Source: Gemmatimonadaceae bacterium
GTDB lineage: Bacteria > Gemmatimonadota > Gemmatimonadetes > Gemmatimonadales > Gemmatimonadaceae
Reading direction: 5' to 3'
Length of the DNA stretch: 64,000 nt
Assembly (NCBI GenBank): GCA_022843265.1
Contig: JALHNZ010000001.1
Span: 62,001-126,000, forward strand
The translations under genes and the position numbers were made by a program. Positions 1 to 64,000 of this stretch are shown in pieces. The notes beneath the pieces were generated by a model. The model made no database searches, was not told where the DNA came from, and worked only from the letters and a program-made list of their open reading frames with translations. The stretch's first letter is position 1. Every line of letters begins with the position of its first letter.

Positions 1-65
1 CTACACAATGGGGAATCGTCAATGAGTTACTTGCCTTCTCAATCACGCATTTTTCCGGAGAGCTT

Positions 66-383
66 ATGAAGAGACGGCGCAACCCCCGCGAGGGCGGCGG
101 CCCCGTGAGCCTGTGCGTGTACTGCATCCACAAGATCACCTTTACCAGCACCTGCGCGGCCTACCCAAGCGGGATTCCGGGCGACTTTAACTCGGGTTTC
201 GCCGCTCACCTAACCGCTACAGGAGATGACAATGGCATCACTTTCGAGGCGCACAACGAGTACGGCATGACGCGAGAGAAGGCTTTATCGCTCGCTGGTC
301 CCGATGCGTACAAGGCATTCCTTAAGGCGATGGACGCTCGCACGGACGAGGTGACTCTGGAAGAAGGCCAAGAGGACTCTTGA
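66..383 (+). CDS. Hypothetical small Cys-containing protein
   Basis: A 105-residue soluble protein of unknown function. Near residues 17-38 it has a C-x2-C pair (CVYC), a third Cys and then a YPSGIP segment, an arrangement I associate with small uncharacterised proteins of the type C-x-x-C-H ... C-x-A-F/Y-P-x-G-I-P; metal binding is possible but unproven. The ATG follows a GGAGAG ribosome-binding site at a normal distance. It stands alone and converges on the next gene. The C-terminus is acidic. No membrane segment or signal peptide is visible. Confidence 0.7.
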   Translation: MKRRRNPREGGGPVSLCVYCIHKITFTSTCAAYPSGIPGDFNSGFAAHLTATGDDNGITFEAHNEYGMTREKALSLAGPDAYKAFLKAMDARTDEVTLEEGQEDS

Positions 384-410
384 ATCGGCGCGGCGTAGGT
401 CAGCGGACTA

Positions 411-1004
411 CTACAGTTTTCCAGCGGCACGCGCCTCGCTGATCGCTTGGCACGCGAGGGCGACGTCAATGGGATCCTCAACGGCGATGATGAGATGCGG
501 ACCCGTCAGCTTCTCAACGACTAGCGCATCGCGCTTGGCTGTGACGGCAACGATTCGCCCGAAAGGAACCTCAAGAGATCGTGCAGCACCCGAGAGCCTC
601 AGACCCTTTGCATTTAGGGTCAGCGTGCCTGCGTCACGCTCTTTGACTTTCCCAGCGGGCGTTGGAGTGTACCAGGTGCAGGACGCTGTGAGAAACTCAT
701 CACGATGCTTCACGCTCTCTACCCATGATCCGTCCTGATACCCGCTAAGTCTGAGCTGTCGCTCGGGATCACCGAGGACCACTCGGTATGTTTCCTGCTC
801 TTCTCGCTGAATGCGACGGGGCACGAGCCAGCGTCGATTGACGCCCCAGTAGAACAGGCCGCCTCCGATAAGTAGCAATCCTACCGCGCTGTCACCCTCC
901 CAAAGCAGCTTTAAGAAAGTGAACAGGAGCAGAGCGCCCAACCAAACAGGCCAGAGACCGGCTTTCTTGGGTTCCGGAGTTCGAAGAGTGGGAGCCTCGA
1001 TCAT
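411..1004 (-). CDS. Hypothetical membrane protein
   Basis: A 197-residue protein with two closely spaced hydrophobic segments near residues 17-55 (around LWPVWLGALLLFTFLKLLW and a Gly-rich LLLIGGGLFYWG). A cytosolic C-terminal domain of about 130 residues, rich in beta-type alternation, follows. I recognise no catalytic motif. The layout resembles bacterial PH-like membrane proteins, but that is a guess. It starts at an ATG about 215 bases downstream (on this strand) of the tRNA-Pro gene; the stretch between 1005 and 1219 shows nothing else. Confidence 0.7.
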   Translation of the reverse strand: MIEAPTLRTPEPKKAGLWPVWLGALLLFTFLKLLWEGDSAVGLLLIGGGLFYWGVNRRWLVPRRIQREEQETYRVVLGDPERQLRLSGYQDGSWVESVKHRDEFLTASCTWYTPTPAGKVKERDAGTLTLNAKGLRLSGAARSLEVPFGRIVAVTAKRDALVVEKLTGPHLIIAVEDPIDVALACQAISEARAAGKL

Positions 1005-1219
1005 GCGTGCGCGGGTGTTAAATGGGAACGGTGCAACGAGCCGGTCTACGGTACCCTCCCGCGCGGCGCCTCGCGAGCCCTTGGTAGCCAGCCATTTCGC
1101 ACAGTTTTTCGGTTTCGCACACTATTCGCACAGTGAACTACTAAAGACGCACAATCCCCCGCTCAGCCGAAGCCGAGCGAGGGATCGTAAAACCAATCAA
1201 ATAAACACTTTCCAAAAAT

Positions 1220-1292
1220 CGGGACGGCGGGATTCGAACCCGCGACCCCCTGAACCCCATTCAGGTGCGCTACCGGGCTGCGCTACGTCCCG
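1220..1292 (-). tRNA. tRNA-Pro(GGG)
   Basis: On the minus strand this folds as a complete cloverleaf: acceptor CGGGACG/CGTCCCG, D-arm GCGC/GCGC, anticodon stem CCTGA/TCAGG around loop ATGGGGT (anticodon GGG), and T-arm GCGGG-TTCGAAT-CCCGC. It is 73 nt long and CCA is not encoded. The C1:G72 first pair is usual for bacterial proline tRNAs. Confidence 0.97.
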
Positions 1293-1361
1293 TGCGTGAT
1301 CCACCAAACATGACCGGCGTTTCACCACAGACCTGCAACCTACCCTACCTCCCCTCGGGGT

Positions 1362-4300
1362 TCAACTGCCCGACGCGCCCACTTCAAAAGAGCCGCCCCG
1401 AAGCGCCGCAGAAACCGCTGCGGACATCTGCGCCAGTGGCACCGGCTTCTGCAACACCGCCGCCGCCCCGATCTCGGCCAATCGCTCCGGCGTGAGCCGA
1501 TAGCTGTAGCCCGTGACAATTACCACCGGCAAGTTGGCACGCACCTTGTGCACTGCCTCGGTCAGCACGTCGCCCGACATGCCTGGCATCGTCTGATCGG
1601 TGAGCAACAGATCGGTCGCCTGCGGCGCGGCCGAAAACGATTCCAGCGCCTCGCGAGGATCGCTGAACACCTGCACAACGCAGCCCAGTCGTTTGAGCAG
1701 CCGCTCGACCACGCGCGCCACCGCAGGCTCGTCGTCCACCAGCATGACGCGAGCACCCGTGAGAATGTTCGCCGCATCACCACTTGTGAGCGCGCCCGGA
1801 GACGAACCAGCAGTGGCAGCAGTAGGCACGTTCGAAGCGTTCATGGTGACCGCCGGCATTCCGATTGGAGTGTTTCGCATCTCAGGGGGAGTGATGGCCT
1901 GCACGCTCTGCGCGATGAGCGGAAGGTCCACTTCGAACGTCGTACCGATACCAACCGCACTGTCCACGCGCACACGCCCGCCATGCGACGCCACAATGCC
2001 ATGCAATACCGATAGTCCCAGTCCTGTGCCCTCACCGGTGGGTTTCGTAGTGTAGAACGGCTCGAATGCACGGTCGCGAACCTCCGGGGGCATTCCGACG
2101 CCGGTATCGCGCACGCGCAGACGTACCACTCGTCCAGTTTCCACACGCATATCGTCAGGCGCTGGAAGCACATCAAGTCTGATTTCCAGGGTACCACCAT
2201 TCGTGGGACGCATCGCATACTCGGCGTTCGAGCAGAGATTAAACAGGAGCTGCTGTAACTGCGTCACGTCGCCTCGAATAGCATATACGGCATCACCGCC
2301 GACCACCGTCAAGTCCACGGTGCGCGGGATCAACGAACGAAGCATGGGCACCAGCGTACGCACGATTGCACCAAGATCGACCACACGTTCATGCGGGGTG
2401 GCGCGTCGACTGAACGTGAGAATCTGACGCACCAGATCTCGCGCGCGCTCGCTTGCGTCAAGCACCGCCGCGAGGTGATCCGCCACTTCATCGCGATCAT
2501 CGATGGCATCGCGCGCCAACTCAGCGTTGCCGCGAATCACACCGAGCAGGTTGTTGAAGTCGTGCGCGACGCCACCTGCCAGCGTGCCGAGCGACTCAAG
2601 TTTCTGTGCTTCACGCACCTGCGATTCCAGCATGCGACGCTCCGACTCGGCCGCCCGCGCCGCCGACAGATCGCGCAACACCCACTGCTGCACCGCACCA
2701 TCATCACGCATAATCTCCGTGACGGTGACCGACACAGGAATACGTTCGCCCTTGCGAGGACGTAGTTCCATATCCATGGAGTCGACAGCGGGCCCTGTCA
2801 TGGCGAGACCCGCTGACAAGTTCAGATCAGCGATCGATGTACCGAGGACTGATTCCTGTTCCTCACCGAGCAGCGCGCACGCCGCCGCGTTGGCTGCAAT
2901 CACCCGACCGCCGCGCACCAGCAAATTCGCGTCGTACGCTCGGTCAAAGAGTGCGCGGAATTGCGCTTCACTCGTGCGTGCGCGCAACTCACTCGCCGCC
3001 AACTCATCGGCGCGCGCACGCAACGTACGCAAACGCCACCGATGCGCACTGACCAGCAGACCAAGTGCCAACGCAGCGTACCCCAGCAGTGCTCCTGGTG
3101 ATCGCCACGGCGGATAGTCGATCGTGAACGTACGCGTGATTGGTCCGTAGTCGCGACCGGCATAGTCCCGCGCCCACGCCGTCACGGTGTATTTGCCGGC
3201 AGGCAGTGCGGGATACGACGCCACATTGCTCGCGCTCCACCGTTCCGGCGCGGTTTTGAATGGACCATCGAGCACGATGCGGTATCGAAAATCTTCTTCG
3301 CGATGGTACACCGGCAGCGACAGCGTGATGGCGATACGGTTCGCGTCATACGCGACCCGCTCGGCTTCGGACACGCTGGTCGAGTCGGCCCCACTGTGCA
3401 GCGCCATCGTGAACAGCGTGGGGTCGGGAGCCGGCAGATCCCGCAGATCGATGCGTCCCACGCCGTGGGCCGTACCGATCCATCGTGCGCTCCCAGCACG
3501 GCCACCTTCGCCGATGGACGTCATGAACGGACTCGGCAATCCATCAGCCGGACCAAACACCGTCACCACAGTCCACGACGCGGTGTCGCGTCCGCGCAGG
3601 TTGAGCACGACCACGCCGTCGGTGGTCGCCAGCAACACGTGCGCCGGATCATCGCAACGCATGCGGTACACGTTCTCGGAGCGAAAGAATCCGCGCAGTC
3701 GCAGCGGTAGCGCACGCCAGGTGGTCTCGTCGCGCTCTCGCACATACACCCCGCGCGAACCGGAGACGATCAATCGCCCCTGCTCGGCTTCGGGCAATCG
3801 ACAAACGGATCGCTGCGGGAGTCGAACACCCGCTTCGGCCGGCGTCGCATCGTGCGTCCAGACGTCGCCGCGTCTCGTCTTCACTCCGAACGATCCGGTG
3901 GCAATGAGGGTGGAATCACCCGGCGAAGCGCCGAGGAAACCGAGCACCATTTCCGGCCGCGAGCCAGCCACGCGACTCCAACGATCGCCGTTCCAGCGAA
4001 AGAGTCCATCCAGTGTGGACACCAGCAATGCCGACGTGGAATCGCCATCACGCTCTCGACCGAACTCCACAACCTGCGTACGACCCAGCCCTTCACGCCG
4101 CGCAATCCATCGACCACCCTCACGCCGCCAGGCGCCGAGCGCGGCGCCTACCCACACTTCGCGCGTGCCGTTCGGTAGTTGCGACACATGGAGTGCCGTC
4201 GCGCGGCCGTCTTCGATGTCACTGGCGCTCACCACGGATCGCGCCGTACGACCATCAAGCTCGACCACGCCAAAGTTACTCGTGGCGACCCACACCACAC

Positions 4301-5522
4301 CCGGCTTTCCCAGTGGTTCTTCGAGCAACGCATTGATTGTGAAGCGCAGTCCTGATTGCGCCGACACCAGCGTTGCACCGCGCCCAACACTCAGCCGCAC
4401 CACACCATCGCCGAACGTGCCCACGTACACGGCAAAACCACCGGCGTGACCTCGTACACCCGACAGCGCGTGAATCGGTGTGCGCGGCTCCGTGCTGCGA
4501 AGCACCACACTATCCCACACCGCGCCTCGACGACGCAACAGCAGTCCGTCCAGTGTGCCCACCCACAACTCTTCTTCGCCTCCGCCGCGCGGGACAAGCG
4601 CGATACGATACGCGAACGCAGGCGAGCCGGCTAAACGCTCCCAGCGGCCTCCCGACGAATCGTCCGCAAACGCAAGGACACCGTCACTTGTCGCCGCAAA
4701 CAGTCGTCGCGATGCATCATCTGTCACCATGAGGTGTTCGACGCTGCTCGCGGTCAATCCTTCGCCGGCGCCATACACATCCGTCCACGAACCGTCGCGC
4801 CACCTCGCCACACCGCCCGAAGACGACGCGACCCACAACTCGTCTGTCGCGCCATCACGCGTTCGTGCCCGTGCGACCAATCCTACCGTGGGCACACCCA
4901 CCGGCAACGCAATCGTTCGCCAGCGCTCGCCTTCCAAGACAGACAACCCACCACCAGTAGATGCAATGAGGCGCGGCTGACCATCGATCGCATTTGAGAC
5001 AACCAACGAATACACGGTCCCTGTTGGTAACCCGTGCCGCTCATTGAACACGTGCATCGCGCCATCGGGCTGCATGCGAACCACACCAACGCGCGTAGCA
5101 AACCAGATCGCACGATCGGCGGTTTCTACGATGCCACGCACGTGTGCAGGCGCCGTGGGGATCGGCACCAGCTCGAAGCGCGAGCCGTTAAAGCGATGCG
5201 GTCCGGCTTCGGTCCCGATCCACAGCGAGCCATCACGTAGCGTTTCAACGGCGTACACCGCCAGTGATCGCAGGCCATCGGGGCTACCGAATCGACGCTC
5301 CGAGTAGTCGCGGACCGTCACGGGCACGCTGGTCGCTATGATCGACCCATCCGGGCGCACTTGCGCCGGCGCCGCATCAGCGAGGGCGATCAGGCAAACA
5401 AACAGCGCAAGCGCGAAACGACGGTGTGCGGCCGCGTGAAGCAGCACGCGAAGACGACCACCGCTGACGCAGCGACGGGCGGGAATTGCAGCATGAACCG
5501 AAGGGAGTGGACGCGGCGCCAT
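1362..5522 (-). CDS. Hybrid sensor histidine kinase with two-component propeller sensor
   Basis: A 1386-residue inner-membrane signalling protein. After a signal/anchor near residues 35-52 comes a periplasmic two-component-regulator beta-propeller (repeats such as DGSLWIGT and GVWVATSNFGVVEL up to about residue 690). A Y_Y_Y-type domain (YRIVLDG ... YTVTAWARDYAGR) and a transmembrane helix at about 800-820 follow. The cytoplasmic part is a PAS domain, then HisKA with phospho-His motif GGVAHDFNNLL, an HATPase (N-box NLCSNAEYAM, G1 DTGVGM, G2 GTGLGLSVLHG) and a C-terminal receiver domain (phospho-acceptor Asp in LLLTDQTMPGMSG, conserved Lys in LQKPV). The propeller probably senses an extracellular ligand, as in the BT-type hybrid regulators, but unlike those there is no DNA-binding domain after the receiver. 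The output partner is therefore elsewhere. No neighbouring transport genes hint at the ligand. Confidence 0.95.
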   Translation of the reverse strand: MAPRPLPSVHAAIPARRCVSGGRLRVLLHAAAHRRFALALFVCLIALADAAPAQVRPDGSIIATSVPVTVRDYSERRFGSPDGLRSLAVYAVETLRDGSLWIGTEAGPHRFNGSRFELVPIPTAPAHVRGIVETADRAIWFATRVGVVRMQPDGAMHVFNERHGLPTGTVYSLVVSNAIDGQPRLIASTGGGLSVLEGERWRTIALPVGVPTVGLVARARTRDGATDELWVASSSGGVARWRDGSWTDVYGAGEGLTASSVEHLMVTDDASRRLFAATSDGVLAFADDSSGGRWERLAGSPAFAYRIALVPRGGGEEELWVGTLDGLLLRRRGAVWDSVVLRSTEPRTPIHALSGVRGHAGGFAVYVGTFGDGVVRLSVGRGATLVSAQSGLRFTINALLEEPLGKPGVVWVATSNFGVVELDGRTARSVVSASDIEDGRATALHVSQLPNGTREVWVGAALGAWRREGGRWIARREGLGRTQVVEFGRERDGDSTSALLVSTLDGLFRWNGDRWSRVAGSRPEMVLGFLGASPGDSTLIATGSFGVKTRRGDVWTHDATPAEAGVRLPQRSVCRLPEAEQGRLIVSGSRGVYVRERDETTWRALPLRLRGFFRSENVYRMRCDDPAHVLLATTDGVVVLNLRGRDTASWTVVTVFGPADGLPSPFMTSIGEGGRAGSARWIGTAHGVGRIDLRDLPAPDPTLFTMALHSGADSTSVSEAERVAYDANRIAITLSLPVYHREEDFRYRIVLDGPFKTAPERWSASNVASYPALPAGKYTVTAWARDYAGRDYGPITRTFTIDYPPWRSPGALLGYAALALGLLVSAHRWRLRTLRARADELAASELRARTSEAQFRALFDRAYDANLLVRGGRVIAANAAACALLGEEQESVLGTSIADLNLSAGLAMTGPAVDSMDMELRPRKGERIPVSVTVTEIMRDDGAVQQWVLRDLSAARAAESERRMLESQVREAQKLESLGTLAGGVAHDFNNLLGVIRGNAELARDAIDDRDEVADHLAAVLDASERARDLVRQILTFSRRATPHERVVDLGAIVRTLVPMLRSLIPRTVDLTVVGGDAVYAIRGDVTQLQQLLFNLCSNAEYAMRPTNGGTLEIRLDVLPAPDDMRVETGRVVRLRVRDTGVGMPPEVRDRAFEPFYTTKPTGEGTGLGLSVLHGIVASHGGRVRVDSAVGIGTTFEVDLPLIAQSVQAITPPEMRNTPIGMPAVTMNASNVPTAATAGSSPGALTSGDAANILTGARVMLVDDEPAVARVVERLLKRLGCVVQVFSDPREALESFSAAPQATDLLLTDQTMPGMSGDVLTEAVHKVRANLPVVIVTGYSYRLTPERLAEIGAAAVLQKPVPLAQMSAAVSAALRGGSFEVGASGS

Positions 5523-5543
5523 CAGCCTGAGTATCGGCAGCGA

Positions 5544-6389
5544 CTAGGTGAATCCGTGCGCCGCCCGGGAAACCGCTGGATCCATGCGTGGATACTTTGG
5601 ATTCAGCGACTCGAGTGTTTTGACCAACAGCTGTGCGATGTAGTAGTTGCGGACGCGCTTTTCGTCCGCGGGCACGACATACCACGGCGCGTGCGCTGTA
5701 CTCGTGCGAGACAGCATGTCCCGATAGGCGTTTGTGTACTGAGTCCAGTGCGCACGATCCTCGAGATCGCCCAGGCGAAACTTCCAATTTTTCGCGGGGT
5801 CGTCGAGCCGCTCCTGCAACCGCAGACGCTGTTCATCATGACTGATGTGCAAAAAACACTTCACAATCACCGTGCCGTTCTCGACGAGCATGCGCTCAAA
5901 CTCGACAATCTGCCGGTAGCGCGGCTTCCAGACGGACTCGGGCGCGAGTTTGCGCACACGCACCACGAGCACGTCCTCATAGTGCGAACGGTTGAACACG
6001 CCGATCACGCCGCGCGGCGGCATGGCCTGATGCACCCGCCACAAATAGTCGTGGCGCAACTCCAGCGTGCTAGGCGGCCCGAAAGACGCGATACGCACGC
6101 CCATGGGATTGCAAGCTCCGACCACGGTCCGGATCGTGCTGTCCTTGCCCGCCGCGTCGCGACCCTGCAGTACCAACAACAGCGCACGCGAGCCGTCGGC
6201 ATGAAACGCGGCCTGCAGCGTTTCCAGTCGCTTGAGCAGGGCCGCCGTACGCTCTTCCAACGCCTTCTTGTCGGGGATGGACGATGGAGGCGCGGCCGCA
6301 CGAGCGCCCAGCGTGAGTCGTTGCCCGGCCCGTACGGGCACGAGTGCATCGCGAAGCGAGATGCGCGCCTGTTTTTTTGATGAAGTCAT
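5544..6389 (-). CDS. ppk2: Polyphosphate kinase 2 family protein
   Basis: 281 residues, matching the one-domain PPK2 size. PPK2 enzymes transfer phosphate between polyphosphate and nucleoside mono- or diphosphates in the cytosol. Visible motifs are a Walker A-like GRDAAGKDSTI followed by GACNPMGV (about residues 75-96), the lid/Walker B-type GVIGVFNRSHYEDVLVVRV, and FLHISHDEQRLRLQERLDD-type helices. The first gene of the pair, the CDF transporter, overlaps its start by ATGA, so the two are translationally coupled. The exact class (AMP- or ADP-phosphorylating) cannot be set by eye, although the NPMG and FNRSHYEDVL motifs are typical of class I/III. Confidence 0.93.
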   Translation of the reverse strand: MTSSKKQARISLRDALVPVRAGQRLTLGARAAAPPSSIPDKKALEERTAALLKRLETLQAAFHADGSRALLLVLQGRDAAGKDSTIRTVVGACNPMGVRIASFGPPSTLELRHDYLWRVHQAMPPRGVIGVFNRSHYEDVLVVRVRKLAPESVWKPRYRQIVEFERMLVENGTVIVKCFLHISHDEQRLRLQERLDDPAKNWKFRLGDLEDRAHWTQYTNAYRDMLSRTSTAHAPWYVVPADEKRVRNYYIAQLLVKTLESLNPKYPRMDPAVSRAAHGFT

Positions 6390-7285
6390 GCAGTCTCTGG
6401 TTCGAACGGTTCCATGTGAATCAGCACACCAGCCGCGGCTGGGACGGCAGAACGAATTGCGGTTTTTACTCGTCCACTCACGATATGCGCTTCGTGCAAT
6501 GACAACGCGGGATCAGCCTGCACATGCAGGTCCACGAACAATGCCGCCCCCACGCGCCGGACCTTCAACTTTTCCAGGTGCTGCACATCACTCACCGTGC
6601 GTGCGGCGTCCAGAATTCGATCGCGCACGTTGGCCTCCGGAGCCCGATCCATCAAATCGTGCACCGCCGGCCGCAGCAGCGCGACACCGTTGGCCAAAAT
6701 GACCAGCGCCGCCACGAGCGCCGCCCAATCGTCCGCCGCTTCCCAGCCGGGTCCGCCGACGAGTGCCACCAGAATGCCCACAAACGCCGCGCCCGACGTG
6801 ACCGCATCGCTCAGGTGATGCCACGCATCGGCCTGAACCGCAGGCGATCCGCTCGCCTGCCCCGCCGCGTGTTGCTTGCGAAAGAGCCACTGCTTCAGGA
6901 GCACGACGCCAACGAGCACGCCGAGCGTGAACGGCGCCGGCGCCTGATGCGGCCGACGGATTTCCGAAATCGCCTCCCACCCGATACCGAACGCTGCGCC
7001 CAGCAACATCAGCGAGACGGTCGCCGCAGCCAATGGCTCAGCTCGCCCGTAGCCAAAGGGATAATCGTCGTCCGCGTCGCGAGCGGCTAGTCGCAAGCCG
7101 CCGAGCACGACCAGCGATGCCAGTACATCGGCGCCACTTTCGATCGCGTCGGCCACCAGCGCATATGAGTTGCCGGCCACACCGGCGACCAGCTTGACCA
7201 CCGCCAGCGCCGCGTTGCTGAGCAACCCCATCTGTGCGCCACGCCACCCGGAGACAGCTGGTCCCGCCCCTTCATGTCGTCCCAT
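6386..7285 (-). CDS. Cation diffusion facilitator (CDF) transporter
   Basis: A 299-residue inner-membrane divalent-cation/proton antiporter, the usual CDF length. About six membrane segments are visible (starting AALAVVKLVAGVAGNSYALVADAIES). The metal-site pattern is D-A-I-E-S-G-A-D in helix 2 and H-H-L-S-D-A in helix 5 (WHHLSDAVTSG). The cytoplasmic C-terminal domain carries VDLHVQADPALSLHEAH. A His at the second position of HxxxD in helix 5 suggests Zn, Co or Fe, not Mn; that is inference. It is the promoter-proximal gene of an operon with ppk2, and the two overlap by 4 bases. Confidence 0.94.
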   Translation of the reverse strand: MGRHEGAGPAVSGWRGAQMGLLSNAALAVVKLVAGVAGNSYALVADAIESGADVLASLVVLGGLRLAARDADDDYPFGYGRAEPLAAATVSLMLLGAAFGIGWEAISEIRRPHQAPAPFTLGVLVGVVLLKQWLFRKQHAAGQASGSPAVQADAWHHLSDAVTSGAAFVGILVALVGGPGWEAADDWAALVAALVILANGVALLRPAVHDLMDRAPEANVRDRILDAARTVSDVQHLEKLKVRRVGAALFVDLHVQADPALSLHEAHIVSGRVKTAIRSAVPAAAGVLIHMEPFEPETA

Positions 7286-7651
7286 GTGCCTTGATGAAAA
7301 GAAATCCGTCTTGTTTCAGATGGGCAGCATGAATCGTCTGCCTTTCGGTCAACATGTCCGTCCTGGACAGTGGTCAGCGGGCGCCAGATACTCCAGAACG
7401 TTCCGAGATTGGCAGATTTTGTGATTTCGGCCAAGTTCGTGACTGATTGACGGTTGCCCTCTGGCAAATGATGCATAACTTGATGCGTGGCAACCGCGCG
7501 GGCGTTTTATTCCGGGATTCATTCGGGATCCTGATAGCGCCGGCCCGCGAATGCCTTCGCGCCGGGATTTAAGCAGGACTTGGCCGTGTTGTCATCTCAC
7601 GCAGGCTCATGGCGGTTTGGTCCGTCGGTATTGTCATCTCACGGGAGGAAT
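7286..7651. other. Intergenic region with paired 13-bp direct repeats
   Basis: The 366 bases between the divergent CDF and OmpA-type genes hold no ORF with coding character. Two copies of TTGTCATCTCACG lie at 7589-7601 and 7631-7643, 42 bases (four helical turns) apart; the second ends at the ribosome-binding site of the OmpA-type gene. They may be a regulator site or a small duplication. Both divergent promoters must lie in this stretch, but I do not see an unambiguous -35/-10 pair. Confidence 0.4.
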
Positions 7652-8674
7652 ATGCGTACTACTGCAATGTTCGCGCTGGGCACTGTGATTGCCCTCGGTC
7701 TGCCAGCTTCGCTTCATGCGCAGCGGCAGGGCGCGGTGGAAATCGGCGGCTTCGGTCGCTTCACAAAGTTTGCTGAGTCGCAGCAGCTCGACGCCGCCTT
7801 TGGCGGCGGTGGCCGCGCCGGCATCTATGTGCTGCGTAACCTGCTGCTCGAAATGGACTTGTCGTACGCTGACGCAGACGTCAACCGCGCGCCCACGGGC
7901 ATCGCGGCGTATGACTCGCTCAACAAAGTGTCCCATGCGCTGTGGAACTACCGTTTGCTGTACAACGGCCACTTCAGCGAAAAGGTCAAGTTCCTTATTG
8001 GTGGTGGCTACGCGTATGACGCGTACGGCCGTCAGCGTCAGGTTGCGCCGCGTGGCGGCGGTCCCTCGGGCCTCGTCGGTTTGCGCTTCGCGCTCAACGA
8101 CATGTTCTCGTTCCGTCTCGAAGGCATTGGTAACTACGTCACGGCTGACGACGAAACCTTGCCCACGCCGCGTGAGAGCCACTTCAACCTCGGCGCGCAG
8201 GCCGGTGTGAGCGTTTCGCTCTTCACCAGCGATCGTCGCCCGGTTATCCAGTACGATACGGTTCGCATCATGCAGCGCGACACCGTGTTCACCACGCGCA
8301 TGGACACTGTCCGCGTCAACGTGCCGGGCCGTCCGATTGTCATCGGCGCCGTGCAGTTCGCGTTCAATCAGGACGCCATCACGCCGGAAGCGGCGAAGGT
8401 GCTCGACCAGATTGCCGCGTCGTTGCTTGAGCAGGTCAACATGACCCGCACGATTGGCGTCAAGGGTAACACCGACGCCATTGGCAGCGAGTCCTACAAC
8501 ACCACGCTTGGCCAGCAGCGCGCCGATCAGGTGCGTGACTACCTCGTGTCGAAGGGTGTCGCTGCTTCGCGTATCTCGTCCACGACCGCTGGTGAATCCG
8601 ATCCGCTCGCTCCGAACAACACGGACAACGGTCGCGCCACCAACCGTCGCGTTCTTATCATGCTCTCCAACTGA
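7652..8674 (+). CDS. OmpA-family outer membrane protein
   Basis: 340 residues. A cleavable signal peptide (about 1-24, ending LPASLHAQ) is followed by an eight-stranded-barrel-like region with alternating aromatic residues to about 185. A short linker with repeated YDTVRI/RDTVFT/MDTVRV comes next, then an OmpA/MotB peptidoglycan-binding domain (about 225-340) with the motif NTDAIGSESYNTTLGQQRAD and C-terminal NRRVLIML. It anchors the outer membrane to the cell wall. The start was placed at the ATG after GGGAGGAA; an earlier in-frame ATG at 7580 would add an untypical leader in front of the signal peptide. It is followed by a strong inverted repeat. Confidence 0.93.
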   Translation: MRTTAMFALGTVIALGLPASLHAQRQGAVEIGGFGRFTKFAESQQLDAAFGGGGRAGIYVLRNLLLEMDLSYADADVNRAPTGIAAYDSLNKVSHALWNYRLLYNGHFSEKVKFLIGGGYAYDAYGRQRQVAPRGGGPSGLVGLRFALNDMFSFRLEGIGNYVTADDETLPTPRESHFNLGAQAGVSVSLFTSDRRPVIQYDTVRIMQRDTVFTTRMDTVRVNVPGRPIVIGAVQFAFNQDAITPEAAKVLDQIAASLLEQVNMTRTIGVKGNTDAIGSESYNTTLGQQRADQVRDYLVSKGVAASRISSTTAGESDPLAPNNTDNGRATNRRVLIMLSN

Positions 8675-8714
8675 TCCTTTCGCGGCGTGATTTCACGCCG
8701 CGCACAAGAATCAT

Positions 8715-8750
8715 CATGCGGCGCCGTTCCCTCGGGAGCGGCGCCGCATG
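8715..8750 (+). terminator. 12-bp perfect inverted repeat after the OmpA-type gene
   Basis: CATGCGGCGCCG and its exact complement surround a 12-base centre that itself pairs partly (TCCC/GGGA). It lies 40 bases after the stop of the OmpA-type gene and just before the acyltransferase start, with only a weak T-run (CATTTTAC). It is most likely a terminator or attenuator for the preceding gene. Confidence 0.6.
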
Positions 8751-8764
8751 CATTTTACAGGGAC

Positions 8765-9763
8765 ATGACAAACGTTCGTAACGACGGTCACGCGCTGCAT
8801 CAGCCCGAGACTCCTGAAACGCCTCCCTCTGCGTCGCCTCAGGCCGCGCCTGAGACGGTCTCGCATTGGTTGCAGTACATCGCCTTTCGGTCATTCGTCG
8901 CCGTGCTGCGCCTGCTCGGTTGGCGCATGGCAAGCTTCTGCGGCGCGATGCTCGGGCGGTTTGGCTACTGGCCGGTGGGCATAAGGCGCAAGCTGGTGCA
9001 CCGCCACATTGCGGCGGCGCTCCCCGAGCTCTCAAAACGCGAGCAACGCGCCATCGCCATTAAGGCCTACGAAAGCCTTGGGCGCACCACCATGGAAACG
9101 GCGGTGCTCCCCGGTGCCTCTCGCGAACGGATCCTCGCGATGGTCACGCAGGTCGAGCGATGGGACTTGTTCGAGAGCGCGCTGGCTCAGGGGCGCGGTG
9201 TGATTCTCGTGACCGGGCACCTGGGCAACTGGGAACTCGGCGGGGCGTATTTTGCCGCGCGTGGTGTGCCCGTGGCCGCCATCACGCGCGCCATTCAAAA
9301 CCCGCTCTTCGATCGCTACGTGCGTGGCACTCGGGCATCGCTCGGCGTGGAAGTCATTCATGATGCCAAAGCGGTGCGGCGTGTGCCGCGCGCGCTCTCA
9401 GAAGGCAAAATGATCGCGTTCCTGTGCGATCAGGACGGGCTCGGTCTCGCGTCAACGTTCGTGCCGTTTTTCGGTCGGCCGGCTCGTACGCCACGCGGCC
9501 CCGGCGTGTTTGCACTACGCTTGGGCACGCCCGTGATTTACGCCGCGTGTGTACGACTGCCCGATGGTCGCTATCGCATCGCATTCGAAACGGTGCCGAT
9601 CGTGGATACCGGCGATCGTGAACATGATGTCGACGCCATCGTGGCCTCATTCACGCTGCAGCTGGAGCGCGATGTGCGGCGGTACGCTGGGCAATACTTC
9701 TGGCACCATCGGCGCTGGAAGCGGCAGCCGCCGAATACCCCCGCACATTTGCGAGAGCCCTGA
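8765..9763 (+). CDS. lpxL: Lipid A biosynthesis lauroyl/myristoyl acyltransferase family
   Basis: A 332-residue LpxL/HtrB-family membrane acyltransferase that adds a secondary acyl chain to Kdo2-lipid IVA or a related glycolipid on the cytoplasmic face. An N-terminal hydrophobic anchor (about 30-60) is present. The catalytic HX4E motif is HLGNWE in VTGHLGNWELGGAYF. The later conserved elements are SEGKMIAFLCDQDGLG and FFGRPARTPRGPGVFALRLGTPVI. The ATG at 8765 is preferred because the upstream in-frame ATG at 8687 lies inside the terminator-like hairpin region. It is followed after 2 bases by mtgA, which points to an envelope operon. Confidence 0.93.
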   Translation: MTNVRNDGHALHQPETPETPPSASPQAAPETVSHWLQYIAFRSFVAVLRLLGWRMASFCGAMLGRFGYWPVGIRRKLVHRHIAAALPELSKREQRAIAIKAYESLGRTTMETAVLPGASRERILAMVTQVERWDLFESALAQGRGVILVTGHLGNWELGGAYFAARGVPVAAITRAIQNPLFDRYVRGTRASLGVEVIHDAKAVRRVPRALSEGKMIAFLCDQDGLGLASTFVPFFGRPARTPRGPGVFALRLGTPVIYAACVRLPDGRYRIAFETVPIVDTGDREHDVDAIVASFTLQLERDVRRYAGQYFWHHRRWKRQPPNTPAHLREP

Positions 9764-9765
9764 CC

Positions 9766-10503
9766 ATGGCTTCATCTCGTCGCCGTGTGCGCGGCGGCAT
9801 TGGACGCTGGATCCGACGCGTGTTTGTTGTGATCGCAATCGGCCTGCTGCTTCCGTTGCCTGCATGTCTTCTTTTACTGGTGGTGCAGCCACCCACTACG
9901 GCCATGATGCTCACGCGCACGTGGCAGCGCTGGCGCGCGGATGAGGCACCGGCATATCCCAAGCGCACCGTTGTGTCGCGAGATCAAGTGTCACCCTCGC
10001 TCTATCGTGCCGTGCTCGCCGCGGAAGACGACCGGTTTTATCTGCACGATGGTTTTGACTTCACAGAAATTGAGAAGGCCATCGAGGTTCGTCGCACGGG
10101 TCGAGCCATGCGCGGCGCGTCGACGATCTCGCAACAGGTCGTGAAAAACGTCTTCCTGTGGGAAGGGCGCTCATGGATTCGTAAAGGACTGGAAGCCTAC
10201 TTCACACTCTGGCTTGAGGTCATTGTGCCCAAGGATCGCATTCTCGATCTGTACGTGAATCTCGCCGAGTGGGGCAACGGCATCTTTGGAATCGAGGCCG
10301 CCGCGCAGCAGCACTTCGGCAAGTCGGCCAAACAACTCACGCGCAACGAATCCGCACGACTCGCCGCCGTGCTTCCCGCTCCACGGCGCTGGTCACCAAA
10401 AGGCAGCGTGGCCAGTTCACGGGCGCCAGCCATTCAGTCGCGTATGCAGTACGCCGCGCCTCGGCCGGAAAACAGGCCCAAGAATCGTTCGACAACGCAA
10501 TAG
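9766..10503 (+). CDS. mtgA: Monofunctional peptidoglycan transglycosylase
   Basis: 245 residues with one membrane anchor (about 17-45). The GT51 domain polymerises lipid II into glycan strands in the periplasm. Motif 1 is AAEDDRFYLHDGFD with the catalytic Glu. Motif 2 is RGASTISQQVVKNVFL. RKGLEAYFTLWLE and VNLAEWGNGIFGIEAAA correspond to the remaining conserved motifs. No penicillin-binding domain follows, so this is the monofunctional MtgA type. The ATG comes 2 bases after the lpxL-like stop. The C-terminal 30 residues are basic and low in complexity. Confidence 0.95.
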   Translation: MASSRRRVRGGIGRWIRRVFVVIAIGLLLPLPACLLLLVVQPPTTAMMLTRTWQRWRADEAPAYPKRTVVSRDQVSPSLYRAVLAAEDDRFYLHDGFDFTEIEKAIEVRRTGRAMRGASTISQQVVKNVFLWEGRSWIRKGLEAYFTLWLEVIVPKDRILDLYVNLAEWGNGIFGIEAAAQQHFGKSAKQLTRNESARLAAVLPAPRRWSPKGSVASSRAPAIQSRMQYAAPRPENRPKNRSTTQ

Positions 10504-10562
10504 AACAAGGCCGTTACGCGGTTGGTGGGCTCTTTTCTCGCGACACCGGTGTTACTTGCAGT

Positions 10563-11780
10563 ATGACGTTTTCACACCTGTTCTCATTTCGACGCCGTGA
10601 AGCGCGCGTCTTCGTAGCTGGCCTTAGTGTGTCCCTCGTCGCGTGCGGCGGCGGCACCGAGCGCGCGGGCTCTGCCACCGACACCGCAACAGATTCCGCG
10701 CCACTGCGCTTCGCCTCCATCACGGCCGGACGGCAGTTCACCTGCGCACTGGATCTGCAGGGCGAAGCCTGGTGCTGGGGGTCCAACCGCTACGGACAGC
10801 TCGGGCTTGGTGATACGCTCGATCGTTTTGTGCCCACGAAACTCCAGCACACCGTGCCGTTTGCGCAGCTTGTCGCCGGCGAGTCGCACGTGTGCGCGGT
10901 TGATTCGTCGGCCGCGCTGCACTGCTGGGGCGACAATCAGGAGTTCGCCCTCGGCGACACCACGGTACGCGTGCGAGCGCGACCAGGCACGGCGTCGGTG
11001 CGCTCCGTGAACGTGGCCGCGCTCGGTTCGCATTTTTCCTGCGTGGTTGATTCGCGCAACGCCACATCATGTTGGGGTGCGGATCGCCATGGAGAGCGCG
11101 GTGATGGTAACGGGCCGTCCCCCTCCTCCGCGACCGTGACACCCGTCCAGAGCAGCGAAGCGTTTGTCTCGCTCGCGGCAGGGCGCATGCATATCTGCGG
11201 CCTGACGGCTGCTGGTGCCGCCTGGTGTTGGGGCGACGGTGGTGCACTCGGCGACGGAAGCCTTTCAGATCGTGACGTGCCGGTTCCGGTCAGTGGTACG
11301 ACGCAGTTCACGCAGCTCGCAGCCGGGGAAAGCGTTACGTGCGGCATCGCAGCCGATTCACTCGGCTGGTGTTGGGGCGTTGCGTTTGAAGGACAGCTTG
11401 GACAAGGGTCACCGCCACGTCCCAACTCGTTCGTGCCCACGCCGATTGCCGGCAACGTGCGTTTTCAGCAGTTGTCGGCAGGTCGTCAGCGCGTGTGCGG
11501 TCTCGACACGGCGGGCGGCGCGTGGTGCTGGGGGTCGAACTACAACGGCGGACTCGGCAACGGCAGCGGTGTGTCGGAATCGGCACCGGTGCGCGTGAGT
11601 GGTACGCACACCTTTGTCACTCTTGCCTCTGGCGACTTTCACACGTGCGCCATCGACACCGAGGGTGTGGCGTGGTGTTGGGGTGAAAACACTGATGCAC
11701 GCGGCGGCGGAGCACTCGGCGATGGCACGGTGCGAAGCCGCGCCGAGCCAACACGCGTTTCGGAACCGCTGCCCAACTGA
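10563..11780 (+). CDS. RCC1-repeat lipoprotein
   Basis: 405 residues. A lipoprotein signal with lipobox LVAC (cysteine near residue 27) is followed by seven RCC1-type repeats. Each carries a C-(A/G)-x-D ... (W/H)CWG core, for example FTCALDLQGEAWCWG and HTCAIDTEGVAWCWG, and several have GxLGxGD turns. Seven repeats predict a seven-bladed beta-propeller on the cell surface or in the periplasm. The two cysteines per blade, about nine residues apart, could form one disulfide in every blade. The function is unknown; the family is often secreted and used for binding. The ATG at 10563 is chosen because it gives the signal sequence directly. Confidence 0.88.
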   Translation: MTFSHLFSFRRREARVFVAGLSVSLVACGGGTERAGSATDTATDSAPLRFASITAGRQFTCALDLQGEAWCWGSNRYGQLGLGDTLDRFVPTKLQHTVPFAQLVAGESHVCAVDSSAALHCWGDNQEFALGDTTVRVRARPGTASVRSVNVAALGSHFSCVVDSRNATSCWGADRHGERGDGNGPSPSSATVTPVQSSEAFVSLAAGRMHICGLTAAGAAWCWGDGGALGDGSLSDRDVPVPVSGTTQFTQLAAGESVTCGIAADSLGWCWGVAFEGQLGQGSPPRPNSFVPTPIAGNVRFQQLSAGRQRVCGLDTAGGAWCWGSNYNGGLGNGSGVSESAPVRVSGTHTFVTLASGDFHTCAIDTEGVAWCWGENTDARGGGALGDGTVRSRAEPTRVSEPLPN

Positions 11781-11831
11781 TCACGGCGTGACAGCGATAC
11801 GCCGGAGACCGTGCGCGAGGTGAGCGGCGTG

Positions 11832-12611
11832 TTACGTGCCGATCACCAGGCCACCGTCAACCGGCAGCACGGCACCATTAATAAACGTGGCCGCGTTGGA
11901 CACGAGAAAACAGTAAGCCGCGGCCACGTCATCCGGGGTACCGAGACGTGCCAGCGGTGTGTGCGCGGCCATTTCCTCGAGTACCGCCGCTGGCATGGAC
12001 GCGGTCATATCGGTGGCAATGAATCCCGGCGCGATCGCGTTCACGCGAATGTTGCGCTTGCCGAGTTCGCGGGCCCAGACCTGGGTCATGCCAACCACGC
12101 CCGCTTTGGCCGCCACGTAATTGCTCTGGCCAAAGTTGCCCGTTCGTGCCACAACGGACGTCGCGTTCACAATCGAGCCACCGCCGCGCGCGATCAGGAA
12201 AGGCACAACCACCTGCGTGCAGATAAACACGCCCTTCAGATTCACCGCGATCACCGCATCAAAGTCCGCGTCGGACATCCCTCCCGTCACCGCGCCGTCC
12301 TTCACGCGTACGAGCTGCGAGTCTCGAATGATGCCCGCATTGTTGATCAGAATATCAATGCCACCAAACAATGCGACGGTGGCGTCCGCGGCGGCACGCA
12401 CGCTCTCGCGATCCGACACGTCGGTGGTGAACACCTCGGCCACGCAGCCTTCGGCGCGCAAACCACGAACCGTCTCCTGTGCCGGCTCAACGTTTCGATC
12501 CCAGATCGCGACGGACGCACCGCTGCGCGCCAGGCGAACCACAGTGGCCAGGCCGATGCCGTTGGCGCCGCCCGTGACGATGGCAACACGCGAGTTCAAG
12601 TTGATGTGCAT
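11832..12611 (-). CDS. SDR oxidoreductase, FabG-like
   Basis: 259 residues, the classical short-chain dehydrogenase size. It has the NAD(P)-binding TGGANGIG near the N-terminus, NNAG at mid-protein, and the catalytic Ser-Tyr-Lys set in SVVARTGNFGQSNYVAAKAG. The C-terminal RINAIAPGFIATDMT-type segment reads RVNAIAPGFIATDM. The likely reaction is reduction of a 3-oxoacyl thioester or another carbonyl substrate; the substrate cannot be deduced. The start MHINLNS was chosen because the nucleotide-binding fold begins right after it, although the ribosome-binding site is weak. Longer in-frame starts add unrelated sequence. Confidence 0.9.
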   Translation of the reverse strand: MHINLNSRVAIVTGGANGIGLATVVRLARSGASVAIWDRNVEPAQETVRGLRAEGCVAEVFTTDVSDRESVRAAADATVALFGGIDILINNAGIIRDSQLVRVKDGAVTGGMSDADFDAVIAVNLKGVFICTQVVVPFLIARGGGSIVNATSVVARTGNFGQSNYVAAKAGVVGMTQVWARELGKRNIRVNAIAPGFIATDMTASMPAAVLEEMAAHTPLARLGTPDDVAAAYCFLVSNAATFINGAVLPVDGGLVIGT

Positions 12612-12723
12612 AGGGGCCCAAACTACGCGGTTGAGGTAGCGGACACCACAGGCGAGGCGGACGATACCGACCTCTCTCTTACGTATGCTTCCCGAGGTGC
12701 ACGCTGTGGGCGTATCGTACGCC

Positions 12724-14187
12724 ATGCAAACATACCGGCGTTCAAGGATTGGACTAGTCGGCGCGCTCGCCACGCTCATGGTGTTCGGATGCGCGCGGCC
12801 AGTTGACATTGATGCACCGCCTCCTGGTGCCTCGGGACAGTTCCTTCCACCATCGCTGGCGCCGGTTGCACCATCAATCATCGACGCGCCTATCAGCATC
12901 AGTCTGGCGCCCACGCTCAATGCGCTCGAGGCGGCTGTACCGCGTCGTTTCGGCAATCTGAGTCGACGCCTCCAGCATCCAACAAACGGTCGACAGAAGT
13001 TTGCGTACGAGGCGCAGCGCGAACCCTTTGACGTCACGCTCGACGACGGCCTGCTCACGCTTGGGACCACGGTCAGTTACGCGGGCAAGGGTTGGTACAA
13101 TGCCCCGCTGCTGCCGGAGGTTGGCGCGTCGTGCGGCGTCGATAATGTACGCCCCCGGCTGCGGGCGCGATTGCAGAGCGAGCTTGGCATTTCGCCCGAA
13201 TGGCGTGTGCAAGCGAGGACTCGCATCGCCTCGCTGCGTCCGCTCACAGATACCGACCGCGACGCCTGTCGCGTCACGGCGTTCAGTATTGACGTAACGG
13301 ATCGCGTGTCGGGCGCGGTGCGTGGCATTCTGCGTCGTGAACTGCCAAAGATTGATCGCCGGCTCGCCGGGTGGAACGTGCGCGATCGTCTCGAAAAGTG
13401 GTACAACGAGATGAATCGCCCGTTCAAAGTGGCCGATAGTCTGTGGCTGTTGCTGCGACCGGGTGAGGTGCGACTGGGCAGCATTAACGTAAAAGACTCG
13501 GCGCTGGTGTTTGATGTGCGATTGTTTGCCCAGCCCGTAATCGTGTCGGGCGAGGAACCCGCGCGAACCAACACACCACTGCCCCCGCTGCTTCCGCCGC
13601 GCTCCGACGTTGGCGACAGCGCACGCGTGTTGCTTGAGGCCAGTGTGCAATACGACGTGGCGTCGGCGCTGCTGCGAGAGCGATTGGTCGGGAAATCGTT
13701 TACACGCTGGCGTCGACGCGTGCGCATTGCCGACGTACGACTCGTGCCGGTTGGTGACGGACGTGTGGCACTCGGTGTGAAGTTTGATGGTGCGGTGCGC
13801 GGTGAAGGATGGCTGGTCGGTACGCCGCAACTGGATATCGAGCGCGAAGAACTCACCGTGCCCGATCTCAACTTTGACGTGGCCACCAGCAACGCGCTCG
13901 TGCAGGGACTCGCGTTTCTGACAGAAGAGGCGGCCGTGTTGCAGTTGCGCGAAGCGGCAGTGCTACCCTTGGCGGACCGGTTGGCGACATTGCGCGCCAA
14001 AGTCGAGGGTGCCATCAATCGACAACTCACCGACGGTGTACAGCTCTCGGCCAAACTCACGGCCGGTCGACTGATCGATGTGGTCGCCATGCCCTCGGCG
14101 CTGATTGTGCGCGCTGAAGCGGCCGGGTCGCTGGCGCTGGATGTGGATCGTGAAATGCGATTTGGCGGCAAGCCTGGAGGTAAGTGA
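12724..14187 (+). CDS. DUF4403 family lipoprotein
   Basis: 487 residues. A lipoprotein signal (LVGALATLMVFGC) is followed by a large domain matching what I recall of DUF4403: SxLxxPISISLxxTLNALEAAVP near the start, then repeated beta-rich segments ending in VVAMPSALIVRAEAAGSLAL. DUF4403 proteins resemble tubular lipid-binding folds, so a role in envelope lipid handling is possible but not shown. The first ATG giving a signal peptide is used. The stop codon overlaps the next gene's possible GTG start, so the two are coupled. Confidence 0.85.
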   Translation: MQTYRRSRIGLVGALATLMVFGCARPVDIDAPPPGASGQFLPPSLAPVAPSIIDAPISISLAPTLNALEAAVPRRFGNLSRRLQHPTNGRQKFAYEAQREPFDVTLDDGLLTLGTTVSYAGKGWYNAPLLPEVGASCGVDNVRPRLRARLQSELGISPEWRVQARTRIASLRPLTDTDRDACRVTAFSIDVTDRVSGAVRGILRRELPKIDRRLAGWNVRDRLEKWYNEMNRPFKVADSLWLLLRPGEVRLGSINVKDSALVFDVRLFAQPVIVSGEEPARTNTPLPPLLPPRSDVGDSARVLLEASVQYDVASALLRERLVGKSFTRWRRRVRIADVRLVPVGDGRVALGVKFDGAVRGEGWLVGTPQLDIEREELTVPDLNFDVATSNALVQGLAFLTEEAAVLQLREAAVLPLADRLATLRAKVEGAINRQLTDGVQLSAKLTAGRLIDVVAMPSALIVRAEAAGSLALDVDREMRFGGKPGGK

Positions 14188-14189
14188 GT

Positions 14190-15110
14190 GTGACAGACGC
14201 GGGATCAATGCACGGAAAGGTCGTACTGATTACGGGCCCCGCGCGCGGCATTGGCGCCGCCACCGCACGTGCGTTGGCGCAGCGCGGCGCTACGCTATCG
14301 CTCGTGGGCATGGAGCCCGCGCTGCTGCAGGCACTTGGGGCAGAACTCGGTCCGTCACACATCTGGTTCGAGTGTGATGTCACCGATCAAACCGCGCTCG
14401 ATCGAGCCATACAAGGCACCGTGCACGCGCTGGGTCGAATTGATGTGGTCGTTGCCAACGCCGGCATCGCCAGCCACGGAACCGTACTGGTTGCTGACGT
14501 TGAAGCATTGGTGCGCGTACTCAATGTGAATCTGGTGGGTGTGCTGCGCACCGCCAAAGCGGCGCTGCCACCGCTCATTGCAACGCGCGGATACCTGTTG
14601 CTCGTTGCGAGCGCAGCGGCATTCAGCGCCATGCCCGGACTCTCGGCGTATGCCGCATCAAAAGCGGGCGTTGAACAACTCGCCAACGTGCTGCGACTGG
14701 AACTGTTGCCGCACGGCGTAGACGTCGGCACGGCGTACATGACGTGGATCAACACCGATCTTGTGCGTGATGTGCAGACCGATGTGTCGGCGTTTAATCG
14801 CACACTTGGCAAACTGCCAGGACCATTCGGTCGTGTGACATCGCTTGAGCAGTGCACCACCGCGTTTGTGCGGGCCATTGAGTCGCGCGCACGCACGGTG
14901 TTTGTGCCGGGGTCGCTGGCGCGACTCTCGGCGCTGCGACAGCTGCTGAGCAGCGCCTTTGCCCAGCGGTTTACCAAACAGGCGATGATCCCGCTCGTGT
15001 TGGAGACGGAGCGTGAAATGTCCCAGCTTGGGCGCGCGTTTGGGGTGAACAGCGTCGGAATGGGCGACCCGCCGTCGCCCCCATCGCCGTCGTCTCATTC
15101 TTCCCCCTAG
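14190..15110 (+). CDS. SDR oxidoreductase
   Basis: 306 residues. It has a Rossmann motif (TGPARGIGAATARAL), an ANAG motif and a catalytic YAASKAG with an upstream Ser (VASAAAF). The GTG at 14190 lies 9 bases after GGAGG and encodes MTDAGSMHGK; an alternative GTG at 14184 overlaps the previous stop codon. The C-terminal extension past residue 230, including a basic helix, resembles membrane-associated SDRs such as those acting on lipids. It is transcribed with the DUF4403 gene. The substrate is unknown. The extreme C-terminus is a Ser/Pro tail. Confidence 0.88.
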   Translation: MTDAGSMHGKVVLITGPARGIGAATARALAQRGATLSLVGMEPALLQALGAELGPSHIWFECDVTDQTALDRAIQGTVHALGRIDVVVANAGIASHGTVLVADVEALVRVLNVNLVGVLRTAKAALPPLIATRGYLLLVASAAAFSAMPGLSAYAASKAGVEQLANVLRLELLPHGVDVGTAYMTWINTDLVRDVQTDVSAFNRTLGKLPGPFGRVTSLEQCTTAFVRAIESRARTVFVPGSLARLSALRQLLSSAFAQRFTKQAMIPLVLETEREMSQLGRAFGVNSVGMGDPPSPPSPSSHSSP

Positions 15111-15149
15111 GCGGACGACGCACGAAACGGTAGAGACATCCTGCTACCA

Positions 15150-16703
15150 CTACGCCTGCCTGATTCTCACACTCTCGCGGTTCAGCACTTCCACCGTTTT
15201 GTGGTAGAGCCGCTCAGCGTCGGCCGCAGTCCGGCCCACGCACAGCGTGCCGAGCTTGCCAAAACGCTCGAGTGCGCCCATGAGATGAAACATCACACCG
15301 GTTTCAGACGCCGCGTCAAAATGCAAATCGTTGTTCACCGCAACATCGATCAGCGCATCGGGTGTGAGCCCCACGTAGGACGGCTGTGTGAGGTTGTCCG
15401 TGGCGTGGTAATAGCACGGATTACCGTTGAGCGAGTGGTACACACCCGTTGAGGTGTCGTAACGTCCGTCTGTCAGAAACTCAAGCATCAGGAACGGATG
15501 TGTCGTGCCGCCTTTGCGCAGGTTGATTTCAATGGCGGTGGTATGCCAATGCCCATCGCGATACACGGTCATAAAATCCACGGCGAAGCGCGAGCGGACG
15601 CCCTTCTCCGCCAGCGCATTGGCCACGCGCGCACCATACCCGTGCAGGTGCGACGCGTACGCAGGATTGGCCGGAAAGGTGCAACCCAGGTACACCTGCT
15701 CGTCGGCGCCGCCCAGCAATTGATCGTGCGTCGCGATCACACTCGCCTGCGCCAGTGGATTGATGCGGCACTGCACCGACGGTGACCGCTTCACATCACC
15801 AGGCACAAACGCCTCCACAATGCCGTGCATGTTCGCAAACTTGTGTGCGAACGACTCCCACGTTTCGCTCTCGTCCACGCACGAGACATGCGAGGGCAGC
15901 GCGTCGTGAATCCAGTGCACCAGTGCGTCTGTACTCTCGGCGCGCACAGCGCTGGCTGGCGCACCATCAAAGGTGAAGACCGCGTTTCCCTTCCCCGAAA
16001 ATCCTTCGTTCAACTTGATCATCGCGCGTCGGAGCGACGCATCACGACGTTTGAGATCCGCGAGCGCGTGCGCGATGTCATTGGCGTCGCGCAGATGTTC
16101 ATGACCATCAGGCAGCGGCACACCGGCCAGCCGAAAAATTTCACGACTCCCACTTTTTGAGCCGAGATGCACGAGGTCGGGATCACAGCCGTAAATGGGG
16201 ATGCCCAATCTCACGGCCAGCGTGCGTTCCTGCGGCGTCACGTTGAAGCAGGTCATGTGCGCAGACATCGGATCCGGAACGGCCGCGCGAATCCGGGACA
16301 CAAGTGCAGCGTTTGATAGAATTTTCCCCGTCAGCGACTCCGTAGACCGGTCATCGCACGAGAGCAAGGTAAGCCGCGGCCGAGCATGCGACGGGGGAAT
16401 GCCGGGCAGCAAGTGCAGGTAGTAATCAACGATGGATGGCGCCAGTGGCTCGCTGGTCACGTACACAATGTTGGCGCGCGGAAAACGCAGCAACATGAGC
16501 ACGCACAACAAGCGTTCTTCATAATGCACGGCGCCATGCAACTTGCTGAGTTCATCGCGGTCGAGCGACAGACTCGGAATAACCACAATGGTTTGCGGCG
16601 CGTGACGATCGCGGAACACGCGCGTGAACAACTGCGGCAGTTGACGTTGCAGGACTGCGAACTGTTGTCGTTCTTCTAGCGAGCCGACTTCCAGATAGTT
16701 CAT
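15150..16703 (-). CDS. ATP-grasp peptide ligase-like protein (PGM1-related)
   Basis: 517 residues. The N-terminal half has IVVIPSLSLDRDELSKLHGAVHYEERLL and a region on choosing among related acids. The centre is an ATP-grasp fold (MIKLNEGFSGKGNAVF for nucleotide binding, AVDFMTVYRDG and AIEINLRKGGTTHPFLMLEFL for the metal-binding end). The family I recognise is the ATP-grasp peptide ligases related to PGM1 of pheganomycin biosynthesis, which join an amino acid or peptide carboxylate to an amine using ATP. Here it is a single gene with no precursor peptide or tailoring enzyme beside it, so its product is unknown. ATG 16703 is used; the reading frame extends further upstream without coding character. 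Confidence 0.8.
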   Translation of the reverse strand: MNYLEVGSLEERQQFAVLQRQLPQLFTRVFRDRHAPQTIVVIPSLSLDRDELSKLHGAVHYEERLLCVLMLLRFPRANIVYVTSEPLAPSIVDYYLHLLPGIPPSHARPRLTLLSCDDRSTESLTGKILSNAALVSRIRAAVPDPMSAHMTCFNVTPQERTLAVRLGIPIYGCDPDLVHLGSKSGSREIFRLAGVPLPDGHEHLRDANDIAHALADLKRRDASLRRAMIKLNEGFSGKGNAVFTFDGAPASAVRAESTDALVHWIHDALPSHVSCVDESETWESFAHKFANMHGIVEAFVPGDVKRSPSVQCRINPLAQASVIATHDQLLGGADEQVYLGCTFPANPAYASHLHGYGARVANALAEKGVRSRFAVDFMTVYRDGHWHTTAIEINLRKGGTTHPFLMLEFLTDGRYDTSTGVYHSLNGNPCYYHATDNLTQPSYVGLTPDALIDVAVNNDLHFDAASETGVMFHLMGALERFGKLGTLCVGRTAADAERLYHKTVEVLNRESVRIRQA

Positions 16704-16815
16704 TGCGGAGGTTACGGATTCCGCGTGGTTGCCGCCAGATCTTTTTGAGCGCGGGCGGTTTCGAGACGGACAGCATCTCAACACCATCGACTTGACTTCA
16801 AGGGCAGGCAAAGCT

Positions 16816-16833
16816 AGTAATCAATCACTTACT
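16816..16833. promoter_or_regulatory. Likely TetR operator
   Basis: The inverted repeat AGTAA-N8-TTACT lies immediately before the TetR-type gene, 13 bases ahead of its start codon. Position and symmetry fit an autoregulatory operator for the efflux operon. Confidence 0.5.
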
Positions 16834-16846
16834 TTTGGAGATCAAA

Positions 16847-17455
16847 TTGCGCAGTACCGCCAACTATCTACCCGCTGGGGAGCGCCGAGAGGCGACGATC
16901 GAGGCCGTGATCGATCTCGCCTCCCAGTCCAACCCCGGCGACATCACTACCTCGGCAATTGCGGCAAAAATGGGCCTCACGCAAGGAGCCCTCTTCCGCC
17001 ATTTCCCGACAAAGGACTCGATCATCGAAGCGGTGGTTGAGTGGGTCGTTGAGCGTCTGATGACGCGCGTTCACGCAGCAGTCGCGACGAGTTCTTCACC
17101 CCTCGCGGCCCTCGAGCAGGTGTTCATGGCGCACCTCGCGTTTGTCGTGGCGCACCCCGGCGTGCCGCGCATCATCTTCGGCCAGCTCCAGCACGCGGAA
17201 CAGACCGCGGCGAAGCGAGCGGTGCTCGCCATGCTGCGTCAATACAGCCAACTGATTGCCAAGTTGCTGGCCGATGGGCAGCAGACCGGCGAAGTCGATC
17301 CGAAGCTGGACATCAACGCCGCGTCGACCCTGTTCGTCGGCACGATACAGGGGCTCGTCATGCAGTCGCTCATCCACGGTGATCTGGGCCGGATTTCCGC
17401 TGATTCACCGCGCGTGTTCCGCGTGTACCGCCGCGGTATTGAGTGTGCCCAATGA
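16847..17455 (+). CDS. TetR-family transcriptional regulator
   Basis: 202 residues. The N-terminal helix-turn-helix (TSAIAAKMGLTQGALFRHF, about residues 40-60) is followed by a ligand-binding helical domain with PGVPRIIFGQLQ, typical of regulators that sit beside efflux genes. The start TTG at 16847 is placed 6 bases after GGAG; a TTG at 16835 is the alternative. It is the first gene of a five-gene efflux operon, overlapping the next gene by ATGA. It probably represses the operon through the inverted repeat just upstream and is released by a substrate of the pump. Confidence 0.92.
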   Translation: MRSTANYLPAGERREATIEAVIDLASQSNPGDITTSAIAAKMGLTQGALFRHFPTKDSIIEAVVEWVVERLMTRVHAAVATSSSPLAALEQVFMAHLAFVVAHPGVPRIIFGQLQHAEQTAAKRAVLAMLRQYSQLIAKLLADGQQTGEVDPKLDINAASTLFVGTIQGLVMQSLIHGDLGRISADSPRVFRVYRRGIECAQ

Positions 17456-18603
17456 AACTGTTCCGATTGAAGGGACGCGCGTTGGTACTGGTCGGCATGG
17501 TGCTAGCGCTGCTGGCCGTGTTCGTATTCGTCGCGCTCCGCTCAGGGCCGCTGGCACCGATCGCGGTCACGCTGGGAACGGTCGAGGAGCGTGCAATCTC
17601 GGCGGGCCTTTTCGGGCTTGGGACAGTCGAACCACGTTTCACCTACCGCATCGGACCCACCTCGGCCGGACGGGTGAACCGGCTTCTCGTGGATGTAGGC
17701 GATCGTGTGACGGCGGGACAGTTACTGGGCGAGATGGACCCGGTGGATCTCGACGAACGGATACGGTCACAGGAGGCGATCCTCACTCGGAGCCGTGCTT
17801 CGCTCGACGAAGCACAGACCCGCGAGCAGCTCGCCATCGCAGAGGCGCGTCGCTACGAGCAGTTGCTCGCGGCGCGTTCCACGAGCGAAGAAATCGTCGC
17901 TGCGCGACAGGAGGCGCGACAGAGGGCTGGCGCAACCGTGTCAGGCGCGCAGGCTGAAGTCGCGCGTGCCCAAGCCGATCGGAACGCCATCTCCACGCAA
18001 CGTCAGAACCTGCGTTTGATTGCACCGGTGGCTGGCATGGTTTCAGCGCGCGACGCCGAACCGGGTACCACAGTGATTGGCGGACAGATGGTGCTCGAAA
18101 TCATCGACCCGAGCAGTCTGTGGCTGAATGCCCGATTCGACCAAGGCCATGCGGCCGGGCTGCAACCGGGGCTGCCGGCCACGGTGGTGCTGCGTTCGCA
18201 TCAGGGCGCAAGCGTCGCGGGACGAGTAGAACGCGTGGAACCGCGCGCCGACCCCGTGACCGAGGAGATCCTGGCCAAGATCTCTTTTGCAGCGACGCCC
18301 GATCCGCTGCCGCCCATCGGCGAACTGGGCGAAGTCAATGTGGTGCTCGCCGCGAAACGTGCCGGGCCCGTCGTGCCCAATGCGGCGATCCATCGGTTGA
18401 ACGGCGTGCTGGGTGTGTGGCAAATCTTCGACGGAGACCTGCGGTTTACTCCGGTTATACTTGGCGCGACGAACGCAGATGGTTACGTGCAGGTTGTTGA
18501 AGGTTTGGCCACCGGCGATCGCATTGTCGTGTACAGCGCCAGTCTGCTTGATGCGCGCAGTCGCATCAAGGTGGTGGATCAGATACCGGGTGCGGTGCCG
18601 TGA
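17452..18603 (+). CDS. HlyD-family periplasmic adaptor subunit
   Basis: 383 residues. One N-terminal transmembrane helix (about 10-30) is followed by a barrel-sandwich/lipoyl segment split around a coiled-coil hairpin. The lipoyl halves are GRVNRLLVDVGDRVTAGQLLGEMD and LRLIAPVAGMVSARDAEPGT; the hairpin is the Glu/Arg/Ala-rich region at about 90-190. Beta-barrel and membrane-proximal domains follow. The protein bridges the ABC permease to the outer membrane channel encoded two genes on. The start overlaps the TetR stop (ATGA), and its own stop overlaps the permease GTG. Confidence 0.93.
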   Translation: MKLFRLKGRALVLVGMVLALLAVFVFVALRSGPLAPIAVTLGTVEERAISAGLFGLGTVEPRFTYRIGPTSAGRVNRLLVDVGDRVTAGQLLGEMDPVDLDERIRSQEAILTRSRASLDEAQTREQLAIAEARRYEQLLAARSTSEEIVAARQEARQRAGATVSGAQAEVARAQADRNAISTQRQNLRLIAPVAGMVSARDAEPGTTVIGGQMVLEIIDPSSLWLNARFDQGHAAGLQPGLPATVVLRSHQGASVAGRVERVEPRADPVTEEILAKISFAATPDPLPPIGELGEVNVVLAAKRAGPVVPNAAIHRLNGVLGVWQIFDGDLRFTPVILGATNADGYVQVVEGLATGDRIVVYSASLLDARSRIKVVDQIPGAVP

Positions 18604-19802
18604 TCAATCTCGCGGGTCGCGACATTCTGCATGACGGCCCAAAGTTTGTCCTTACTGGTCTTGGTCTGGGCCTGCTCATTGGCGTGACGCTGAGCATGGC
18701 CGGCGTGTACCGAGGCATGATCGCCGATGGACGCGCGCTGCTCGACAACAGCGGTGCAGAGCTGTGGGTCGTGCAGCAGGAGACACTTGGCCCGTACGCG
18801 GAGCCGTCCAGTCTATACGACGACGTGTACCGGAGTGTGCTCACCGTACCCGGCGTCTCGCAGGCTGCGAATGTGACCTACCTGACCATGCAAGTGCGCA
18901 GCGATCGAGAGGACGTGCGAGCGATGGTGGTAGGCATGGCGCCCGGACCGGCCGGAACGCCGGGATGGCCGCCGTACCTCGTGTCGGGACGACAGGTCAC
19001 GCGCAGCCATTACGAAGCGGTTGCCGATATCGCGACGGGATTCCGCTTGGGTGACCGCATTGGCATCCGTCGGCACGAGTACACGGTAGTTGGTCTCACG
19101 CGACGCATGGTGTCATCGGGCGGCGATCCCATGGTGTTCATTCCGCTGAAGGATGCGCAGGGTGCACAGTTTCTCAGAGACAACGATGCGGTTCTGCAGG
19201 GCCGCCGGCGAACCGCGCAAAACCCGGCGTTCAACCGCGCCGGCGCACCGGCGGTGCTCGACGCGGTGATCGCGTCCCAGAATGTCAGTCGCTCGGTGAA
19301 CGCCGTGCTCGTGACGCTGAAACCGGGAGTTGACCAAGCGGATGTTGCGAAGGCGATCGAACGGTGGAAGCGATTTACCGTCTATACGCGCGCACAGATG
19401 GAAGCGATTCTGGTAGGCAAGCTCATTGCGACGGCAGCCAAACAAATCGGCATGTTTCTCGTGATTCTCGCGATCGTGAGCGCGGCGATCGTGGCATTCA
19501 TCATTTACACAATGACGCTTGGCAAGATTCGCGAGATCGCGGTGCTCAAACTGATCGGGACACGAAACCGCACGATTGCCGGCATGATCATGCAGCAGGC
19601 GATCGCACTTGGCGTGATCGGTTTTGTGGTCGGGAAGATCGCGGCCACGTTCTGGGCGCCGTTCTTTCCGAAATACGTTTTGCTCATGCCGCGCGATTCC
19701 CTGATCGGGTTTTTCGTGGTGATGGTGATTTGTGTGCTTGCGAGCCTGATCGCCATTCGCGCCGCGCTGGGCGTGGATCCCGCAGAAGCGATTGGAGGAT
19801 GA
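18600..19802 (+). CDS. ABC exporter permease, DevC-like
   Basis: 400 residues. One N-terminal helix (about 15-38), a periplasmic domain to about 270, then three helices form the MacB/FtsX-type permease layout; the opening INLAGRDILHDGPKFVLTG resembles DevC. The conserved FtsX-type element IREIAVLKLIGTRNRTI follows the second helix. It forms the membrane channel of the exporter with the adaptor and the ATPase. The start is GTG overlapping the adaptor stop; the stop overlaps ATG codons of the ATPase. Confidence 0.92.
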   Translation: MINLAGRDILHDGPKFVLTGLGLGLLIGVTLSMAGVYRGMIADGRALLDNSGAELWVVQQETLGPYAEPSSLYDDVYRSVLTVPGVSQAANVTYLTMQVRSDREDVRAMVVGMAPGPAGTPGWPPYLVSGRQVTRSHYEAVADIATGFRLGDRIGIRRHEYTVVGLTRRMVSSGGDPMVFIPLKDAQGAQFLRDNDAVLQGRRRTAQNPAFNRAGAPAVLDAVIASQNVSRSVNAVLVTLKPGVDQADVAKAIERWKRFTVYTRAQMEAILVGKLIATAAKQIGMFLVILAIVSAAIVAFIIYTMTLGKIREIAVLKLIGTRNRTIAGMIMQQAIALGVIGFVVGKIAATFWAPFFPKYVLLMPRDSLIGFFVVMVICVLASLIAIRAALGVDPAEAIGG

Positions 19803-19804
19803 TG

Positions 19805-20554
19805 ATGAGCGCCCACACGCTGACACAAATACCGACCGACGGCATCGTGATCGAGGGACTGACCAAACGCTATGGCAAAGGCGACACCGCAGTCGACGCG
19901 CTCAAGGGCGTGGACATGTATGTCGCGCCCGGAGAAGTGGTCGGTTTGATCGGCCCGTCCGGCAGTGGCAAATCAACACTGCTCAAGTGCCTTGGTGCGG
20001 TCATCGAACCAACGTCCGGTCGAATGACGCTCGGCCAGGATGTGATCTACGACAATGGGTGGAGAATTGACGACCTTCGCGCCCTGCGTCGCGACCGCAT
20101 CGGTTTTGTGTTTCAGGCACCGTATCTCATTCCGTTCCTCGATGTCACTGACAACGTGGCGCTCTTGCCCATGCTCGCGGGTGTGCCTAACCGCGAGTCA
20201 CGTGAGCGGGCTGTGGAACTGCTGAGTGCACTTGACGTCGCGCATCGCGCGTCGGCGATGCCGGCCCAGCTCTCCGGCGGTGAGCAACAACGCGTCTCCA
20301 TTGCGCGTGCGCTGGTGAGCAGGCCGCCCGTGATTCTGGCGGACGAGCCCACCGCTCCGCTCGACAGTGAACGTGCGCTTTCGGTCATTCGAATTCTGCA
20401 TGAAATGGCGCATCGGTTCCAGACCGCCGTGATCGTGGTGACACACGACGAGAAGATCATTCCCACTTTCAAGCGGATGTATCACATTCGCGACGGCCGG
20501 ACTCATGAAGAAATCGGAGAAGGGCGAGAGATCGGTGCGACACTCAATGTCTAG
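19805..20554 (+). CDS. ABC exporter ATP-binding protein, DevA-like
   Basis: 249 residues with all ABC ATPase motifs: Walker [11 protein letters not shown]-loop VFQAPYL, signature LSGGEQQR, Walker B VILADEP and H-loop THD. Three ATG codons follow one another; the third (19805) is 6 bases after GGAGG and is preferred. One residue is odd: after the Walker B Glu the sequence is PTAPLDS where PTGNLDS or PTAALDS is usual. It pairs with the DevC-like permease and powers export. The stop is overlapped by the following outer membrane factor gene. Confidence 0.93.
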
Positions 20555-22040
20555 CAGTCGACGATCGATATCGCATCTCGCATGTTGTGCGCGTATGTGG
20601 AAACACGGGCACATCGGCGCAGCCGTCGTGCTCATCGGCTGTGCAGCGGGGCCGGCGTACGTGCGGCCTGCCGCGCCCGCCGCTGCAACGTACACGGCGA
20701 CAGCTCGTTCAGCGCAAACCGATTCGGCTGTTGGAGCGTTCGGTGCGGCGCAGCGCTTCACCGCCGCGTCACGCATCAGTGAAACCTGGTGGCAGACCTT
20801 TGGCTCGCCAGCGCTCGATTCGCTCGTTGCGCACGCGTTGGTTGCCAGCCCGACCATCGCTGCTGCTGAGGCGACGCTTCGACAGGCGGAGTCGCTGTTC
20901 GCGGCGCGGTCCGGATCGACACGGTATCCGGTGGTGGATGGCTCGCTCGCCTCACAGCGACAAGTGTTTAATCCCGCAGTGTTGGGTCAGGACGCCAATC
21001 CGCGCGAGTTCAGCCTGTTCAACGCCACCGTGAGCGTTCGTTACCAACTTGACCTCGCCGGTGGCAATCGTCGTGCCCTCGAGGCGCTGGCCGCGCGCAG
21101 CGATTTCCAGCGTTATCAACTGCACGGTGCGCAGCTGTCGCTCGCCGCTGCGATCACGGCGACCGCCGTGCAGCAGGCGAAACTCGCGGCACAGCTTGAT
21201 GTAACGGAGTCTCTGGTGCGACTCGGGCAGGAACGGCTGATCATCGTCGCGGACCAGGTACGGCTCGGCGCAGCAACTCCGGACGAGCTGCGGACGCTTG
21301 AACGGCAGCATGAAACGACACGGGCTTCAGTTCCTGTGCAGCGGCAGTTGCTGCTACAAAATCGTCATCTGCTGGCGACGCTCGCAGGGCGCGCTCCCGG
21401 TGATTCCACCGTTCCGTCGTTTACGCTTCGCGACCTGTCGCTCGCCACGGACCTGCCCGTCGTGATTCCGTCAGAGCTGGTGAGGCGTCGTCCTGACATC
21501 CTCGCGGCCGAAGCACTCATGCAAGCGGCCAACGCCGAGTATGGTGTCGCGGTCGCCAAGCGCTACCCTCAAATCAACCTCAGCGCGAATTTAGGATCGC
21601 AAGCATTGAGCGCGGGTTCGCTCTTCGGCGGCGGATCTGCAATCTGGAGCCTCGTAGGACAGCTCACGCAGCCGCTATTCAACCACGGGCTGTCGGCCGA
21701 AAAGCATGCGGCACTGGCGGCCTTCGATGCGACCGCGGCGAACTATCAAGGTGTCATCCTTGGTGCGCTCCGCGAAATGGCGGATGTGCTGACCGCACTC
21801 GACGCGGATGCGGAGTCGCTGGCCGCCTTGGCGCGCGCCGACTCCGCATCGCAGGACATGCTGTCGTCCGAGCGTCGGCGCTACGCGCTCGGCGCAGCCA
21901 GCTACCTGCAGGTGGTCACGCTCGAACAGCAGAGCGAGCAGTTACGCCTCCCGCTCATCGCGGCGCAGGCGCAGCGACTGCTGGACACGGTGGCGCTGTT
22001 TCAGGCCATGGGTGGGGGAAAGGTATTCGCACAACCATGA
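20547..22040 (+). CDS. Outer membrane efflux factor (NodT/OprM type)
   Basis: About 497 residues. It has a lipoprotein signal (IGAAVVLIGC) and then the two tandem OEP domains of TolC-like channels. Typical motifs are SETWWQTFGSPALDSLVAHAL early, ANAEYGVAVAKRYPQINLSANLG at the second repeat and ALGAASYLQVVTLEQQ near the end. It completes a TetR-adaptor-permease-ATPase-channel set, that is a self-sufficient tripartite exporter. The start is uncertain: ATG 20547 overlaps the ATPase end, ATG 20505 is longer, and ATG 20595 gives the shortest signal peptide. Confidence 0.92.
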   Translation: MSSSRRSISHLACCARMWKHGHIGAAVVLIGCAAGPAYVRPAAPAAATYTATARSAQTDSAVGAFGAAQRFTAASRISETWWQTFGSPALDSLVAHALVASPTIAAAEATLRQAESLFAARSGSTRYPVVDGSLASQRQVFNPAVLGQDANPREFSLFNATVSVRYQLDLAGGNRRALEALAARSDFQRYQLHGAQLSLAAAITATAVQQAKLAAQLDVTESLVRLGQERLIIVADQVRLGAATPDELRTLERQHETTRASVPVQRQLLLQNRHLLATLAGRAPGDSTVPSFTLRDLSLATDLPVVIPSELVRRRPDILAAEALMQAANAEYGVAVAKRYPQINLSANLGSQALSAGSLFGGGSAIWSLVGQLTQPLFNHGLSAEKHAALAAFDATAANYQGVILGALREMADVLTALDADAESLAALARADSASQDMLSSERRRYALGAASYLQVVTLEQQSEQLRLPLIAAQAQRLLDTVALFQAMGGGKVFAQP

Positions 22041-22110
22041 GTGTGGGAAAGACATAACGGACTCACAGCAAATGCGTGGCCTTCGAACAGCCGTACACGA
22101 TACCGTAGAC

Positions 22111-24483
22111 CTACCACTGATACCGCACGCCCCCGTTCACGGTAAATCCTGCAAGGTCGGTCCACGCGTCGGTTGTCCACCGCCCGCCGGCGCCGCGCGT
22201 GGGCAATACCAGTCGATCGTCACGAGTCTGCCGCACATTGGTCAGGTTCTCGAAGTTCAGAAACAGGCGCGCCGTGCCCAGGCGTGTTTCCACGGCACGC
22301 TCGCCCATCAGCCCCACAATCAGGTATGGGCGGCTCTCACGGCGATACGGGTTCGCATCGAGACGCTGACGTCCTGTGTAATACAGTTCGAGTCCCACGC
22401 GGCTTTTCCCTTCCTGTTCGACCGTGGTCACCACGCCGACTGCATGACGCGGTGTGAGCGCCACGTCGTGTCGCGCGCAACGAGACCGGGGAAAGCCCAT
22501 TGGTTCTGAATCAAGATTGCACTCCGTCGAGCGCAGCATGGTGTACGTGCCCGTTACGCGCAGCACCGGTGCTTCTTCGTCACCCGAATCTTCGCCTAGC
22601 TCGCGCTCAACGCGCGCCAACAGCTCGGCACCCCACGTTTCAGTCGGTCCAGGGGCGTTCACCAACTGAATGCGTGACACGTTGTCCTGCACACCCGGGA
22701 CGCCGACCACCTGAAGCGGCTGCGTCACGCGCGAACCGAACAACGTGGCGTTGAGCTCAACATCACCAAGCGACAACTCCAGCGGGCCACCGATGTCGAG
22801 CGACGCACTCGACGCGCGCTCGGCCACGAGTCCAACGAGTGGCTGCACCGGGGTCAGCCCGGACACTTCGGTCTCCTCCACAAACGGGTTGGGCGCAAAG
22901 GCACCGGTGCCCGCCGAGAGGCGCGTGGTCCATCCGGCGAAACGTCCCTCCGATGGTCTTCGTGCGAGCAGTGACACGCGAGGATTCACAAATGTGCCGT
23001 AGTCGCTATGCGCATCCATGCGCACGCTGGTCGATACCGAAAGCCACGAACTGGCGTCAACATCGAGCTGCGCGAACGCAGCCGGGATTGTGTACGCGTA
23101 GTCAAAACCGGTCACGTTGCTGGCCGTGTACGTTTCCTGCTGCAGCACACCACCAACAACGTAGGTGAACGGGCCACGCGGCACGGCCAGCGCGGCTTCG
23201 CCGAACCACGTGCGATGACGATCGTCCTCGCGCACGGCGCCAAAGCGATGCGAGTGTCGTTGTTCTACGCCTGAACCGCGCAGCGTAAGGATCGCGCTTC
23301 GGAGCGCGTCGGTACCAAAGAGCGGATGTGCGTCGCTGCCGACAAAGCGCGCGAGCGCGCCCACGTCAGCGCGCCGAGTGCTGAGTGATTCGCCATACGA
23401 CGTGCCGGCTGGTGTCACCCGACCGGCAAGCGTTCCGCCGTCCCGCTCTTCTGCAGTGAATCCCCCGGTGAGAAACGCCGTGCGACCAGCGCCGTTATCG
23501 AGATAGAGTCGAGGCCGCAACACGGCGCGCGAGTAGCCCGGCATATCGGTCCACCCATCACGGTCCAGATCATTCTGCCGCTGCAGGTGTGCACCAGCCA
23601 GCAGCGTGGCCGCAACCCGCTCGCTTACCGGCGCGCTTCCGAAGAACACCGCATCGGTGCCGCCGCGAGATGTCTGGTTCACAAGCGCGGTGCGTTCCAT
23701 TTCTGCACCAGGTCGTCGGCTTACGAGATCGATCACACCGCCCAACGCAGAGCTGCCGTACAGCGCCGACGCCGTGCCCTTGATGATCTCAACGCGGCCG
23801 AGATCGACCGGCGGAATCTGCAACAGGCCAAGCCCTCCAGCCTGCCCGCCGTACAGCGGAAGTCCATCGGCCAGCAAGAGTGAATAGCGGCCGCGCAGTC
23901 CCTGAATACGCACGTTCGCGCCGCCCAGCGACGGATTCGTGGTCTGAACGCGCAGTCCACCGGTCTCATTCAACATCATCGCGATATCACCGGGCGACAT
24001 GGTCACCTTCTCGGCGATCTCCTCCTCGTTGATCACTTCAACGCGCAGCGGCGTGTCCTCCACGCGACGTTCACCACGCGTCGCCGTCACGATGACAACC
24101 TCCGCGTCGACCGCCTGCTCGATGAGGGTGAGCGTGACGCTCGTGTCAACGCCGGCGCGCAATGTTAGGGTGATAGAATCCGGGCGATGTCCGATTTTGG
24201 TGGCCATGATGCTGCGCCGTCCCGCTGGCACTCGCAGCGTCGCCTGCCCGCTCTCGTCGGTGCGCGCACCAATCGTGCCGATGCGCACGATCGCAGACGC
24301 GACCACACGGACGCCCGCTGAATCGGCTTGCACGCGCACGGTGACGGTTGCCAATGAATCTTGCGGCGCCGCTGCTGTGGCACGCGTTGGCTGTGCAGCC
24401 AGCGAAACGGGTACGACTCCGATCAGTGCGATGAAGAGCGTGACAACGGTGCAGCGTTGAGCGAGGACAGAAAGGGCAGGCAT
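22111..24483 (-). CDS. TonB-dependent outer membrane receptor
   Basis: 790 residues. After a signal peptide (FIALIGVVPVSLAAQ) comes a carboxypeptidase-regulatory-like domain (about 40-120). A plug domain follows (VEVINEEEIAEKVTM, GANVRIQGLRGRYSLLLADG, VEIIKGTASALYGSSALGGVIDLVSR), then a 22-strand barrel ending in VNGGVRYQW with a terminal aromatic. BtuB-like receptors of this form import metal complexes or vitamins using TonB energy. The last strands and the clear signal sequence show it is complete. The frame also allows a TTG start at 24522, but ATG 24483 begins right at the signal peptide. No linked transporter indicates the ligand. Confidence 0.93.
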   Translation of the reverse strand: MPALSVLAQRCTVVTLFIALIGVVPVSLAAQPTRATAAAPQDSLATVTVRVQADSAGVRVVASAIVRIGTIGARTDESGQATLRVPAGRRSIMATKIGHRPDSITLTLRAGVDTSVTLTLIEQAVDAEVVIVTATRGERRVEDTPLRVEVINEEEIAEKVTMSPGDIAMMLNETGGLRVQTTNPSLGGANVRIQGLRGRYSLLLADGLPLYGGQAGGLGLLQIPPVDLGRVEIIKGTASALYGSSALGGVIDLVSRRPGAEMERTALVNQTSRGGTDAVFFGSAPVSERVAATLLAGAHLQRQNDLDRDGWTDMPGYSRAVLRPRLYLDNGAGRTAFLTGGFTAEERDGGTLAGRVTPAGTSYGESLSTRRADVGALARFVGSDAHPLFGTDALRSAILTLRGSGVEQRHSHRFGAVREDDRHRTWFGEAALAVPRGPFTYVVGGVLQQETYTASNVTGFDYAYTIPAAFAQLDVDASSWLSVSTSVRMDAHSDYGTFVNPRVSLLARRPSEGRFAGWTTRLSAGTGAFAPNPFVEETEVSGLTPVQPLVGLVAERASSASLDIGGPLELSLGDVELNATLFGSRVTQPLQVVGVPGVQDNVSRIQLVNAPGPTETWGAELLARVERELGEDSGDEEAPVLRVTGTYTMLRSTECNLDSEPMGFPRSRCARHDVALTPRHAVGVVTTVEQEGKSRVGLELYYTGRQRLDANPYRRESRPYLIVGLMGERAVETRLGTARLFLNFENLTNVRQTRDDRLVLPTRGAGGRWTTDAWTDLAGFTVNGGVRYQW

Positions 24484-24652
24484 CAGGGCGTGTGTGAGCC
24501 AGCGAGAGGCCGAGTGCGCCAAGGCGCAACACCGGGAGCATGATGGGGACCGGATGAAGCTGCTGGGCAGGCAGAACTTTACTACGGGTAAAATACCCGC
24601 ACATAGCCGATCTCACGAGCGCCGCTGTGCCGCTGCGCGTGTCGTGGACTGA

Positions 24653-25990
<1,338 letters not shown>

Positions 25991-26121
25991 ACACCGACGC
26001 CCACCCGCCGCCGCTGGCGAGGCAAACGACCGCGGCGCATACTCGACATCCCTCGGTTGTAGTTCAGCGAAAATGCGACCGGCACGATTGACTGCACCGC
26101 CTGTTGGGGCTCTCTTACGGC

Positions 26122-26913
26122 ATGCGAATCATATCAATAGGCCTGTTCGCGGTGCTCGCCAGCGCGTGTAGCGGCTCCCGTGCCGGGGTGACCGCGGCGC
26201 CAGTTTCCGCCACCACTGTGGTCCCTACCCAGCTGATCGTGCATGTGGTAACGCACGACGCCAAACTCATTGGCTCAGCGGTGGGCGGTGTGCGCATCAC
26301 CCTGCGCGAGGTAAATGGCGACCGCGTATTGGCCACCGGGCTGCATGAAGGTGCCACGGGCGACACCAGGCGGCTCATGGAGACGCCACGCGCCCGCGGT
26401 GATCGGTTGTTCGCTACCAGCGACGGCGCACGTTTTCAAACCACGATTCCACTCAGCACGGCAACGCTTGTTGAAGTCACCGCCGAGGGACCGCTCGGTT
26501 ATCCTGACCAGATGGTGCGCTCGAGCAAGCGGCTCATACTTGTGCCCGGGCGCCATCTCACCGGTGATGGACTAGTACTCGAGATGCACGGGTACATCAT
26601 TGATCTGCTCACACCTGATTCCACGCTGGTCATGGTGGCAAACAAACGCGGCAACGTTCGTGCACGTGTGCGCCTGCTCTGCTCCTGTCCCACGGGGCCC
26701 GACGCACTGTGGAACGTGAACGAAGTGCGGGCGCGCGTGATTCGCGATGGCATGGTGCTGCACGATACGGTGTTGCCGTATGCCGGTGTGACGAGTGAGT
26801 ACGCAGCCGAGTTGCCAGCGCTCTCGGCCGGCCAGTACACGATTGAAGTGGTTGCCGCCTCGCCGGATATCGCCACCTTTGGCGTGATGCGGCGTACGCT
26901 GACCGTGCGCTAG
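26122..26913 (+). CDS. Putative lipoprotein
   Basis: 263 residues starting with a lipoprotein signal (GLFAVLASAC, lipobox SAC). The mature protein is beta-rich with IVHVVTHDAKLIGSAVGGVRITLRE, which looks like an immunoglobulin-like or carboxypeptidase-regulatory-like fold, and a C-terminal segment YTIEVVAASPDIATFGVMRRTLTV. Function unknown. ATG 26122 is preferred over 26104 because it starts the signal peptide. The stop is immediately followed by an insertion-sequence remnant on the other strand. Confidence 0.75.
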   Translation: MRIISIGLFAVLASACSGSRAGVTAAPVSATTVVPTQLIVHVVTHDAKLIGSAVGGVRITLREVNGDRVLATGLHEGATGDTRRLMETPRARGDRLFATSDGARFQTTIPLSTATLVEVTAEGPLGYPDQMVRSSKRLILVPGRHLTGDGLVLEMHGYIIDLLTPDSTLVMVANKRGNVRARVRLLCSCPTGPDALWNVNEVRARVIRDGMVLHDTVLPYAGVTSEYAAELPALSAGQYTIEVVAASPDIATFGVMRRTLTVR

Positions 26914-27090
26914 TTCTGGCAGAAGTACCGGCACGTGCTCGAGAACGCGAGCAGGTACTCGTGTGTGCAGGCATCGCAGCGGATGCGGGCGAAGCCGTGC
27001 ACGCGAAGTCGTTGCACGCCGTGAGCCACTCGGCTTCGTCGAAGTGCGTCAACGCGGGTCGCAGGCTGGTGTTTGGACCGTGGTCGCTGC
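26910..27090 (-). pseudogene. IS91-type transposase fragment
   Basis: The reading frame gives VHGFARIRCDACTHEYLLAFS followed by a Cys-containing CRYFC, which matches the N-terminal zinc-binding region of IS91/IS801-type transposases (HGFARxRCxxCxHExLLAFSCKxRGFC). The upstream part (LTHFDEAEWLTA) is in another frame and the catalytic Tyr domain is missing, so only a scrap remains. It sits 120 bases outside the left attachment site. Confidence 0.6.
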
Positions 27091-27208
27091 GAGCACCTGC
27101 CTGTCGCTCGCTGAACGTGGGCGAAAATGTGTGCCGATAGGGCACCAAACAGAAACGGCCGCGTCATTTGACGCAGCCGTTCCGCGAGCCGTTGACACTG
27201 CCGAATCT

Positions 27209-27254
27209 ACAGAGCGGGCGACCGGGCTCGAACCGGCGACGTCCAGCTTGGGAA
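27209..27254 (-). repeat. attL: 46-bp copy of the tRNA-Gly 3' half
   Basis: Identical to 30628-30673, which is the 3' half (anticodon loop to 3' flank) of the intact tRNA-Gly(CCC). After the anticodon loop (TTGGGAA on the plus strand, 27248-27254) identity ends abruptly. This is the hallmark of an integration junction in a tRNA gene. Confidence 0.9.
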
Positions 27255-27574
27255 ACAGCATCCGCGCTACTGAAAAGCGGCGATTCTGCGCGTTCTCCCT
27301 CTGAAAGAGTCTACTTGGGCGCGCGATGCGTGCGCCATTGTTAGCGCAAAACCGTGTCCATACGGGCTCAGTGGGCTCAGAACTTCGCACCATTTACGTT
27401 ACGGCGGCGCGGTGTGGCGTACGTCGGTTCAAGTTCAAGTCTACCTCCCACCTGCTCCACACGTGTACCGCGCCGACCTGACGGTGAAGGACCAAGAGCA
27501 CGACACCCTGACCCCATCGGTAGCGCGCCAGTGCTTACGCCTGAGCGGCAACGCGCCCGAGCTCGAACCTGAAC
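27255..27574. other. Non-coding stretch inside element A
   Basis: 320 bases from the left attachment core to the first gene. I see no credible ORF, RNA gene or strong hairpin. A short stretch near 27425-27460 resembles a tRNA T-arm end (GGTTCAAGT...), but no cloverleaf can be built. It probably carries the promoter of the following gene. Confidence 0.3.
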
Positions 27575-28942
27575 ATGACCCAACCACCCGAGGCCCTCGA
27601 TTTCGCACGCCGGCAGGCGATACGCAAAGCGGACGACGCGAAGCAACTCGACACGCTCCTCGCCGACGTCTTGCGCGTCGAAGCTGACAAGCTGCTGGGC
27701 CAGGCGTGGTTGAGTGGCGCGCTCGACGCCTTCACTGACGCGGATGGACCGCCACCAGCGGAGGAAGAGTTCATGATCCTCTCGGTGTGGTTGATGTATC
27801 ACTACCGCTCACCGGCCACCAACGGCCTGCCGTTTGCCGCGTGGTGGGCAGACCGCAAGCGGTTGTACCGCGAGCCGGCGAAGGCCCGACTTGTGCAGGC
27901 GCACTGCAATGCGTCAATCGGCCTGTGGGAAGTGATGCGCGTCGAGCGCGGGCTTGGCACACACCTGCGCGACCTGATCAGTGGCGAGGAGGTGTTTGTT
28001 CTCGACAGATCGTCGAGCGCCACGCTCGAGCGGTGGCTCGTGCTGTGCGGCTACGTGGTGCAGGTAGACGGCATTGCTTTCTTCGGCGGCGTGCACCAAC
28101 AGCCGCTTGTGCCAAGCGACGCGGATCGGGTGGTGAAGGCGGCGCGAAAGCTTGCTCGCACTCGACGTAAGGCGATCGGGATCGAGCATCGATCGCATCC
28201 TGAGTTCCAGTCCGCCGTGATTGGCTGCTGGCGAATCGTGGTCGAACAGGTGTTGTCCCCACGTGCATTGCCAACCATGCACAACACCGACGGCGATCTG
28301 CTGGAGCCGCAGCGCGACGAGTTCGCGGTCCGCGCGTCGGTGACTGACATTCTGGAGGCACTCGCCAACGTGCCGGGGGCGCAGGAAGCAAAGCGTGTCG
28401 GACGAGCAACCGAAGTCGTGATCATGCGCCCTGAGCGCACAGACGAGATGATCCCCCGCGGCACCGTTGTGGGCCATATTACCGTCACCACGACGCGGCT
28501 GCGCATCGACACGAACTCGGTCGCGCGTGCCGACGCGCTGCGCGCTGCGGTGGAGCATGTTGCCGGGGCACTGCTCACGTGGCGCGCACGGGTCAGCGAG
28601 GATATTGGCGCCGCGTTGGAGGAGGCGCGCCGACCAACCGCTACCACGACGCCGCCACGCGGGGGTGGACTGGCCTTCTCCTCCCTCGACGATCCGTCCA
28701 CGATGCCGCCGGAGATTCGGGCGCATCTCGCGGCCATGGGCGAGCAGGAACAGGTGCGGTGGCCGGACTACCCGTTGCCCGCGCTCGACGGCATGACAGC
28801 GCGCGCGGCGGCGCGCGACCAACGCATGCGGCCACGACTGGTACTGCTGCTCAAGGACATGGAGGCGAGACAGGCGACCGCACCTTTCGCGAATCCGCTG
28901 GCGCTCGACTTCGCGCGACTGCGGCGCGAACTCGGGGTGTGA
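27575..28942 (+). CDS. Unknown 455-residue protein
   Basis: A large soluble protein that I cannot assign. Its central part (GLWEVMRVERGLGTHLRDLI then SGEEVFVLDRSSSATLERW, about residues 105-160) resembles the region that accompanies SEC-C metal-binding motifs in other proteins, but no SEC-C cysteines are present at the C-terminus. The second half has a short motif EMIPRGTVVGHITVTTTRLRI and an Ala/Arg-rich tail. There is no signal peptide or membrane segment. It is the only rightward gene of element A, placed just inside the attachment site, a common place for cargo or defence genes. The first in-frame ATG gives the complete conserved region. Confidence 0.75.
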   Translation: MTQPPEALDFARRQAIRKADDAKQLDTLLADVLRVEADKLLGQAWLSGALDAFTDADGPPPAEEEFMILSVWLMYHYRSPATNGLPFAAWWADRKRLYREPAKARLVQAHCNASIGLWEVMRVERGLGTHLRDLISGEEVFVLDRSSSATLERWLVLCGYVVQVDGIAFFGGVHQQPLVPSDADRVVKAARKLARTRRKAIGIEHRSHPEFQSAVIGCWRIVVEQVLSPRALPTMHNTDGDLLEPQRDEFAVRASVTDILEALANVPGAQEAKRVGRATEVVIMRPERTDEMIPRGTVVGHITVTTTRLRIDTNSVARADALRAAVEHVAGALLTWRARVSEDIGAALEEARRPTATTTPPRGGGLAFSSLDDPSTMPPEIRAHLAAMGEQEQVRWPDYPLPALDGMTARAAARDQRMRPRLVLLLKDMEARQATAPFANPLALDFARLRRELGV

Positions 28943-28944
28943 GG

Positions 28945-28966
28945 GGGGCGAGCGTGAGATCGCCCC
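28945..28966 (+). terminator. Possible terminator hairpin
   Basis: GGGGCG and CGCCCC flank a 10-base loop directly after the stop of the 455-residue protein gene. There is no T-run, so this is only a weak candidate. The following 29000-29150 stretch shows nothing else. Confidence 0.3.
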
Positions 28967-29153
28967 ACATCTAACCGGGGCGAGGGCCCGCAATTCTCAC
29001 CGCGCTACGCGCGTCTCTGCAACACTGCCCATATCTGGCCGCCACGATCATCGATTGCCGACCCAGCCCAGTCGGCGACGCCATACAACGTCGTCGTGAC
29101 ACGGTCTGTACCTCGCGTATAGAACGTTGCCGTCCCCGTGTGATTCTAGCCGA

Positions 29154-29482
29154 CTAGCCGACCGCGAGTCCTTCCAACCCTTCGGACTTCGCAATGTGCA
29201 GCAACGTGAGGCCCATGCCACCGGGGCGCTTCTTGCCCGACTCCTATTGCATCACCGTGCTCGGCGTCGTGTTCAAGAATGCAGTGAAAACCGGCGGGCT
29301 GACCTTCAGTCGCCGCCGGAGCGTGCGAATCTGCAACGCGGACATCGGCGGTGGCGTTACGCACATCTGATCGTACTCCCGCAACGTGTCGGCAGTGATC
29401 ATCCCAACACCGTCAGGTCCGATACGGCGCTGTGAATCGCTTCGAACGCGCCGCTATTGTGCTTCTTTGTTGATCTATTCAC
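29154..29482 (-). pseudogene. HigA2-like XRE antitoxin pseudogene (copy 2)
   Basis: Read on this strand from a GTG at 29482, it gives NRSTKKHNSGAFEAIHSAV, a one-base frame change near 29400, then MITADTLREYDQMC, the helix-turn-helix IRTLRRRLKVSPPVFTAFLN with TTPSTVMQ, a TAG where a Trp (TGG) is expected, and [20 protein letters not shown] ending EGLEGLAVG. Apart from the frame change and this single Trp-to-stop change the protein is well preserved, so the loss is recent. HigA antitoxins repress a host-inhibition toxin (HigB); no toxin gene remains beside it. Confidence 0.75.
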
Positions 29483-29498
29483 AGGTCTTGTCCACGCA

Positions 29499-30080
29499 CT
29501 ATTCGTTGAGTTGCATCATCTCCCGCCACTGTGCGCTGACGCCAAGTTCGCCCGCTTCCCTCGCCAGTGACTCAACGTCGATAGCGCTGCCCATGACGCG
29601 CAATACCGTTCGCACGTCCCGTAAATGCCGCTCACTCGCCCCCTGCTGGCGAAATCGCAGCTTCTGCAAAATGACGTGCTCGGGCGACGCGATTGGCACC
29701 GTCAAACCAACCAGTTGCACTTCGCGTTTCGTCGCGAGGCCTTGTTTCGACAAGGCATCATCACCGACGAGGTAGACGTCCGCTCGTGCATCACTTTCGA
29801 GATGCAGCACATTGAAGTGACCGTATGCCGCCCGCGCTGCCTCCTGCACGATCACCTCGATGGGCGGGCAATAGAACTCGGTATCGGGAAACTGCTTCGC
29901 AAAGTGTTCGGCATCGCGCTCGCGCAGGGCCACGACCACATCGATGTCTAGCGTCAGCCGCGGCTCTCCGTACAGAATCGCTGCGACACCACCCGCTACC
30001 ATCCACTCGACGCCACATGCAGCGAGTGGCGGTGCGAACAGCGAGACGACATCAGTCGGCTGCACGACGGAAGAGCTCAC
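29499..30080 (-). CDS. MNT/AbiEii-like nucleotidyltransferase
   Basis: 193 residues. Near residues 28-50 it has the minimal nucleotidyltransferase signature MVAGGVAAILYGEPRLTLDI followed by DVVV: G-G, a Tyr-Gly, an Arg and the metal-binding D-x-D pair. Members with this pattern (DUF6036, AbiEii/AbiGii types) transfer nucleotides to RNA or protein and often act as toxins. It starts at GTG 30080, overlapping by 29 bases a 72-residue protein gene upstream on the same strand, so the two are coupled. The toxin/antitoxin reading is inference from the family and gene layout. Confidence 0.85.
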   Translation of the reverse strand: MSSSVVQPTDVVSLFAPPLAACGVEWMVAGGVAAILYGEPRLTLDIDVVVALRERDAEHFAKQFPDTEFYCPPIEVIVQEAARAAYGHFNVLHLESDARADVYLVGDDALSKQGLATKREVQLVGLTVPIASPEHVILQKLRFRQQGASERHLRDVRTVLRVMGSAIDVESLAREAGELGVSAQWREMMQLNE

Positions 30081-30270
30081 GCGCTACGCGCGTCACGCTG
30101 GCGTCGTCAAGCTCGGGTTGGCGCAACCGCACACCGGCCCTGACTGCGTCCCAGGCCAAGTTCCAGATAGCATCGGCGCACGCCAGCTTCTCGTCAGGCG
30201 TCATGGCGCGATAGCGCGCGGCCTGCCGCTGGGCGACTTCTGGCGAAACGTAAGGCGCGTCGAAGAACAT
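30052..30270 (-). CDS. Small helical partner of the nucleotidyltransferase
   Basis: 72 residues, predicted all-helical, with MTPDEKLACADAIWNLAWDA and then AVRAGVRLRQPELDDASVTR and a basic end. Its 3' end overlaps the 5' end of the nucleotidyltransferase gene, the usual layout for an antitoxin or adaptor preceding its toxin. I have seen this type of sequence (short protein with MTPxEK and RxPELDxxxV) upstream of similar transferases in other bacteria, but could not check it here. The ATG at 30270 has no strong ribosome-binding site. Upstream 30271-30566 holds no convincing gene. Confidence 0.7.
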   Translation of the reverse strand: MFFDAPYVSPEVAQRQAARYRAMTPDEKLACADAIWNLAWDAVRAGVRLRQPELDDASVTRVARELFRRAAD

Positions 30271-30566
30271 TTTGTGAAGATCGCCTCGAGCGCACCTGCG
30301 GACAACCGGCCCGACGCGACCTGCTCCGTCAATGCCGCACGCTGCTTGGGCGCGACATCTTACCGATACTCCTAGCGGCATATCTGCCGCGACATTGGAG
30401 TCACGGTAGAGCAGTTTGTGGCAGCGTGATCGCCGCCCAAGTAGGCTCAGAGCAGCAGGCTCGTGCTCCTCGCAATCGTCGTGGTCACCGAGGGTCCCGT
30501 CCAGCATCGCTGCGGCCCGGAGTGGCCGAATGAGCGGATCTTCGCGCCATACTGGCTCAACACAAA

Positions 30567-30599
30567 AACGACCCCACATCAACATGATGTGGGGTCGTT
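30567..30599 (-). terminator. Rho-independent terminator of tRNA-Gly
   Basis: A perfect 15-bp stem (AACGACCCCACATCA and its complement) with a 3-base loop. On the minus strand it is followed by TTTTTGTG. It lies 32 bases beyond the 3' end of tRNA-Gly(CCC), whose transcript it should end. Confidence 0.9.
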
Positions 30600-30631
30600 C
30601 CCAAACCCTTGAAAATCAACACGTTAAACAG

Positions 30632-30704
<73 letters not shown>

Positions 30705-30811
30705 AGACTACAGTTACCGCTCAATCTTACAACGACTTACGCCAGCGCGACAGGTCCGCGAAAGATCACTCGTGCACACGCGCGCGCGAAATGTGCACGA
30801 GCGGGCCAAAA

Positions 30812-30842
30812 AGAGCCCGACTCCACAGGGAAGCCGGGCTCT
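30812..30842 (-). terminator. Rho-independent terminator of the tape measure gene
   Basis: Stem AGAGCCCG/CGGGCTCT, followed on the minus strand by TTTTTGGCCC. It lies 20 bases after the stop codon of the tape measure gene and separates it from the tRNA. Confidence 0.85.
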
Positions 30843-30861
30843 CCTTACCGAGCAATCTTGA

Positions 30862-33800
30862 CTAAATGATCCTGCCGTTGATCAGCAGGGCGCTGCGTTG
30901 CCCCTTGATACCGAGATACCGGTCGACCTGATTCATCTGTTTCTTGCTCAGTGGCCGGTCGAACTCTTCAGCGGTGTCGCGCCCGGAGAGTGCCCCGCCC
31001 GCGCCCTTCCCCTCAACCAGCGCCACCAACCGCCGCAGCGAGGCGGCCGAGGACGCGGCATAGTCCACCAGCTGCAGCGCACTCGCTTCACTGATACTAC
31101 GCGCGCTGCGCACGGCCGTCGTTTCTTCGCCGAGCGTCGTGATCCGCTCAGGCGAGCCACCGCGATAGACCTCGGACGGGGTCCCGCCCACGCCGGCATC
31201 GCTGGTCGTGGGAGTCGTCGCCTTCTCCATCGTCGCGGCAATCAGCGCCTGGTACCGCGCGGCATAGATCGCATCGATCTGCGAGAACACATCCGCGCTG
31301 GCGCCAACGAGTGTGGCTTGGCGCTTCTGGTTGTCGCGCCATTCGTTCAGCTCGGTGACATCGGCGTCGAAGTTGCGGCCTTGTGACCGCTTGTACTGCA
31401 CATCGATGGAGCGCGTGAAGTCGGCCAGCGCGGCCGCGGCTTCGGCTTGCTGCTGATACGCTTTGGTGACCTCAGCGGCGGCCGCGGCCGCATCTTCCAT
31501 GGCGTGCAGCTCGCGCAGCCGCGCGCGGGTGCTCTCATCCACCGCGGACGCGATCTCTTGCGTGCGATCGATCTCTGTCTGTTTGCGCTCCAGCTCCCGC
31601 GCCTTGGCCGGATCCAAGGAACGGTAGACGTCCAGCATACGGCGATCGATATCCGCATTTTGCGACGCGGCCAGCTGCTGCTGTTCAGCGGCGGCCGCCG
31701 TGGCGCGCGCGACCGCTTCGAGCTCCTGCACGTATTGAATCTGCGTGATCATGCTGGCATCCGTCACGCCGGCGAGTTCGCGCCGATTCGCAATATCGAT
31801 GCGCATCTGTTCGGCTTCGATGGTGCGCCCTTCGGCCACGAGTTTGCGCACGCTCAGGTCTTCGACTTGCTGGCGTGTGGCTTCCGCGGCGGCCGCATCG
31901 AAGGCGCGCAGCGCGGCCGTCATTTCGTCGCCGATCAAAACTTTCAGCTGCTCGAACATCTCGCCGGTGATCGTGCCCGCTGCGACCAACGCTTGCGCCT
32001 GGGCGAGTGCGTTGTTCGCGCTGATGGTCTGTCCCGTAGCGAACGCGCCGCGTGTATCGCCGCTGAGCGACTGGCGCCGCGCGGTGATGTCCAGCCCGAA
32101 CGCCTCACGCTCGCGCGCTTGGGTCGCGGCGCGCTCAGCTTCCACGCGCAGACGTGCCGCCTCGGCGGCCTGCGTTTCGGCGACTTGCACCGCGCGCAGC
32201 TGCACGAGATACGGAGAATCGGCGCCGAACCGTGATTCAACCTCTGCGATTTCGCGCAGCTGCTGGAGCCGCAAGCGTTCCGCGTCGGCCGCCTCAGTCT
32301 GTCCGGCCGCCACCAGGCGACGCACGGTCAAGTCTTCGTTCAACCGAGCGAGCTCGCGGGCATTCTGTTCACGCAAAGCCGCCTCATTCGCGACGACCAC
32401 TTCGAGCACCCGCTCGAGCTCAGCCCGGTAGTTCGCGAACCCATTCTGTCCGCGCTTCGCGGCGAAGTCGGCAATCCCTGAGAGCTGCGCGATCTGCGCG
32501 CGCAAGTCATCGGCGCTGTCGAGCCGAAGGCCGCCCGTCTTGATGCCCGTCGCAGCGGCCGCGCCTTTGATCAGCTCTTCTGCGCGCGCGAGATTCTGCC
32601 GCAGTGCTCCGTCCAGCGACGTGCGCGCCACGATCGCGAAATCTTCCAGCGCACGGTTGAACGCGATGGCGGCCTCGGCCATCTGGCGCGCCTTCTCACG
32701 CGCTTTCGTGCCGAAGAGGTCCAGCGCGTCGGCCACCTGCGTAATGCCGCCCAGCACGGCGCCAGCGGCCCCCAGCGCGGCGAACGTGCCCGCTGCCCCC
32801 GCCTTGCCGCCGAGCGCATCGCCAAACGAAACGGATTCACCGACGCCGTTCTTAATCGACTGCGCACGCACGAGTCCGGTCGTAATGGACTGCGCACCCG
32901 TCGCCACTGCGGATACCGTTTTGCCCACCTCGCCGAACGCCTGGGCGATCAGCTGCGCAACGCCAAGAACGTCGCGCAAACCATCAACCCACGCGTTCGT
33001 ATCGGTGAGCGTCGACGGCGGGAGCGCCATGGAGCCCTTCACCTCCACGCCCAAGAGCGCATCGCGCACGCGCTTGAGTCGCTGGTATTCCGCGACCTGC
33101 TGCACGATCCCGGCAATGGTGAGCGGCGTTAGTGCGATGCCCGCTTTCGTCGCAGCCGTCAGCGCCTCAGCAACACCCGCCTGCAGTTCCTGTTGCTGAC
33201 GCAACTTGCTGTACGCGACGCCACCTTCGTTGAGCGCCGCGATCTGTGCGCGCAACTGCGCATTCTCGCGCAGCCGTGCCGCCTCCGACGTCGCCAGCGC
33301 GGCGGCGCCTTCCGTGATTGCGGCCGTGTATGCCTCTTGGCGCTTCATCGCGCGATCCGCGAGTTCGATCGTGAGCAGAACCCAACGCGCCTCATAATCG
33401 CGAATCGCGTCCCCTCGTTCTTTCGCCGCCTTCGCCGCGTCCTGCGTGGCCTTCGTTTGCCGCTCCGTGGCCTGCTCAAGCTGCCCGTTCATCATCGTCA
33501 AGGCCGTGGCCGTCTTGAGCATCCCTTGCGCTTTCTGATCCCCTTCGGCGAGCGCCTGGGCGAACGTGCGGTTCTTTTCGCTGGCGTCTTTCCACACGTC
33601 ATTCGCCGCCTTGAAACCATCGGCCGCGGCCTTCCCGCCCTGTCGGAACATCGCGAGCGCCATGCCGGCGGCTTCGATGTCCTTCACCATGTTCGGCGGG
33701 ACGTAGTTCGCTTTCGCGGCCTTCTCGGCTGCCTCGCGCTGTTCGATGATCGCTTTCGTCGTCTCGTTGATCGCGGGCGTCAGTTCTTTGTGGCTTTTGC

Positions 33801-34869
33801 GCCAGGCGTACACCGCGCCGGTAACAATCGTGACCGCGGCGATTGCGGCCCCAACAGGGCCAAGCAAGGCCGCCCACGCACCCGCCGCAGCGGCTCGCAT
33901 GAGCGTGAGCGCGCCCGAGAGCGACGTCACGGCCGCCGCCTGCGCTGCAAACGCCGAGATTGATGCGGCGCCACTCGGGGCGAGCAATGCGGCGCCCGCT
34001 TTCGTCGCGGCGAGCGTAAGACCACCGGCGCCGAGTGCGACCGATACGGCAACGACCGCGTCTTTGTATTCGAGCAAGAATTGCGCGGACACACCAATGG
34101 CCGCGGCAATGGCGCCCGTCGCAGACTTCGCTTCGTTGGAGCCTGCGACCACCATGCCGAACGCGTTGTTCAACTGCGTCAGCGCGGCGCCGATTGTTGT
34201 GGGGATTTCTTTCGCCAAGAGCGCGAGTTTTTCCTTCTGCGATTCTAGCGCGAGTGCCACTTGTCGGCCGCTCAACTCACCCGCGGCGCCCATCTCGCGC
34301 AGCTTGCCGATCGGGACGCCCAATCCGTCCGCAATTGCTTGGGCGACGGCGGGCAACTGTTCCATGATGGAATTCAATTCGTCGCCTCGCAGCACACCCG
34401 ACGCGAACGCTTGCCCCAGCTGCATGATGCCCGCCGCGGCGGCGCCCGTGCTCGCATTCGACAAGCGCGTCGCGTTGCTGACAGCTTCCGTAATGGAGAT
34501 CAGCTGCGTTTGCGACAAGCCGAGCGCGTCGGACGAGCGCGCCATACGCGCGTAGAGGTCGACCGTGGCGGCGTAGCTTTGCCGCGACGACTGCGCGATC
34601 TGGAACAACGCGCTTTGCGCTTTCGCAAACTCTTGGCTACTGCCGGTGACTTGCTTGAGACGGCCGTTCAGCAGGGTGTAGGAATCGACGGCTTCTGCGA
34701 GCCCTTTGACGCCGATCGCAATGCCGAGCGCGGCGCCGGCCTTTTTGAGCTCGGACACCGCACGCTGCGCGCTGCTCTCGATGCCCTTGAGCGAGCTTTG
34801 TACCTCTTGCGCGCCGCGCTTGGCGCCGCTGCTGTCGATCACCACGCCGAGTCGCGCGATGCGTGCCAT
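30862..34869 (-). CDS. Phage tail tape measure protein
   Basis: 1335 residues. Tape measure proteins set the length of a phage tail and help deliver DNA. The N-terminus (LGVVIDSSGAKRGAQEVQSS) and the following block with VDLYARMARSSDALGLSQTQ, GIMQLGQAFASGVLRGDELN and SIMEQLPAVAQAIADGLGVP form the conserved N-terminal domain of tail tape measure proteins. Two hydrophobic stretches follow at about 265-375 (with AAAAGAWAALLGPVGAAIAA) as membrane-active segments. The remaining 900 residues are almost entirely helical, Ala/Arg/Glu-rich coiled coil. No frame-shifted chaperone gene precedes it and no other tail gene is near. It is the only large structural gene in the element, alone behind a hairpin-rich intergenic region. 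Confidence 0.92.
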   Translation of the reverse strand: MARIARLGVVIDSSGAKRGAQEVQSSLKGIESSAQRAVSELKKAGAALGIAIGVKGLAEAVDSYTLLNGRLKQVTGSSQEFAKAQSALFQIAQSSRQSYAATVDLYARMARSSDALGLSQTQLISITEAVSNATRLSNASTGAAAAGIMQLGQAFASGVLRGDELNSIMEQLPAVAQAIADGLGVPIGKLREMGAAGELSGRQVALALESQKEKLALLAKEIPTTIGAALTQLNNAFGMVVAGSNEAKSATGAIAAAIGVSAQFLLEYKDAVVAVSVALGAGGLTLAATKAGAALLAPSGAASISAFAAQAAAVTSLSGALTLMRAAAAGAWAALLGPVGAAIAAVTIVTGAVYAWRKSHKELTPAINETTKAIIEQREAAEKAAKANYVPPNMVKDIEAAGMALAMFRQGGKAAADGFKAANDVWKDASEKNRTFAQALAEGDQKAQGMLKTATALTMMNGQLEQATERQTKATQDAAKAAKERGDAIRDYEARWVLLTIELADRAMKRQEAYTAAITEGAAALATSEAARLRENAQLRAQIAALNEGGVAYSKLRQQQELQAGVAEALTAATKAGIALTPLTIAGIVQQVAEYQRLKRVRDALLGVEVKGSMALPPSTLTDTNAWVDGLRDVLGVAQLIAQAFGEVGKTVSAVATGAQSITTGLVRAQSIKNGVGESVSFGDALGGKAGAAGTFAALGAAGAVLGGITQVADALDLFGTKAREKARQMAEAAIAFNRALEDFAIVARTSLDGALRQNLARAEELIKGAAAATGIKTGGLRLDSADDLRAQIAQLSGIADFAAKRGQNGFANYRAELERVLEVVVANEAALREQNARELARLNEDLTVRRLVAAGQTEAADAERLRLQQLREIAEVESRFGADSPYLVQLRAVQVAETQAAEAARLRVEAERAATQAREREAFGLDITARRQSLSGDTRGAFATGQTISANNALAQAQALVAAGTITGEMFEQLKVLIGDEMTAALRAFDAAAAEATRQQVEDLSVRKLVAEGRTIEAEQMRIDIANRRELAGVTDASMITQIQYVQELEAVARATAAAAEQQQLAASQNADIDRRMLDVYRSLDPAKARELERKQTEIDRTQEIASAVDESTRARLRELHAMEDAAAAAAEVTKAYQQQAEAAAALADFTRSIDVQYKRSQGRNFDADVTELNEWRDNQKRQATLVGASADVFSQIDAIYAARYQALIAATMEKATTPTTSDAGVGGTPSEVYRGGSPERITTLGEETTAVRSARSISEASALQLVDYAASSAASLRRLVALVEGKGAGGALSGRDTAEEFDRPLSKKQMNQVDRYLGIKGQRSALLINGRII

Positions 34870-35242
34870 ATGTGAGCCCTTTACGTCGTGAGGGTCGCTG
34901 CGGTCACACGACGCGCAGCCTATTTTCGCACGCTACGTCGCGCGCGCGCGCGTGCACAGAGGCAAGGGGGGCCATGGTGGCCCCCTCTGGGGGGCACCGT
35001 GCCCCCCGGTCGCCACTGATTGCAGCCTACAAAGGTTTCCCCGCGCGTTGCAGTGCTGCGACGCGCTGAGGGGGTCACGGCGACCCCCAACGGGGTGCGC
35101 CACGCATCCCCTTCGTTGCCCGACTGCCTGCTCTATGGGCAGGACGGCGCCAATGACGAAACGATCACCACATACGAGCAAGGGCACCCGCGAAGGTGCC
35201 CTGTCATCGTGCCAATGCGCACGAAATGTGCGCGACGTGCGC
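34870..35242. repeat. Intergenic array of five hairpins
   Basis: No gene is present. Five compact inverted repeats follow one another: 34967-34985 (GGGGGCCA/TGGCCCCC), 34989-35007 (GGGGGGCA/TGCCCCCC), 35070-35088 (GGGGGTC/GACCCCC), 35127-35143 (CCTGC/GCAGG) and 35181-35202 (AGGGCACC/GGTGCCCT). The first three share a G-run stem and a tiny loop. They lie downstream of the integrase and upstream of the tape measure gene, so they could terminate the integrase transcript, mark a packaging or replication site, or regulate the tape measure gene. Confidence 0.65.
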
Positions 35243-36589
35243 TTACGCCGAGCGCGATCGGGTGCCGAGCGATTCTTCGAGCGCGTGCACGGCCTGCTCT
35301 TGAATCGCGGGGCTGACGTGCGAATAAATCTCAAGCGTGACGTTCGTCGTCGAGTGCCCCAACCGATTGCTGACGATCTTCGGGTGCACGCCACTTTGCA
35401 GCAACAACGTAGCCATGCTGTGCCGCAACGAGTACAGCGAGAGGTCGGGAAACTCGGCGTCGCGCATCATCTGGCGTTCGGCCGCATGACGCGCCGCGAG
35501 CGCGGCCGTGTACACCGGCGAGCGCGACGGCACGGGTACGGGTGGCAACGTGCGACCGAGCATCAGCGCCGCGGCCTTCGCCAACATCGGCTTGAAATAG
35601 CGCTTGACGATCGTATCGAGATACAGCGGCTTCCCATACTCACCCGGAAACACGAGGTCGTTGTTTTCGTACTCGGCGCCGGCCAGCAACCGATAGCTGG
35701 CTTGCTCGGCTTTGTGCCGTTTCAGCATCTGCACCAGGTCATCGGGAATCGGGATCTGTCGCGCTTTCTTCGTCTTGGTTGGCGCCAACGCCCACGACGT
35801 ACCCGCGCCCCGTGCGAGGTCGGTCGGACGCGTGCGCACGAGCGCCCGCTGAATGCGCAGCACCTTGTTGTCGAAATCCGTGTCGCGCCAGAGCAAGCCC
35901 GCGAGTTCACCAGGACGACACCCGGTCCACAAGAGCGCCGCGAAGAGCACGCCGAACCGTTCGCCCTCGCACGCGGTGAGAAACGCGCGCGCCTGCAGTG
36001 GCGTCAAGACCGTCTGATCTTTTTTCAGATTACCCGCGACGGGTATCATCTCGCCATCAACCGGCGAAACGCGAATGCGTTTCAACTTGACCGCGAACGC
36101 GAGACGCGCACGCACGATGCGAAAGAGGCGGCTGACCGTCGCCTCGGCGAGCGGGGCGCCATCTTCGCGGCCGGCGTCGGACAGCTGGCGAAAGTGTTTC
36201 GCGAGTTGATCCGTTGTCACCTTCGAGAGCGGCGTGTGCGCCAGCATCGGGTTGCGCTTCGCGAGGTACAGCTCGCACAGCGCGAGATCATCTTGGCAGG
36301 TTCGGCGCGAGATTTCGCCTTTACGGCCCATGCGAATCTCCGTGTAAAACTCGCGCAGAAACTCGATGAACGGCTGCATGCTCCACTTCTGGCCCATGGC
36401 CTCGCCGCGCCCTTTCTTGACTTCCATTTCGCTGACCCACTGCGCGGCCAGCTTCGGATCCGTGAACGTTTTCGACACCGACGACCGCGAACCGTCCGGG
36501 CGCACGATGGACACGCGCGCTTGAAAGCTGCCGGGCTGACGCTCTACGACTGAGCCCGAGCGGCGACGTCGTGCACGAGGGCGCGTCAT
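35243..36589 (-). CDS. int: Tyrosine recombinase / phage integrase
   Basis: 448 residues. An N-terminal arm-binding region (SFQARVSIVRPDGSRSS, about 20-60) is followed by a core-binding SAM-like domain (about 70-170) and the catalytic domain. Catalytic residues seen: Arg225 in TGCRPGEL, a Lys near 274 in TKTKKARQIPIP, Arg389 with His390 in YSLRH, His412 in LGHS and the nucleophile Tyr422 in IYSHV. The usual first His of the HxxR box is Tyr386 here, a tolerated variant. It should catalyse integration and excision at the tRNA-Gly anticodon loop. Its start overlaps the preceding 77-residue gene by ATGA. Confidence 0.95.
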   Translation of the reverse strand: MTRPRARRRRSGSVVERQPGSFQARVSIVRPDGSRSSVSKTFTDPKLAAQWVSEMEVKKGRGEAMGQKWSMQPFIEFLREFYTEIRMGRKGEISRRTCQDDLALCELYLAKRNPMLAHTPLSKVTTDQLAKHFRQLSDAGREDGAPLAEATVSRLFRIVRARLAFAVKLKRIRVSPVDGEMIPVAGNLKKDQTVLTPLQARAFLTACEGERFGVLFAALLWTGCRPGELAGLLWRDTDFDNKVLRIQRALVRTRPTDLARGAGTSWALAPTKTKKARQIPIPDDLVQMLKRHKAEQASYRLLAGAEYENNDLVFPGEYGKPLYLDTIVKRYFKPMLAKAAALMLGRTLPPVPVPSRSPVYTAALAARHAAERQMMRDAEFPDLSLYSLRHSMATLLLQSGVHPKIVSNRLGHSTTNVTLEIYSHVSPAIQEQAVHALEESLGTRSRSA

Positions 36590-36819
36590 GCCGCCGCCTG
36601 CACTTCGGCCGCGACGTGCTCGGCGATCAACTGCAGCAATTCATCGGACAGCGGCAACCGCTCGCGATCGCGCCAGGTGCGCAGTTCCTTGCGAATGCCG
36701 GTGACGTCACAGCGGAACGCATCGCGGGCGAATCGGGCCAGACGTTCGGCCGACGCGATCGGCGTGTCAGCGCCCTGGCGACGGCGCGCGACGTGGCCAG
36801 CGGCGAAGAGGCGGCTCAT
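36586..36819 (-). CDS. Small protein coupled to the integrase
   Basis: 77 residues, basic N-terminal half (GHVARRRQGAD), then helices (LARFARDAFRCDVTGIRKEL; LSDELLQLIAEHVAAEVQAA). It overlaps the 89-residue gene by ATGA on one side and the integrase by ATGA on the other, so the three are made together. Size and position suit an excisionase or directionality factor, but no winged-helix signature is evident and the function stays open. Confidence 0.75.
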   Translation of the reverse strand: MSRLFAAGHVARRRQGADTPIASAERLARFARDAFRCDVTGIRKELRTWRDRERLPLSDELLQLIAEHVAAEVQAAA

Positions 36820-37085
36820 TGGTAGCGCTCCGTAAGGGTGGCGATGGCATACTGACAGAACGCCAGTAGGCTGATGTGTGAGAGGGGCGTGACGACGCCA
36901 TCGCTGAGCAGGCGCATCACAGCGGGCAGCATTTCCGCGTCGGCGCATGCACGATGCGCGCGAATGCGATTGTCCGGGGCGAAGACGGTCAACGCGTGGG
37001 TTTCGTGTCCTGGCCACAGCACCAGCGCGTCGCCCACGCGCGCGCGGATCGGACCGACCATCGGCTGCAGGACCGTCAGCACCAC
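36816..37085 (-). CDS. Small protein, first gene of the integrase operon
   Basis: About 89 residues starting at GTG 37085 (a second GTG lies 3 bases on). It contains VLTVLQPMVGPIRARVGDAL and LLAFCQYAIATLTERY at the end. The opening segment is similar to the 124-residue protein at 37361-37735 (VFDVLSPMIAPVVAHPGEVL), which suggests the two are paralogues flanking the repressor gene. Function unknown. It is divergent from the repressor, so their promoters share the 37086-37148 gap. The start is uncertain because the open frame reaches 37361. Confidence 0.6.
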   Translation of the reverse strand: MVLTVLQPMVGPIRARVGDALVLWPGHETHALTVFAPDNRIRAHRACADAEMLPAVMRLLSDGVVTPLSHISLLAFCQYAIATLTERYQ

Positions 37086-37148
37086 TTCGGGCTCAGGCTG
37101 TGGGGCACGTGATGGCGTGTGACGGGTGGCGGTTCTATCTTGCCTGCT

Positions 37149-37364
37149 ATGCTGATGCTCAGGGTGAAAAAGCTGCGGGAAGCCCGCAAACTCACACAGG
37201 TCGACGTCGCCCAGGCGGCGGGCGTGAGCGTGGTCCAGCTCAGCAAGATTGAGAACAACCACACTCGACGTATCGATCTCGATACGATCGACGGTCTGGC
37301 CCGTGCTCTGAACGTGACACCCGGCCGGTTGTTCGTGCGCGAGGAAGAGTCCGACTCGCATTAG
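37149..37364 (+). CDS. Cro/CI-type helix-turn-helix repressor
   Basis: 71 residues, almost wholly one XRE helix-turn-helix domain: VKKLREARKLTQVDVAQAAG then VSVVQLSKIENNH and a closing LARALNVTPGRLF. It is the only rightward gene of element B and is divergent from the integrase operon, as expected for a lysogeny-type regulator. Two near ATG codons exist (37149, 37155). Its 3' end overlaps the convergent 124-residue gene by 4 bases. A 34-bp palindrome 405 bases downstream may be one of its binding sites. Confidence 0.9.
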   Translation: MLMLRVKKLREARKLTQVDVAQAAGVSVVQLSKIENNHTRRIDLDTIDGLARALNVTPGRLFVREEESDSH

Positions 37365-37735
37365 ATGGCTCCCGTGGTGCGAGCGTCCGCATAGCGCGCG
37401 GCTGCAGCACGAAACGCGTTGAAGTTCGACTCGTAAGAGTTGGCGATCCGTTCAAGGATCCGATCTGCCTTTTCCTGAGTGGCGCGCTGCGCATCGTGGA
37501 GCGCGACACGGGCAGCGGGCACCCGCTCGCGGATTACCTCGGCGAGTAGCAACGGTAGAAGCTCCCCAACCTTCGGCGCTCCCGTGCGGACAACATCAGT
37601 TGTGCCGCGTCGCACGACGAGAATCGGTTCGCTTGCGTCTGCCTGGACGACGAGCACTTCGCCCGGATGTGCCACCACCGGCGCGATCATAGGCGAGAGC
37701 ACATCAAAGACGAACCGCTGGGCAACTGCTGTCAT
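37361..37735 (-). CDS. Unknown protein downstream of the operator-like palindrome
   Basis: 124 residues. The N-terminal part (VFDVLSPMIAPVVAHPGEVL) with alternating hydrophobics suggests a small beta domain, and the C-terminal half is a helix rich in Ala and Arg (RATQEKADRILERIANSYES). It is paralogous in its first 35 residues to the 89-residue protein of the integrase operon. It is the first gene after the 34-bp palindrome on this strand and so is the best candidate for repressor-controlled expression. Function unknown. Confidence 0.7.
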   Translation of the reverse strand: MTAVAQRFVFDVLSPMIAPVVAHPGEVLVVQADASEPILVVRRGTTDVVRTGAPKVGELLPLLLAEVIRERVPAARVALHDAQRATQEKADRILERIANSYESNFNAFRAAAARYADARTTGAI

Positions 37736-37768
37736 GGGGGAAACCTCGTGTTTGTGTCGACTGATGTA

Positions 37769-37802
37769 TTAAACGATGATTAAAGCTTAAATCATAGTTT
37801 AA
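37769..37802. promoter_or_regulatory. 34-bp palindromic operator in an AT-rich island
   Basis: Half-site TTAAACgATGATTaAAG faces its complement CTTaAATCATaGTTTAA, with two mismatched pairs, centred on AAGCTT. It lies in a markedly AT-rich stretch (37760-37802) 34 bases ahead of the leftward 124-residue gene, in otherwise GC-rich DNA. Promoter plus repressor operator is the simplest reading. Confidence 0.6.
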
Positions 37803-37974
37803 CCTCCCGCAAGTACCTGCGGTTGCCAGCTATCGGAGAAGGCGTGCGCCGGTTCATTCAGCCGACGCGTTTCCCTCTGTCAGTGATCGATCGGCGCGCG
37901 CGTCACGGGGTGCGCGCGTGCCAGATCGTGCGCGGACTGGCGCCCATGGGCTCAACCCATGGGCCAGTGACGGG

Positions 37975-38274
37975 TCAGTCGGTGTACAGCGTCATCGTCG
38001 CGTCGTTGAAGTCGGACGCGTTAATGATCACGAATCCGCTCGCGGACGATGCGTCCACAATGCGCACCGTATCGGGGTGCCGGCCGAGGCACGGCTCTTC
38101 GTGCGAGTCGGCAGTCAGCGCCGTGCGGCTGTGCGCGCGAATGGCATGCGGTGCACCGTTAACCATCTCGATGATGACCGGTTCGCCGTTGCTTTCGGTG
38201 ATCGGCGTTCCGGTGGCCAGGTCTACGGCGGCGAACACGCCGTCAACCGATCGGATCTCAAACTTTGGTACCAT
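37975..38274 (-). CDS. Unknown element B protein
   Basis: 99 residues, beta-rich, with FEIRSVDGVFAAVDLATGTP and VRIVDASSASGFVIINASDF. No known domain recognised. It could be a small structural or decoration protein by composition, but this is speculation. It begins at ATG 38274 and is separated from neighbours by short gaps. The 37803-37974 stretch upstream of the palindrome holds a CCCATGGG-type palindrome (CCCATGGGCTCAACCCATGGG) and no gene. Confidence 0.65.
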   Translation of the reverse strand: MVPKFEIRSVDGVFAAVDLATGTPITESNGEPVIIEMVNGAPHAIRAHSRTALTADSHEEPCLGRHPDTVRIVDASSASGFVIINASDFNDATMTLYTD

Positions 38275-38343
38275 GGTTCAGGGAGTTGTGAGTGGTACAG
38301 AGTTGTGCCCGCAGTCACGAGCACTAAGCGCCAGCATGGCCGG

Positions 38344-38883
38344 CTATCGGTTGTGGATCTCCATGGCCCGCATCCTTGCCTCGTGCTCGCGGTTGAGTTC
38401 CGCTCGCTGCTCTTCAATCTTTGCTTTCGCGGCGAGGAGCGGCGCCTCGGCGCGCTCTTTAGCGGCTTCGATTCTCGCGCGCTCTTGCTCGTCTAGGTAT
38501 TTGCGCGCCTTCGCCTCCATCTCTTGCTGACGTTGCTGCTGCGCCGCGCGACTCGCGGGCGTTTCCTCGGCGCCGAGCACCGTGATTCCACGGCCGATCT
38601 TGTCGGCGTGTTCGAGCAAGCTCGCGTCGTCGTTGATGCGCACATGGCCGAGCACGAACGAGCCGTCCGCGGCGCGCTGGTACAGCGGCTGATCTTCGAC
38701 CGGCAGATAGCGCAACGTCTCCAGGCGCGCGGGAAGTGCGCCCGTGCGCGCGGCGAGTGGCGCGACGAGCTCCTGCTCTGCGGCGAAGGCTGCACGGCGT
38801 GCCGCTTCGTCGTAGGCCGCTTTGTCGTGTTGCGCCTTGACCATCGCTTCGCGTTCGGCTGCGGCGGGATCGGGAATGTTCAT
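38344..38883 (-). CDS. Coiled-coil protein
   Basis: 179 residues. An Ala/Glu-rich helix (about 5-45) leads to a small globular middle (LRYLPVEDQPLYQRAADGSF, VLGHVRINDDASLLEHADKI) and a long charged coiled coil (about 110-179, with QQQRQQEMEAKARKYLDEQE). The architecture recalls phage scaffold or minor virion proteins, but no family is recognised. Start ATG 38883 has GGAG 8 bases upstream. It follows a 205-base gap (38884-39088) with no further gene. Confidence 0.75.
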   Translation of the reverse strand: MNIPDPAAAEREAMVKAQHDKAAYDEAARRAAFAAEQELVAPLAARTGALPARLETLRYLPVEDQPLYQRAADGSFVLGHVRINDDASLLEHADKIGRGITVLGAEETPASRAAQQQRQQEMEAKARKYLDEQERARIEAAKERAEAPLLAAKAKIEEQRAELNREHEARMRAMEIHNR

Positions 38884-39088
38884 CGGGTGTGCTCCATGCC
38901 ACAGTGAGAGAGGCGCGTGCCGGCGTGGCGGTTCGTCGCGCGCGGGTTGGTTACCTGCGTTCTGTGCTGTTTCGAGTCGCTTCGCGCACACCGTCGCGCA
39001 CGTGCGATTCGATCACCACCGCAACGCGTTGACGTCGCGTCGGTTGTGTGCGCGTGCATGCCTGTTGTGCTGGCAGGACGTCGCGTCT

Positions 39089-39289
39089 TCATCGGTTCAC
39101 GCTCCATGCCTCTGAGAGGGCGCGTACCTTCGACGCTAAGTCCGCTTGCTGTGCTTGGGCCGCGGCGGACCATTCGTCAGGGGTCATCGGCGCGCCGAGT
39201 CCAAAGAGCGCGCGGACATTGACGCCCTTCGCGCGGCGCACCGTCTGCTCCAACGCCTGGACGCGCTTCTTGAGGCGATCCATGGCCAT
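39089..39289 (-). CDS. Tiny coiled-coil protein 1
   Basis: 66 residues beginning MAMDRLKKRVQALEQTV, a short coiled coil, followed by GVNVRALFGLGAPMTPDEWS and a second helix. The RLxKRxxALE opening recurs in the next gene upstream. Its start overlaps the previous stop (TAATG), so it is coupled to the gene at 39289-39501. Confidence 0.65.
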   Translation of the reverse strand: MAMDRLKKRVQALEQTVRRAKGVNVRALFGLGAPMTPDEWSAAAQAQQADLASKVRALSEAWSVNR

Positions 39290-39501
39290 TAGTCACGCTC
39301 CTGCAGCCGTGTGAGTTCGGTGCGCGTCACCTTACCATCGTGCGCGACGTGCACCGCGTATTCGTGGTGCACGTCGCCAGCGCGCAGCCCTCGCTCAGCG
39401 TCATCATCGGCCATGCGGTGTGTCACGTGAACGTGCAGCTCTGCCTTCGCGAGCCGTGCCGCGTTCTCCAACGCGGTCAAGCGCTTTTCGAGTCGACCCA
39501 T
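39289..39501 (-). CDS. Tiny coiled-coil protein 2
   Basis: 70 residues beginning MGRLEKRLTALENAARL, then a His-rich middle (ELHVHVTHRMADDDAE; HHEYAVHVAHDGK). The His clusters could bind metal; no family known. It follows the 133-residue gene by 2 bases and overlaps the next, in a tight leftward string. Confidence 0.65.
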   Translation of the reverse strand: MGRLEKRLTALENAARLAKAELHVHVTHRMADDDAERGLRAGDVHHEYAVHVAHDGKVTRTELTRLQERD

Positions 39502-39503
39502 GG

Positions 39504-39905
39504 TCAAAAGTCCTCAGCCCGCAGCCTGCGCGCTGCGTTGACGCGCTCTTGCTGCACTGGTGTGTACTGGTCGAGCATGTCAACGCGTCCAGGCGGGACC
39601 CACTCGAACGTTCGGCGCTCCCACGTGTCCGCCCAGGCGACGAGTGCCGCGGGATTCTCTGGCGGTTCGTGGTCGGTGAAGTGCTCGAACAACCGCGCGC
39701 GCACCGTGTCGAGTAGCTGGTCGACTTCGGCGTAGTGCTGCTCTTGTAACGCGATCTCTTGGAAGCGCGCGACCTCGGCGGCGGTGAAACAGTTGACCAG
39801 CATGTGGAGCACCGCTACTTCGCCACGCTCGCGCACTGGCAGCGTCGCGTCGATGCCCGCACGTTGTTCGAGGAGCGCTAAGCGACGGCCTAAGGATCGG
39901 TGCAT
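39504..39905 (-). CDS. Unknown small protein with N-terminal coiled coil
   Basis: 133 residues from ATG 39905, preceded by GGAGGAACTGAGA (good ribosome-binding site), beginning MHRSLGRRLALLEQRAG. This is the same kind of opening as the two following tiny proteins. A helical part follows (LLDTVRARLFEHFTDHEPPE) and then VAWADTWERRTFEWVPPGRV. Function unknown. A GTG at 39920 is an alternative start. The start lies 2 bases after the stop of the gene upstream (TGAGAATG). Confidence 0.7.
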   Translation of the reverse strand: MHRSLGRRLALLEQRAGIDATLPVRERGEVAVLHMLVNCFTAAEVARFQEIALQEQHYAEVDQLLDTVRARLFEHFTDHEPPENPAALVAWADTWERRTFEWVPPGRVDMLDQYTPVQQERVNAARRLRAEDF

Positions 39906-39907
39906 TC

Positions 39908-40150
39908 TCAGTTCCTCCACGGTTCAGATTTACGCTCTTGCGCCGCGGCCGCTTCCAAGGCTTCGACGCGCTGCGCGAGTTCGCTCGATTCGATCAGCCG
40001 GCCGAGGATCGCGAGCAGGTTGCCGAGCTTTGACGCGTCGGTCGTGTCGAGTTCGCCCAGGCGCGCCGCGCGATAAATGCGGGCGAGTTCGCGGCGGACG
40101 CTCGGAATGCTGTCGAGCGGGCCGATGGTGACGGTGCCTCTACTGGCCAT
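39908..40150 (-). CDS. Unknown small protein with C-terminal coiled coil
   Basis: 80 residues: TVTIGPLDSIPSVRRELARI then YRAARLGELDTTDASKLGNL and a coiled-coil end (AQRVEALEAAAAQERK). The segment PSVRRELARIYRAARxGxLDTxDASKLxxLLxxL resembles small phage-encoded proteins found near terminase small subunits and thus may be a DNA-packaging accessory; I could not verify this. It is the first of four genes in a string just left of the iteron region. Confidence 0.65.
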   Translation of the reverse strand: MASRGTVTIGPLDSIPSVRRELARIYRAARLGELDTTDASKLGNLLAILGRLIESSELAQRVEALEAAAAQERKSEPWRN

Positions 40151-40310
40151 ATGGATGAGCCCGGTTCAGTGGGAGAGAGGGGGGGAGTATCGATCGACGC
40201 GTGGCGTTTCCCCTCTGAGCGTGGCGTGCAGGTCGCTCGAAAAACGGCGGTGCAGTGATGGCGGCGCGATACGAAAACGAACGAGAGGTTTCGCGGATCT
40301 TGTTGCTCAG

Positions 40311-40431
40311 CAGATGACGCAGATGACGCAGATGATACGATTCCCGGTAAACCACGTATGCGCGCACGCGTGTGCGCGCGTGTAGACGTCGATATGTAAA
40401 AACGCGTCATCTGCGTCATCTGCGTCATTCT
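40311..40431. repeat. Inverted pair of 9-bp iteron arrays beside the helicase gene
   Basis: Three tandem copies of CAGATGACG (the last degenerate) at 40311-40337 and three inverted copies (CGTCATCTG, the last degenerate) at 40405-40431 enclose 67 bases. Those 67 bases contain a further palindrome, GCGCGCAC-GCGT-GTGCGCGC. The right array runs across the helicase stop codon (40425-40427). Such nested iterons next to a D5/P4-type helicase are typical of a replication origin; a very large terminator is the alternative. Nothing else is seen in 40151-40310. Confidence 0.65.
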
Positions 40432-41810
40432 CCGTCGAACATTGGGGTGTTGATGCGCACTCCGAGGAACCCGCGGCCGTTCGGACGGCGGTGCATTTTG
40501 GCGCCGCGATCGACCAGATAGTCAGAGAGCGCGCGAGAGCTGAGCGGCTTCTCGCCTCGTGCGATCGCCCACTCGGACCAGCTCGCAAATAGCTTTGCAC
40601 TGGACGTCCATGACGTCGGGTCTTCGGTAACGCGATCCGCGAGCCATTGCCCCATCAAGTCTTCGCCGCCGACATATTCTGAGGCGGCCGCGAGCACGGA
40701 CGACGGCGGACAGAGGCCGATTCGCTGCCACTCGAGACAGCCCTCAATCGCCCAGGCGAGAATACCGGCCGCCTCCGCTTTCAATCGATCGGCGAGGTGA
40801 TGGTCGATGCTCGCCGGCTTCTGGTTGAACTGCACCACGTGTAGCCGTCTGCGTATTCCATCGTCGGCGCCAGCGAGACGCGGACGATGGTTGCCAGCGA
40901 GTAAAAGCTTGAACTGCGGATCAAACTCAAACTCGTCCTGCCGCATGAATCGCGCGGACTGTCGCTCTCCGCTCGACAGCTCCTTGATGCGCGCGGCCGC
41001 GAGTCGTTTCCCGGCTTCCGTTTCGGTAGCGACGACCATGCGCGCACCGGCGAGCCGCGCGATTTCGGTCGAGTGCGATTCGTTCTGACGCTCGGTGAAG
41101 GTCGAAATGTTTGCGGAGCGCGCGTATCCGCCGAGCACGTACGCCAGCGTGCGCAGAAACGTCGACTTGCCGGTACCGCCAGAGCCGTGAAAGAACACGA
41201 TAATGTGCTCACGAATGCTCCCCGTGAGGCAGTAGCCGGCCAGCCGACGCAGATACGCCATGGTCTCGACATCCTGTGCCGTTTGCTCGCTCAGGATGCG
41301 CTTCCACGTGGGGCAGTCGCCACCAGGCGTAGCGGCGGCGCGCATGGTGTGCACCACGGCACTTGTTGCGGGTTTCAGATCACCCGTTCGCAGATCGACA
41401 AAGAAACCGCCTGGCACACACAAGAGCATCGGATCAGGGTTCATGTGCGCCGGCGCAATCGCGTGCACGGGATCACATGAGGCCAACCGCACAATCGCTG
41501 CGATGGTTTTCGCGCTGAGCACGGACTGCGCGCGCGTTGCCGACCGTTTCAGTCCGGCCGCGTCAACTGCGTCTCTGGCAACCTGACGCGCCATGTCAAA
41601 GACGCGCGTGATCGAATCTTCGAGGAACACGCCATCGGTGTAGAGGAACCACCGGCCGTAGGCCGCGCAGTAGCGCACCGTCGACCCGTACCGTTCCGTG
41701 AACATCGTAGCGAGCCTATCCTCGGACAGATCGAGCGATTCAGCCGCGTCGGCTGTCGGAGGCGGCGCCATTGCATCGCCTGGCACAATCGCAAGTCGCG
41801 CTGTGGTCAC
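40425..41810 (-). CDS. D5/P4-family SF3 helicase (phage/plasmid primase family)
   Basis: 461 residues from a GTG that overlaps the preceding stop. The D5_N domain (about residues 20-190, with YCAAYGRWFLYTDGVFLED) comes first. The SF3 helicase has Walker A GSGGTGKST (about 209-217), Walker B-type MVVATET, and motif C FKLLLAGNHRPRLAGADDG with the arginine pair RRRLHVV. A C-terminal winged-helix-like segment (SSRALSDYLVDRGAKMHRRP) follows. The protein would unwind DNA to replicate the element. The catalytic primase domain present in longer P4 alpha-type proteins is absent here. Iteron-like repeats overlap its 3' end. Confidence 0.9.
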   Translation of the reverse strand: MTTARLAIVPGDAMAPPPTADAAESLDLSEDRLATMFTERYGSTVRYCAAYGRWFLYTDGVFLEDSITRVFDMARQVARDAVDAAGLKRSATRAQSVLSAKTIAAIVRLASCDPVHAIAPAHMNPDPMLLCVPGGFFVDLRTGDLKPATSAVVHTMRAAATPGGDCPTWKRILSEQTAQDVETMAYLRRLAGYCLTGSIREHIIVFFHGSGGTGKSTFLRTLAYVLGGYARSANISTFTERQNESHSTEIARLAGARMVVATETEAGKRLAAARIKELSSGERQSARFMRQDEFEFDPQFKLLLAGNHRPRLAGADDGIRRRLHVVQFNQKPASIDHHLADRLKAEAAGILAWAIEGCLEWQRIGLCPPSSVLAAASEYVGGEDLMGQWLADRVTEDPTSWTSSAKLFASWSEWAIARGEKPLSSRALSDYLVDRGAKMHRRPNGRGFLGVRINTPMFDGE

Positions 41811-42220
41811 GCAGCTTTCTCGATATGGGGAGTGGTGGAGCTGCGGTGCGCGTGCCACGCGTCGCGCAGCATGACGTCCGCGCGTAGGCGCTGCGCGGCG
41901 GTTGCACCGCGATACGTGAGGTAGGCCGCGAGCTCGCTGCGCATGCGCTCGCGGTCGTCGCCGAAGTGTGCGCGCAGATCAGCAACGAGCCCGCGCACTT
42001 CGACCAGTGTCACGGGCGGTTGCGCCGCATCGATGCACGCGGCTGCCGCGATCAATCCAAGTGCGCGATCCTGCAGCGGCACGTCCGCGCGATCCCGCCA
42101 GCGCTTGAGCAGATAGACGACGTTCTGCACGCCGAGCCCGAACGTGTCGCGCAGCCCGCGCGCAATGTCGAGGGCGCGCGTCGCGTGGTGTGGCGCATCG
42201 TTGCCGTCTGGTGTTTCCAT
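41807..42220 (-). CDS. Unknown helical protein upstream of the helicase
   Basis: 137 residues with HHATRALDIARGLRDTFGLG, VQNVVYLLKRWRDRADVPLQ and LVADLRAHFGDDRERMRSEL, predicted mostly helical. It overlaps the helicase start (GTGA) and the zinc-ribbon-like gene before it (TGATG), so it is made with both. It might be a helicase loader or a replication accessory factor; there is no known motif. Confidence 0.7.
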   Translation of the reverse strand: METPDGNDAPHHATRALDIARGLRDTFGLGVQNVVYLLKRWRDRADVPLQDRALGLIAAAACIDAAQPPVTLVEVRGLVADLRAHFGDDRERMRSELAAYLTYRGATAAQRLRADVMLRDAWHAHRSSTTPHIEKAA

Positions 42221-42492
42221 CACGACGCGCGCCTCTTGTGCGGGCGCTTGAGCGTCGCCGGCGACACTTCGTCGCGGTGCACAAGCGCCACTCGATAGAC
42301 TTTCCCACAGCAATCAGCGACGCGCACTCGGTGTGATGCGCGCGTCTCGGCCGCAGTCGTGCCGTGCAAATGGTGGCGGCCGCAGTAGATGCACCGGGGC
42401 ACCTCGATCGTGAGGCCGCTCGGGCTGAGTACGCCGAGCACCGTCGGCAGTTGACGGGTTTTTTGTTTCGCGCTAACTTTTCGATTCATCAC
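42220..42492 (-). CDS. Small protein with zinc-finger-like cysteines
   Basis: 90 residues. CIYCGRHHLHG gives a C-x2-C plus His pair, and a second CC pair lies 24 residues later (VADCCGKVYRV), so a zinc-binding fold of about 40 residues is likely. A basic tail (LKRPHKRRAS) follows. It is probably a small DNA- or RNA-binding protein; function unknown. It is coupled to the next gene by TGATG. Confidence 0.7.
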   Translation of the reverse strand: MMNRKVSAKQKTRQLPTVLGVLSPSGLTIEVPRCIYCGRHHLHGTTAAETRASHRVRVADCCGKVYRVALVHRDEVSPATLKRPHKRRAS

Positions 42493-42627
42493 AGACAGGA
42501 CACCTCGCGAACGCTCCCCCGGTCTCGTCCACCGCTCAGGGGAGCGTTCGTGTGTTCAGGGTTCGGATGGCGGAGCGGCGACGATACGCCAGCGATTCAG
42601 GGGCATGGTGCGGAACCGGGTGCGCGC

Positions 42628-42873
42628 TCAGGCGGCGATCTGGTGATCTGGCGAGGCGCTCCCTCCGAGCTCCCGCCATGACAGGAGCTTGCTCCGCGAT
42701 AGGCGGACGCGGCGCCCAACCTTCCAGTAGACACCGGGCGGGATATCGCCGTCTCGGATGGCTTTGGCGAGCTCCTTGGAACTCACGCCCAGCAGCGGCG
42801 CCGCTTCATCGATGGAGATGATCTCGCGTCCGCTGTGCGCGTCGACGGTTTGCGGAATGGTGATCTTGGGCAT
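42628..42873 (-). CDS. AlpA/excisionase-like DNA-binding protein 1
   Basis: 81 residues. IISIDEAAPLLGVSSKELAKAI then GDIPPGVYWKVGRRVRLSRSKLLSW is the arrangement of the MerR/AlpA helix-turn-helix seen in excisionases and phage regulators, with a recognition helix followed by a wing. It could direct excision or regulate the element. It lies directly after the second HTH protein, 3 bases apart. Confidence 0.85.
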   Translation of the reverse strand: MPKITIPQTVDAHSGREIISIDEAAPLLGVSSKELAKAIRDGDIPPGVYWKVGRRVRLSRSKLLSWRELGGSASPDHQIAA

Positions 42874-42876
42874 TGC

Positions 42877-43191
42877 TCAAGCCGCCCGCGTATCTGTGCC
42901 GCCGCTCTTGAGCCACGCGTCGAACGTGTCGCGGTCGAACCTGATGGTTCGTGCAATGCGCGTATGCGGGAGAATGCCTTGCCGGCAGTAGCGCCACACG
43001 GACGCGACGCTGACCCCGAGTCGCTGCGCGATATCGGGCGCGGACAGTGCGGGCGCTGAGTGATCAGGTTGGGGTCCGTTGGACCGCGGCGGCTCGTTTC
43101 GAGCGGCTTGACGTGCTTTGGCGGGGCGTGGGGCGCCGCTCGTCCTGCGCGAGATCGCGCGTTCGACGTTTAGTCCGCTAACACCGCTCAT
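42877..43191 (-). CDS. AlpA/excisionase-like DNA-binding protein 2
   Basis: 104 residues from ATG 43191. The C-terminal half is the HTH_17-type domain LSAPDIAQRLGVSVASVWRY, CRQGILPHTRIARTIRFDRD, TFDAWLKSGG. The N-terminal half is a basic, Pro/Ala-rich linker. An ATG at 43290 would add 33 residues with four Cys, which I cannot decide. It is the rightmost gene of element B and may control the leftward string or excision. Confidence 0.8.
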   Translation of the reverse strand: MSGVSGLNVERAISRRTSGAPRPAKARQAARNEPPRSNGPQPDHSAPALSAPDIAQRLGVSVASVWRYCRQGILPHTRIARTIRFDRDTFDAWLKSGGTDTRAA

Positions 43192-43597
43192 CGGTGCGCC
43201 CGTAGGTGCACCGGCAGGCCGGGAGATGAAACACTGCTGGTCGCATGGGCGACACTCCTCAGAAAGGGCGCTTGTTCGATCAGCATTCACCGATCAAACG
43301 CAGCCAACTACCACCATCGTTTGGCATGATGCAACAACTCGCAACTGATTGCAAGTCCCGCAAACTCGCTCATCACGCAAACGTGCAACGTGCATCACGC
43401 GACGGCGACTTCGCGCGCGCAACAATGTGCACGAGCGTCAAATAGCGACGCTGCAATGCGCTTGTTCCTTCCGGTTTCTTCCGGTTCTTTCCGTTCGCGC
43501 ACTCACGCGTGGCACGCGAGGCAAACACATGCAAACGAACGGATTACACACGTTCTGCGCGACGGGAAAGCACGGGAAAGGACAAGCACTGCGCTGA
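43192..43597. other. Right end of element B, with 10-bp repeats
   Basis: About 400 bases without a clear gene. Three tandem 10-bp units of the type TTCCGGTTTC lie at 43469-43498, and several CGCAAA/GCAAC motifs occur at 43330-43420. Position, 100-270 bases inside the attachment core, suits arm-type integrase binding sites and the promoter of the leftward HTH gene. Confidence 0.45.
43469..43498. repeat. Three tandem 10-bp repeats near attR
   Basis: TTCCGGTTTC, TTCCGGTTCT and TTTCCGTTCG-type units run end to end about 100 bases inside the right attachment core. They are candidate arm-type integrase sites. Confidence 0.45.
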
Positions 43598-43635
43598 TTG
43601 GGAAGCTGGCATTCTACCAACTGAATTACGCCCGC
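43598..43635 (-). repeat. attR: 38-bp copy of the tRNA-Gly 5' half
   Basis: Identical to 30667-30704, from the anticodon loop through the 5' acceptor strand of tRNA-Gly(CCC). To its left identity stops right at the loop (TTGGGAA, 43598-43604). This is presumably the original chromosomal 5' half, now cut off from its 3' half. Confidence 0.9.
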
Positions 43636-43733
43636 GAACTACACCCGCAGCGTGAAGGTAGGCGCACGATTCGCACGCAGCAAGGTCACGCACCGCGTTC
43701 TTCACGCGGCACGCGCCTCGCAGCCCTCACGCG

Positions 43734-44165
43734 TTAGCCGCCAATCACCATGAACGCCACCGTCCACGTAGGCGGCGCGTTGATCAACACCGCAAACCAG
43801 CGCCCCTCATCGAACACCAGCGCGCACACGGTGGGATTTGCCCCACCGATCCCGTCGCCGATCGGCTGCCAGATGCCTTCGTTGGGCGCATCACTGATAA
43901 AGCACGCAAGCAGCGGCGGCTGCGCAGGGTTGGTGCCGAACGCGAGTGGCAACGCCTGTTCGGCATACCCGTCGGCGGCGATCCGTACAAAGTACGTGCT
44001 GCGCATGGTGCCGGTGCCCGCCGGGCCTTGTGGTCCTACGGGCCCCTGCGGACCGACCGGCCCCGGCGCGCCCTGTGGACCGGTGGGACCCGTCTCCCCG
44101 GTGCATGCGGTGGCCAACACCATGCCCAATACCAGCACCGCCGCCCGCGACATCACTCGACGCAT
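43734..44165 (-). CDS. Collagen-like lipoprotein
   Basis: 143 residues. A lipoprotein signal (SRAAVLVLGMVLATAC) is followed directly by nine or ten Gly-x-y triplets (GETGPTGPQGAPGPVGPQG and on), then a compact C-terminal domain (about 65-143, with YFVRIAADGYAEQALPLAFG and WFAVLINAPPTWTVAFMVIG). It is probably a surface or periplasmic trimer formed by a short collagen-like helix. The chosen start removes an upstream extension with no coding character. It lies between the attachment site and the tRNA operon. Confidence 0.8.
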   Translation of the reverse strand: MRRVMSRAAVLVLGMVLATACTGETGPTGPQGAPGPVGPQGPVGPQGPAGTGTMRSTYFVRIAADGYAEQALPLAFGTNPAQPPLLACFISDAPNEGIWQPIGDGIGGANPTVCALVFDEGRWFAVLINAPPTWTVAFMVIGG

Positions 44166-44270
44166 GTACGCCTCTTCCTCAATGGGCGCGCGTGGCGCCG
44201 GATGAATGTGAACTGCGAAGCCGTCACTCCGCACGCACGTCAAACTCTCTGCAGTACACCGCAAAACAAA

Positions 44271-44295
44271 AACGGCACTCGCATGGAGTGCCGTT
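44271..44295 (-). terminator. Terminator of the tRNA operon
   Basis: Stem AACGGCACTC/GAGTGCCGTT with a 5-base loop, followed on the minus strand by TTTTGTTTTG. It lies 23 bases past tRNA-Thr, the last tRNA of the leftward operon. Confidence 0.9.
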
Positions 44296-44318
44296 GATGC
44301 GACTGCTATATAAACGAG

Positions 44319-44390
44319 AGCCACAGATCGGGATTGAACCGATGACCGCCCGATTACGAATCGGGTGCTCTACCACTGAGCTACTGTGGC
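44319..44390 (-). tRNA. tRNA-Thr(CGT)
   Basis: Acceptor GCCACAG/CTGTGGC, anticodon stem CCCGA/TCGGG around TTCGTAA (anticodon CGT), T-loop TTCAATC. Last gene of a leftward operon of seven tRNAs; no CCA encoded. Confidence 0.96.
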
Positions 44391-44485
44391 GAGGATCGGG
44401 CGAACCCGACCACCAACAAGGTGCTGCCTAAGGTGCGAACACAGGTACAGGGCGAAGTCTCTCGCCACAACACAACACGATGGTA

Positions 44486-44567
44486 TGCCCTGGCGCGGAC
44501 TCGAACCGCGAAGCCTTTCGGCACCACCCCCTCAAGATGGCGTGTCTACCAATTTCACCACCAGGGC
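44486..44567 (-). tRNA. tRNA-Leu(GAG)
   Basis: 82 nt with the long variable arm of class II tRNAs (GTGCCGAAAGGCTTC region). Acceptor GCCCTGG/CCAGGGC; loop TTGAGGG gives anticodon GAG. Confidence 0.95.
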
Positions 44568-44590
44568 AATCACCTGCAGACTCTAACCTA

Positions 44591-44665
44591 CGGGAGCGAC
44601 GGGGCTCGAACCCGCGACCTCTCGAGTGACAGTCGAGTGCTCTAACCAAACTGAGCTACGCCCCC
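44591..44665 (-). tRNA. tRNA-Asp(GTC)
   Basis: Acceptor GGGGGCG/CGCTCCC (one G-T pair), anticodon stem CTCGA/TCGAG around CTGTCAC (anticodon GTC), discriminator G as expected for Asp. Confidence 0.95.
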
Positions 44666-44694
44666 AACATTTCCTGCGCCTGCACCTGCTACAG

Positions 44695-44766
44695 TAGCCT
44701 CAACGGGAATCGAACCCGTCTCTCCACCTTGAAAGGGTAGCGTCCTAACCGATAGACGATGAGGCC
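44695..44766 (-). tRNA. tRNA-Glu(TTC)
   Basis: Acceptor GGCCTCA/TGAGGCT; loop CTTTCAA between CTACC and GGTGG gives anticodon TTC. T-arm ACGGG-TTCGATT-CCCGT. Confidence 0.95.
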
Positions 44767-44823
44767 AATCGCGGCGGTGTCGCCAATCTGTCCGACCCAC
44801 CTTCCAGCATAGCCTTCTAGCAT

Positions 44824-44894
44824 AGCGGTAACGGGATTCGAACCCGTGTTCCAGCCTTGAGAGGGCCGTGTCCTAGTCCCCTAGACGATACCGC
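44824..44894 (-). tRNA. tRNA-Glu(CTC)
   Basis: Acceptor GCGGTAT/TTACCGC with the seventh pair mismatched (T-T); loop CTCTCAA gives anticodon CTC. T-arm ACGGG-TTCGAAT-CCCGT. Confidence 0.93.
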
Positions 44895-44940
44895 CAAACG
44901 ACACCTGCAAACCTGCCAAGCCCAACAATATAAACCGGTA

Positions 44941-45013
44941 CAGGCCCGGAGGGAATCGAACCCCCAACCGCCGGTTTTGGAGACCGGTGCTCTACCAATT
45001 GAGCTACGGACCT
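44941..45013 (-). tRNA. tRNA-Trp(CCA)
   Basis: Acceptor AGGTCCG/CGGGCCT, anticodon stem CCGGT/ACCGG around CTCCAAA (anticodon CCA), discriminator G as for Trp. Confidence 0.95.
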
Positions 45014-45043
45014 AGACGCGACGCACAGGCCGCGAACTGCCAG

Positions 45044-45118
<75 letters not shown>

Positions 45119-45268
45119 ATGCTCGCTTTCGCGAGGTCCTCACCGACACACGCCTCAGCACTTTCGCTGCACGTGCACCAGAGCCCAAAAGTGTAATCTC
45201 TCAAGCCGTCTGATTCAAGGCGTGTGCGTCTCTCTCTTTACACCAGAAAGACTCACACGACTTCGTAC

Positions 45269-45835
45269 TTAGTCTTTGGCGCGATCGAGATACTCACCCG
45301 TGGCCGGATTCACACGCACGCGCGTGCCCTCAGCCACGAACTCTGGCACGTTGACCGTGACGCCGTTCTCCAACTTGGCTGGCTTCGACGACGCCGTCTT
45401 TGTGGCGCCACGCACCACCGGCGCGGTCTCGACAATCGTCAGCGTCAGCGAGTTCGGAAGCTGAATACCGATCGGCTTGCCATCGTAGTATTCCGCCAGA
45501 ATCTTCATGCCCGGCTGCATCCACGGCGCCGAATCACCGAGCGCTTCCGCGTCGAGTTCGAACTGATCGTAGTCGGCCGAGTTCATGAAATGATACGAGT
45601 CACCGCCCTGATACAGGAACTCAAGCTCGCGCGTTTCCATGGACGCCTTCTCAATCGTGTCCGCGGCGCGGAAGCGATGATCGAACGAGCTGCCTGTGCG
45701 CAGGTTCTTGAGCTTGGCCTGCACCATTGCGCGCAGGTTGCCGGGCGTATGATGCCGGAACTCGACAATGCGACACGGGTCGCCCTCGAACACGAGCACC
45801 ATGCCGCGGCGAATCTGGGTTGCCGTAAGCGCCAT
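45269..45835 (-). CDS. efp: Translation elongation factor P
   Basis: 188 residues with the three beta-barrel domains of EF-P, which frees ribosomes stalled on proline runs. The N-terminal KOW-like domain opens ATQIRRGMVLVFEGDPCRIV; the OB domains include TRELEFLYQGGDSYHFMNSA and GVTVNVPEFVAEGTRVRVNP. The exposed loop that enters the peptidyl-transferase centre reads HHTPGNLRAMVQAKLKNL. The usual modified Lys of PGKG is Asn here, with Arg two residues later. Lysylation of the EpmA type is therefore not possible at the standard position, and another way of function or modification is implied. Confidence 0.96.
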   Translation of the reverse strand: MALTATQIRRGMVLVFEGDPCRIVEFRHHTPGNLRAMVQAKLKNLRTGSSFDHRFRAADTIEKASMETRELEFLYQGGDSYHFMNSADYDQFELDAEALGDSAPWMQPGMKILAEYYDGKPIGIQLPNSLTLTIVETAPVVRGATKTASSKPAKLENGVTVNVPEFVAEGTRVRVNPATGEYLDRAKD

Positions 45836-45889
45836 AATAACCGTCAGTTACGAATGAAAAATCGGTATAAAAAGCAGTAGCCTTGAAGA

Positions 45890-46651
45890 CTACCGGACCC
45901 GGGCCGTCTGGGCAACCTCAATGAGGGGCTTGAGCACCTTCCACATATTGTCCGCGACCCGCAGCGACCCCTGCTCATTGGGGTGAATACCGTCGCCCTG
46001 ATTGAGCTGCGGGTCACCCGCGACACCGTCCAACAGGAATGGCAGGAGTGGTACGCCGGTCGCCGCCGCCGCGTCGACATACGCGTTGTGAAACCGCTGC
46101 GTGTAGTCTGCCCCGAGATTAGGCGGGGCCTCCATCTGTACCAGCGCAATGCTGGCCGCCGGCTGCTTTTGACGCACGCGGCCGATGAGCGCCACGAGCG
46201 TGGCGTGCGTGGTATCCGGATCCACACCGCGCAGACCGTCGTTGGCCCCCACCTCAAGCACCACGAGGTCCGCGGGCTCGGTCAACACCCAATCGGCACG
46301 ACGCAACGCACCCGCCGACGTCTCGCCGCTCAATCCGGCCGCCGCGATGCGCACGCGGACACCAGCGCTGTCGGCCAGACGTTGTATCAGCGCAGGCCAG
46401 GCGCTGTCGGGATCCAGCCCAAGGCCGGCCGTAAGACTGGTTCCGAGAATCACCACGCGGGGTCCGGCCGTACGATCTGTGTTCGCCGCAGCCGACGCGG
46501 CGGTGTTCGCCTCAGCGGTTGCCGCAACCGGTGCTCCCTCAGTTGATTCCGCTGCATCACGAGGCGCGCTCTCGCCGCCGCACGCCACGAGTGCCCACAG
46601 CAGGACTGCGGGCCCGATCCATACCGAACGCTTCTTCGACTCCAAACGCAT
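45890..46651 (-). CDS. SGNH-hydrolase, TesA-like arylesterase
   Basis: 253 residues. A lipoprotein-type N-terminus (LLWALVACGG) and a Glu/Ala/Thr-rich linker come before the SGNH domain. Block I is VVILGTSLTAGLG with the nucleophile Ser (GTSL instead of the common GDSL). Block II is GLSGETSAG, block III GANDGLRG and block V DGIHPN with the catalytic Asp and His. It hydrolyses thioester or aryl-ester bonds in the periplasm. Its start codon overlaps that of the divergent ABC ATPase, which mirrors the tesA/ybbA arrangement of E. coli. The ATG at 46651 was taken because it starts the signal. Confidence 0.88.
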   Translation of the reverse strand: MRLESKKRSVWIGPAVLLWALVACGGESAPRDAAESTEGAPVAATAEANTAASAAANTDRTAGPRVVILGTSLTAGLGLDPDSAWPALIQRLADSAGVRVRIAAAGLSGETSAGALRRADWVLTEPADLVVLEVGANDGLRGVDPDTTHATLVALIGRVRQKQPAASIALVQMEAPPNLGADYTQRFHNAYVDAAAATGVPLLPFLLDGVAGDPQLNQGDGIHPNEQGSLRVADNMWKVLKPLIEVAQTARVR

Positions 46652-47345
46652 GCTCGTAGCTCGCGGATTATCCAAGGATTATTCAAGCGGTGACAAACCG
46701 CTCACCGTGCTGCACGAAGTCTCGTTCGAGATTCCGCGCGGCGCCTACGTATCGATCGTGGGACCTTCAGGCAGCGGCAAAACAACGCTACTGGGTTTGC
46801 TCGCCGGACTCGATACCCCGTCGCGCGGGACAGTGTTGCTTGATGGTGCCGATATGGGCGCGTTAGGGGAAGACGCACGCGCCGCACTGCGCGGCGAAAA
46901 AGTGGGCTTTGTCTTTCAGAGCTTTCAGTTGATCCCGACGCTGACCGCCCTGGAAAATGTGCAAGTGCCGCTGGAATTGCGCGGCGAGGTGAGCACCGCC
47001 GAGGCCGCAGCGCGAGCGCGCACCCTGCTCGACCGCGTGGGATTGCATGGTCGCAGCCACCACTTCCCCACGCAACTCTCCGGTGGTGAACAGCAGCGCG
47101 TGGCCCTGGCACGTGCCTTCGTGAACGCGCCGGCGATTCTGTTTGCCGACGAACCCACGGGCAACCTCGACGGCAACACCGGCGCAAAAATCGTGGAGCT
47201 CATTGAAGAGCTCAATCGCGAACGCGGCACCACGGTGATACTGGTCACGCACGACGCCGCACTCGCCGAGCGCACACAGCGCACGATCAGGCTGGCCGAC
47301 GGCCACGTTGTACAGGACATCACACGCGAAACGGTCGCCGCATGA
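46650..47345 (+). CDS. ybbA: ABC transporter ATP-binding protein, YbbA/LolD type
   Basis: 231 residues. Walker A GPSGSGKTT, Q-loop FVFQSFQLIP, signature LSGGEQQR, Walker B ILFADEPTGNLDG and H-loop VTHD are all intact. It pairs with the following permease (ATGA overlap). In E. coli the same pair stands divergent from tesA. Substrates of this family are lipoproteins or other hydrophobic molecules. The ATG is set by the overlap with the esterase start codon (CATG). Confidence 0.93.
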   Translation: MLVARGLSKDYSSGDKPLTVLHEVSFEIPRGAYVSIVGPSGSGKTTLLGLLAGLDTPSRGTVLLDGADMGALGEDARAALRGEKVGFVFQSFQLIPTLTALENVQVPLELRGEVSTAEAAARARTLLDRVGLHGRSHHFPTQLSGGEQQRVALARAFVNAPAILFADEPTGNLDGNTGAKIVELIEELNRERGTTVILVTHDAALAERTQRTIRLADGHVVQDITRETVAA

Positions 47346-50068
47346 GCTCTGGACGCGCACCGCAAGGACTGCGACTGACCACGCTGCTGCGACTCGCCTG
47401 GCGCGAAAGTCGCACGGCGCGTCGTCGATTGGCGTTGTACATGTCGTCGATTGCACTGGGTGTGGCCGCGCTGGTGGCCATCGATTCGTTTGCGGGCAAT
47501 GTGACGCGTTCCATTCGCGAACAATCACGCGCCTTGCTCGGCGGCGACTTGCAACTCTCATCGCGGGCGTCACTGCCGGTGGTAGCAGACACCGTACTGG
47601 ACTCGCTTGCAACCGCCGGTACACGCAACGCGAGCGTGACCTCGTTTGCCTCAATGGCGCTGGCCTCGAGCGGCAGTACGCGACTCGTGCAGGTGCGCGC
47701 CGTGAGCGACGGGTATCCGTTTTACGGCACGATTGAAACGCAGCCGGCCAACCTGTGGGCCACGGCGCACGGCGACCGGCCAGTGGTGTTTGTTGATCCC
47801 GCATTGTTGGTCTCGCTCGACGCGCAGGTTGGCGACTCCATGCGGTTGGGTCGGCAGATGTTTGTGATCGCGGCAGCGCTTGGCAATGTGCCGGGTGATG
47901 CCGGCATCACATCCGTCATTGGTCCGCGCGTGTTTGTCTCCGCGCGTTGGCTCGAAACCATGGGACTGCTGCAGCTGGGCAGTCGCGCGGAATACGAAGT
48001 GGTGCTGCGTTTGCCCGATGGCGCGAACGGCGCGCGTGCAGGCAACGAGCTGGCGCGTGCGTTGCGCCGCCGCATTGATCCACGCAATGCCGATCGTGTA
48101 GCCGAAGAATCCGCGCAGGAGCGCGCCGCGGGCGCGCTTGGCGGCGGTGAACGACTGGATGACTCCGTAGGCGTGGATACGGCTACGGGACTACCGGCGG
48201 CGGTGCCGGCGCGCGTTCGCGTGCGCACGGTGGCGGACACCGAAGAAGACTTTACCGAGGCCGTCGCACGCCTCGCCGATTTTCTTTCCGTGATCGGACT
48301 CATTGCGCTGCTGCTCGGCGGTATCGGTGTGGCCAGCGGCATTCATGCATTCGTCGTCTCCAAAATCGACACAGTCGCGGTACTGCGCTGTCTCGGTGCG
48401 AGCAGTAAACAGGTGCTCACGCTGTACGTGCTGCAGGCGTTTGTGATGGGCCTGGCCGGCGCGGCGGCGGGCACTGCGCTTGGCATTGCCATTCAGTTCG
48501 CACTGCCGGGCGCAGTCAGTGAATTCCTGCCGCTCGATGTGGCCCCAACCCTCGAGTGGCGCGCAATCGCGCTCGGTCTCGCGATTGGCATCTGGGTCGC
48601 GCTCGTGTTCGCGCTGCGCCCGTTGCTCGCGCTGCGCCGCGTGTCGCCCTTGCAGGCGCTGCGCCGTGCGACCGACGAAAATGCGTTGCCGCGCGAATGG
48701 AGTGATCCGGCGCGGTTGGCGGTCGATGCGCTACTGGTGTCGAGCATTGTCGGCATTGCCATCGCGCGCACCGGTGCGGTTCGCGACGGCCTGTTCGTAT
48801 CGCTCGGTATCACGGTCGCGGTGCTGGTGCTGTGGGCTGCATCAACGCTGCTTATTCGCGTAGCCCGCAAGAGTGTGCAGGCGAGCTGGCCCTTCGCGCT
48901 CCGACAGGGCATTGCCAATCTGTATCGCCCAGCCAATCAGACGCGCGCTGTCACGCTGGCACTGGGCTTTGGCGCGTTCCTGCTCTCCACGGTGTATCTC
49001 GTGCAGAGTAATCTGCTCAAACGATTTGAAATCGCGGATTCGGCGGCAGCGGGCAACCTGCTCTTCTTTGATGTGCAGGATGATCAGATCGAGGCGCTCG
49101 ACACGCTCATCGTAGCCAGTGGCGCACCAATTGTTGAACGCACGCCGATTGTGACGATGCGATTGTCGGCCATTAACGCACAAAGTGCACAGTCGTTGTT
49201 GCGTGACACCCTCGTGGCTCGTGCCAACTGGACGTTGCGTCGCGAGTACCGCTCATCGTACCGCGATTCGCTATCACCGTCGGAAAAGTTGATCAAGGGC
49301 GAGTGGACCGCAGATCCCGTGGCACGGGAGAAGCGACGCGGTGCCGATGGTCCGTATGAAGTGTCGCTCGAACAAGGGCTGGCCGACGATTTGCAAGCGG
49401 GTCTTGGCGACACGCTGGTGTGGGACGTGCAAGGCGTGCGTGTACGCAGTGTGGTGACGAGCATTCGCGAAGTGAACTGGGCGCGCTTTGAGACCAACTT
49501 TTTTGCGGTGTTCGCGCCAGAAGCGCTGCGCGCCGCGCCGCAGCAGTTCGTGGTGATTGCCAATGTGGCCGATCAAACCACGCTGGCGCGCATTCAGCGC
49601 GATGCGGTGCGTCGATTCCCCAACGTGTCGAGTCTCGACTTGTCGGTCATTCGCAATACGATTGGCAGCATTGTGGACCGTGTCACCGTGGCGATCCGAT
49701 TCCTTGGTGTCTTCTGCCTGGCAATTGGTGTGCCGGTGCTGTTCAGCGCCGTCGCGGCCACACGTCGCGCCCGACTGCGTGAGGGCGTGCTGTTGCGCAC
49801 GCTCGGTGCATCGCGCGCACTCGTGCAGCGCGTGTTGTTCACCGAGTATGCCGCACTGGGTGTACTCGGCGCATTCACCGGCATGTTGCTCGCATTTGGC
49901 GGCGCGTGGGCGCTGATGCGCTGGGTGTTTGACGGCACCTTTGTGCCGGCGTGGGGCGCGGCCGCCGCGATCATCGGCGCGATGGTCACCTTGACCGTTG
50001 GCATTGGACTGCTCACCAGTCGCGATGTGCACCGCGAAACGCCAATGGCGGTGCTGCGCGACGCGTGA
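47342..50068 (+). CDS. ybbP: FtsX-like ABC permease, YbbP type
   Basis: 908 residues with duplicated FtsX domains. There is an N-terminal helix (near LALYMSSIALGVAALVAIDS), a periplasmic domain, three helices at about 320-430, a second set in the middle and three helices at the C-terminus. IHAFVVSKIDTVAVLRCLGA and LREGVLLRTLGASRALVQR are the two copies of the conserved FtsX loop. The double layout matches YbbP. It forms an exporter with the ATPase before it and is coupled to it. The function is probably lipid or lipoprotein release linked to the neighbouring esterase; substrate unknown. Confidence 0.92.
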   Translation: MSSGRAPQGLRLTTLLRLAWRESRTARRRLALYMSSIALGVAALVAIDSFAGNVTRSIREQSRALLGGDLQLSSRASLPVVADTVLDSLATAGTRNASVTSFASMALASSGSTRLVQVRAVSDGYPFYGTIETQPANLWATAHGDRPVVFVDPALLVSLDAQVGDSMRLGRQMFVIAAALGNVPGDAGITSVIGPRVFVSARWLETMGLLQLGSRAEYEVVLRLPDGANGARAGNELARALRRRIDPRNADRVAEESAQERAAGALGGGERLDDSVGVDTATGLPAAVPARVRVRTVADTEEDFTEAVARLADFLSVIGLIALLLGGIGVASGIHAFVVSKIDTVAVLRCLGASSKQVLTLYVLQAFVMGLAGAAAGTALGIAIQFALPGAVSEFLPLDVAPTLEWRAIALGLAIGIWVALVFALRPLLALRRVSPLQALRRATDENALPREWSDPARLAVDALLVSSIVGIAIARTGAVRDGLFVSLGITVAVLVLWAASTLLIRVARKSVQASWPFALRQGIANLYRPANQTRAVTLALGFGAFLLSTVYLVQSNLLKRFEIADSAAAGNLLFFDVQDDQIEALDTLIVASGAPIVERTPIVTMRLSAINAQSAQSLLRDTLVARANWTLRREYRSSYRDSLSPSEKLIKGEWTADPVAREKRRGADGPYEVSLEQGLADDLQAGLGDTLVWDVQGVRVRSVVTSIREVNWARFETNFFAVFAPEALRAAPQQFVVIANVADQTTLARIQRDAVRRFPNVSSLDLSVIRNTIGSIVDRVTVAIRFLGVFCLAIGVPVLFSAVAATRRARLREGVLLRTLGASRALVQRVLFTEYAALGVLGAFTGMLLAFGGAWALMRWVFDGTFVPAWGAAAAIIGAMVTLTVGIGLLTSRDVHRETPMAVLRDA

Positions 50069-50070
50069 CG

Positions 50071-50156
50071 CGGGTGTGAACGGCTACTCGCGCGGCGACG
50101 GTATCACGTCGCGCGGGTGTGAACGGCTACTCGCGCGGCAACGGTATCACGTCGCG
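50071..50156. repeat. Two tandem 43-bp repeats
   Basis: CGGGTGTGAACGGCTACTCG-type 43-base units at 50071-50113 and 50114-50156 differ at one position (GGCGACGG/GGCAACGG); a partial third copy (CGGGTCGC) follows. They lie between the converging permease and lipoprotein genes. Possibly a terminator region duplicated by slippage. Confidence 0.75.
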
Positions 50157-50192
50157 CGGGTCGCACGGTGTTGTGTGGCGCGCTGGCGAGTA

Positions 50193-51014
50193 TCAGCGGC
50201 GCGTGATCACGCCATGCTTGGGTTGACCACTCGTGGTGATCCACACGCGAGAGCCTGCATACGGCTGTAGATCAAAAGGAACGCGCGCCAGTGGAAGACG
50301 CCCACCGCCGGTCAGCCGCAGTGACCAGGCGCCATTGTCATTCTGCAGGATGCCATCGGCCACTGGTGCGCCATTGTAACCGCGCACGGCAAACGTGCTG
50401 ACGACCAGATCACGAGCATTTGTCCGCACGCCGCGTACCACCACTTCCAGACCTTCCAGTCGCGCCAGCTCGGCGGTAGCCATGCCGCTAAGCGTGACTG
50501 GATTTGTCGACATGGGGGTGTTGAGCGACAGCGGTGCACCGCCTGCCACCTCGGGTCCGATCACCACACCGCGCAACGTATCCGCAGTGGCGCGACCAGC
50601 GTTCGCCGCGTCGCGTTCGGTTTGACGCATTGCCGCCGCGCGCGCGAGCGAATCACCGCGCGCCGTCGCGCGCAACGTCATCGCGTCACCCGTACCCGTC
50701 GGCGCGCTTGGACCAGCGAGCAAGCTTGTGTCCATCTCCATCGGCTCTGTGATCGCGGCCGCGCCCACCCGTGCGAGCGTCGATGGATCCAGTTCTCCCG
50801 CCGCGACGCGCGCCAATGTGTCGGCGATCGCCTGCTCCGCGAGAATGAGCCGGGCCATGGAATCGCCGCGTTCCGCGGCCGCCTCAAGCTCCGCCGGAGA
50901 ATCCGGCAACCCAACTTCCCGCTCGCGCGCGTCGCCGCCGCACGCGGCACACAAAAAGAGTGCGCCTGCACTCAACACCTGTCGTACCACGCTGCTGTGT
51001 GAAGTGACTGACAT
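50193..51014 (-). CDS. Putative lipoprotein, hypothetical
   Basis: 273 residues, with a lipoprotein signal (SAGALFLCAAC) and a long Ala/Asp/Glu/Arg-rich helical region (about 30-165). A C-terminal beta-rich domain (about 170-273) follows with LEVVVRGVRTNARDLVVSTF and VPFDLQPYAGSRVWITTSGQ. The last part could be a small OB-like or copper-binding-like fold, but no family is recognised. The ATG at 51014 gives the shortest leader; 51038 is also possible. Confidence 0.75.
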   Translation of the reverse strand: MSVTSHSSVVRQVLSAGALFLCAACGGDAREREVGLPDSPAELEAAAERGDSMARLILAEQAIADTLARVAAGELDPSTLARVGAAAITEPMEMDTSLLAGPSAPTGTGDAMTLRATARGDSLARAAAMRQTERDAANAGRATADTLRGVVIGPEVAGGAPLSLNTPMSTNPVTLSGMATAELARLEGLEVVVRGVRTNARDLVVSTFAVRGYNGAPVADGILQNDNGAWSLRLTGGGRLPLARVPFDLQPYAGSRVWITTSGQPKHGVITRR

Positions 51015-51147
51015 ACCACCATCATGCATGGTCTGCATGTGCTCGCGCCAGTAGGGGTAGAACGGTCAGGATCGTTACGACGGGCGCACAATGCCGGGAG
51101 TGTGACGCTGGGTGACGCCAGCCACGTGCAGGCGTCATCCCGATGTT

Positions 51148-52077
51148 ATGACGAACCACGGAACTCCCCACGCCCCGGACACGCTGACCATCCGCGACTG
51201 GGAACACGCGAATGACGACGGAATCTCCTATGGCGCGCGAGCGTCGTGGGAGCACGCGCACGCGCACTTCCTGCAGGCGCTTGAGCTCGCACCGGAGTAC
51301 GCCGACGCGCCGCTCGTCCACGCGGTATTGCTTGGCAACCTCGCACAGTCGCAGTTCCGGCTGGGTGACACCGATGGTGCGATTCAGTCGGCGCGTCGCG
51401 CGCTGGCCGCCCGCATGCTGTCCTGCGAAGATGACGGCGACGCTCCCATGGCGCGCATCCGTTCCGATCTGGCCGTCTACCTCGCGGCCAGCGGTGCGCA
51501 CGAAGAGGCCGAGGCCACCCTCAGCGTGGCGCGCGCCTCGCTGGAGTGGCGTTACGGTGATGAAGACATGCGACTGATAACGGTCCTCGAAAATCAGGCC
51601 CGCATCGCGCTGGCTTCGGGGCGTCCGTCGGCCGCCGAACCCGCGCTGCTCCGTCTCCACGCGCTGCTTGTTGATGCGGGTGAGGATCCGGCGCGCCTCA
51701 ATCCGCTCTTCGCTTTGGTTAGCGCGTCGCGTGTGCAGTCAGACAGCGGACCCGTCACTGCAAAAGACGCGTTCAGCCCGGACGAGTCCGATTCAATGGA
51801 CGTGTTCACGGCGGTATCAGACACATCCGCCACGCCGCCGCGCTCCGACTTGCTAAGCGACGATGCCTTCGATCTGATCGACGATGCGCCACACCAGCCC
51901 ATGCGATCACCAAGTGCATACGCGATTCGCATGGAAGGGCTGGTGGAACCTGGCCTGCATTCCACGCCATCGGCACCGGCACACACCAACCCGCTGGGAT
52001 TTGAGGTGCAGTACGGCATCCCGCAGGAACTGCTGCTGGAAAGCAGCACGCCGCTCGACGCCAACGAACGCGACTGA
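51148..52077 (+). CDS. TPR-repeat protein
   Basis: 309 residues. Two to three tetratricopeptide-like helix pairs at about 20-160 (SWEHAHAHFLQALELAPEYA; LAQSQFRLGDTDGAIQSARR; ARIRSDLAVYLAASGAHEEA) serve as protein-protein adaptors. The rest is low-complexity and acidic. No signal peptide. The partner is unknown. It ends 2 bases from the convergent infA stop, without a clear terminator. Confidence 0.8.
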   Translation: MTNHGTPHAPDTLTIRDWEHANDDGISYGARASWEHAHAHFLQALELAPEYADAPLVHAVLLGNLAQSQFRLGDTDGAIQSARRALAARMLSCEDDGDAPMARIRSDLAVYLAASGAHEEAEATLSVARASLEWRYGDEDMRLITVLENQARIALASGRPSAAEPALLRLHALLVDAGEDPARLNPLFALVSASRVQSDSGPVTAKDAFSPDESDSMDVFTAVSDTSATPPRSDLLSDDAFDLIDDAPHQPMRSPSAYAIRMEGLVEPGLHSTPSAPAHTNPLGFEVQYGIPQELLLESSTPLDANERD

Positions 52078-52079
52078 CG

Positions 52080-52301
52080 TCAGTTCTTGTGGCGGAAGGT
52101 GATGCGGCCGCGCGTGAGATCGTACGGCGACACTTCGACCGTGACACGGTCTCCGGCGAGTACACGAATACGATTGCGGCGCATATTGCCCGCCAGTGTC
52201 GTCAACACTTCATGTCCGCTCTGCACCGTCACGCGAAACGTCGCATTGGGCAGCAATTCGGTGACAGTTCCTTCAAGTTCGATCGCGTCCTGCTTACTCA
52301 T
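52080..52301 (-). CDS. infA: Translation initiation factor IF-1
   Basis: 73 residues, the exact size of IF-1, a single OB-fold (S1) domain that binds the ribosomal A site during initiation. Motifs: [20 protein letters not shown] and [20 protein letters not shown], ending [10 protein letters not shown]. The ATG follows AGGAAA at proper spacing. It stands alone, not in a ribosomal operon, which is common outside Gamma-proteobacteria and Firmicutes. Confidence 0.97.
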
Positions 52302-52391
52302 GTATTTCCTGTGGTAGTGCTGAAACGTGCGGCCCGACAATGGGCCCGGTGGGAGTGCACGACTCCCGGGCAACCTCGTAATCTACGTTGA

Positions 52392-53696
52392 ATGAACCCC
52401 TCAACGCTATCGCCGCCGCTCCGCGTGCTCATTCTGGGGGCCGGATGGCTGGGTCTCCCGCTCGGCGAGCACTGGGCGATGCGTGGGGCGGTCGTCACCA
52501 CGGTCCGCCGGAGTGATCACGCCCCGGTCAGCGGGGGCCGCGCCGTCGCGCTCGATCTGAACACCATGGCCGGAGATGATGCGGACTCTGTGATCAACGC
52601 GTGGCCCTCAGCCTTCGCGCCGCTGGCGTTCGACGTGGTGGTGGCTGCCGTCGCGCCAGACCGCGCTCGCGGCGACGACCATACCAGCACCTATCCCATG
52701 GCCGCGAAGGCGGCTGTGGCGCTGGCCAGCGCGTCTGGGGCCAAGGTCTTGGCCTGGGTCTCGAGCACGGGGGTGTACGGCTACACCGACGGTCGCGAGG
52801 TATTCGAGCATACCGCGCGCATGGGGGAAGGCGCGGCGCACGAAGCACTCTGTGAAGCCGAGGACACGGTGCTCGCCGCGAAAGGCGACACGCTGGAGGT
52901 GGGCGTCTTTCGTGTGGCCGGCCTATACGGCCCGGAACGTGACCCAGCTTCCCGCTTCCGAAACGTGCAGGCGTTAGTCGGTCGCTCGTCGCACTGGCTG
53001 AATCTCGCCTGGCGCGACGACGTGATCAGCGCCATCGAGCACTGGACCAACGCGGCGCTGCAATCGGCGTCCGTGCCAAGCGTGGTCAACGTGTCTGACG
53101 GTACACCGCTCACCGTGGCTGAAGCGGCGCGACTTGTTGCGCAGGCCGATGGGCGCGCCTTCGTACCACCGTCAGAGAGTGGTGTTGTCAGTGCGCCGAT
53201 GCGTTCGAATCAGCGCATTCGCATCGAGGCGTTGCGTTCCCTTGGTTGGAGCCCGGACGTGCCCCATCTTCGCATCGGGCTTCGCAAGCTGGGATACGAA
53301 CGGCTGGCGCCAGATGCACAACCATATGGTCCGCAAACCGCCGCGATCCGCGACTATCTGCGCGCACTCGCCGCACTCACCCCAGAGGCGCACGCGCGCG
53401 TGCTGCAGTCATGGCGAAACACCAGCGGTTCCCCGGCCTTTGCACGTGCCGATCGTGCGCTCGGCGAAGCCATGGTACGTGCCAATCGCGAAGCGGAACG
53501 TGATGCGGCCGCCGGACCGCTGCTGCAAATGATGCGGACCGCGCGGGAGCCCGGCGACGTGGCGGATGCGACCGCACCAGATCTGGATCCGATTGCTGAG
53601 CCCGCGCTCGCGGGGCTGATGGCGCTCGTCGTGCGTGATGTCCTGCCGGCCGATGTCTTCGAGGAGCTGTCGCGCGCGATCTCGTCGGAGTTATGA
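52392..53696 (+). CDS. NAD-dependent epimerase/dehydratase-like protein
   Basis: 434 residues. The Rossmann motif is LILGAGWLGLPLG (GxGxxG). A YeeZ-like, extended SDR follows with WVSSTGVYGYTDGREVFE and FRVAGLYGPERDPASRFRNV; the active Tyr seems to be in GVYG, but a full YxxxK is not clear. The last 120 residues (after 310) form a helical region not present in the family, with QSWRNTSGSPAFARADRALG. The substrate could be a nucleotide-sugar; unknown. Upstream it is divergent from infA. Confidence 0.85.
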   Translation: MNPSTLSPPLRVLILGAGWLGLPLGEHWAMRGAVVTTVRRSDHAPVSGGRAVALDLNTMAGDDADSVINAWPSAFAPLAFDVVVAAVAPDRARGDDHTSTYPMAAKAAVALASASGAKVLAWVSSTGVYGYTDGREVFEHTARMGEGAAHEALCEAEDTVLAAKGDTLEVGVFRVAGLYGPERDPASRFRNVQALVGRSSHWLNLAWRDDVISAIEHWTNAALQSASVPSVVNVSDGTPLTVAEAARLVAQADGRAFVPPSESGVVSAPMRSNQRIRIEALRSLGWSPDVPHLRIGLRKLGYERLAPDAQPYGPQTAAIRDYLRALAALTPEAHARVLQSWRNTSGSPAFARADRALGEAMVRANREAERDAAAGPLLQMMRTAREPGDVADATAPDLDPIAEPALAGLMALVVRDVLPADVFEELSRAISSEL

Positions 53697-53699
53697 GCC

Positions 53700-54110
53700 T
53701 TAGCTGACGGTATCGGGACGCGGCTCAGCGTCCAGATCAAAACGTGGAATCTGCGCGCGAAACGCTTCCCCATCTTCGCGCACAAACCGGTAATTGCCTT
53801 CCATCCACCCGTGCGGTGCCTTGAGCACGCAGAAACTCCGGTACTCGTGCACTTCACCGGGCAACAAGTGTGGCTGTTCACCGACCACACCTTCGCCTTC
53901 GACAACACTGTCGCCGCCAACGGGATCGTGAATGCGCCAATGCCGCGTGCGCAGCTGCGCCGCCGCAGTCCCCACATTTTCAATCCGAATGTGATAGGCG
54001 AACACGTACTGGCCAAGCACCGGGCTGGATTGCTCTGACAGGAATGACGGACGAACAGTAATGCGGATCCCGCTCGTTTCGGCGTAAAAAAACTGTCGGC
54101 GTACCATCAT
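53700..54110 (-). CDS. apaG: ApaG-domain protein
   Basis: 136 residues with the ApaG/FbxA fold: GIRITVRPSFLSEQSSPVLG, QYVFAYHIRIENVGTAAAQL, RTRHWRIHDPVGGDSVVEGE, GVVGEQPHLLPGEVHEYRSF. ApaG is linked to Co/Mg resistance and polyphosphate/Ap4A metabolism in enterobacteria; the biochemical role is unsettled. The start (ATG 54110 or 54107) overlaps the previous gene's stop (ATGATG), so it is in its operon. Confidence 0.93.
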   Translation of the reverse strand: MMVRRQFFYAETSGIRITVRPSFLSEQSSPVLGQYVFAYHIRIENVGTAAAQLRTRHWRIHDPVGGDSVVEGEGVVGEQPHLLPGEVHEYRSFCVLKAPHGWMEGNYRFVREDGEAFRAQIPRFDLDAEPRPDTVS

Positions 54111-55678
54111 TGTGTGCGTTCCTCGCCAATCCGATTGACCGTGGACACGACCACTTGCAGCGGATCTGTTGTTCCCGCGGCGGTCCACGTGGTCTGCGCG
54201 CCGGGCATCACATCGGTCTGCCATCCGCGCGATGTCCGTGCGCGCACCACCCACAGCCACGGTCGCTCGCCGGTAACCGTCGTGAGCTCCACCGTTCGGC
54301 GACCTCTCGTATCACGCCCCATCCACACGCGCGGTGAGGGTGGTGGCGGCGCACTCATCCACGGCGACGCGGGCACCAGTGCCGCATGTCGGTACGGTGC
54401 CAGTCGCAGCGTGTCATTCATACCAGCCTGATTTCTGACGAACGAACGCATGGAAAAATGCACGTTGCCGGTTGCCCCCGGATTGCGCCGAGTTTCGCTG
54501 ATTTGTTCAAGCAACTCCGACACGGAAAACGAGCCCGTACCTGTGGCGCCTGCGCGCGACGTAAAGTTCCCGGGCCACATGTGTCGACGCTTGGTGTTCT
54601 CCGCCGTCCACCACTCCAGCAGCACCGGATATTTCTGCCCTTCCTTGTACGTCGGCCAGTAAAGCTGTGGCGAGAAATAATCGCCCCACCCTTCGTTCAG
54701 CCATTTTTTCGCGTCGGCGTACAGTCGTTCGTACGCATCAAAACCACGTACGCTTGGCGGCGAACCCGGACGCCAGATACCGAACGGACTGATACCAAAC
54801 TTCACCCACGGTTTTTCCGTGCGAATGCCCTCCGCCAACTCACGTACGAGTGTATTCACATTCTCGCGGCGCCAATCGTCGCGGCTGAGTTGACCCTTGG
54901 CGGCGCGATACTTGTTCCAGCTCGCGTCGTCGGGAAACGGCAACTCTCCACGTCCGCGTGCCTGCGCAATCGGATACGGGTAGAAGTAGTCATCAATGTG
55001 TACGCCGTCGATGTCGTAGCGCTTCACCACATCGAGCACCACGCGCAACGTGCGGCGACGCACGAGCGGCTCTCCCGGATCCATCCAGAGGAAGCGGCCG
55101 TACGGCTTGACCAACGTGGGGTTGGTGCGCGAGATGTGATTGCTCGCCAGTGGACTCTTGGAAGCATCGTTGCGCGCACGGTACGGATTGAACCACGCGT
55201 GCAGCTCAAGACCGCGCGCGTGAGATTCGCGTACGGCGAACTCCAGCGGATCCCACATCGGGCTGGGTGCCTGCCCCTGCGTTCCAGTGAGATACTCAGA
55301 CCAGGGTTCGATGTCGGACTTGTACAACGCGTCGGCGTGCGGACGCACCTGAAACAAGACGGCGTTGAGATTCAGCTCCGCCGCGCGGTCCAGAATGGTG
55401 AGCAGTTCTGCTTGCTGCTGCGCCACCGGCAGCCCGGGTTTGCTCGGCCAATCGATATTCGCGACCGTGGCCACCCACACGCCACGAAACTCGCGCGGAA
55501 TCAACGGCAATGTTGTGTCTTGCGACGCCTCTCCCGCAGCACTCGTCTCCATCACGGCGCGCGCGTCGAGCCTCGAACGTTCCAGCACACCTGCGCCAGC
55601 GATCATCAGCCCGACCGCGGCCACCGCTCCCACCACCAGCTGCGCGCGCGACACATACCCCGCCAAACGCGCTCTCAC
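54107..55678 (-). CDS. Glycosyl hydrolase-like family 10 (GHL10) protein
   Basis: 523 residues. An N-terminal signal anchor (VVGAVAAVGLMIAGAGVL) precedes a (beta/alpha)8 domain of the DUF187/GHL10 type. The opening is FRGVWVATVANIDWPSKPGL; LNLNAVLFQVRPHADALYKS, HAWFNPYRA and VKRYDIDGVHIDDYFYPYP are the known motifs of the family (YngK). A C-terminal domain follows. Likely a periplasmic glycoside or peptidoglycan-related hydrolase. Its start overlaps the aminotransferase stop (ATGA). Confidence 0.92.
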   Translation of the reverse strand: MRARLAGYVSRAQLVVGAVAAVGLMIAGAGVLERSRLDARAVMETSAAGEASQDTTLPLIPREFRGVWVATVANIDWPSKPGLPVAQQQAELLTILDRAAELNLNAVLFQVRPHADALYKSDIEPWSEYLTGTQGQAPSPMWDPLEFAVRESHARGLELHAWFNPYRARNDASKSPLASNHISRTNPTLVKPYGRFLWMDPGEPLVRRRTLRVVLDVVKRYDIDGVHIDDYFYPYPIAQARGRGELPFPDDASWNKYRAAKGQLSRDDWRRENVNTLVRELAEGIRTEKPWVKFGISPFGIWRPGSPPSVRGFDAYERLYADAKKWLNEGWGDYFSPQLYWPTYKEGQKYPVLLEWWTAENTKRRHMWPGNFTSRAGATGTGSFSVSELLEQISETRRNPGATGNVHFSMRSFVRNQAGMNDTLRLAPYRHAALVPASPWMSAPPPPSPRVWMGRDTRGRRTVELTTVTGERPWLWVVRARTSRGWQTDVMPGAQTTWTAAGTTDPLQVVVSTVNRIGEERTQ

Positions 55679-56901
55679 GAGATGGCGGTGGTCACGCTCA
55701 CCGCCGACGCGAGCATGAGTTCATCTTCTGCCTGCAACGCGGCAAGCACGCGCCCGGCGCGCGTCGCCGCTTCGGCGGTACGCTCGGGCGATTCAATAAA
55801 CGACACACGGAAGTAGCCTTCACCACCGGCACCAAATCCCGATCCTGGCATAACGATCACTCCCTGCTCTTCACGCAAACGATCGGCAAACCGTGCACTC
55901 GCGATGCCCGCCGGCAGGGGCACCCAGAGATACATGGCCGCCTTCGGCGACGTGCAGCTGAATCCAGCGTGACGAAAAGCAGTGACCGCCGCATCGCGAC
56001 GTTCGCGAAACACGGCCACATTTGGCGGTACGAACGACTCGCGCACATTCAACGCTGCGGTGGCCGCCGACTGCACGGCGAGAAACGCACCGGTGTCGAT
56101 AAAGTTTTTGACGCGCGCCAACGCACCCGCAAGCTCCGGACGCGCAACAGCCCAGCCGCAACGCCAGCCCGTCATGTTGAACGTCTTTGAGATGGAGTGA
56201 AACTCGATCGCGACGTCACGCGCCCCGTCGATCTCAAAGATGCTTGGCGGCACATACCCATCGAACGCGAGTTCGGCGTACGCGTTGTCATACACCAGCA
56301 AGATGTCGCGTTCAATACACGTGCGAACAACGCGCTCAAGGTATTCCCGCGGCGCGATCGCACCGGTGGGGTTATTGGGATAGTTGAGATACACCACGCG
56401 CGTTCGCGCCAGCACCGCGTCCGGAATCGCGTCGAGGTCCACGAGAAAGTCTTTTTCGGCCTCAAGTTTCACCACGTACGGTTCGGCATCGGAGAGCAGC
56501 GTGCCGCCCACGTACGCGCCGTACGCTGGATCAGGTACCACGGCGACATCACCGGCCTGCAGGAAGGCCATGGCAACGTGCGCCAACCCTTCCTTGCTGC
56601 CGATCAGCGGCACGACTTCGGTGAGCGGATCAAACGTTACGCCAAAGCGGTCGTGCATATAACGCGCAATCGCTTCACGGTACGGCACGTATCCCATGCC
56701 AAACCCGTAGCGCTGCATGGCCGGCACATTCGCCGCCTGCTGCAACGCCGCGATCGCTTCAGCGGGCGCCGGCAGATCGGCATCACCGGCGCCGAGGTCG
56801 ATGACATCAACGCCCGCCGCAATGAGGGCGCGCTTGCGCGCAGGGATGTGGGCCAGCGGATACGCCGGCAATGTGTTGTAACGATCAGCAAATCGTGGCA
56901 T
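55675..56901 (-). CDS. Pyridoxal-phosphate aminotransferase, class I/II
   Basis: 408 residues. PLP Lys is in SISKTFNMTGWRCGW; the Asn-Pro motif is YLNYPNNPTGAI, with LVYDNAYAELAFDG for the Asp-Tyr pair and a late Arg in YFRVSF. Similar to LL-diaminopimelate aminotransferase (DapL) and aromatic transaminases. Since it sits 17 bases behind the homogentisate dioxygenase gene, it may transaminate tyrosine in the same pathway; that is inference from position. The start ATG 56901 is the one next to the PRFADRYNTL opening. Confidence 0.93.
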   Translation of the reverse strand: MPRFADRYNTLPAYPLAHIPARKRALIAAGVDVIDLGAGDADLPAPAEAIAALQQAANVPAMQRYGFGMGYVPYREAIARYMHDRFGVTFDPLTEVVPLIGSKEGLAHVAMAFLQAGDVAVVPDPAYGAYVGGTLLSDAEPYVVKLEAEKDFLVDLDAIPDAVLARTRVVYLNYPNNPTGAIAPREYLERVVRTCIERDILLVYDNAYAELAFDGYVPPSIFEIDGARDVAIEFHSISKTFNMTGWRCGWAVARPELAGALARVKNFIDTGAFLAVQSAATAALNVRESFVPPNVAVFRERRDAAVTAFRHAGFSCTSPKAAMYLWVPLPAGIASARFADRLREEQGVIVMPGSGFGAGGEGYFRVSFIESPERTAEAATRAGRVLAALQAEDELMLASAVSVTTAIS

Positions 56902-56918
56902 GGTGTCGCGACAGCGTT

Positions 56919-58111
56919 TCAGGACGTTGGCGGATTGAACTGCTCGTGCTGCGCACTCACCCAACTCTGGTGGTAACGTGTGTCTTCGAAGGACTGTGCA
57001 GCTTTCGCGATCTTAAGCGGTCGGAACGAGTCCATCATGACGGCCAGTTCGTTGGTGTGCTTTGCGCCAATGGATGCTTCAGTACGCCCCGGATGCGGTC
57101 CATGCGGCAAACCATCGGGATGATGGGTAATAGACCCGTATTCAATTCCCTTGCGGCTCATGAACTCGCTCGACGCGTAGAACAACACCTCATCGGAATC
57201 CACGTTGCTGTGGTTGTACGGCGCCGGGATTGCCTGAGGATCGAAGTCGTACGGACGCGGACAGAACGAGCAGATCACAAACCCGTCGCCCTGGAAGGTC
57301 TGGTGCACGGGCGGTGGCTGGTGAATACGACCAACAATCGGTTCAAAATCATGGATGCTGAAGATCCACGGATAGAAATACCCGTCCCAACCAATCACAT
57401 CGAACGGGTGGTGATCCAGCACCAATTCATTGATCGCGTTGTACTGCTTCACCATGATCGAGAACTCGCCCTTCTCGTCTCTGGGCTCCACATACTGCGG
57501 GCGTTGAATGTCCCGTTCGCAATAGGGCGCGCCTTCGAGCAGCTGCCCCACCTTGTTCATGTAGCGCGACGGGAACCGGACGTGTCCCGCACTTTCCATC
57601 ACGAGCAGCTTGGTCGCACCCTTGCTTAGGTCGATACGCCAACGATGCGTGATGTTGCGGTGAATCACCACATAATCGCCGCTCTTGTACGGCAGGTCGC
57701 CAAACACCGACTCCAGCACGCCCTCACCCTCGGCCACGTACACCACCTCATCGGCCTGAGAATTGCGATAGAAGTGGGTGTCAAGCTCGTCCGGCTCGAC
57801 ATACAACATTGCGATGTCCGCGTTGAAGAGCAGCGGAATTCGAGTCAGCGTGGGCGAGCCACCCTTGTTCGCACGCGCCGTGAGAAAATGGCGATGTCGA
57901 AGCGAGGTGTCTTCGTCGGCCTCGTACACCACGTCGCTCACTTTGCGCGCACGCAAGACGGTGGTGGGTGGATGCACGTGATACAGCAACGACGACGTGC
58001 CCACAAACCCTTCGTGCCCCATCAGCTCTTCGGCGTACAAGCCGCCATCCGGACGGCGAAACACGATATGCCGCTTGCGCGGAAGCTGTCCTACAGCGTG
58101 ATAGATCGGCA

Positions 58112-58112
<1 letters not shown>
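56919..58112 (-). CDS. hmgA: Homogentisate 1,2-dioxygenase
   Basis: 397 residues. HmgA opens the ring of homogentisate with an iron centre to maleylacetoacetate (tyrosine degradation). Seen: MPIYHAVGQLPRKRHIVFR, EGEGVLESVFGDLPYKSGDY with VVIHRNITHRW, and GRIHQPPPVHQTFQGDGFVI and the following CSFCPRPYDF, plus the iron-binding His/Glu region HPDGLPHGPHPG. The start overlaps the hppD stop (TAATG), so both are translated together. Confidence 0.94.
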
Positions 58113-59284
<1,172 letters not shown>

Positions 59285-59340
59285 TCAAGGTAACAACTGG
59301 TACCCGGGCGGGCGTCCCGTGGGGCCAAACGGCGTAAATC

Positions 59341-61352
<2,012 letters not shown>

Positions 61353-61356
<4 letters not shown>

Positions 61357-61670
61357 TCCAGATTGCTCGAGAGTTGTGCGTCACCCCGGGGCGGCTCAGC
61401 GCGCGCGACCGCCACTGCCTCGCACGTTGCACCGTGGGTATCGCAATACCAGCCGTGTCGATCATGGAACACCAGATGCGGCGCTTCAACAGACCGTAGT
61501 CGAACCCGAATCACCGCCGACGTCGCGGTGCGCGGCCCGACAACCGCTCTGGGGTCGAGGACCTCAACGACAGGTCGTTCGGGAAACAGATCCATCTGCG
61601 CTGCCGCAGGACGCGGCACCGCTGGACGATCGACTCGCGCTTTGTTGGTGTGACGTGGCGTGGATGGCAT
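61353..61670 (-). CDS. Hypothetical protein coupled to aacS
   Basis: 105 residues. A Pro/Arg-rich N-terminus leads to a compact C-terminal half, TSAVIRVRLRSVEAPHLVFH then DRHGWYCDTHGATCEAVAVA, with two Cys and several His. This could be a small metal-binding domain. No known family. It overlaps aacS by 4 bases; the following 201-residue gene is 49 bases upstream. Coding status is supported by frame and overlap but not by homology. Confidence 0.65.
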
Positions 61671-61719
61671 GTTTCCTAACGCTCGTCAAATCACCCGCTG
61701 AGCACCAGAGGCGAAGCGA

Positions 61720-62325
61720 CTATGCGCCTGCTCGCGACTCGCGTTCCGTCCAGTGCATCTCCCACTCACAGAACACATCGCCCTGCAGCGTGCAGCGGAC
61801 ATGACGCACCACCGGCGCCACACCGCCGGCCAGCTCCAAGGCGCAGGAGAGCCCGCCAACCTGACGTCGACAGAATACCGCGTGCACCGGATCAAAGCCC
61901 ACGAGTCGAAGCACGGCGCTGCCGGGCTCCTCCTGCACCACACTCATGTCTCCCGGCGCGTAGAACAGGCGAAAGAGTGAAACACTCTGCGTCAGAAAAT
62001 CCTTGGGCGTTGGTTTGCGCAAAATGCCACCGTACAACTGCAAACCGAGCGACTCGATATTGAACCGTCCACCCAGCTCAGGCCAGTTCGGATACCGCTC
62101 GCGGAGCTGCGCATCGGCGGCCTGCCAGAGCGCAACGAGGCGTGCGTACGGCACATCGTCGGTCGGCTGCACCGTGGCCAACTCGGTTGCGAGCGACGCC
62201 GGCAACGCATCAAGTACGGCCTGTACACCGGCGGCACCAACGAGCTGGTGCAAAAACGCGAGCGTGCCACGAACTGTCGCCCCTTTTGTGCTGGCAACCG
62301 CCGCCTCCATCAGATCCGATTTCAT
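61720..62325 (-). CDS. DUF2378-like hypothetical protein
   Basis: 201 residues. VRGTLAFLHQLVGAAGVQAVL, YARLVALWQAADAQLRERYP and LGLQLYGGILRKPTPKDFLT recall the TIGR02265/DUF2378 family known from myxobacteria, with a C-terminal part (CALELAGGVAPVVRHVRCTL) similar to heme-NO-binding-associated or V4R-like small-molecule domains. Signal-type role possible. Overlaps the acyl-CoA ligase stop by 4 bases (ATGA), so one transcript with it. Confidence 0.7.
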   Translation of the reverse strand: MKSDLMEAAVASTKGATVRGTLAFLHQLVGAAGVQAVLDALPASLATELATVQPTDDVPYARLVALWQAADAQLRERYPNWPELGGRFNIESLGLQLYGGILRKPTPKDFLTQSVSLFRLFYAPGDMSVVQEEPGSAVLRLVGFDPVHAVFCRRQVGGLSCALELAGGVAPVVRHVRCTLQGDVFCEWEMHWTERESRAGA

Positions 62326-63860
62326 GATGGCGCCACCGCGGCAAAGGCGGGCGGCGCATCAATGAGCGCACGCACCGCGGAGCGATCAATCTTGCCTGAG
62401 CCCAGCTTGGGGACGTGGTCAGCAAACACAACGCGCTTTGGCACCTTGTAACCAGCGAGTTTCTGGCGTGCGGCCGCGATAATCGCGGCGTCATCCAGCG
62501 CATCGTGCCCAGCCGCGCGTACCACGACCGCGCATCCCACTTCGCCCCAGCGCTCGTCGGGAACGCCGATCACGGCCGCTTCGGCTACTCCCACGCAGCC
62601 GAGCAACGCCGCTTCGACTTCACCCGGGAACACGTTTTCACCGCCGGAGATGTACATCTCCTTGCGTCGCCCACGAATCGCCCACACACCGTCTTCGCGG
62701 CGCAGTGCGAGATCGCCAGTGCGCAGCCACCCGTCTGCCGTCATCACGTCGGCCGTGAGCTGGGGCGCATTGAAGTACCCATCGAACAGCTGCGGGCCGC
62801 GGAGTTGCAACTCACCGATAGCGTTCGCTTCCACCGCAACGCCGTCCTCATTCATGAGACGCATCTCAAGAAATGGCAGCGGGTGTCCCACCGTGCCTGG
62901 ATTCGCGTGCGCGATGGCGTTCGTGGTGGTAAAACAATTGGGGCCGCACTCGGTGAGACCGTAGCCTTCGCGAAAATTGTATCCCGCATCCCACACCGCA
63001 TCACGCACGCGTTGCGGGCACGGCGCGCCACCGGCAATAAACCATCGCAACGACGGCAACGGTTCGCCCCATGCTGGTCGTTCACGCAACATATCCAGCT
63101 GGGTCGGCACGCCAAACGCCACGGTGATCGATTGTTCGCGCATGGTGTGCAACAACTGATCGGGATCAAAGCTGTCGAACATCACCATGCGTCCGCCGCA
63201 GAATAGCAACGGCAATGTGAACACGCCCCAGCCACCCGTGTGAAACAGGGGCGATGCCAGTGGGCCAACATCGTTCGGTCCAAGCTGCCACGCGACGTTC
63301 GTCGCAACCGCATTCCAGTGCAGCTGACGATGTGGCATCACCACACCCTTGGGGGTGCCCGTGCTGCCAGACGTGTAAAGCAATAGTGCGGCCATGTCGC
63401 CATCGACATGTGCACGATGCGCCGGTGTTGATGCCCGTTGCAGCAGCAGTGGCGCGTCGCGGTCGAGATCGCACCACACCGGGCTCGCACTCCCGGAGAG
63501 GCGAACCGCTTCCTCGGCAAGTGACGTGAATCGATCTTCACCCAACAACACGGTGGGTGATGCATCGAGCAACACACGCGCGAGTTCTCGCGCACTCAAT
63601 CGCCAGTTGAGCGAAACCAGCGAGGCGCCAAGTCGATTGGCCCCGGTGAGCGCCGGCACAAACTCCATGCGATTCTGCGCGAGTATGGCAACACGAGCGC
63701 CCGGTCCTACACCCAACAATGTGAGAACCGCGCTCCACTTGTTGGCAAGCTCATCGAGCGCGCCGTAGCTGTACTCCGCTCCACGCGACGGATCAGTTAC
63801 CGCCACTCGATGTGGATCGTGCGATCCCCACCACGCTAACGGATCGTACACCGTGCTCAC
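62322..63860 (-). CDS. Acyl-CoA synthetase (AMP-forming)
   Basis: 512 residues. The P-loop is LLYTSGSTGTPKGVVMPH. REGYGLTECGPNC is the A5 motif. TGDLALRREDGVWAIRGRRK and the C-terminal PKRVVFADHVPKLGSGKIDR with the catalytic Lys mark a complete ANL ligase. Substrate could be a fatty or aromatic acid; cannot be told from motifs. The start is GTG 63860 overlapping the esterase stop (GTGA). It is the second gene of the leftward gene string. Confidence 0.93.
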   Translation of the reverse strand: MSTVYDPLAWWGSHDPHRVAVTDPSRGAEYSYGALDELANKWSAVLTLLGVGPGARVAILAQNRMEFVPALTGANRLGASLVSLNWRLSARELARVLLDASPTVLLGEDRFTSLAEEAVRLSGSASPVWCDLDRDAPLLLQRASTPAHRAHVDGDMAALLLYTSGSTGTPKGVVMPHRQLHWNAVATNVAWQLGPNDVGPLASPLFHTGGWGVFTLPLLFCGGRMVMFDSFDPDQLLHTMREQSITVAFGVPTQLDMLRERPAWGEPLPSLRWFIAGGAPCPQRVRDAVWDAGYNFREGYGLTECGPNCFTTTNAIAHANPGTVGHPLPFLEMRLMNEDGVAVEANAIGELQLRGPQLFDGYFNAPQLTADVMTADGWLRTGDLALRREDGVWAIRGRRKEMYISGGENVFPGEVEAALLGCVGVAEAAVIGVPDERWGEVGCAVVVRAAGHDALDDAAIIAAARQKLAGYKVPKRVVFADHVPKLGSGKIDRSAVRALIDAPPAFAAVAPS

Positions 63861-64000
63861 GGGCGTCCGCTTCTCGCCGCGAACGACTCCTGCTCCGCAA
63901 TGAACGCGAAGAGCATTGCTGTGGCGTCGGCACCGTCAGGATCCGTATACGTTCCCTCTTTCGCCCCGCCCGACCACGCGTGTCCTACATCGCGTACGCG
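63857..64000 (-). CDS. PHB-depolymerase-family esterase, C-terminal part
   Basis: Only the last 47 residues are inside the window: RDVGHAWSGGAKEGTYTDPD and GADATAMLFAFIAEQ, ending in SGRP and a stop. The catalytic His lies in the GHAWSGG motif, typical for the alpha/beta-hydrolases of the poly(3-hydroxybutyrate) depolymerase/LpqC type, and the Asp and Ser would be outside the window. Translationally coupled to the following acyl-CoA ligase. Confidence 0.8.
   Translation of the reverse strand, partial: RVRDVGHAWSGGAKEGTYTDPDGADATAMLFAFIAEQESFAARSGRP

Follow-up and report, generated by a model that had tools for sequence, protein, structure and literature searches.

The window analysed here, a 64,000-nucleotide stretch of a Gemmatimonadaceae genome, holds a 12.93-kb element (30667-43643) integrated at tRNA-Gly(ccc) between direct repeats (table 1). 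In two genomes of the same genus (L253 and L256) DNA resembling both flanks meets uninterrupted, and this empty site identifies the 12.93-kb stretch as a mobile element. In addition to the integrase, the helix-turn-helix proteins and the tape-measure protein of table 1, a repressor-like protein is encoded, and the comparison of 18 open frames, some of them overlapping, with PHROGs recognised no capsid, portal or terminase. A tape-measure gene without these recognised partners suggests that the element is satellite-like, with a putative dependence on a helper. Carrying such a gene, the element may be a satellite which borrows its helper's tail or alters the size of that tail. Seven tRNA genes (Thr, Leu, Asp, Glu, Glu, Trp, and His) lie at 44318-45117, just outside the element.

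Table 1. Features of the integrated element and of the repeat region at the end of its helicase gene (positions in the window)
Feature	Coordinates	Strand	Basis or content
Left attachment repeat	30667..30712		46-nt direct repeat, 96%; overlaps tRNA-Gly(ccc) 30631-30704
Tail tape-measure protein, 1335 aa	30862..34869	-	phrog_339 etc.; TMP_3
Tyrosine integrase	35243..36589	-	Phage_integrase; phrog_1
Distal, inverted iteron array	40315..40339	+	TGACGCAGA x2 (40315-40323, 40324-40332) + partial TGATACG
TTTACCGGG-type stretch (helicase-strand reading), core to distal array	40340..40352		TAAC/TTACC-like motif in many relatives
Core, 32 bp, strictly alternating purine-pyrimidine, CG-rich	40353..40384		Centre 2.5 bp off dyad centre
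A/T-containing stretch, ~18 bases, core to helicase-proximal array	40385..40402		Sequence; position compared by eye among relatives
Helicase-proximal iteron array	40403..40428	-	TGACGCAGA x2 (40419-40427, 40410-40418, minus strand) + partial TGACGCG; helicase stop codon inside
D5/P4-family (SF3-type) helicase, presumed origin-binding initiator, 477 aa	40425..41858	-	Pfam D5_N + DUF5906; TIGR01613 253.6 bits
Excisionase-like helix-turn-helix protein	42628..42873	-	TIGR01764; phrog_66
Excisionase/regulator-like helix-turn-helix protein	42877..43290	-	phrog_66; TIGR01764
Right attachment repeat	43598..43643		Partner of 46-nt direct repeat

Where the helicase gene ends, copies of a 9-bp iteron, TGACGCAGA, face inverted copies of themselves across a central tract. 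The initial annotation had counted three repeats against three; two perfect copies per side were found, but the third is partial on either side, so that each array consists of two perfect units and one partial unit. In plus-strand register the distal side reads GCAGATGAC at 40310-40318 and 40319-40327, then GCAGATGAT at 40328-40336, and the inverted side reads GCGTCATCT at 40404-40412 and 40413-40421, with a partial copy up to 40428. Read on the helicase strand, the last codons are followed by TGACGCAGA TGACGCAGA TGACGCG, about 18 bases with A/T, the 32-base alternating tract, GTTTACCGGGAA, and the inverted array. As first described, the helicase stop codon (TGA, 40425-40427) falls within the helicase-side arm and a GC-rich palindrome, GCGCGCAC/GTGCGCGC, occupies 40360-40379 between the arms. 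The proposed 27-bp stem with a 67-base loop, on the other hand, includes positions that do not pair; the perfect stem measures 22 bp (40314-40335 with 40407-40428) and encloses 71 nt. The dyad score was reached by none of 50 shuffles of the 300-bp region and the alternating run by none of 100. Allowing up to three mismatches, the 17-mer occurs four times in the window, all at the dyad (0.34 expected), and a whole-genome search placed its exact form at a single site in the genome. GC skew, which had been put forward as a check, displays no clear sign change at the dyad.

The neighbouring gene encodes an SF3-type helicase; its matches to D5_N, DUF5906, and TIGR01613 indicate a D5/P4-family protein. 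Its structure model (pLDDT 83.7) aligns with the SaPI5 primase-helicase (7ola/7om0) with Z of 29.0 and 28.9 over 388-394 residues, spanning residues 32-473; against 7ola_C, 388 residues were aligned at Z 29.0 and rmsd 4.5. A profile match to 7ola was also obtained (E 2.5e-17). The C-terminal domain, at about residues 401-470, looks winged-helix-like. No primase part was recognised in the 477-aa protein, nor any match in the open reading frames 41807-42313 and 42220-42492, with the Pfam, PHROGs, and TIGR profiles. Among relatives, iteron letters correlate with the helicase C-terminus (rank correlation 0.30, permutation p 0.027, n = 21 clusters, iterons picked by eye); corrected for relatedness, the partial correlation in the same 21 clusters is 0.11 (permutation p 0.16), and the link is inseparable from general relatedness. 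In a post hoc comparison, C precedes TGACG where the C-terminal domain of the helicase carries a [KR]WRN motif (L144, L161, L185, L215, L217, and L230), and mostly G or A stands at that base beside other helicases with a TGACG- or TGGCG-type unit.

The relatives were collected by a helicase-based search which disregarded repeats and covered viral contigs, phages, plasmids, and the genomes of 198 relatives. The viral part holds the best 80 of 587 relatives, and thus the sample leans to close relatives; four of its 100 loci (L073, L084, L100, and L126) had been found via the repeat and not the helicase. These loci form 35 clusters at 85% helicase identity, and the 300 bases around each helicase stop were scored. 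Left out before the 35-cluster count were L150 (the window itself), L159 (same genome, E-value, identity, and flank as L152), L155 (only a terminator-like 17-bp hairpin with a short loop), L156 (N runs), and L157 (no tblastn match). Loci L241-L250 were judged separately, outside the 35, and only L244 and L247 enter the 31-locus set used for core centring. Loops of 25-130 were allowed in the comparison of the 35 clusters with 823 control windows taken from these loci, and loops of 40-100 in the tests of other gene ends, centring, and shuffles, where nothing was left out and the shuffles numbered only 50 and 100.

A dyad score of at least 10 was found in 29 of the 35 clusters, against 67 of the 823 control windows and 8 of 105 sites where another long open frame ends. 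Alternating runs of at least 12 follow the same pattern (30/35, 45/823, and 6/105, respectively), and both features coincide in 25 clusters, four control windows, and none of the 105 other gene ends. When the window was set aside together with the two clusters that hold the repeat-found loci, a hand count gave both features in 22 of 32. Scored by single locus, the dyad is present in 89 of 99, one of the 100 having too short a flank. At 26 of 31 dyad loci no more than 12 bp separate the core centre from the dyad centre, against about 8% expected. A strong dyad is absent from clusters L141, L148, L152, L153, L217, and L228, and a long alternating run from L145, L146, L148, L154, and A2. Among ten further, mostly more distant relatives, the layout was seen by eye in four (Henu3, a Bacillus plasmid, a Planctomyces plasmid, and Sfi21) and was missing in six (Streptomyces phage Samy, Arthrobacter BaileyBlu, Gordonia GMA4, a Thermaerobacter, a Streptomyces, and a Parageobacillus plasmid). 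The layout is common to most close helicase relatives, but it is not universal.

Conservation of the repeats had been named as a check on the initial annotation. The opposed layout and its position are kept in most close helicase relatives, but the iteron letters differ: TGACGGATG, TGACGCATG, TGGCGGATG, CGAAGGGAT, AGAACGGAT, and AACTGTCCC all occur. Even one cluster of 45 close helicases contains several iteron types, and many loci carry the matching change in both arms. What persists is the opposed orientation, in most cases with 2-3 units of 9-10 bp per side and a gap of about 40-70 bp. The alternating core persists as well and is often followed by a TAAC/TTACC stretch. In low-GC relatives the core consists of A+T: phage A2 and a Bacillus plasmid have a (TA)n-like core, and Sfi21 has a AAATAAAT-like one. 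Judged from these sequences, the comparison suggests that the geometry is conserved, not the letters or AT-richness.

Several loci deserve separate mention. In L142 (2132-2420) one helicase gene is followed by two tandem dyad-plus-core units whose iteron letters differ (a GGTCACAGAT type and a GGTTACGCAT type); the origin may have been duplicated and be passing from one iteron type to another. The longest alternating run seen, 48 bp, lies between opposed CGGATCGAA iterons in a same-family relative (L158, 2388-2690, minus strand, helicase sense). Directly past the dyad, several relatives carry a gene (L073, about 5343-5824; L144, 7464-7931) that is annotated as a polynucleotidyltransferase in Acidithiobacillus phage AcaML1; it has a LLALDLGSTLGWAVR-like start in Acetobacteraceae, appears RuvC/RNase H-like by eye, and matched no Pfam family at E 0.001. 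Helicase, origin, and nuclease may thus form a module.

Origins annotated by depositors are found at the corresponding place in two phages. In Lactobacillus phage A2 (AJ251789.2) the rep_origin (32208-32717) overlaps the end, at 32235, of a homologous primase-helicase gene and contains opposed ACGGGAGGAT repeats; unlike the dyad in the window, it has an A+T core and more iterons, irregularly spaced. In Streptococcus phage Sfi21 (NC_000872) the "origin of replication" (34487-34784) extends across the end, at 34515, of a primase gene that is distantly related, and opposed TTAGTTACT repeats flank its core, which again differs in being A+T; the helicase is 19% identical over the aligned part. A closer helicase (45% identical) belongs to AcaML1 (JX507079), where opposed TCTGACGGG iterons and a core, CGTACACGCGCGCGCGCGTA, occupy the gp17-gp18 gap. 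Its helicase gene is longer (2301 nt), the polynucleotidyltransferase gene follows, and no origin feature is among the 19 annotated features of the inspected stretch.

The nearest described systems are the SaPI and PICI islands. According to PMC6092414, the PICI origin is the region directly 3' of the initiator gene, the Escherichia coli examples always place an AT-rich region between two sets of iterons, one of them, when tested, replicates a plasmid, and the plan is called unique to phage-inducible islands (paper of 2018). According to PMC9894130, two helicases are directed head to head by the opposed repeats of SaPI origins, as is also the case in SV40. The dyad resembles these origins in its position immediately 3' of the initiator gene, with the stop codon inside the first array, in its two opposed sets of short iterons, and in an initiator predicted to share the SaPI Rep fold (7ola/7om0); a specific attachment site and an integrase are further traits that the element shares with PICIs. 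The core sets it apart: the PICI cores described are AT-rich, whereas that of the window is CG-rich and strictly alternating, with short A/T stretches only beside it.

The main rival to an origin is a helper site as in phage P4. There crr is annotated just 3' of the alpha gene, each 120-bp repeat holding opposed 8-bp iterons, two in either orientation and a further direct one, and the rep_origin is annotated at 9086-9809, beyond the 5' side of alpha. By analogy, the dyad would be a helicase-binding site required in cis, and replication would start from another site of the element. P4 differs, however, in that its crr comprises two 120-bp copies and its origin lies apart, and the alternating core is absent from the crr spacer as read from its sequence. 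Moreover, no second iteron cluster was found in the 12.9-kb element (30667-43643 searched), the dyad being the sole one, and in A2 and Sfi21 it is the annotated origin itself that occupies the place of the dyad. We therefore consider a crr-like role improbable. The initial annotation had already proposed an origin by reference to P4-type replicons; the A2 and Sfi21 origins agree with the proposal, but the single site fits SaPI/PICI origins better than the two separate sites of P4.

The folding of the region could also be taken at face value, as a stem-loop formed by the helicase transcript at its 3' end and acting as terminator, mRNA protector, or attenuator. Single-strand folding is indeed very stable as RNA (z = -7.8; DNA, z = -5.7), and the dyad comes directly after the stop codon. 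Yet no intrinsic terminator (GC stem and T run) matched at the hairpin within 39900-40600, where the single match lies elsewhere, and the arms are built of tandem 9-bp units (9-10 bp among relatives). Over 29 dyads, the non-Watson-Crick pairs comprise 30 A-C, 20 G-T, and 101 other combinations, so that the G-U-compatible type is not in excess on the transcript strand. Because of the tandem units and the lack of G-U bias at imperfect positions, the arms, as sequences, point to protein-binding DNA rather than an RNA stem; the stem-loop originally drawn is probably wrong, and we give an RNA function little chance.

Dispersed repeats required attention since a scan of 84,980 species returned 91 stretches in which these arms are spaced as in a hairpin, many of them multi-copy, and similar hairpins occur in three viral contigs. 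Of the 91, 80 were fetched, and most proved to be dispersed repeats, many multi-copy (Bacteroides, Chloroflexi, Planctomycetes, and others). A (GATGACGCA)n repeat of this kind, known from many bacterial genomes, might have landed beside the helicase gene by chance. Against this, the repeat has a single site in its own genome, and relatives with other iteron letters keep the layout. A helicase relative was present in only 4 of the 86 loci fetched by two repeat scans, all in genera of Acetobacteraceae; in these four the dyad lies 47-51 bases past the helicase stop and the core is CG-alternating (4/4). A repeat search of 60 genomes gave matches in 19, the genome of the window included, with one or two per genome elsewhere; the two inspected (L028 and L030) are not hairpins. 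A chance landing is thus very improbable. Least credible of all is an operator, at which the helicase or another regulator would bind the opposed repeats and repress the helicase or downstream genes with no replication start: opposed repeats beside a gene are a usual operator form and the element encodes helix-turn-helix proteins, but the dyad sits at the 3' end of the helicase gene, 39900-40600 has no sigma-70-like promoter match, and relatives with different downstream sequence keep the dyad centred on the core.

Within L050-L129 (e.g. L054-L058, L063, L101, L110, L127, and L128) the hairpins gathered by these scans are dispersed GACGCAGATGA hairpins, many multi-copy and MITE-like, often with conserved flanking letters; they occur in Bacteroides, Chloroflexi, Planctomycetes, Gemmiger, and others, with no link to helicase genes. 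The viral contigs carry intergenic hairpins of the ATCCGCAGATGACGC...GCGTCATCTGCGGAT type (L046, 1500-1610, 9290-9395, and 11530-11640; L047, 3150-3255; L048, 9960-10095). The three in the 14-kb contig L046 have a common GCGCTTCGCGCGAAGCGC loop, and L048 has a similar one. A mobile (GATGACGCA)n hairpin is associated with GxxExxY/PDDEXK_3 genes. This link was considered for the window and rejected, as PF13366 had no match in its genome and the repeat is single-copy there.

Overall, we suggest that the dyad is very likely the replication origin of the satellite-like element, of SaPI/PICI type, with two helicase hexamers loading head to head. This reading draws on the layout kept among relatives while the iteron letters change, on the annotated origins of A2 and Sfi21, on the match of the helicase model to SaPI5, on the statements of PMC6092414 and PMC9894130, and on the dyad being the sole iteron cluster of the element. 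The helicase would bind both opposed 9-bp arrays through its C-terminal domain, and two head-to-head hexamers would assemble, one on either side of the core. After excision, the DNA would open at the core and bidirectional replication would start there. Melting would not be expected at a GC-rich core, and this counts against an origin. The A/T-containing stretch between core and helicase-proximal array is a candidate for melting; as a guess, the CG-alternating core could open under strain or serve as a Z-DNA-prone hinge.

Origins with opposed iterons 3' of a primase-helicase gene are already known. What appears new, as far as the open-access literature was searched, is that a CG-alternating core, precisely centred, takes the place of the AT-rich region and that the plan extends over several phyla, in phages and plasmids as well as in a satellite-like element. 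More tentatively, and with doubts that outweigh our confidence, one may envisage that origins of phages, plasmids, and satellites form a widespread class in which AT-richness as such is replaced by a central alternating purine-pyrimidine tract, made of (CG)n where the host is GC-rich and (TA)n-like where it is AT-rich; head-to-head D5-type helicases would twist the tract between the arrays, and a change of helical form would absorb the twist or seed opening.

If the dyad is an origin, the plan described for phage-inducible islands would extend to phages, plasmids, and a satellite-like element of Gemmatimonadaceae. It would also provide a rule for finding origins in uncharacterised elements, namely to inspect the DNA directly 3' of a D5/P4-family helicase gene. 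Finally, the many natural pairs of helicase and iteron could be used to decode how these helicases read their repeats and how GC-rich sites are opened.
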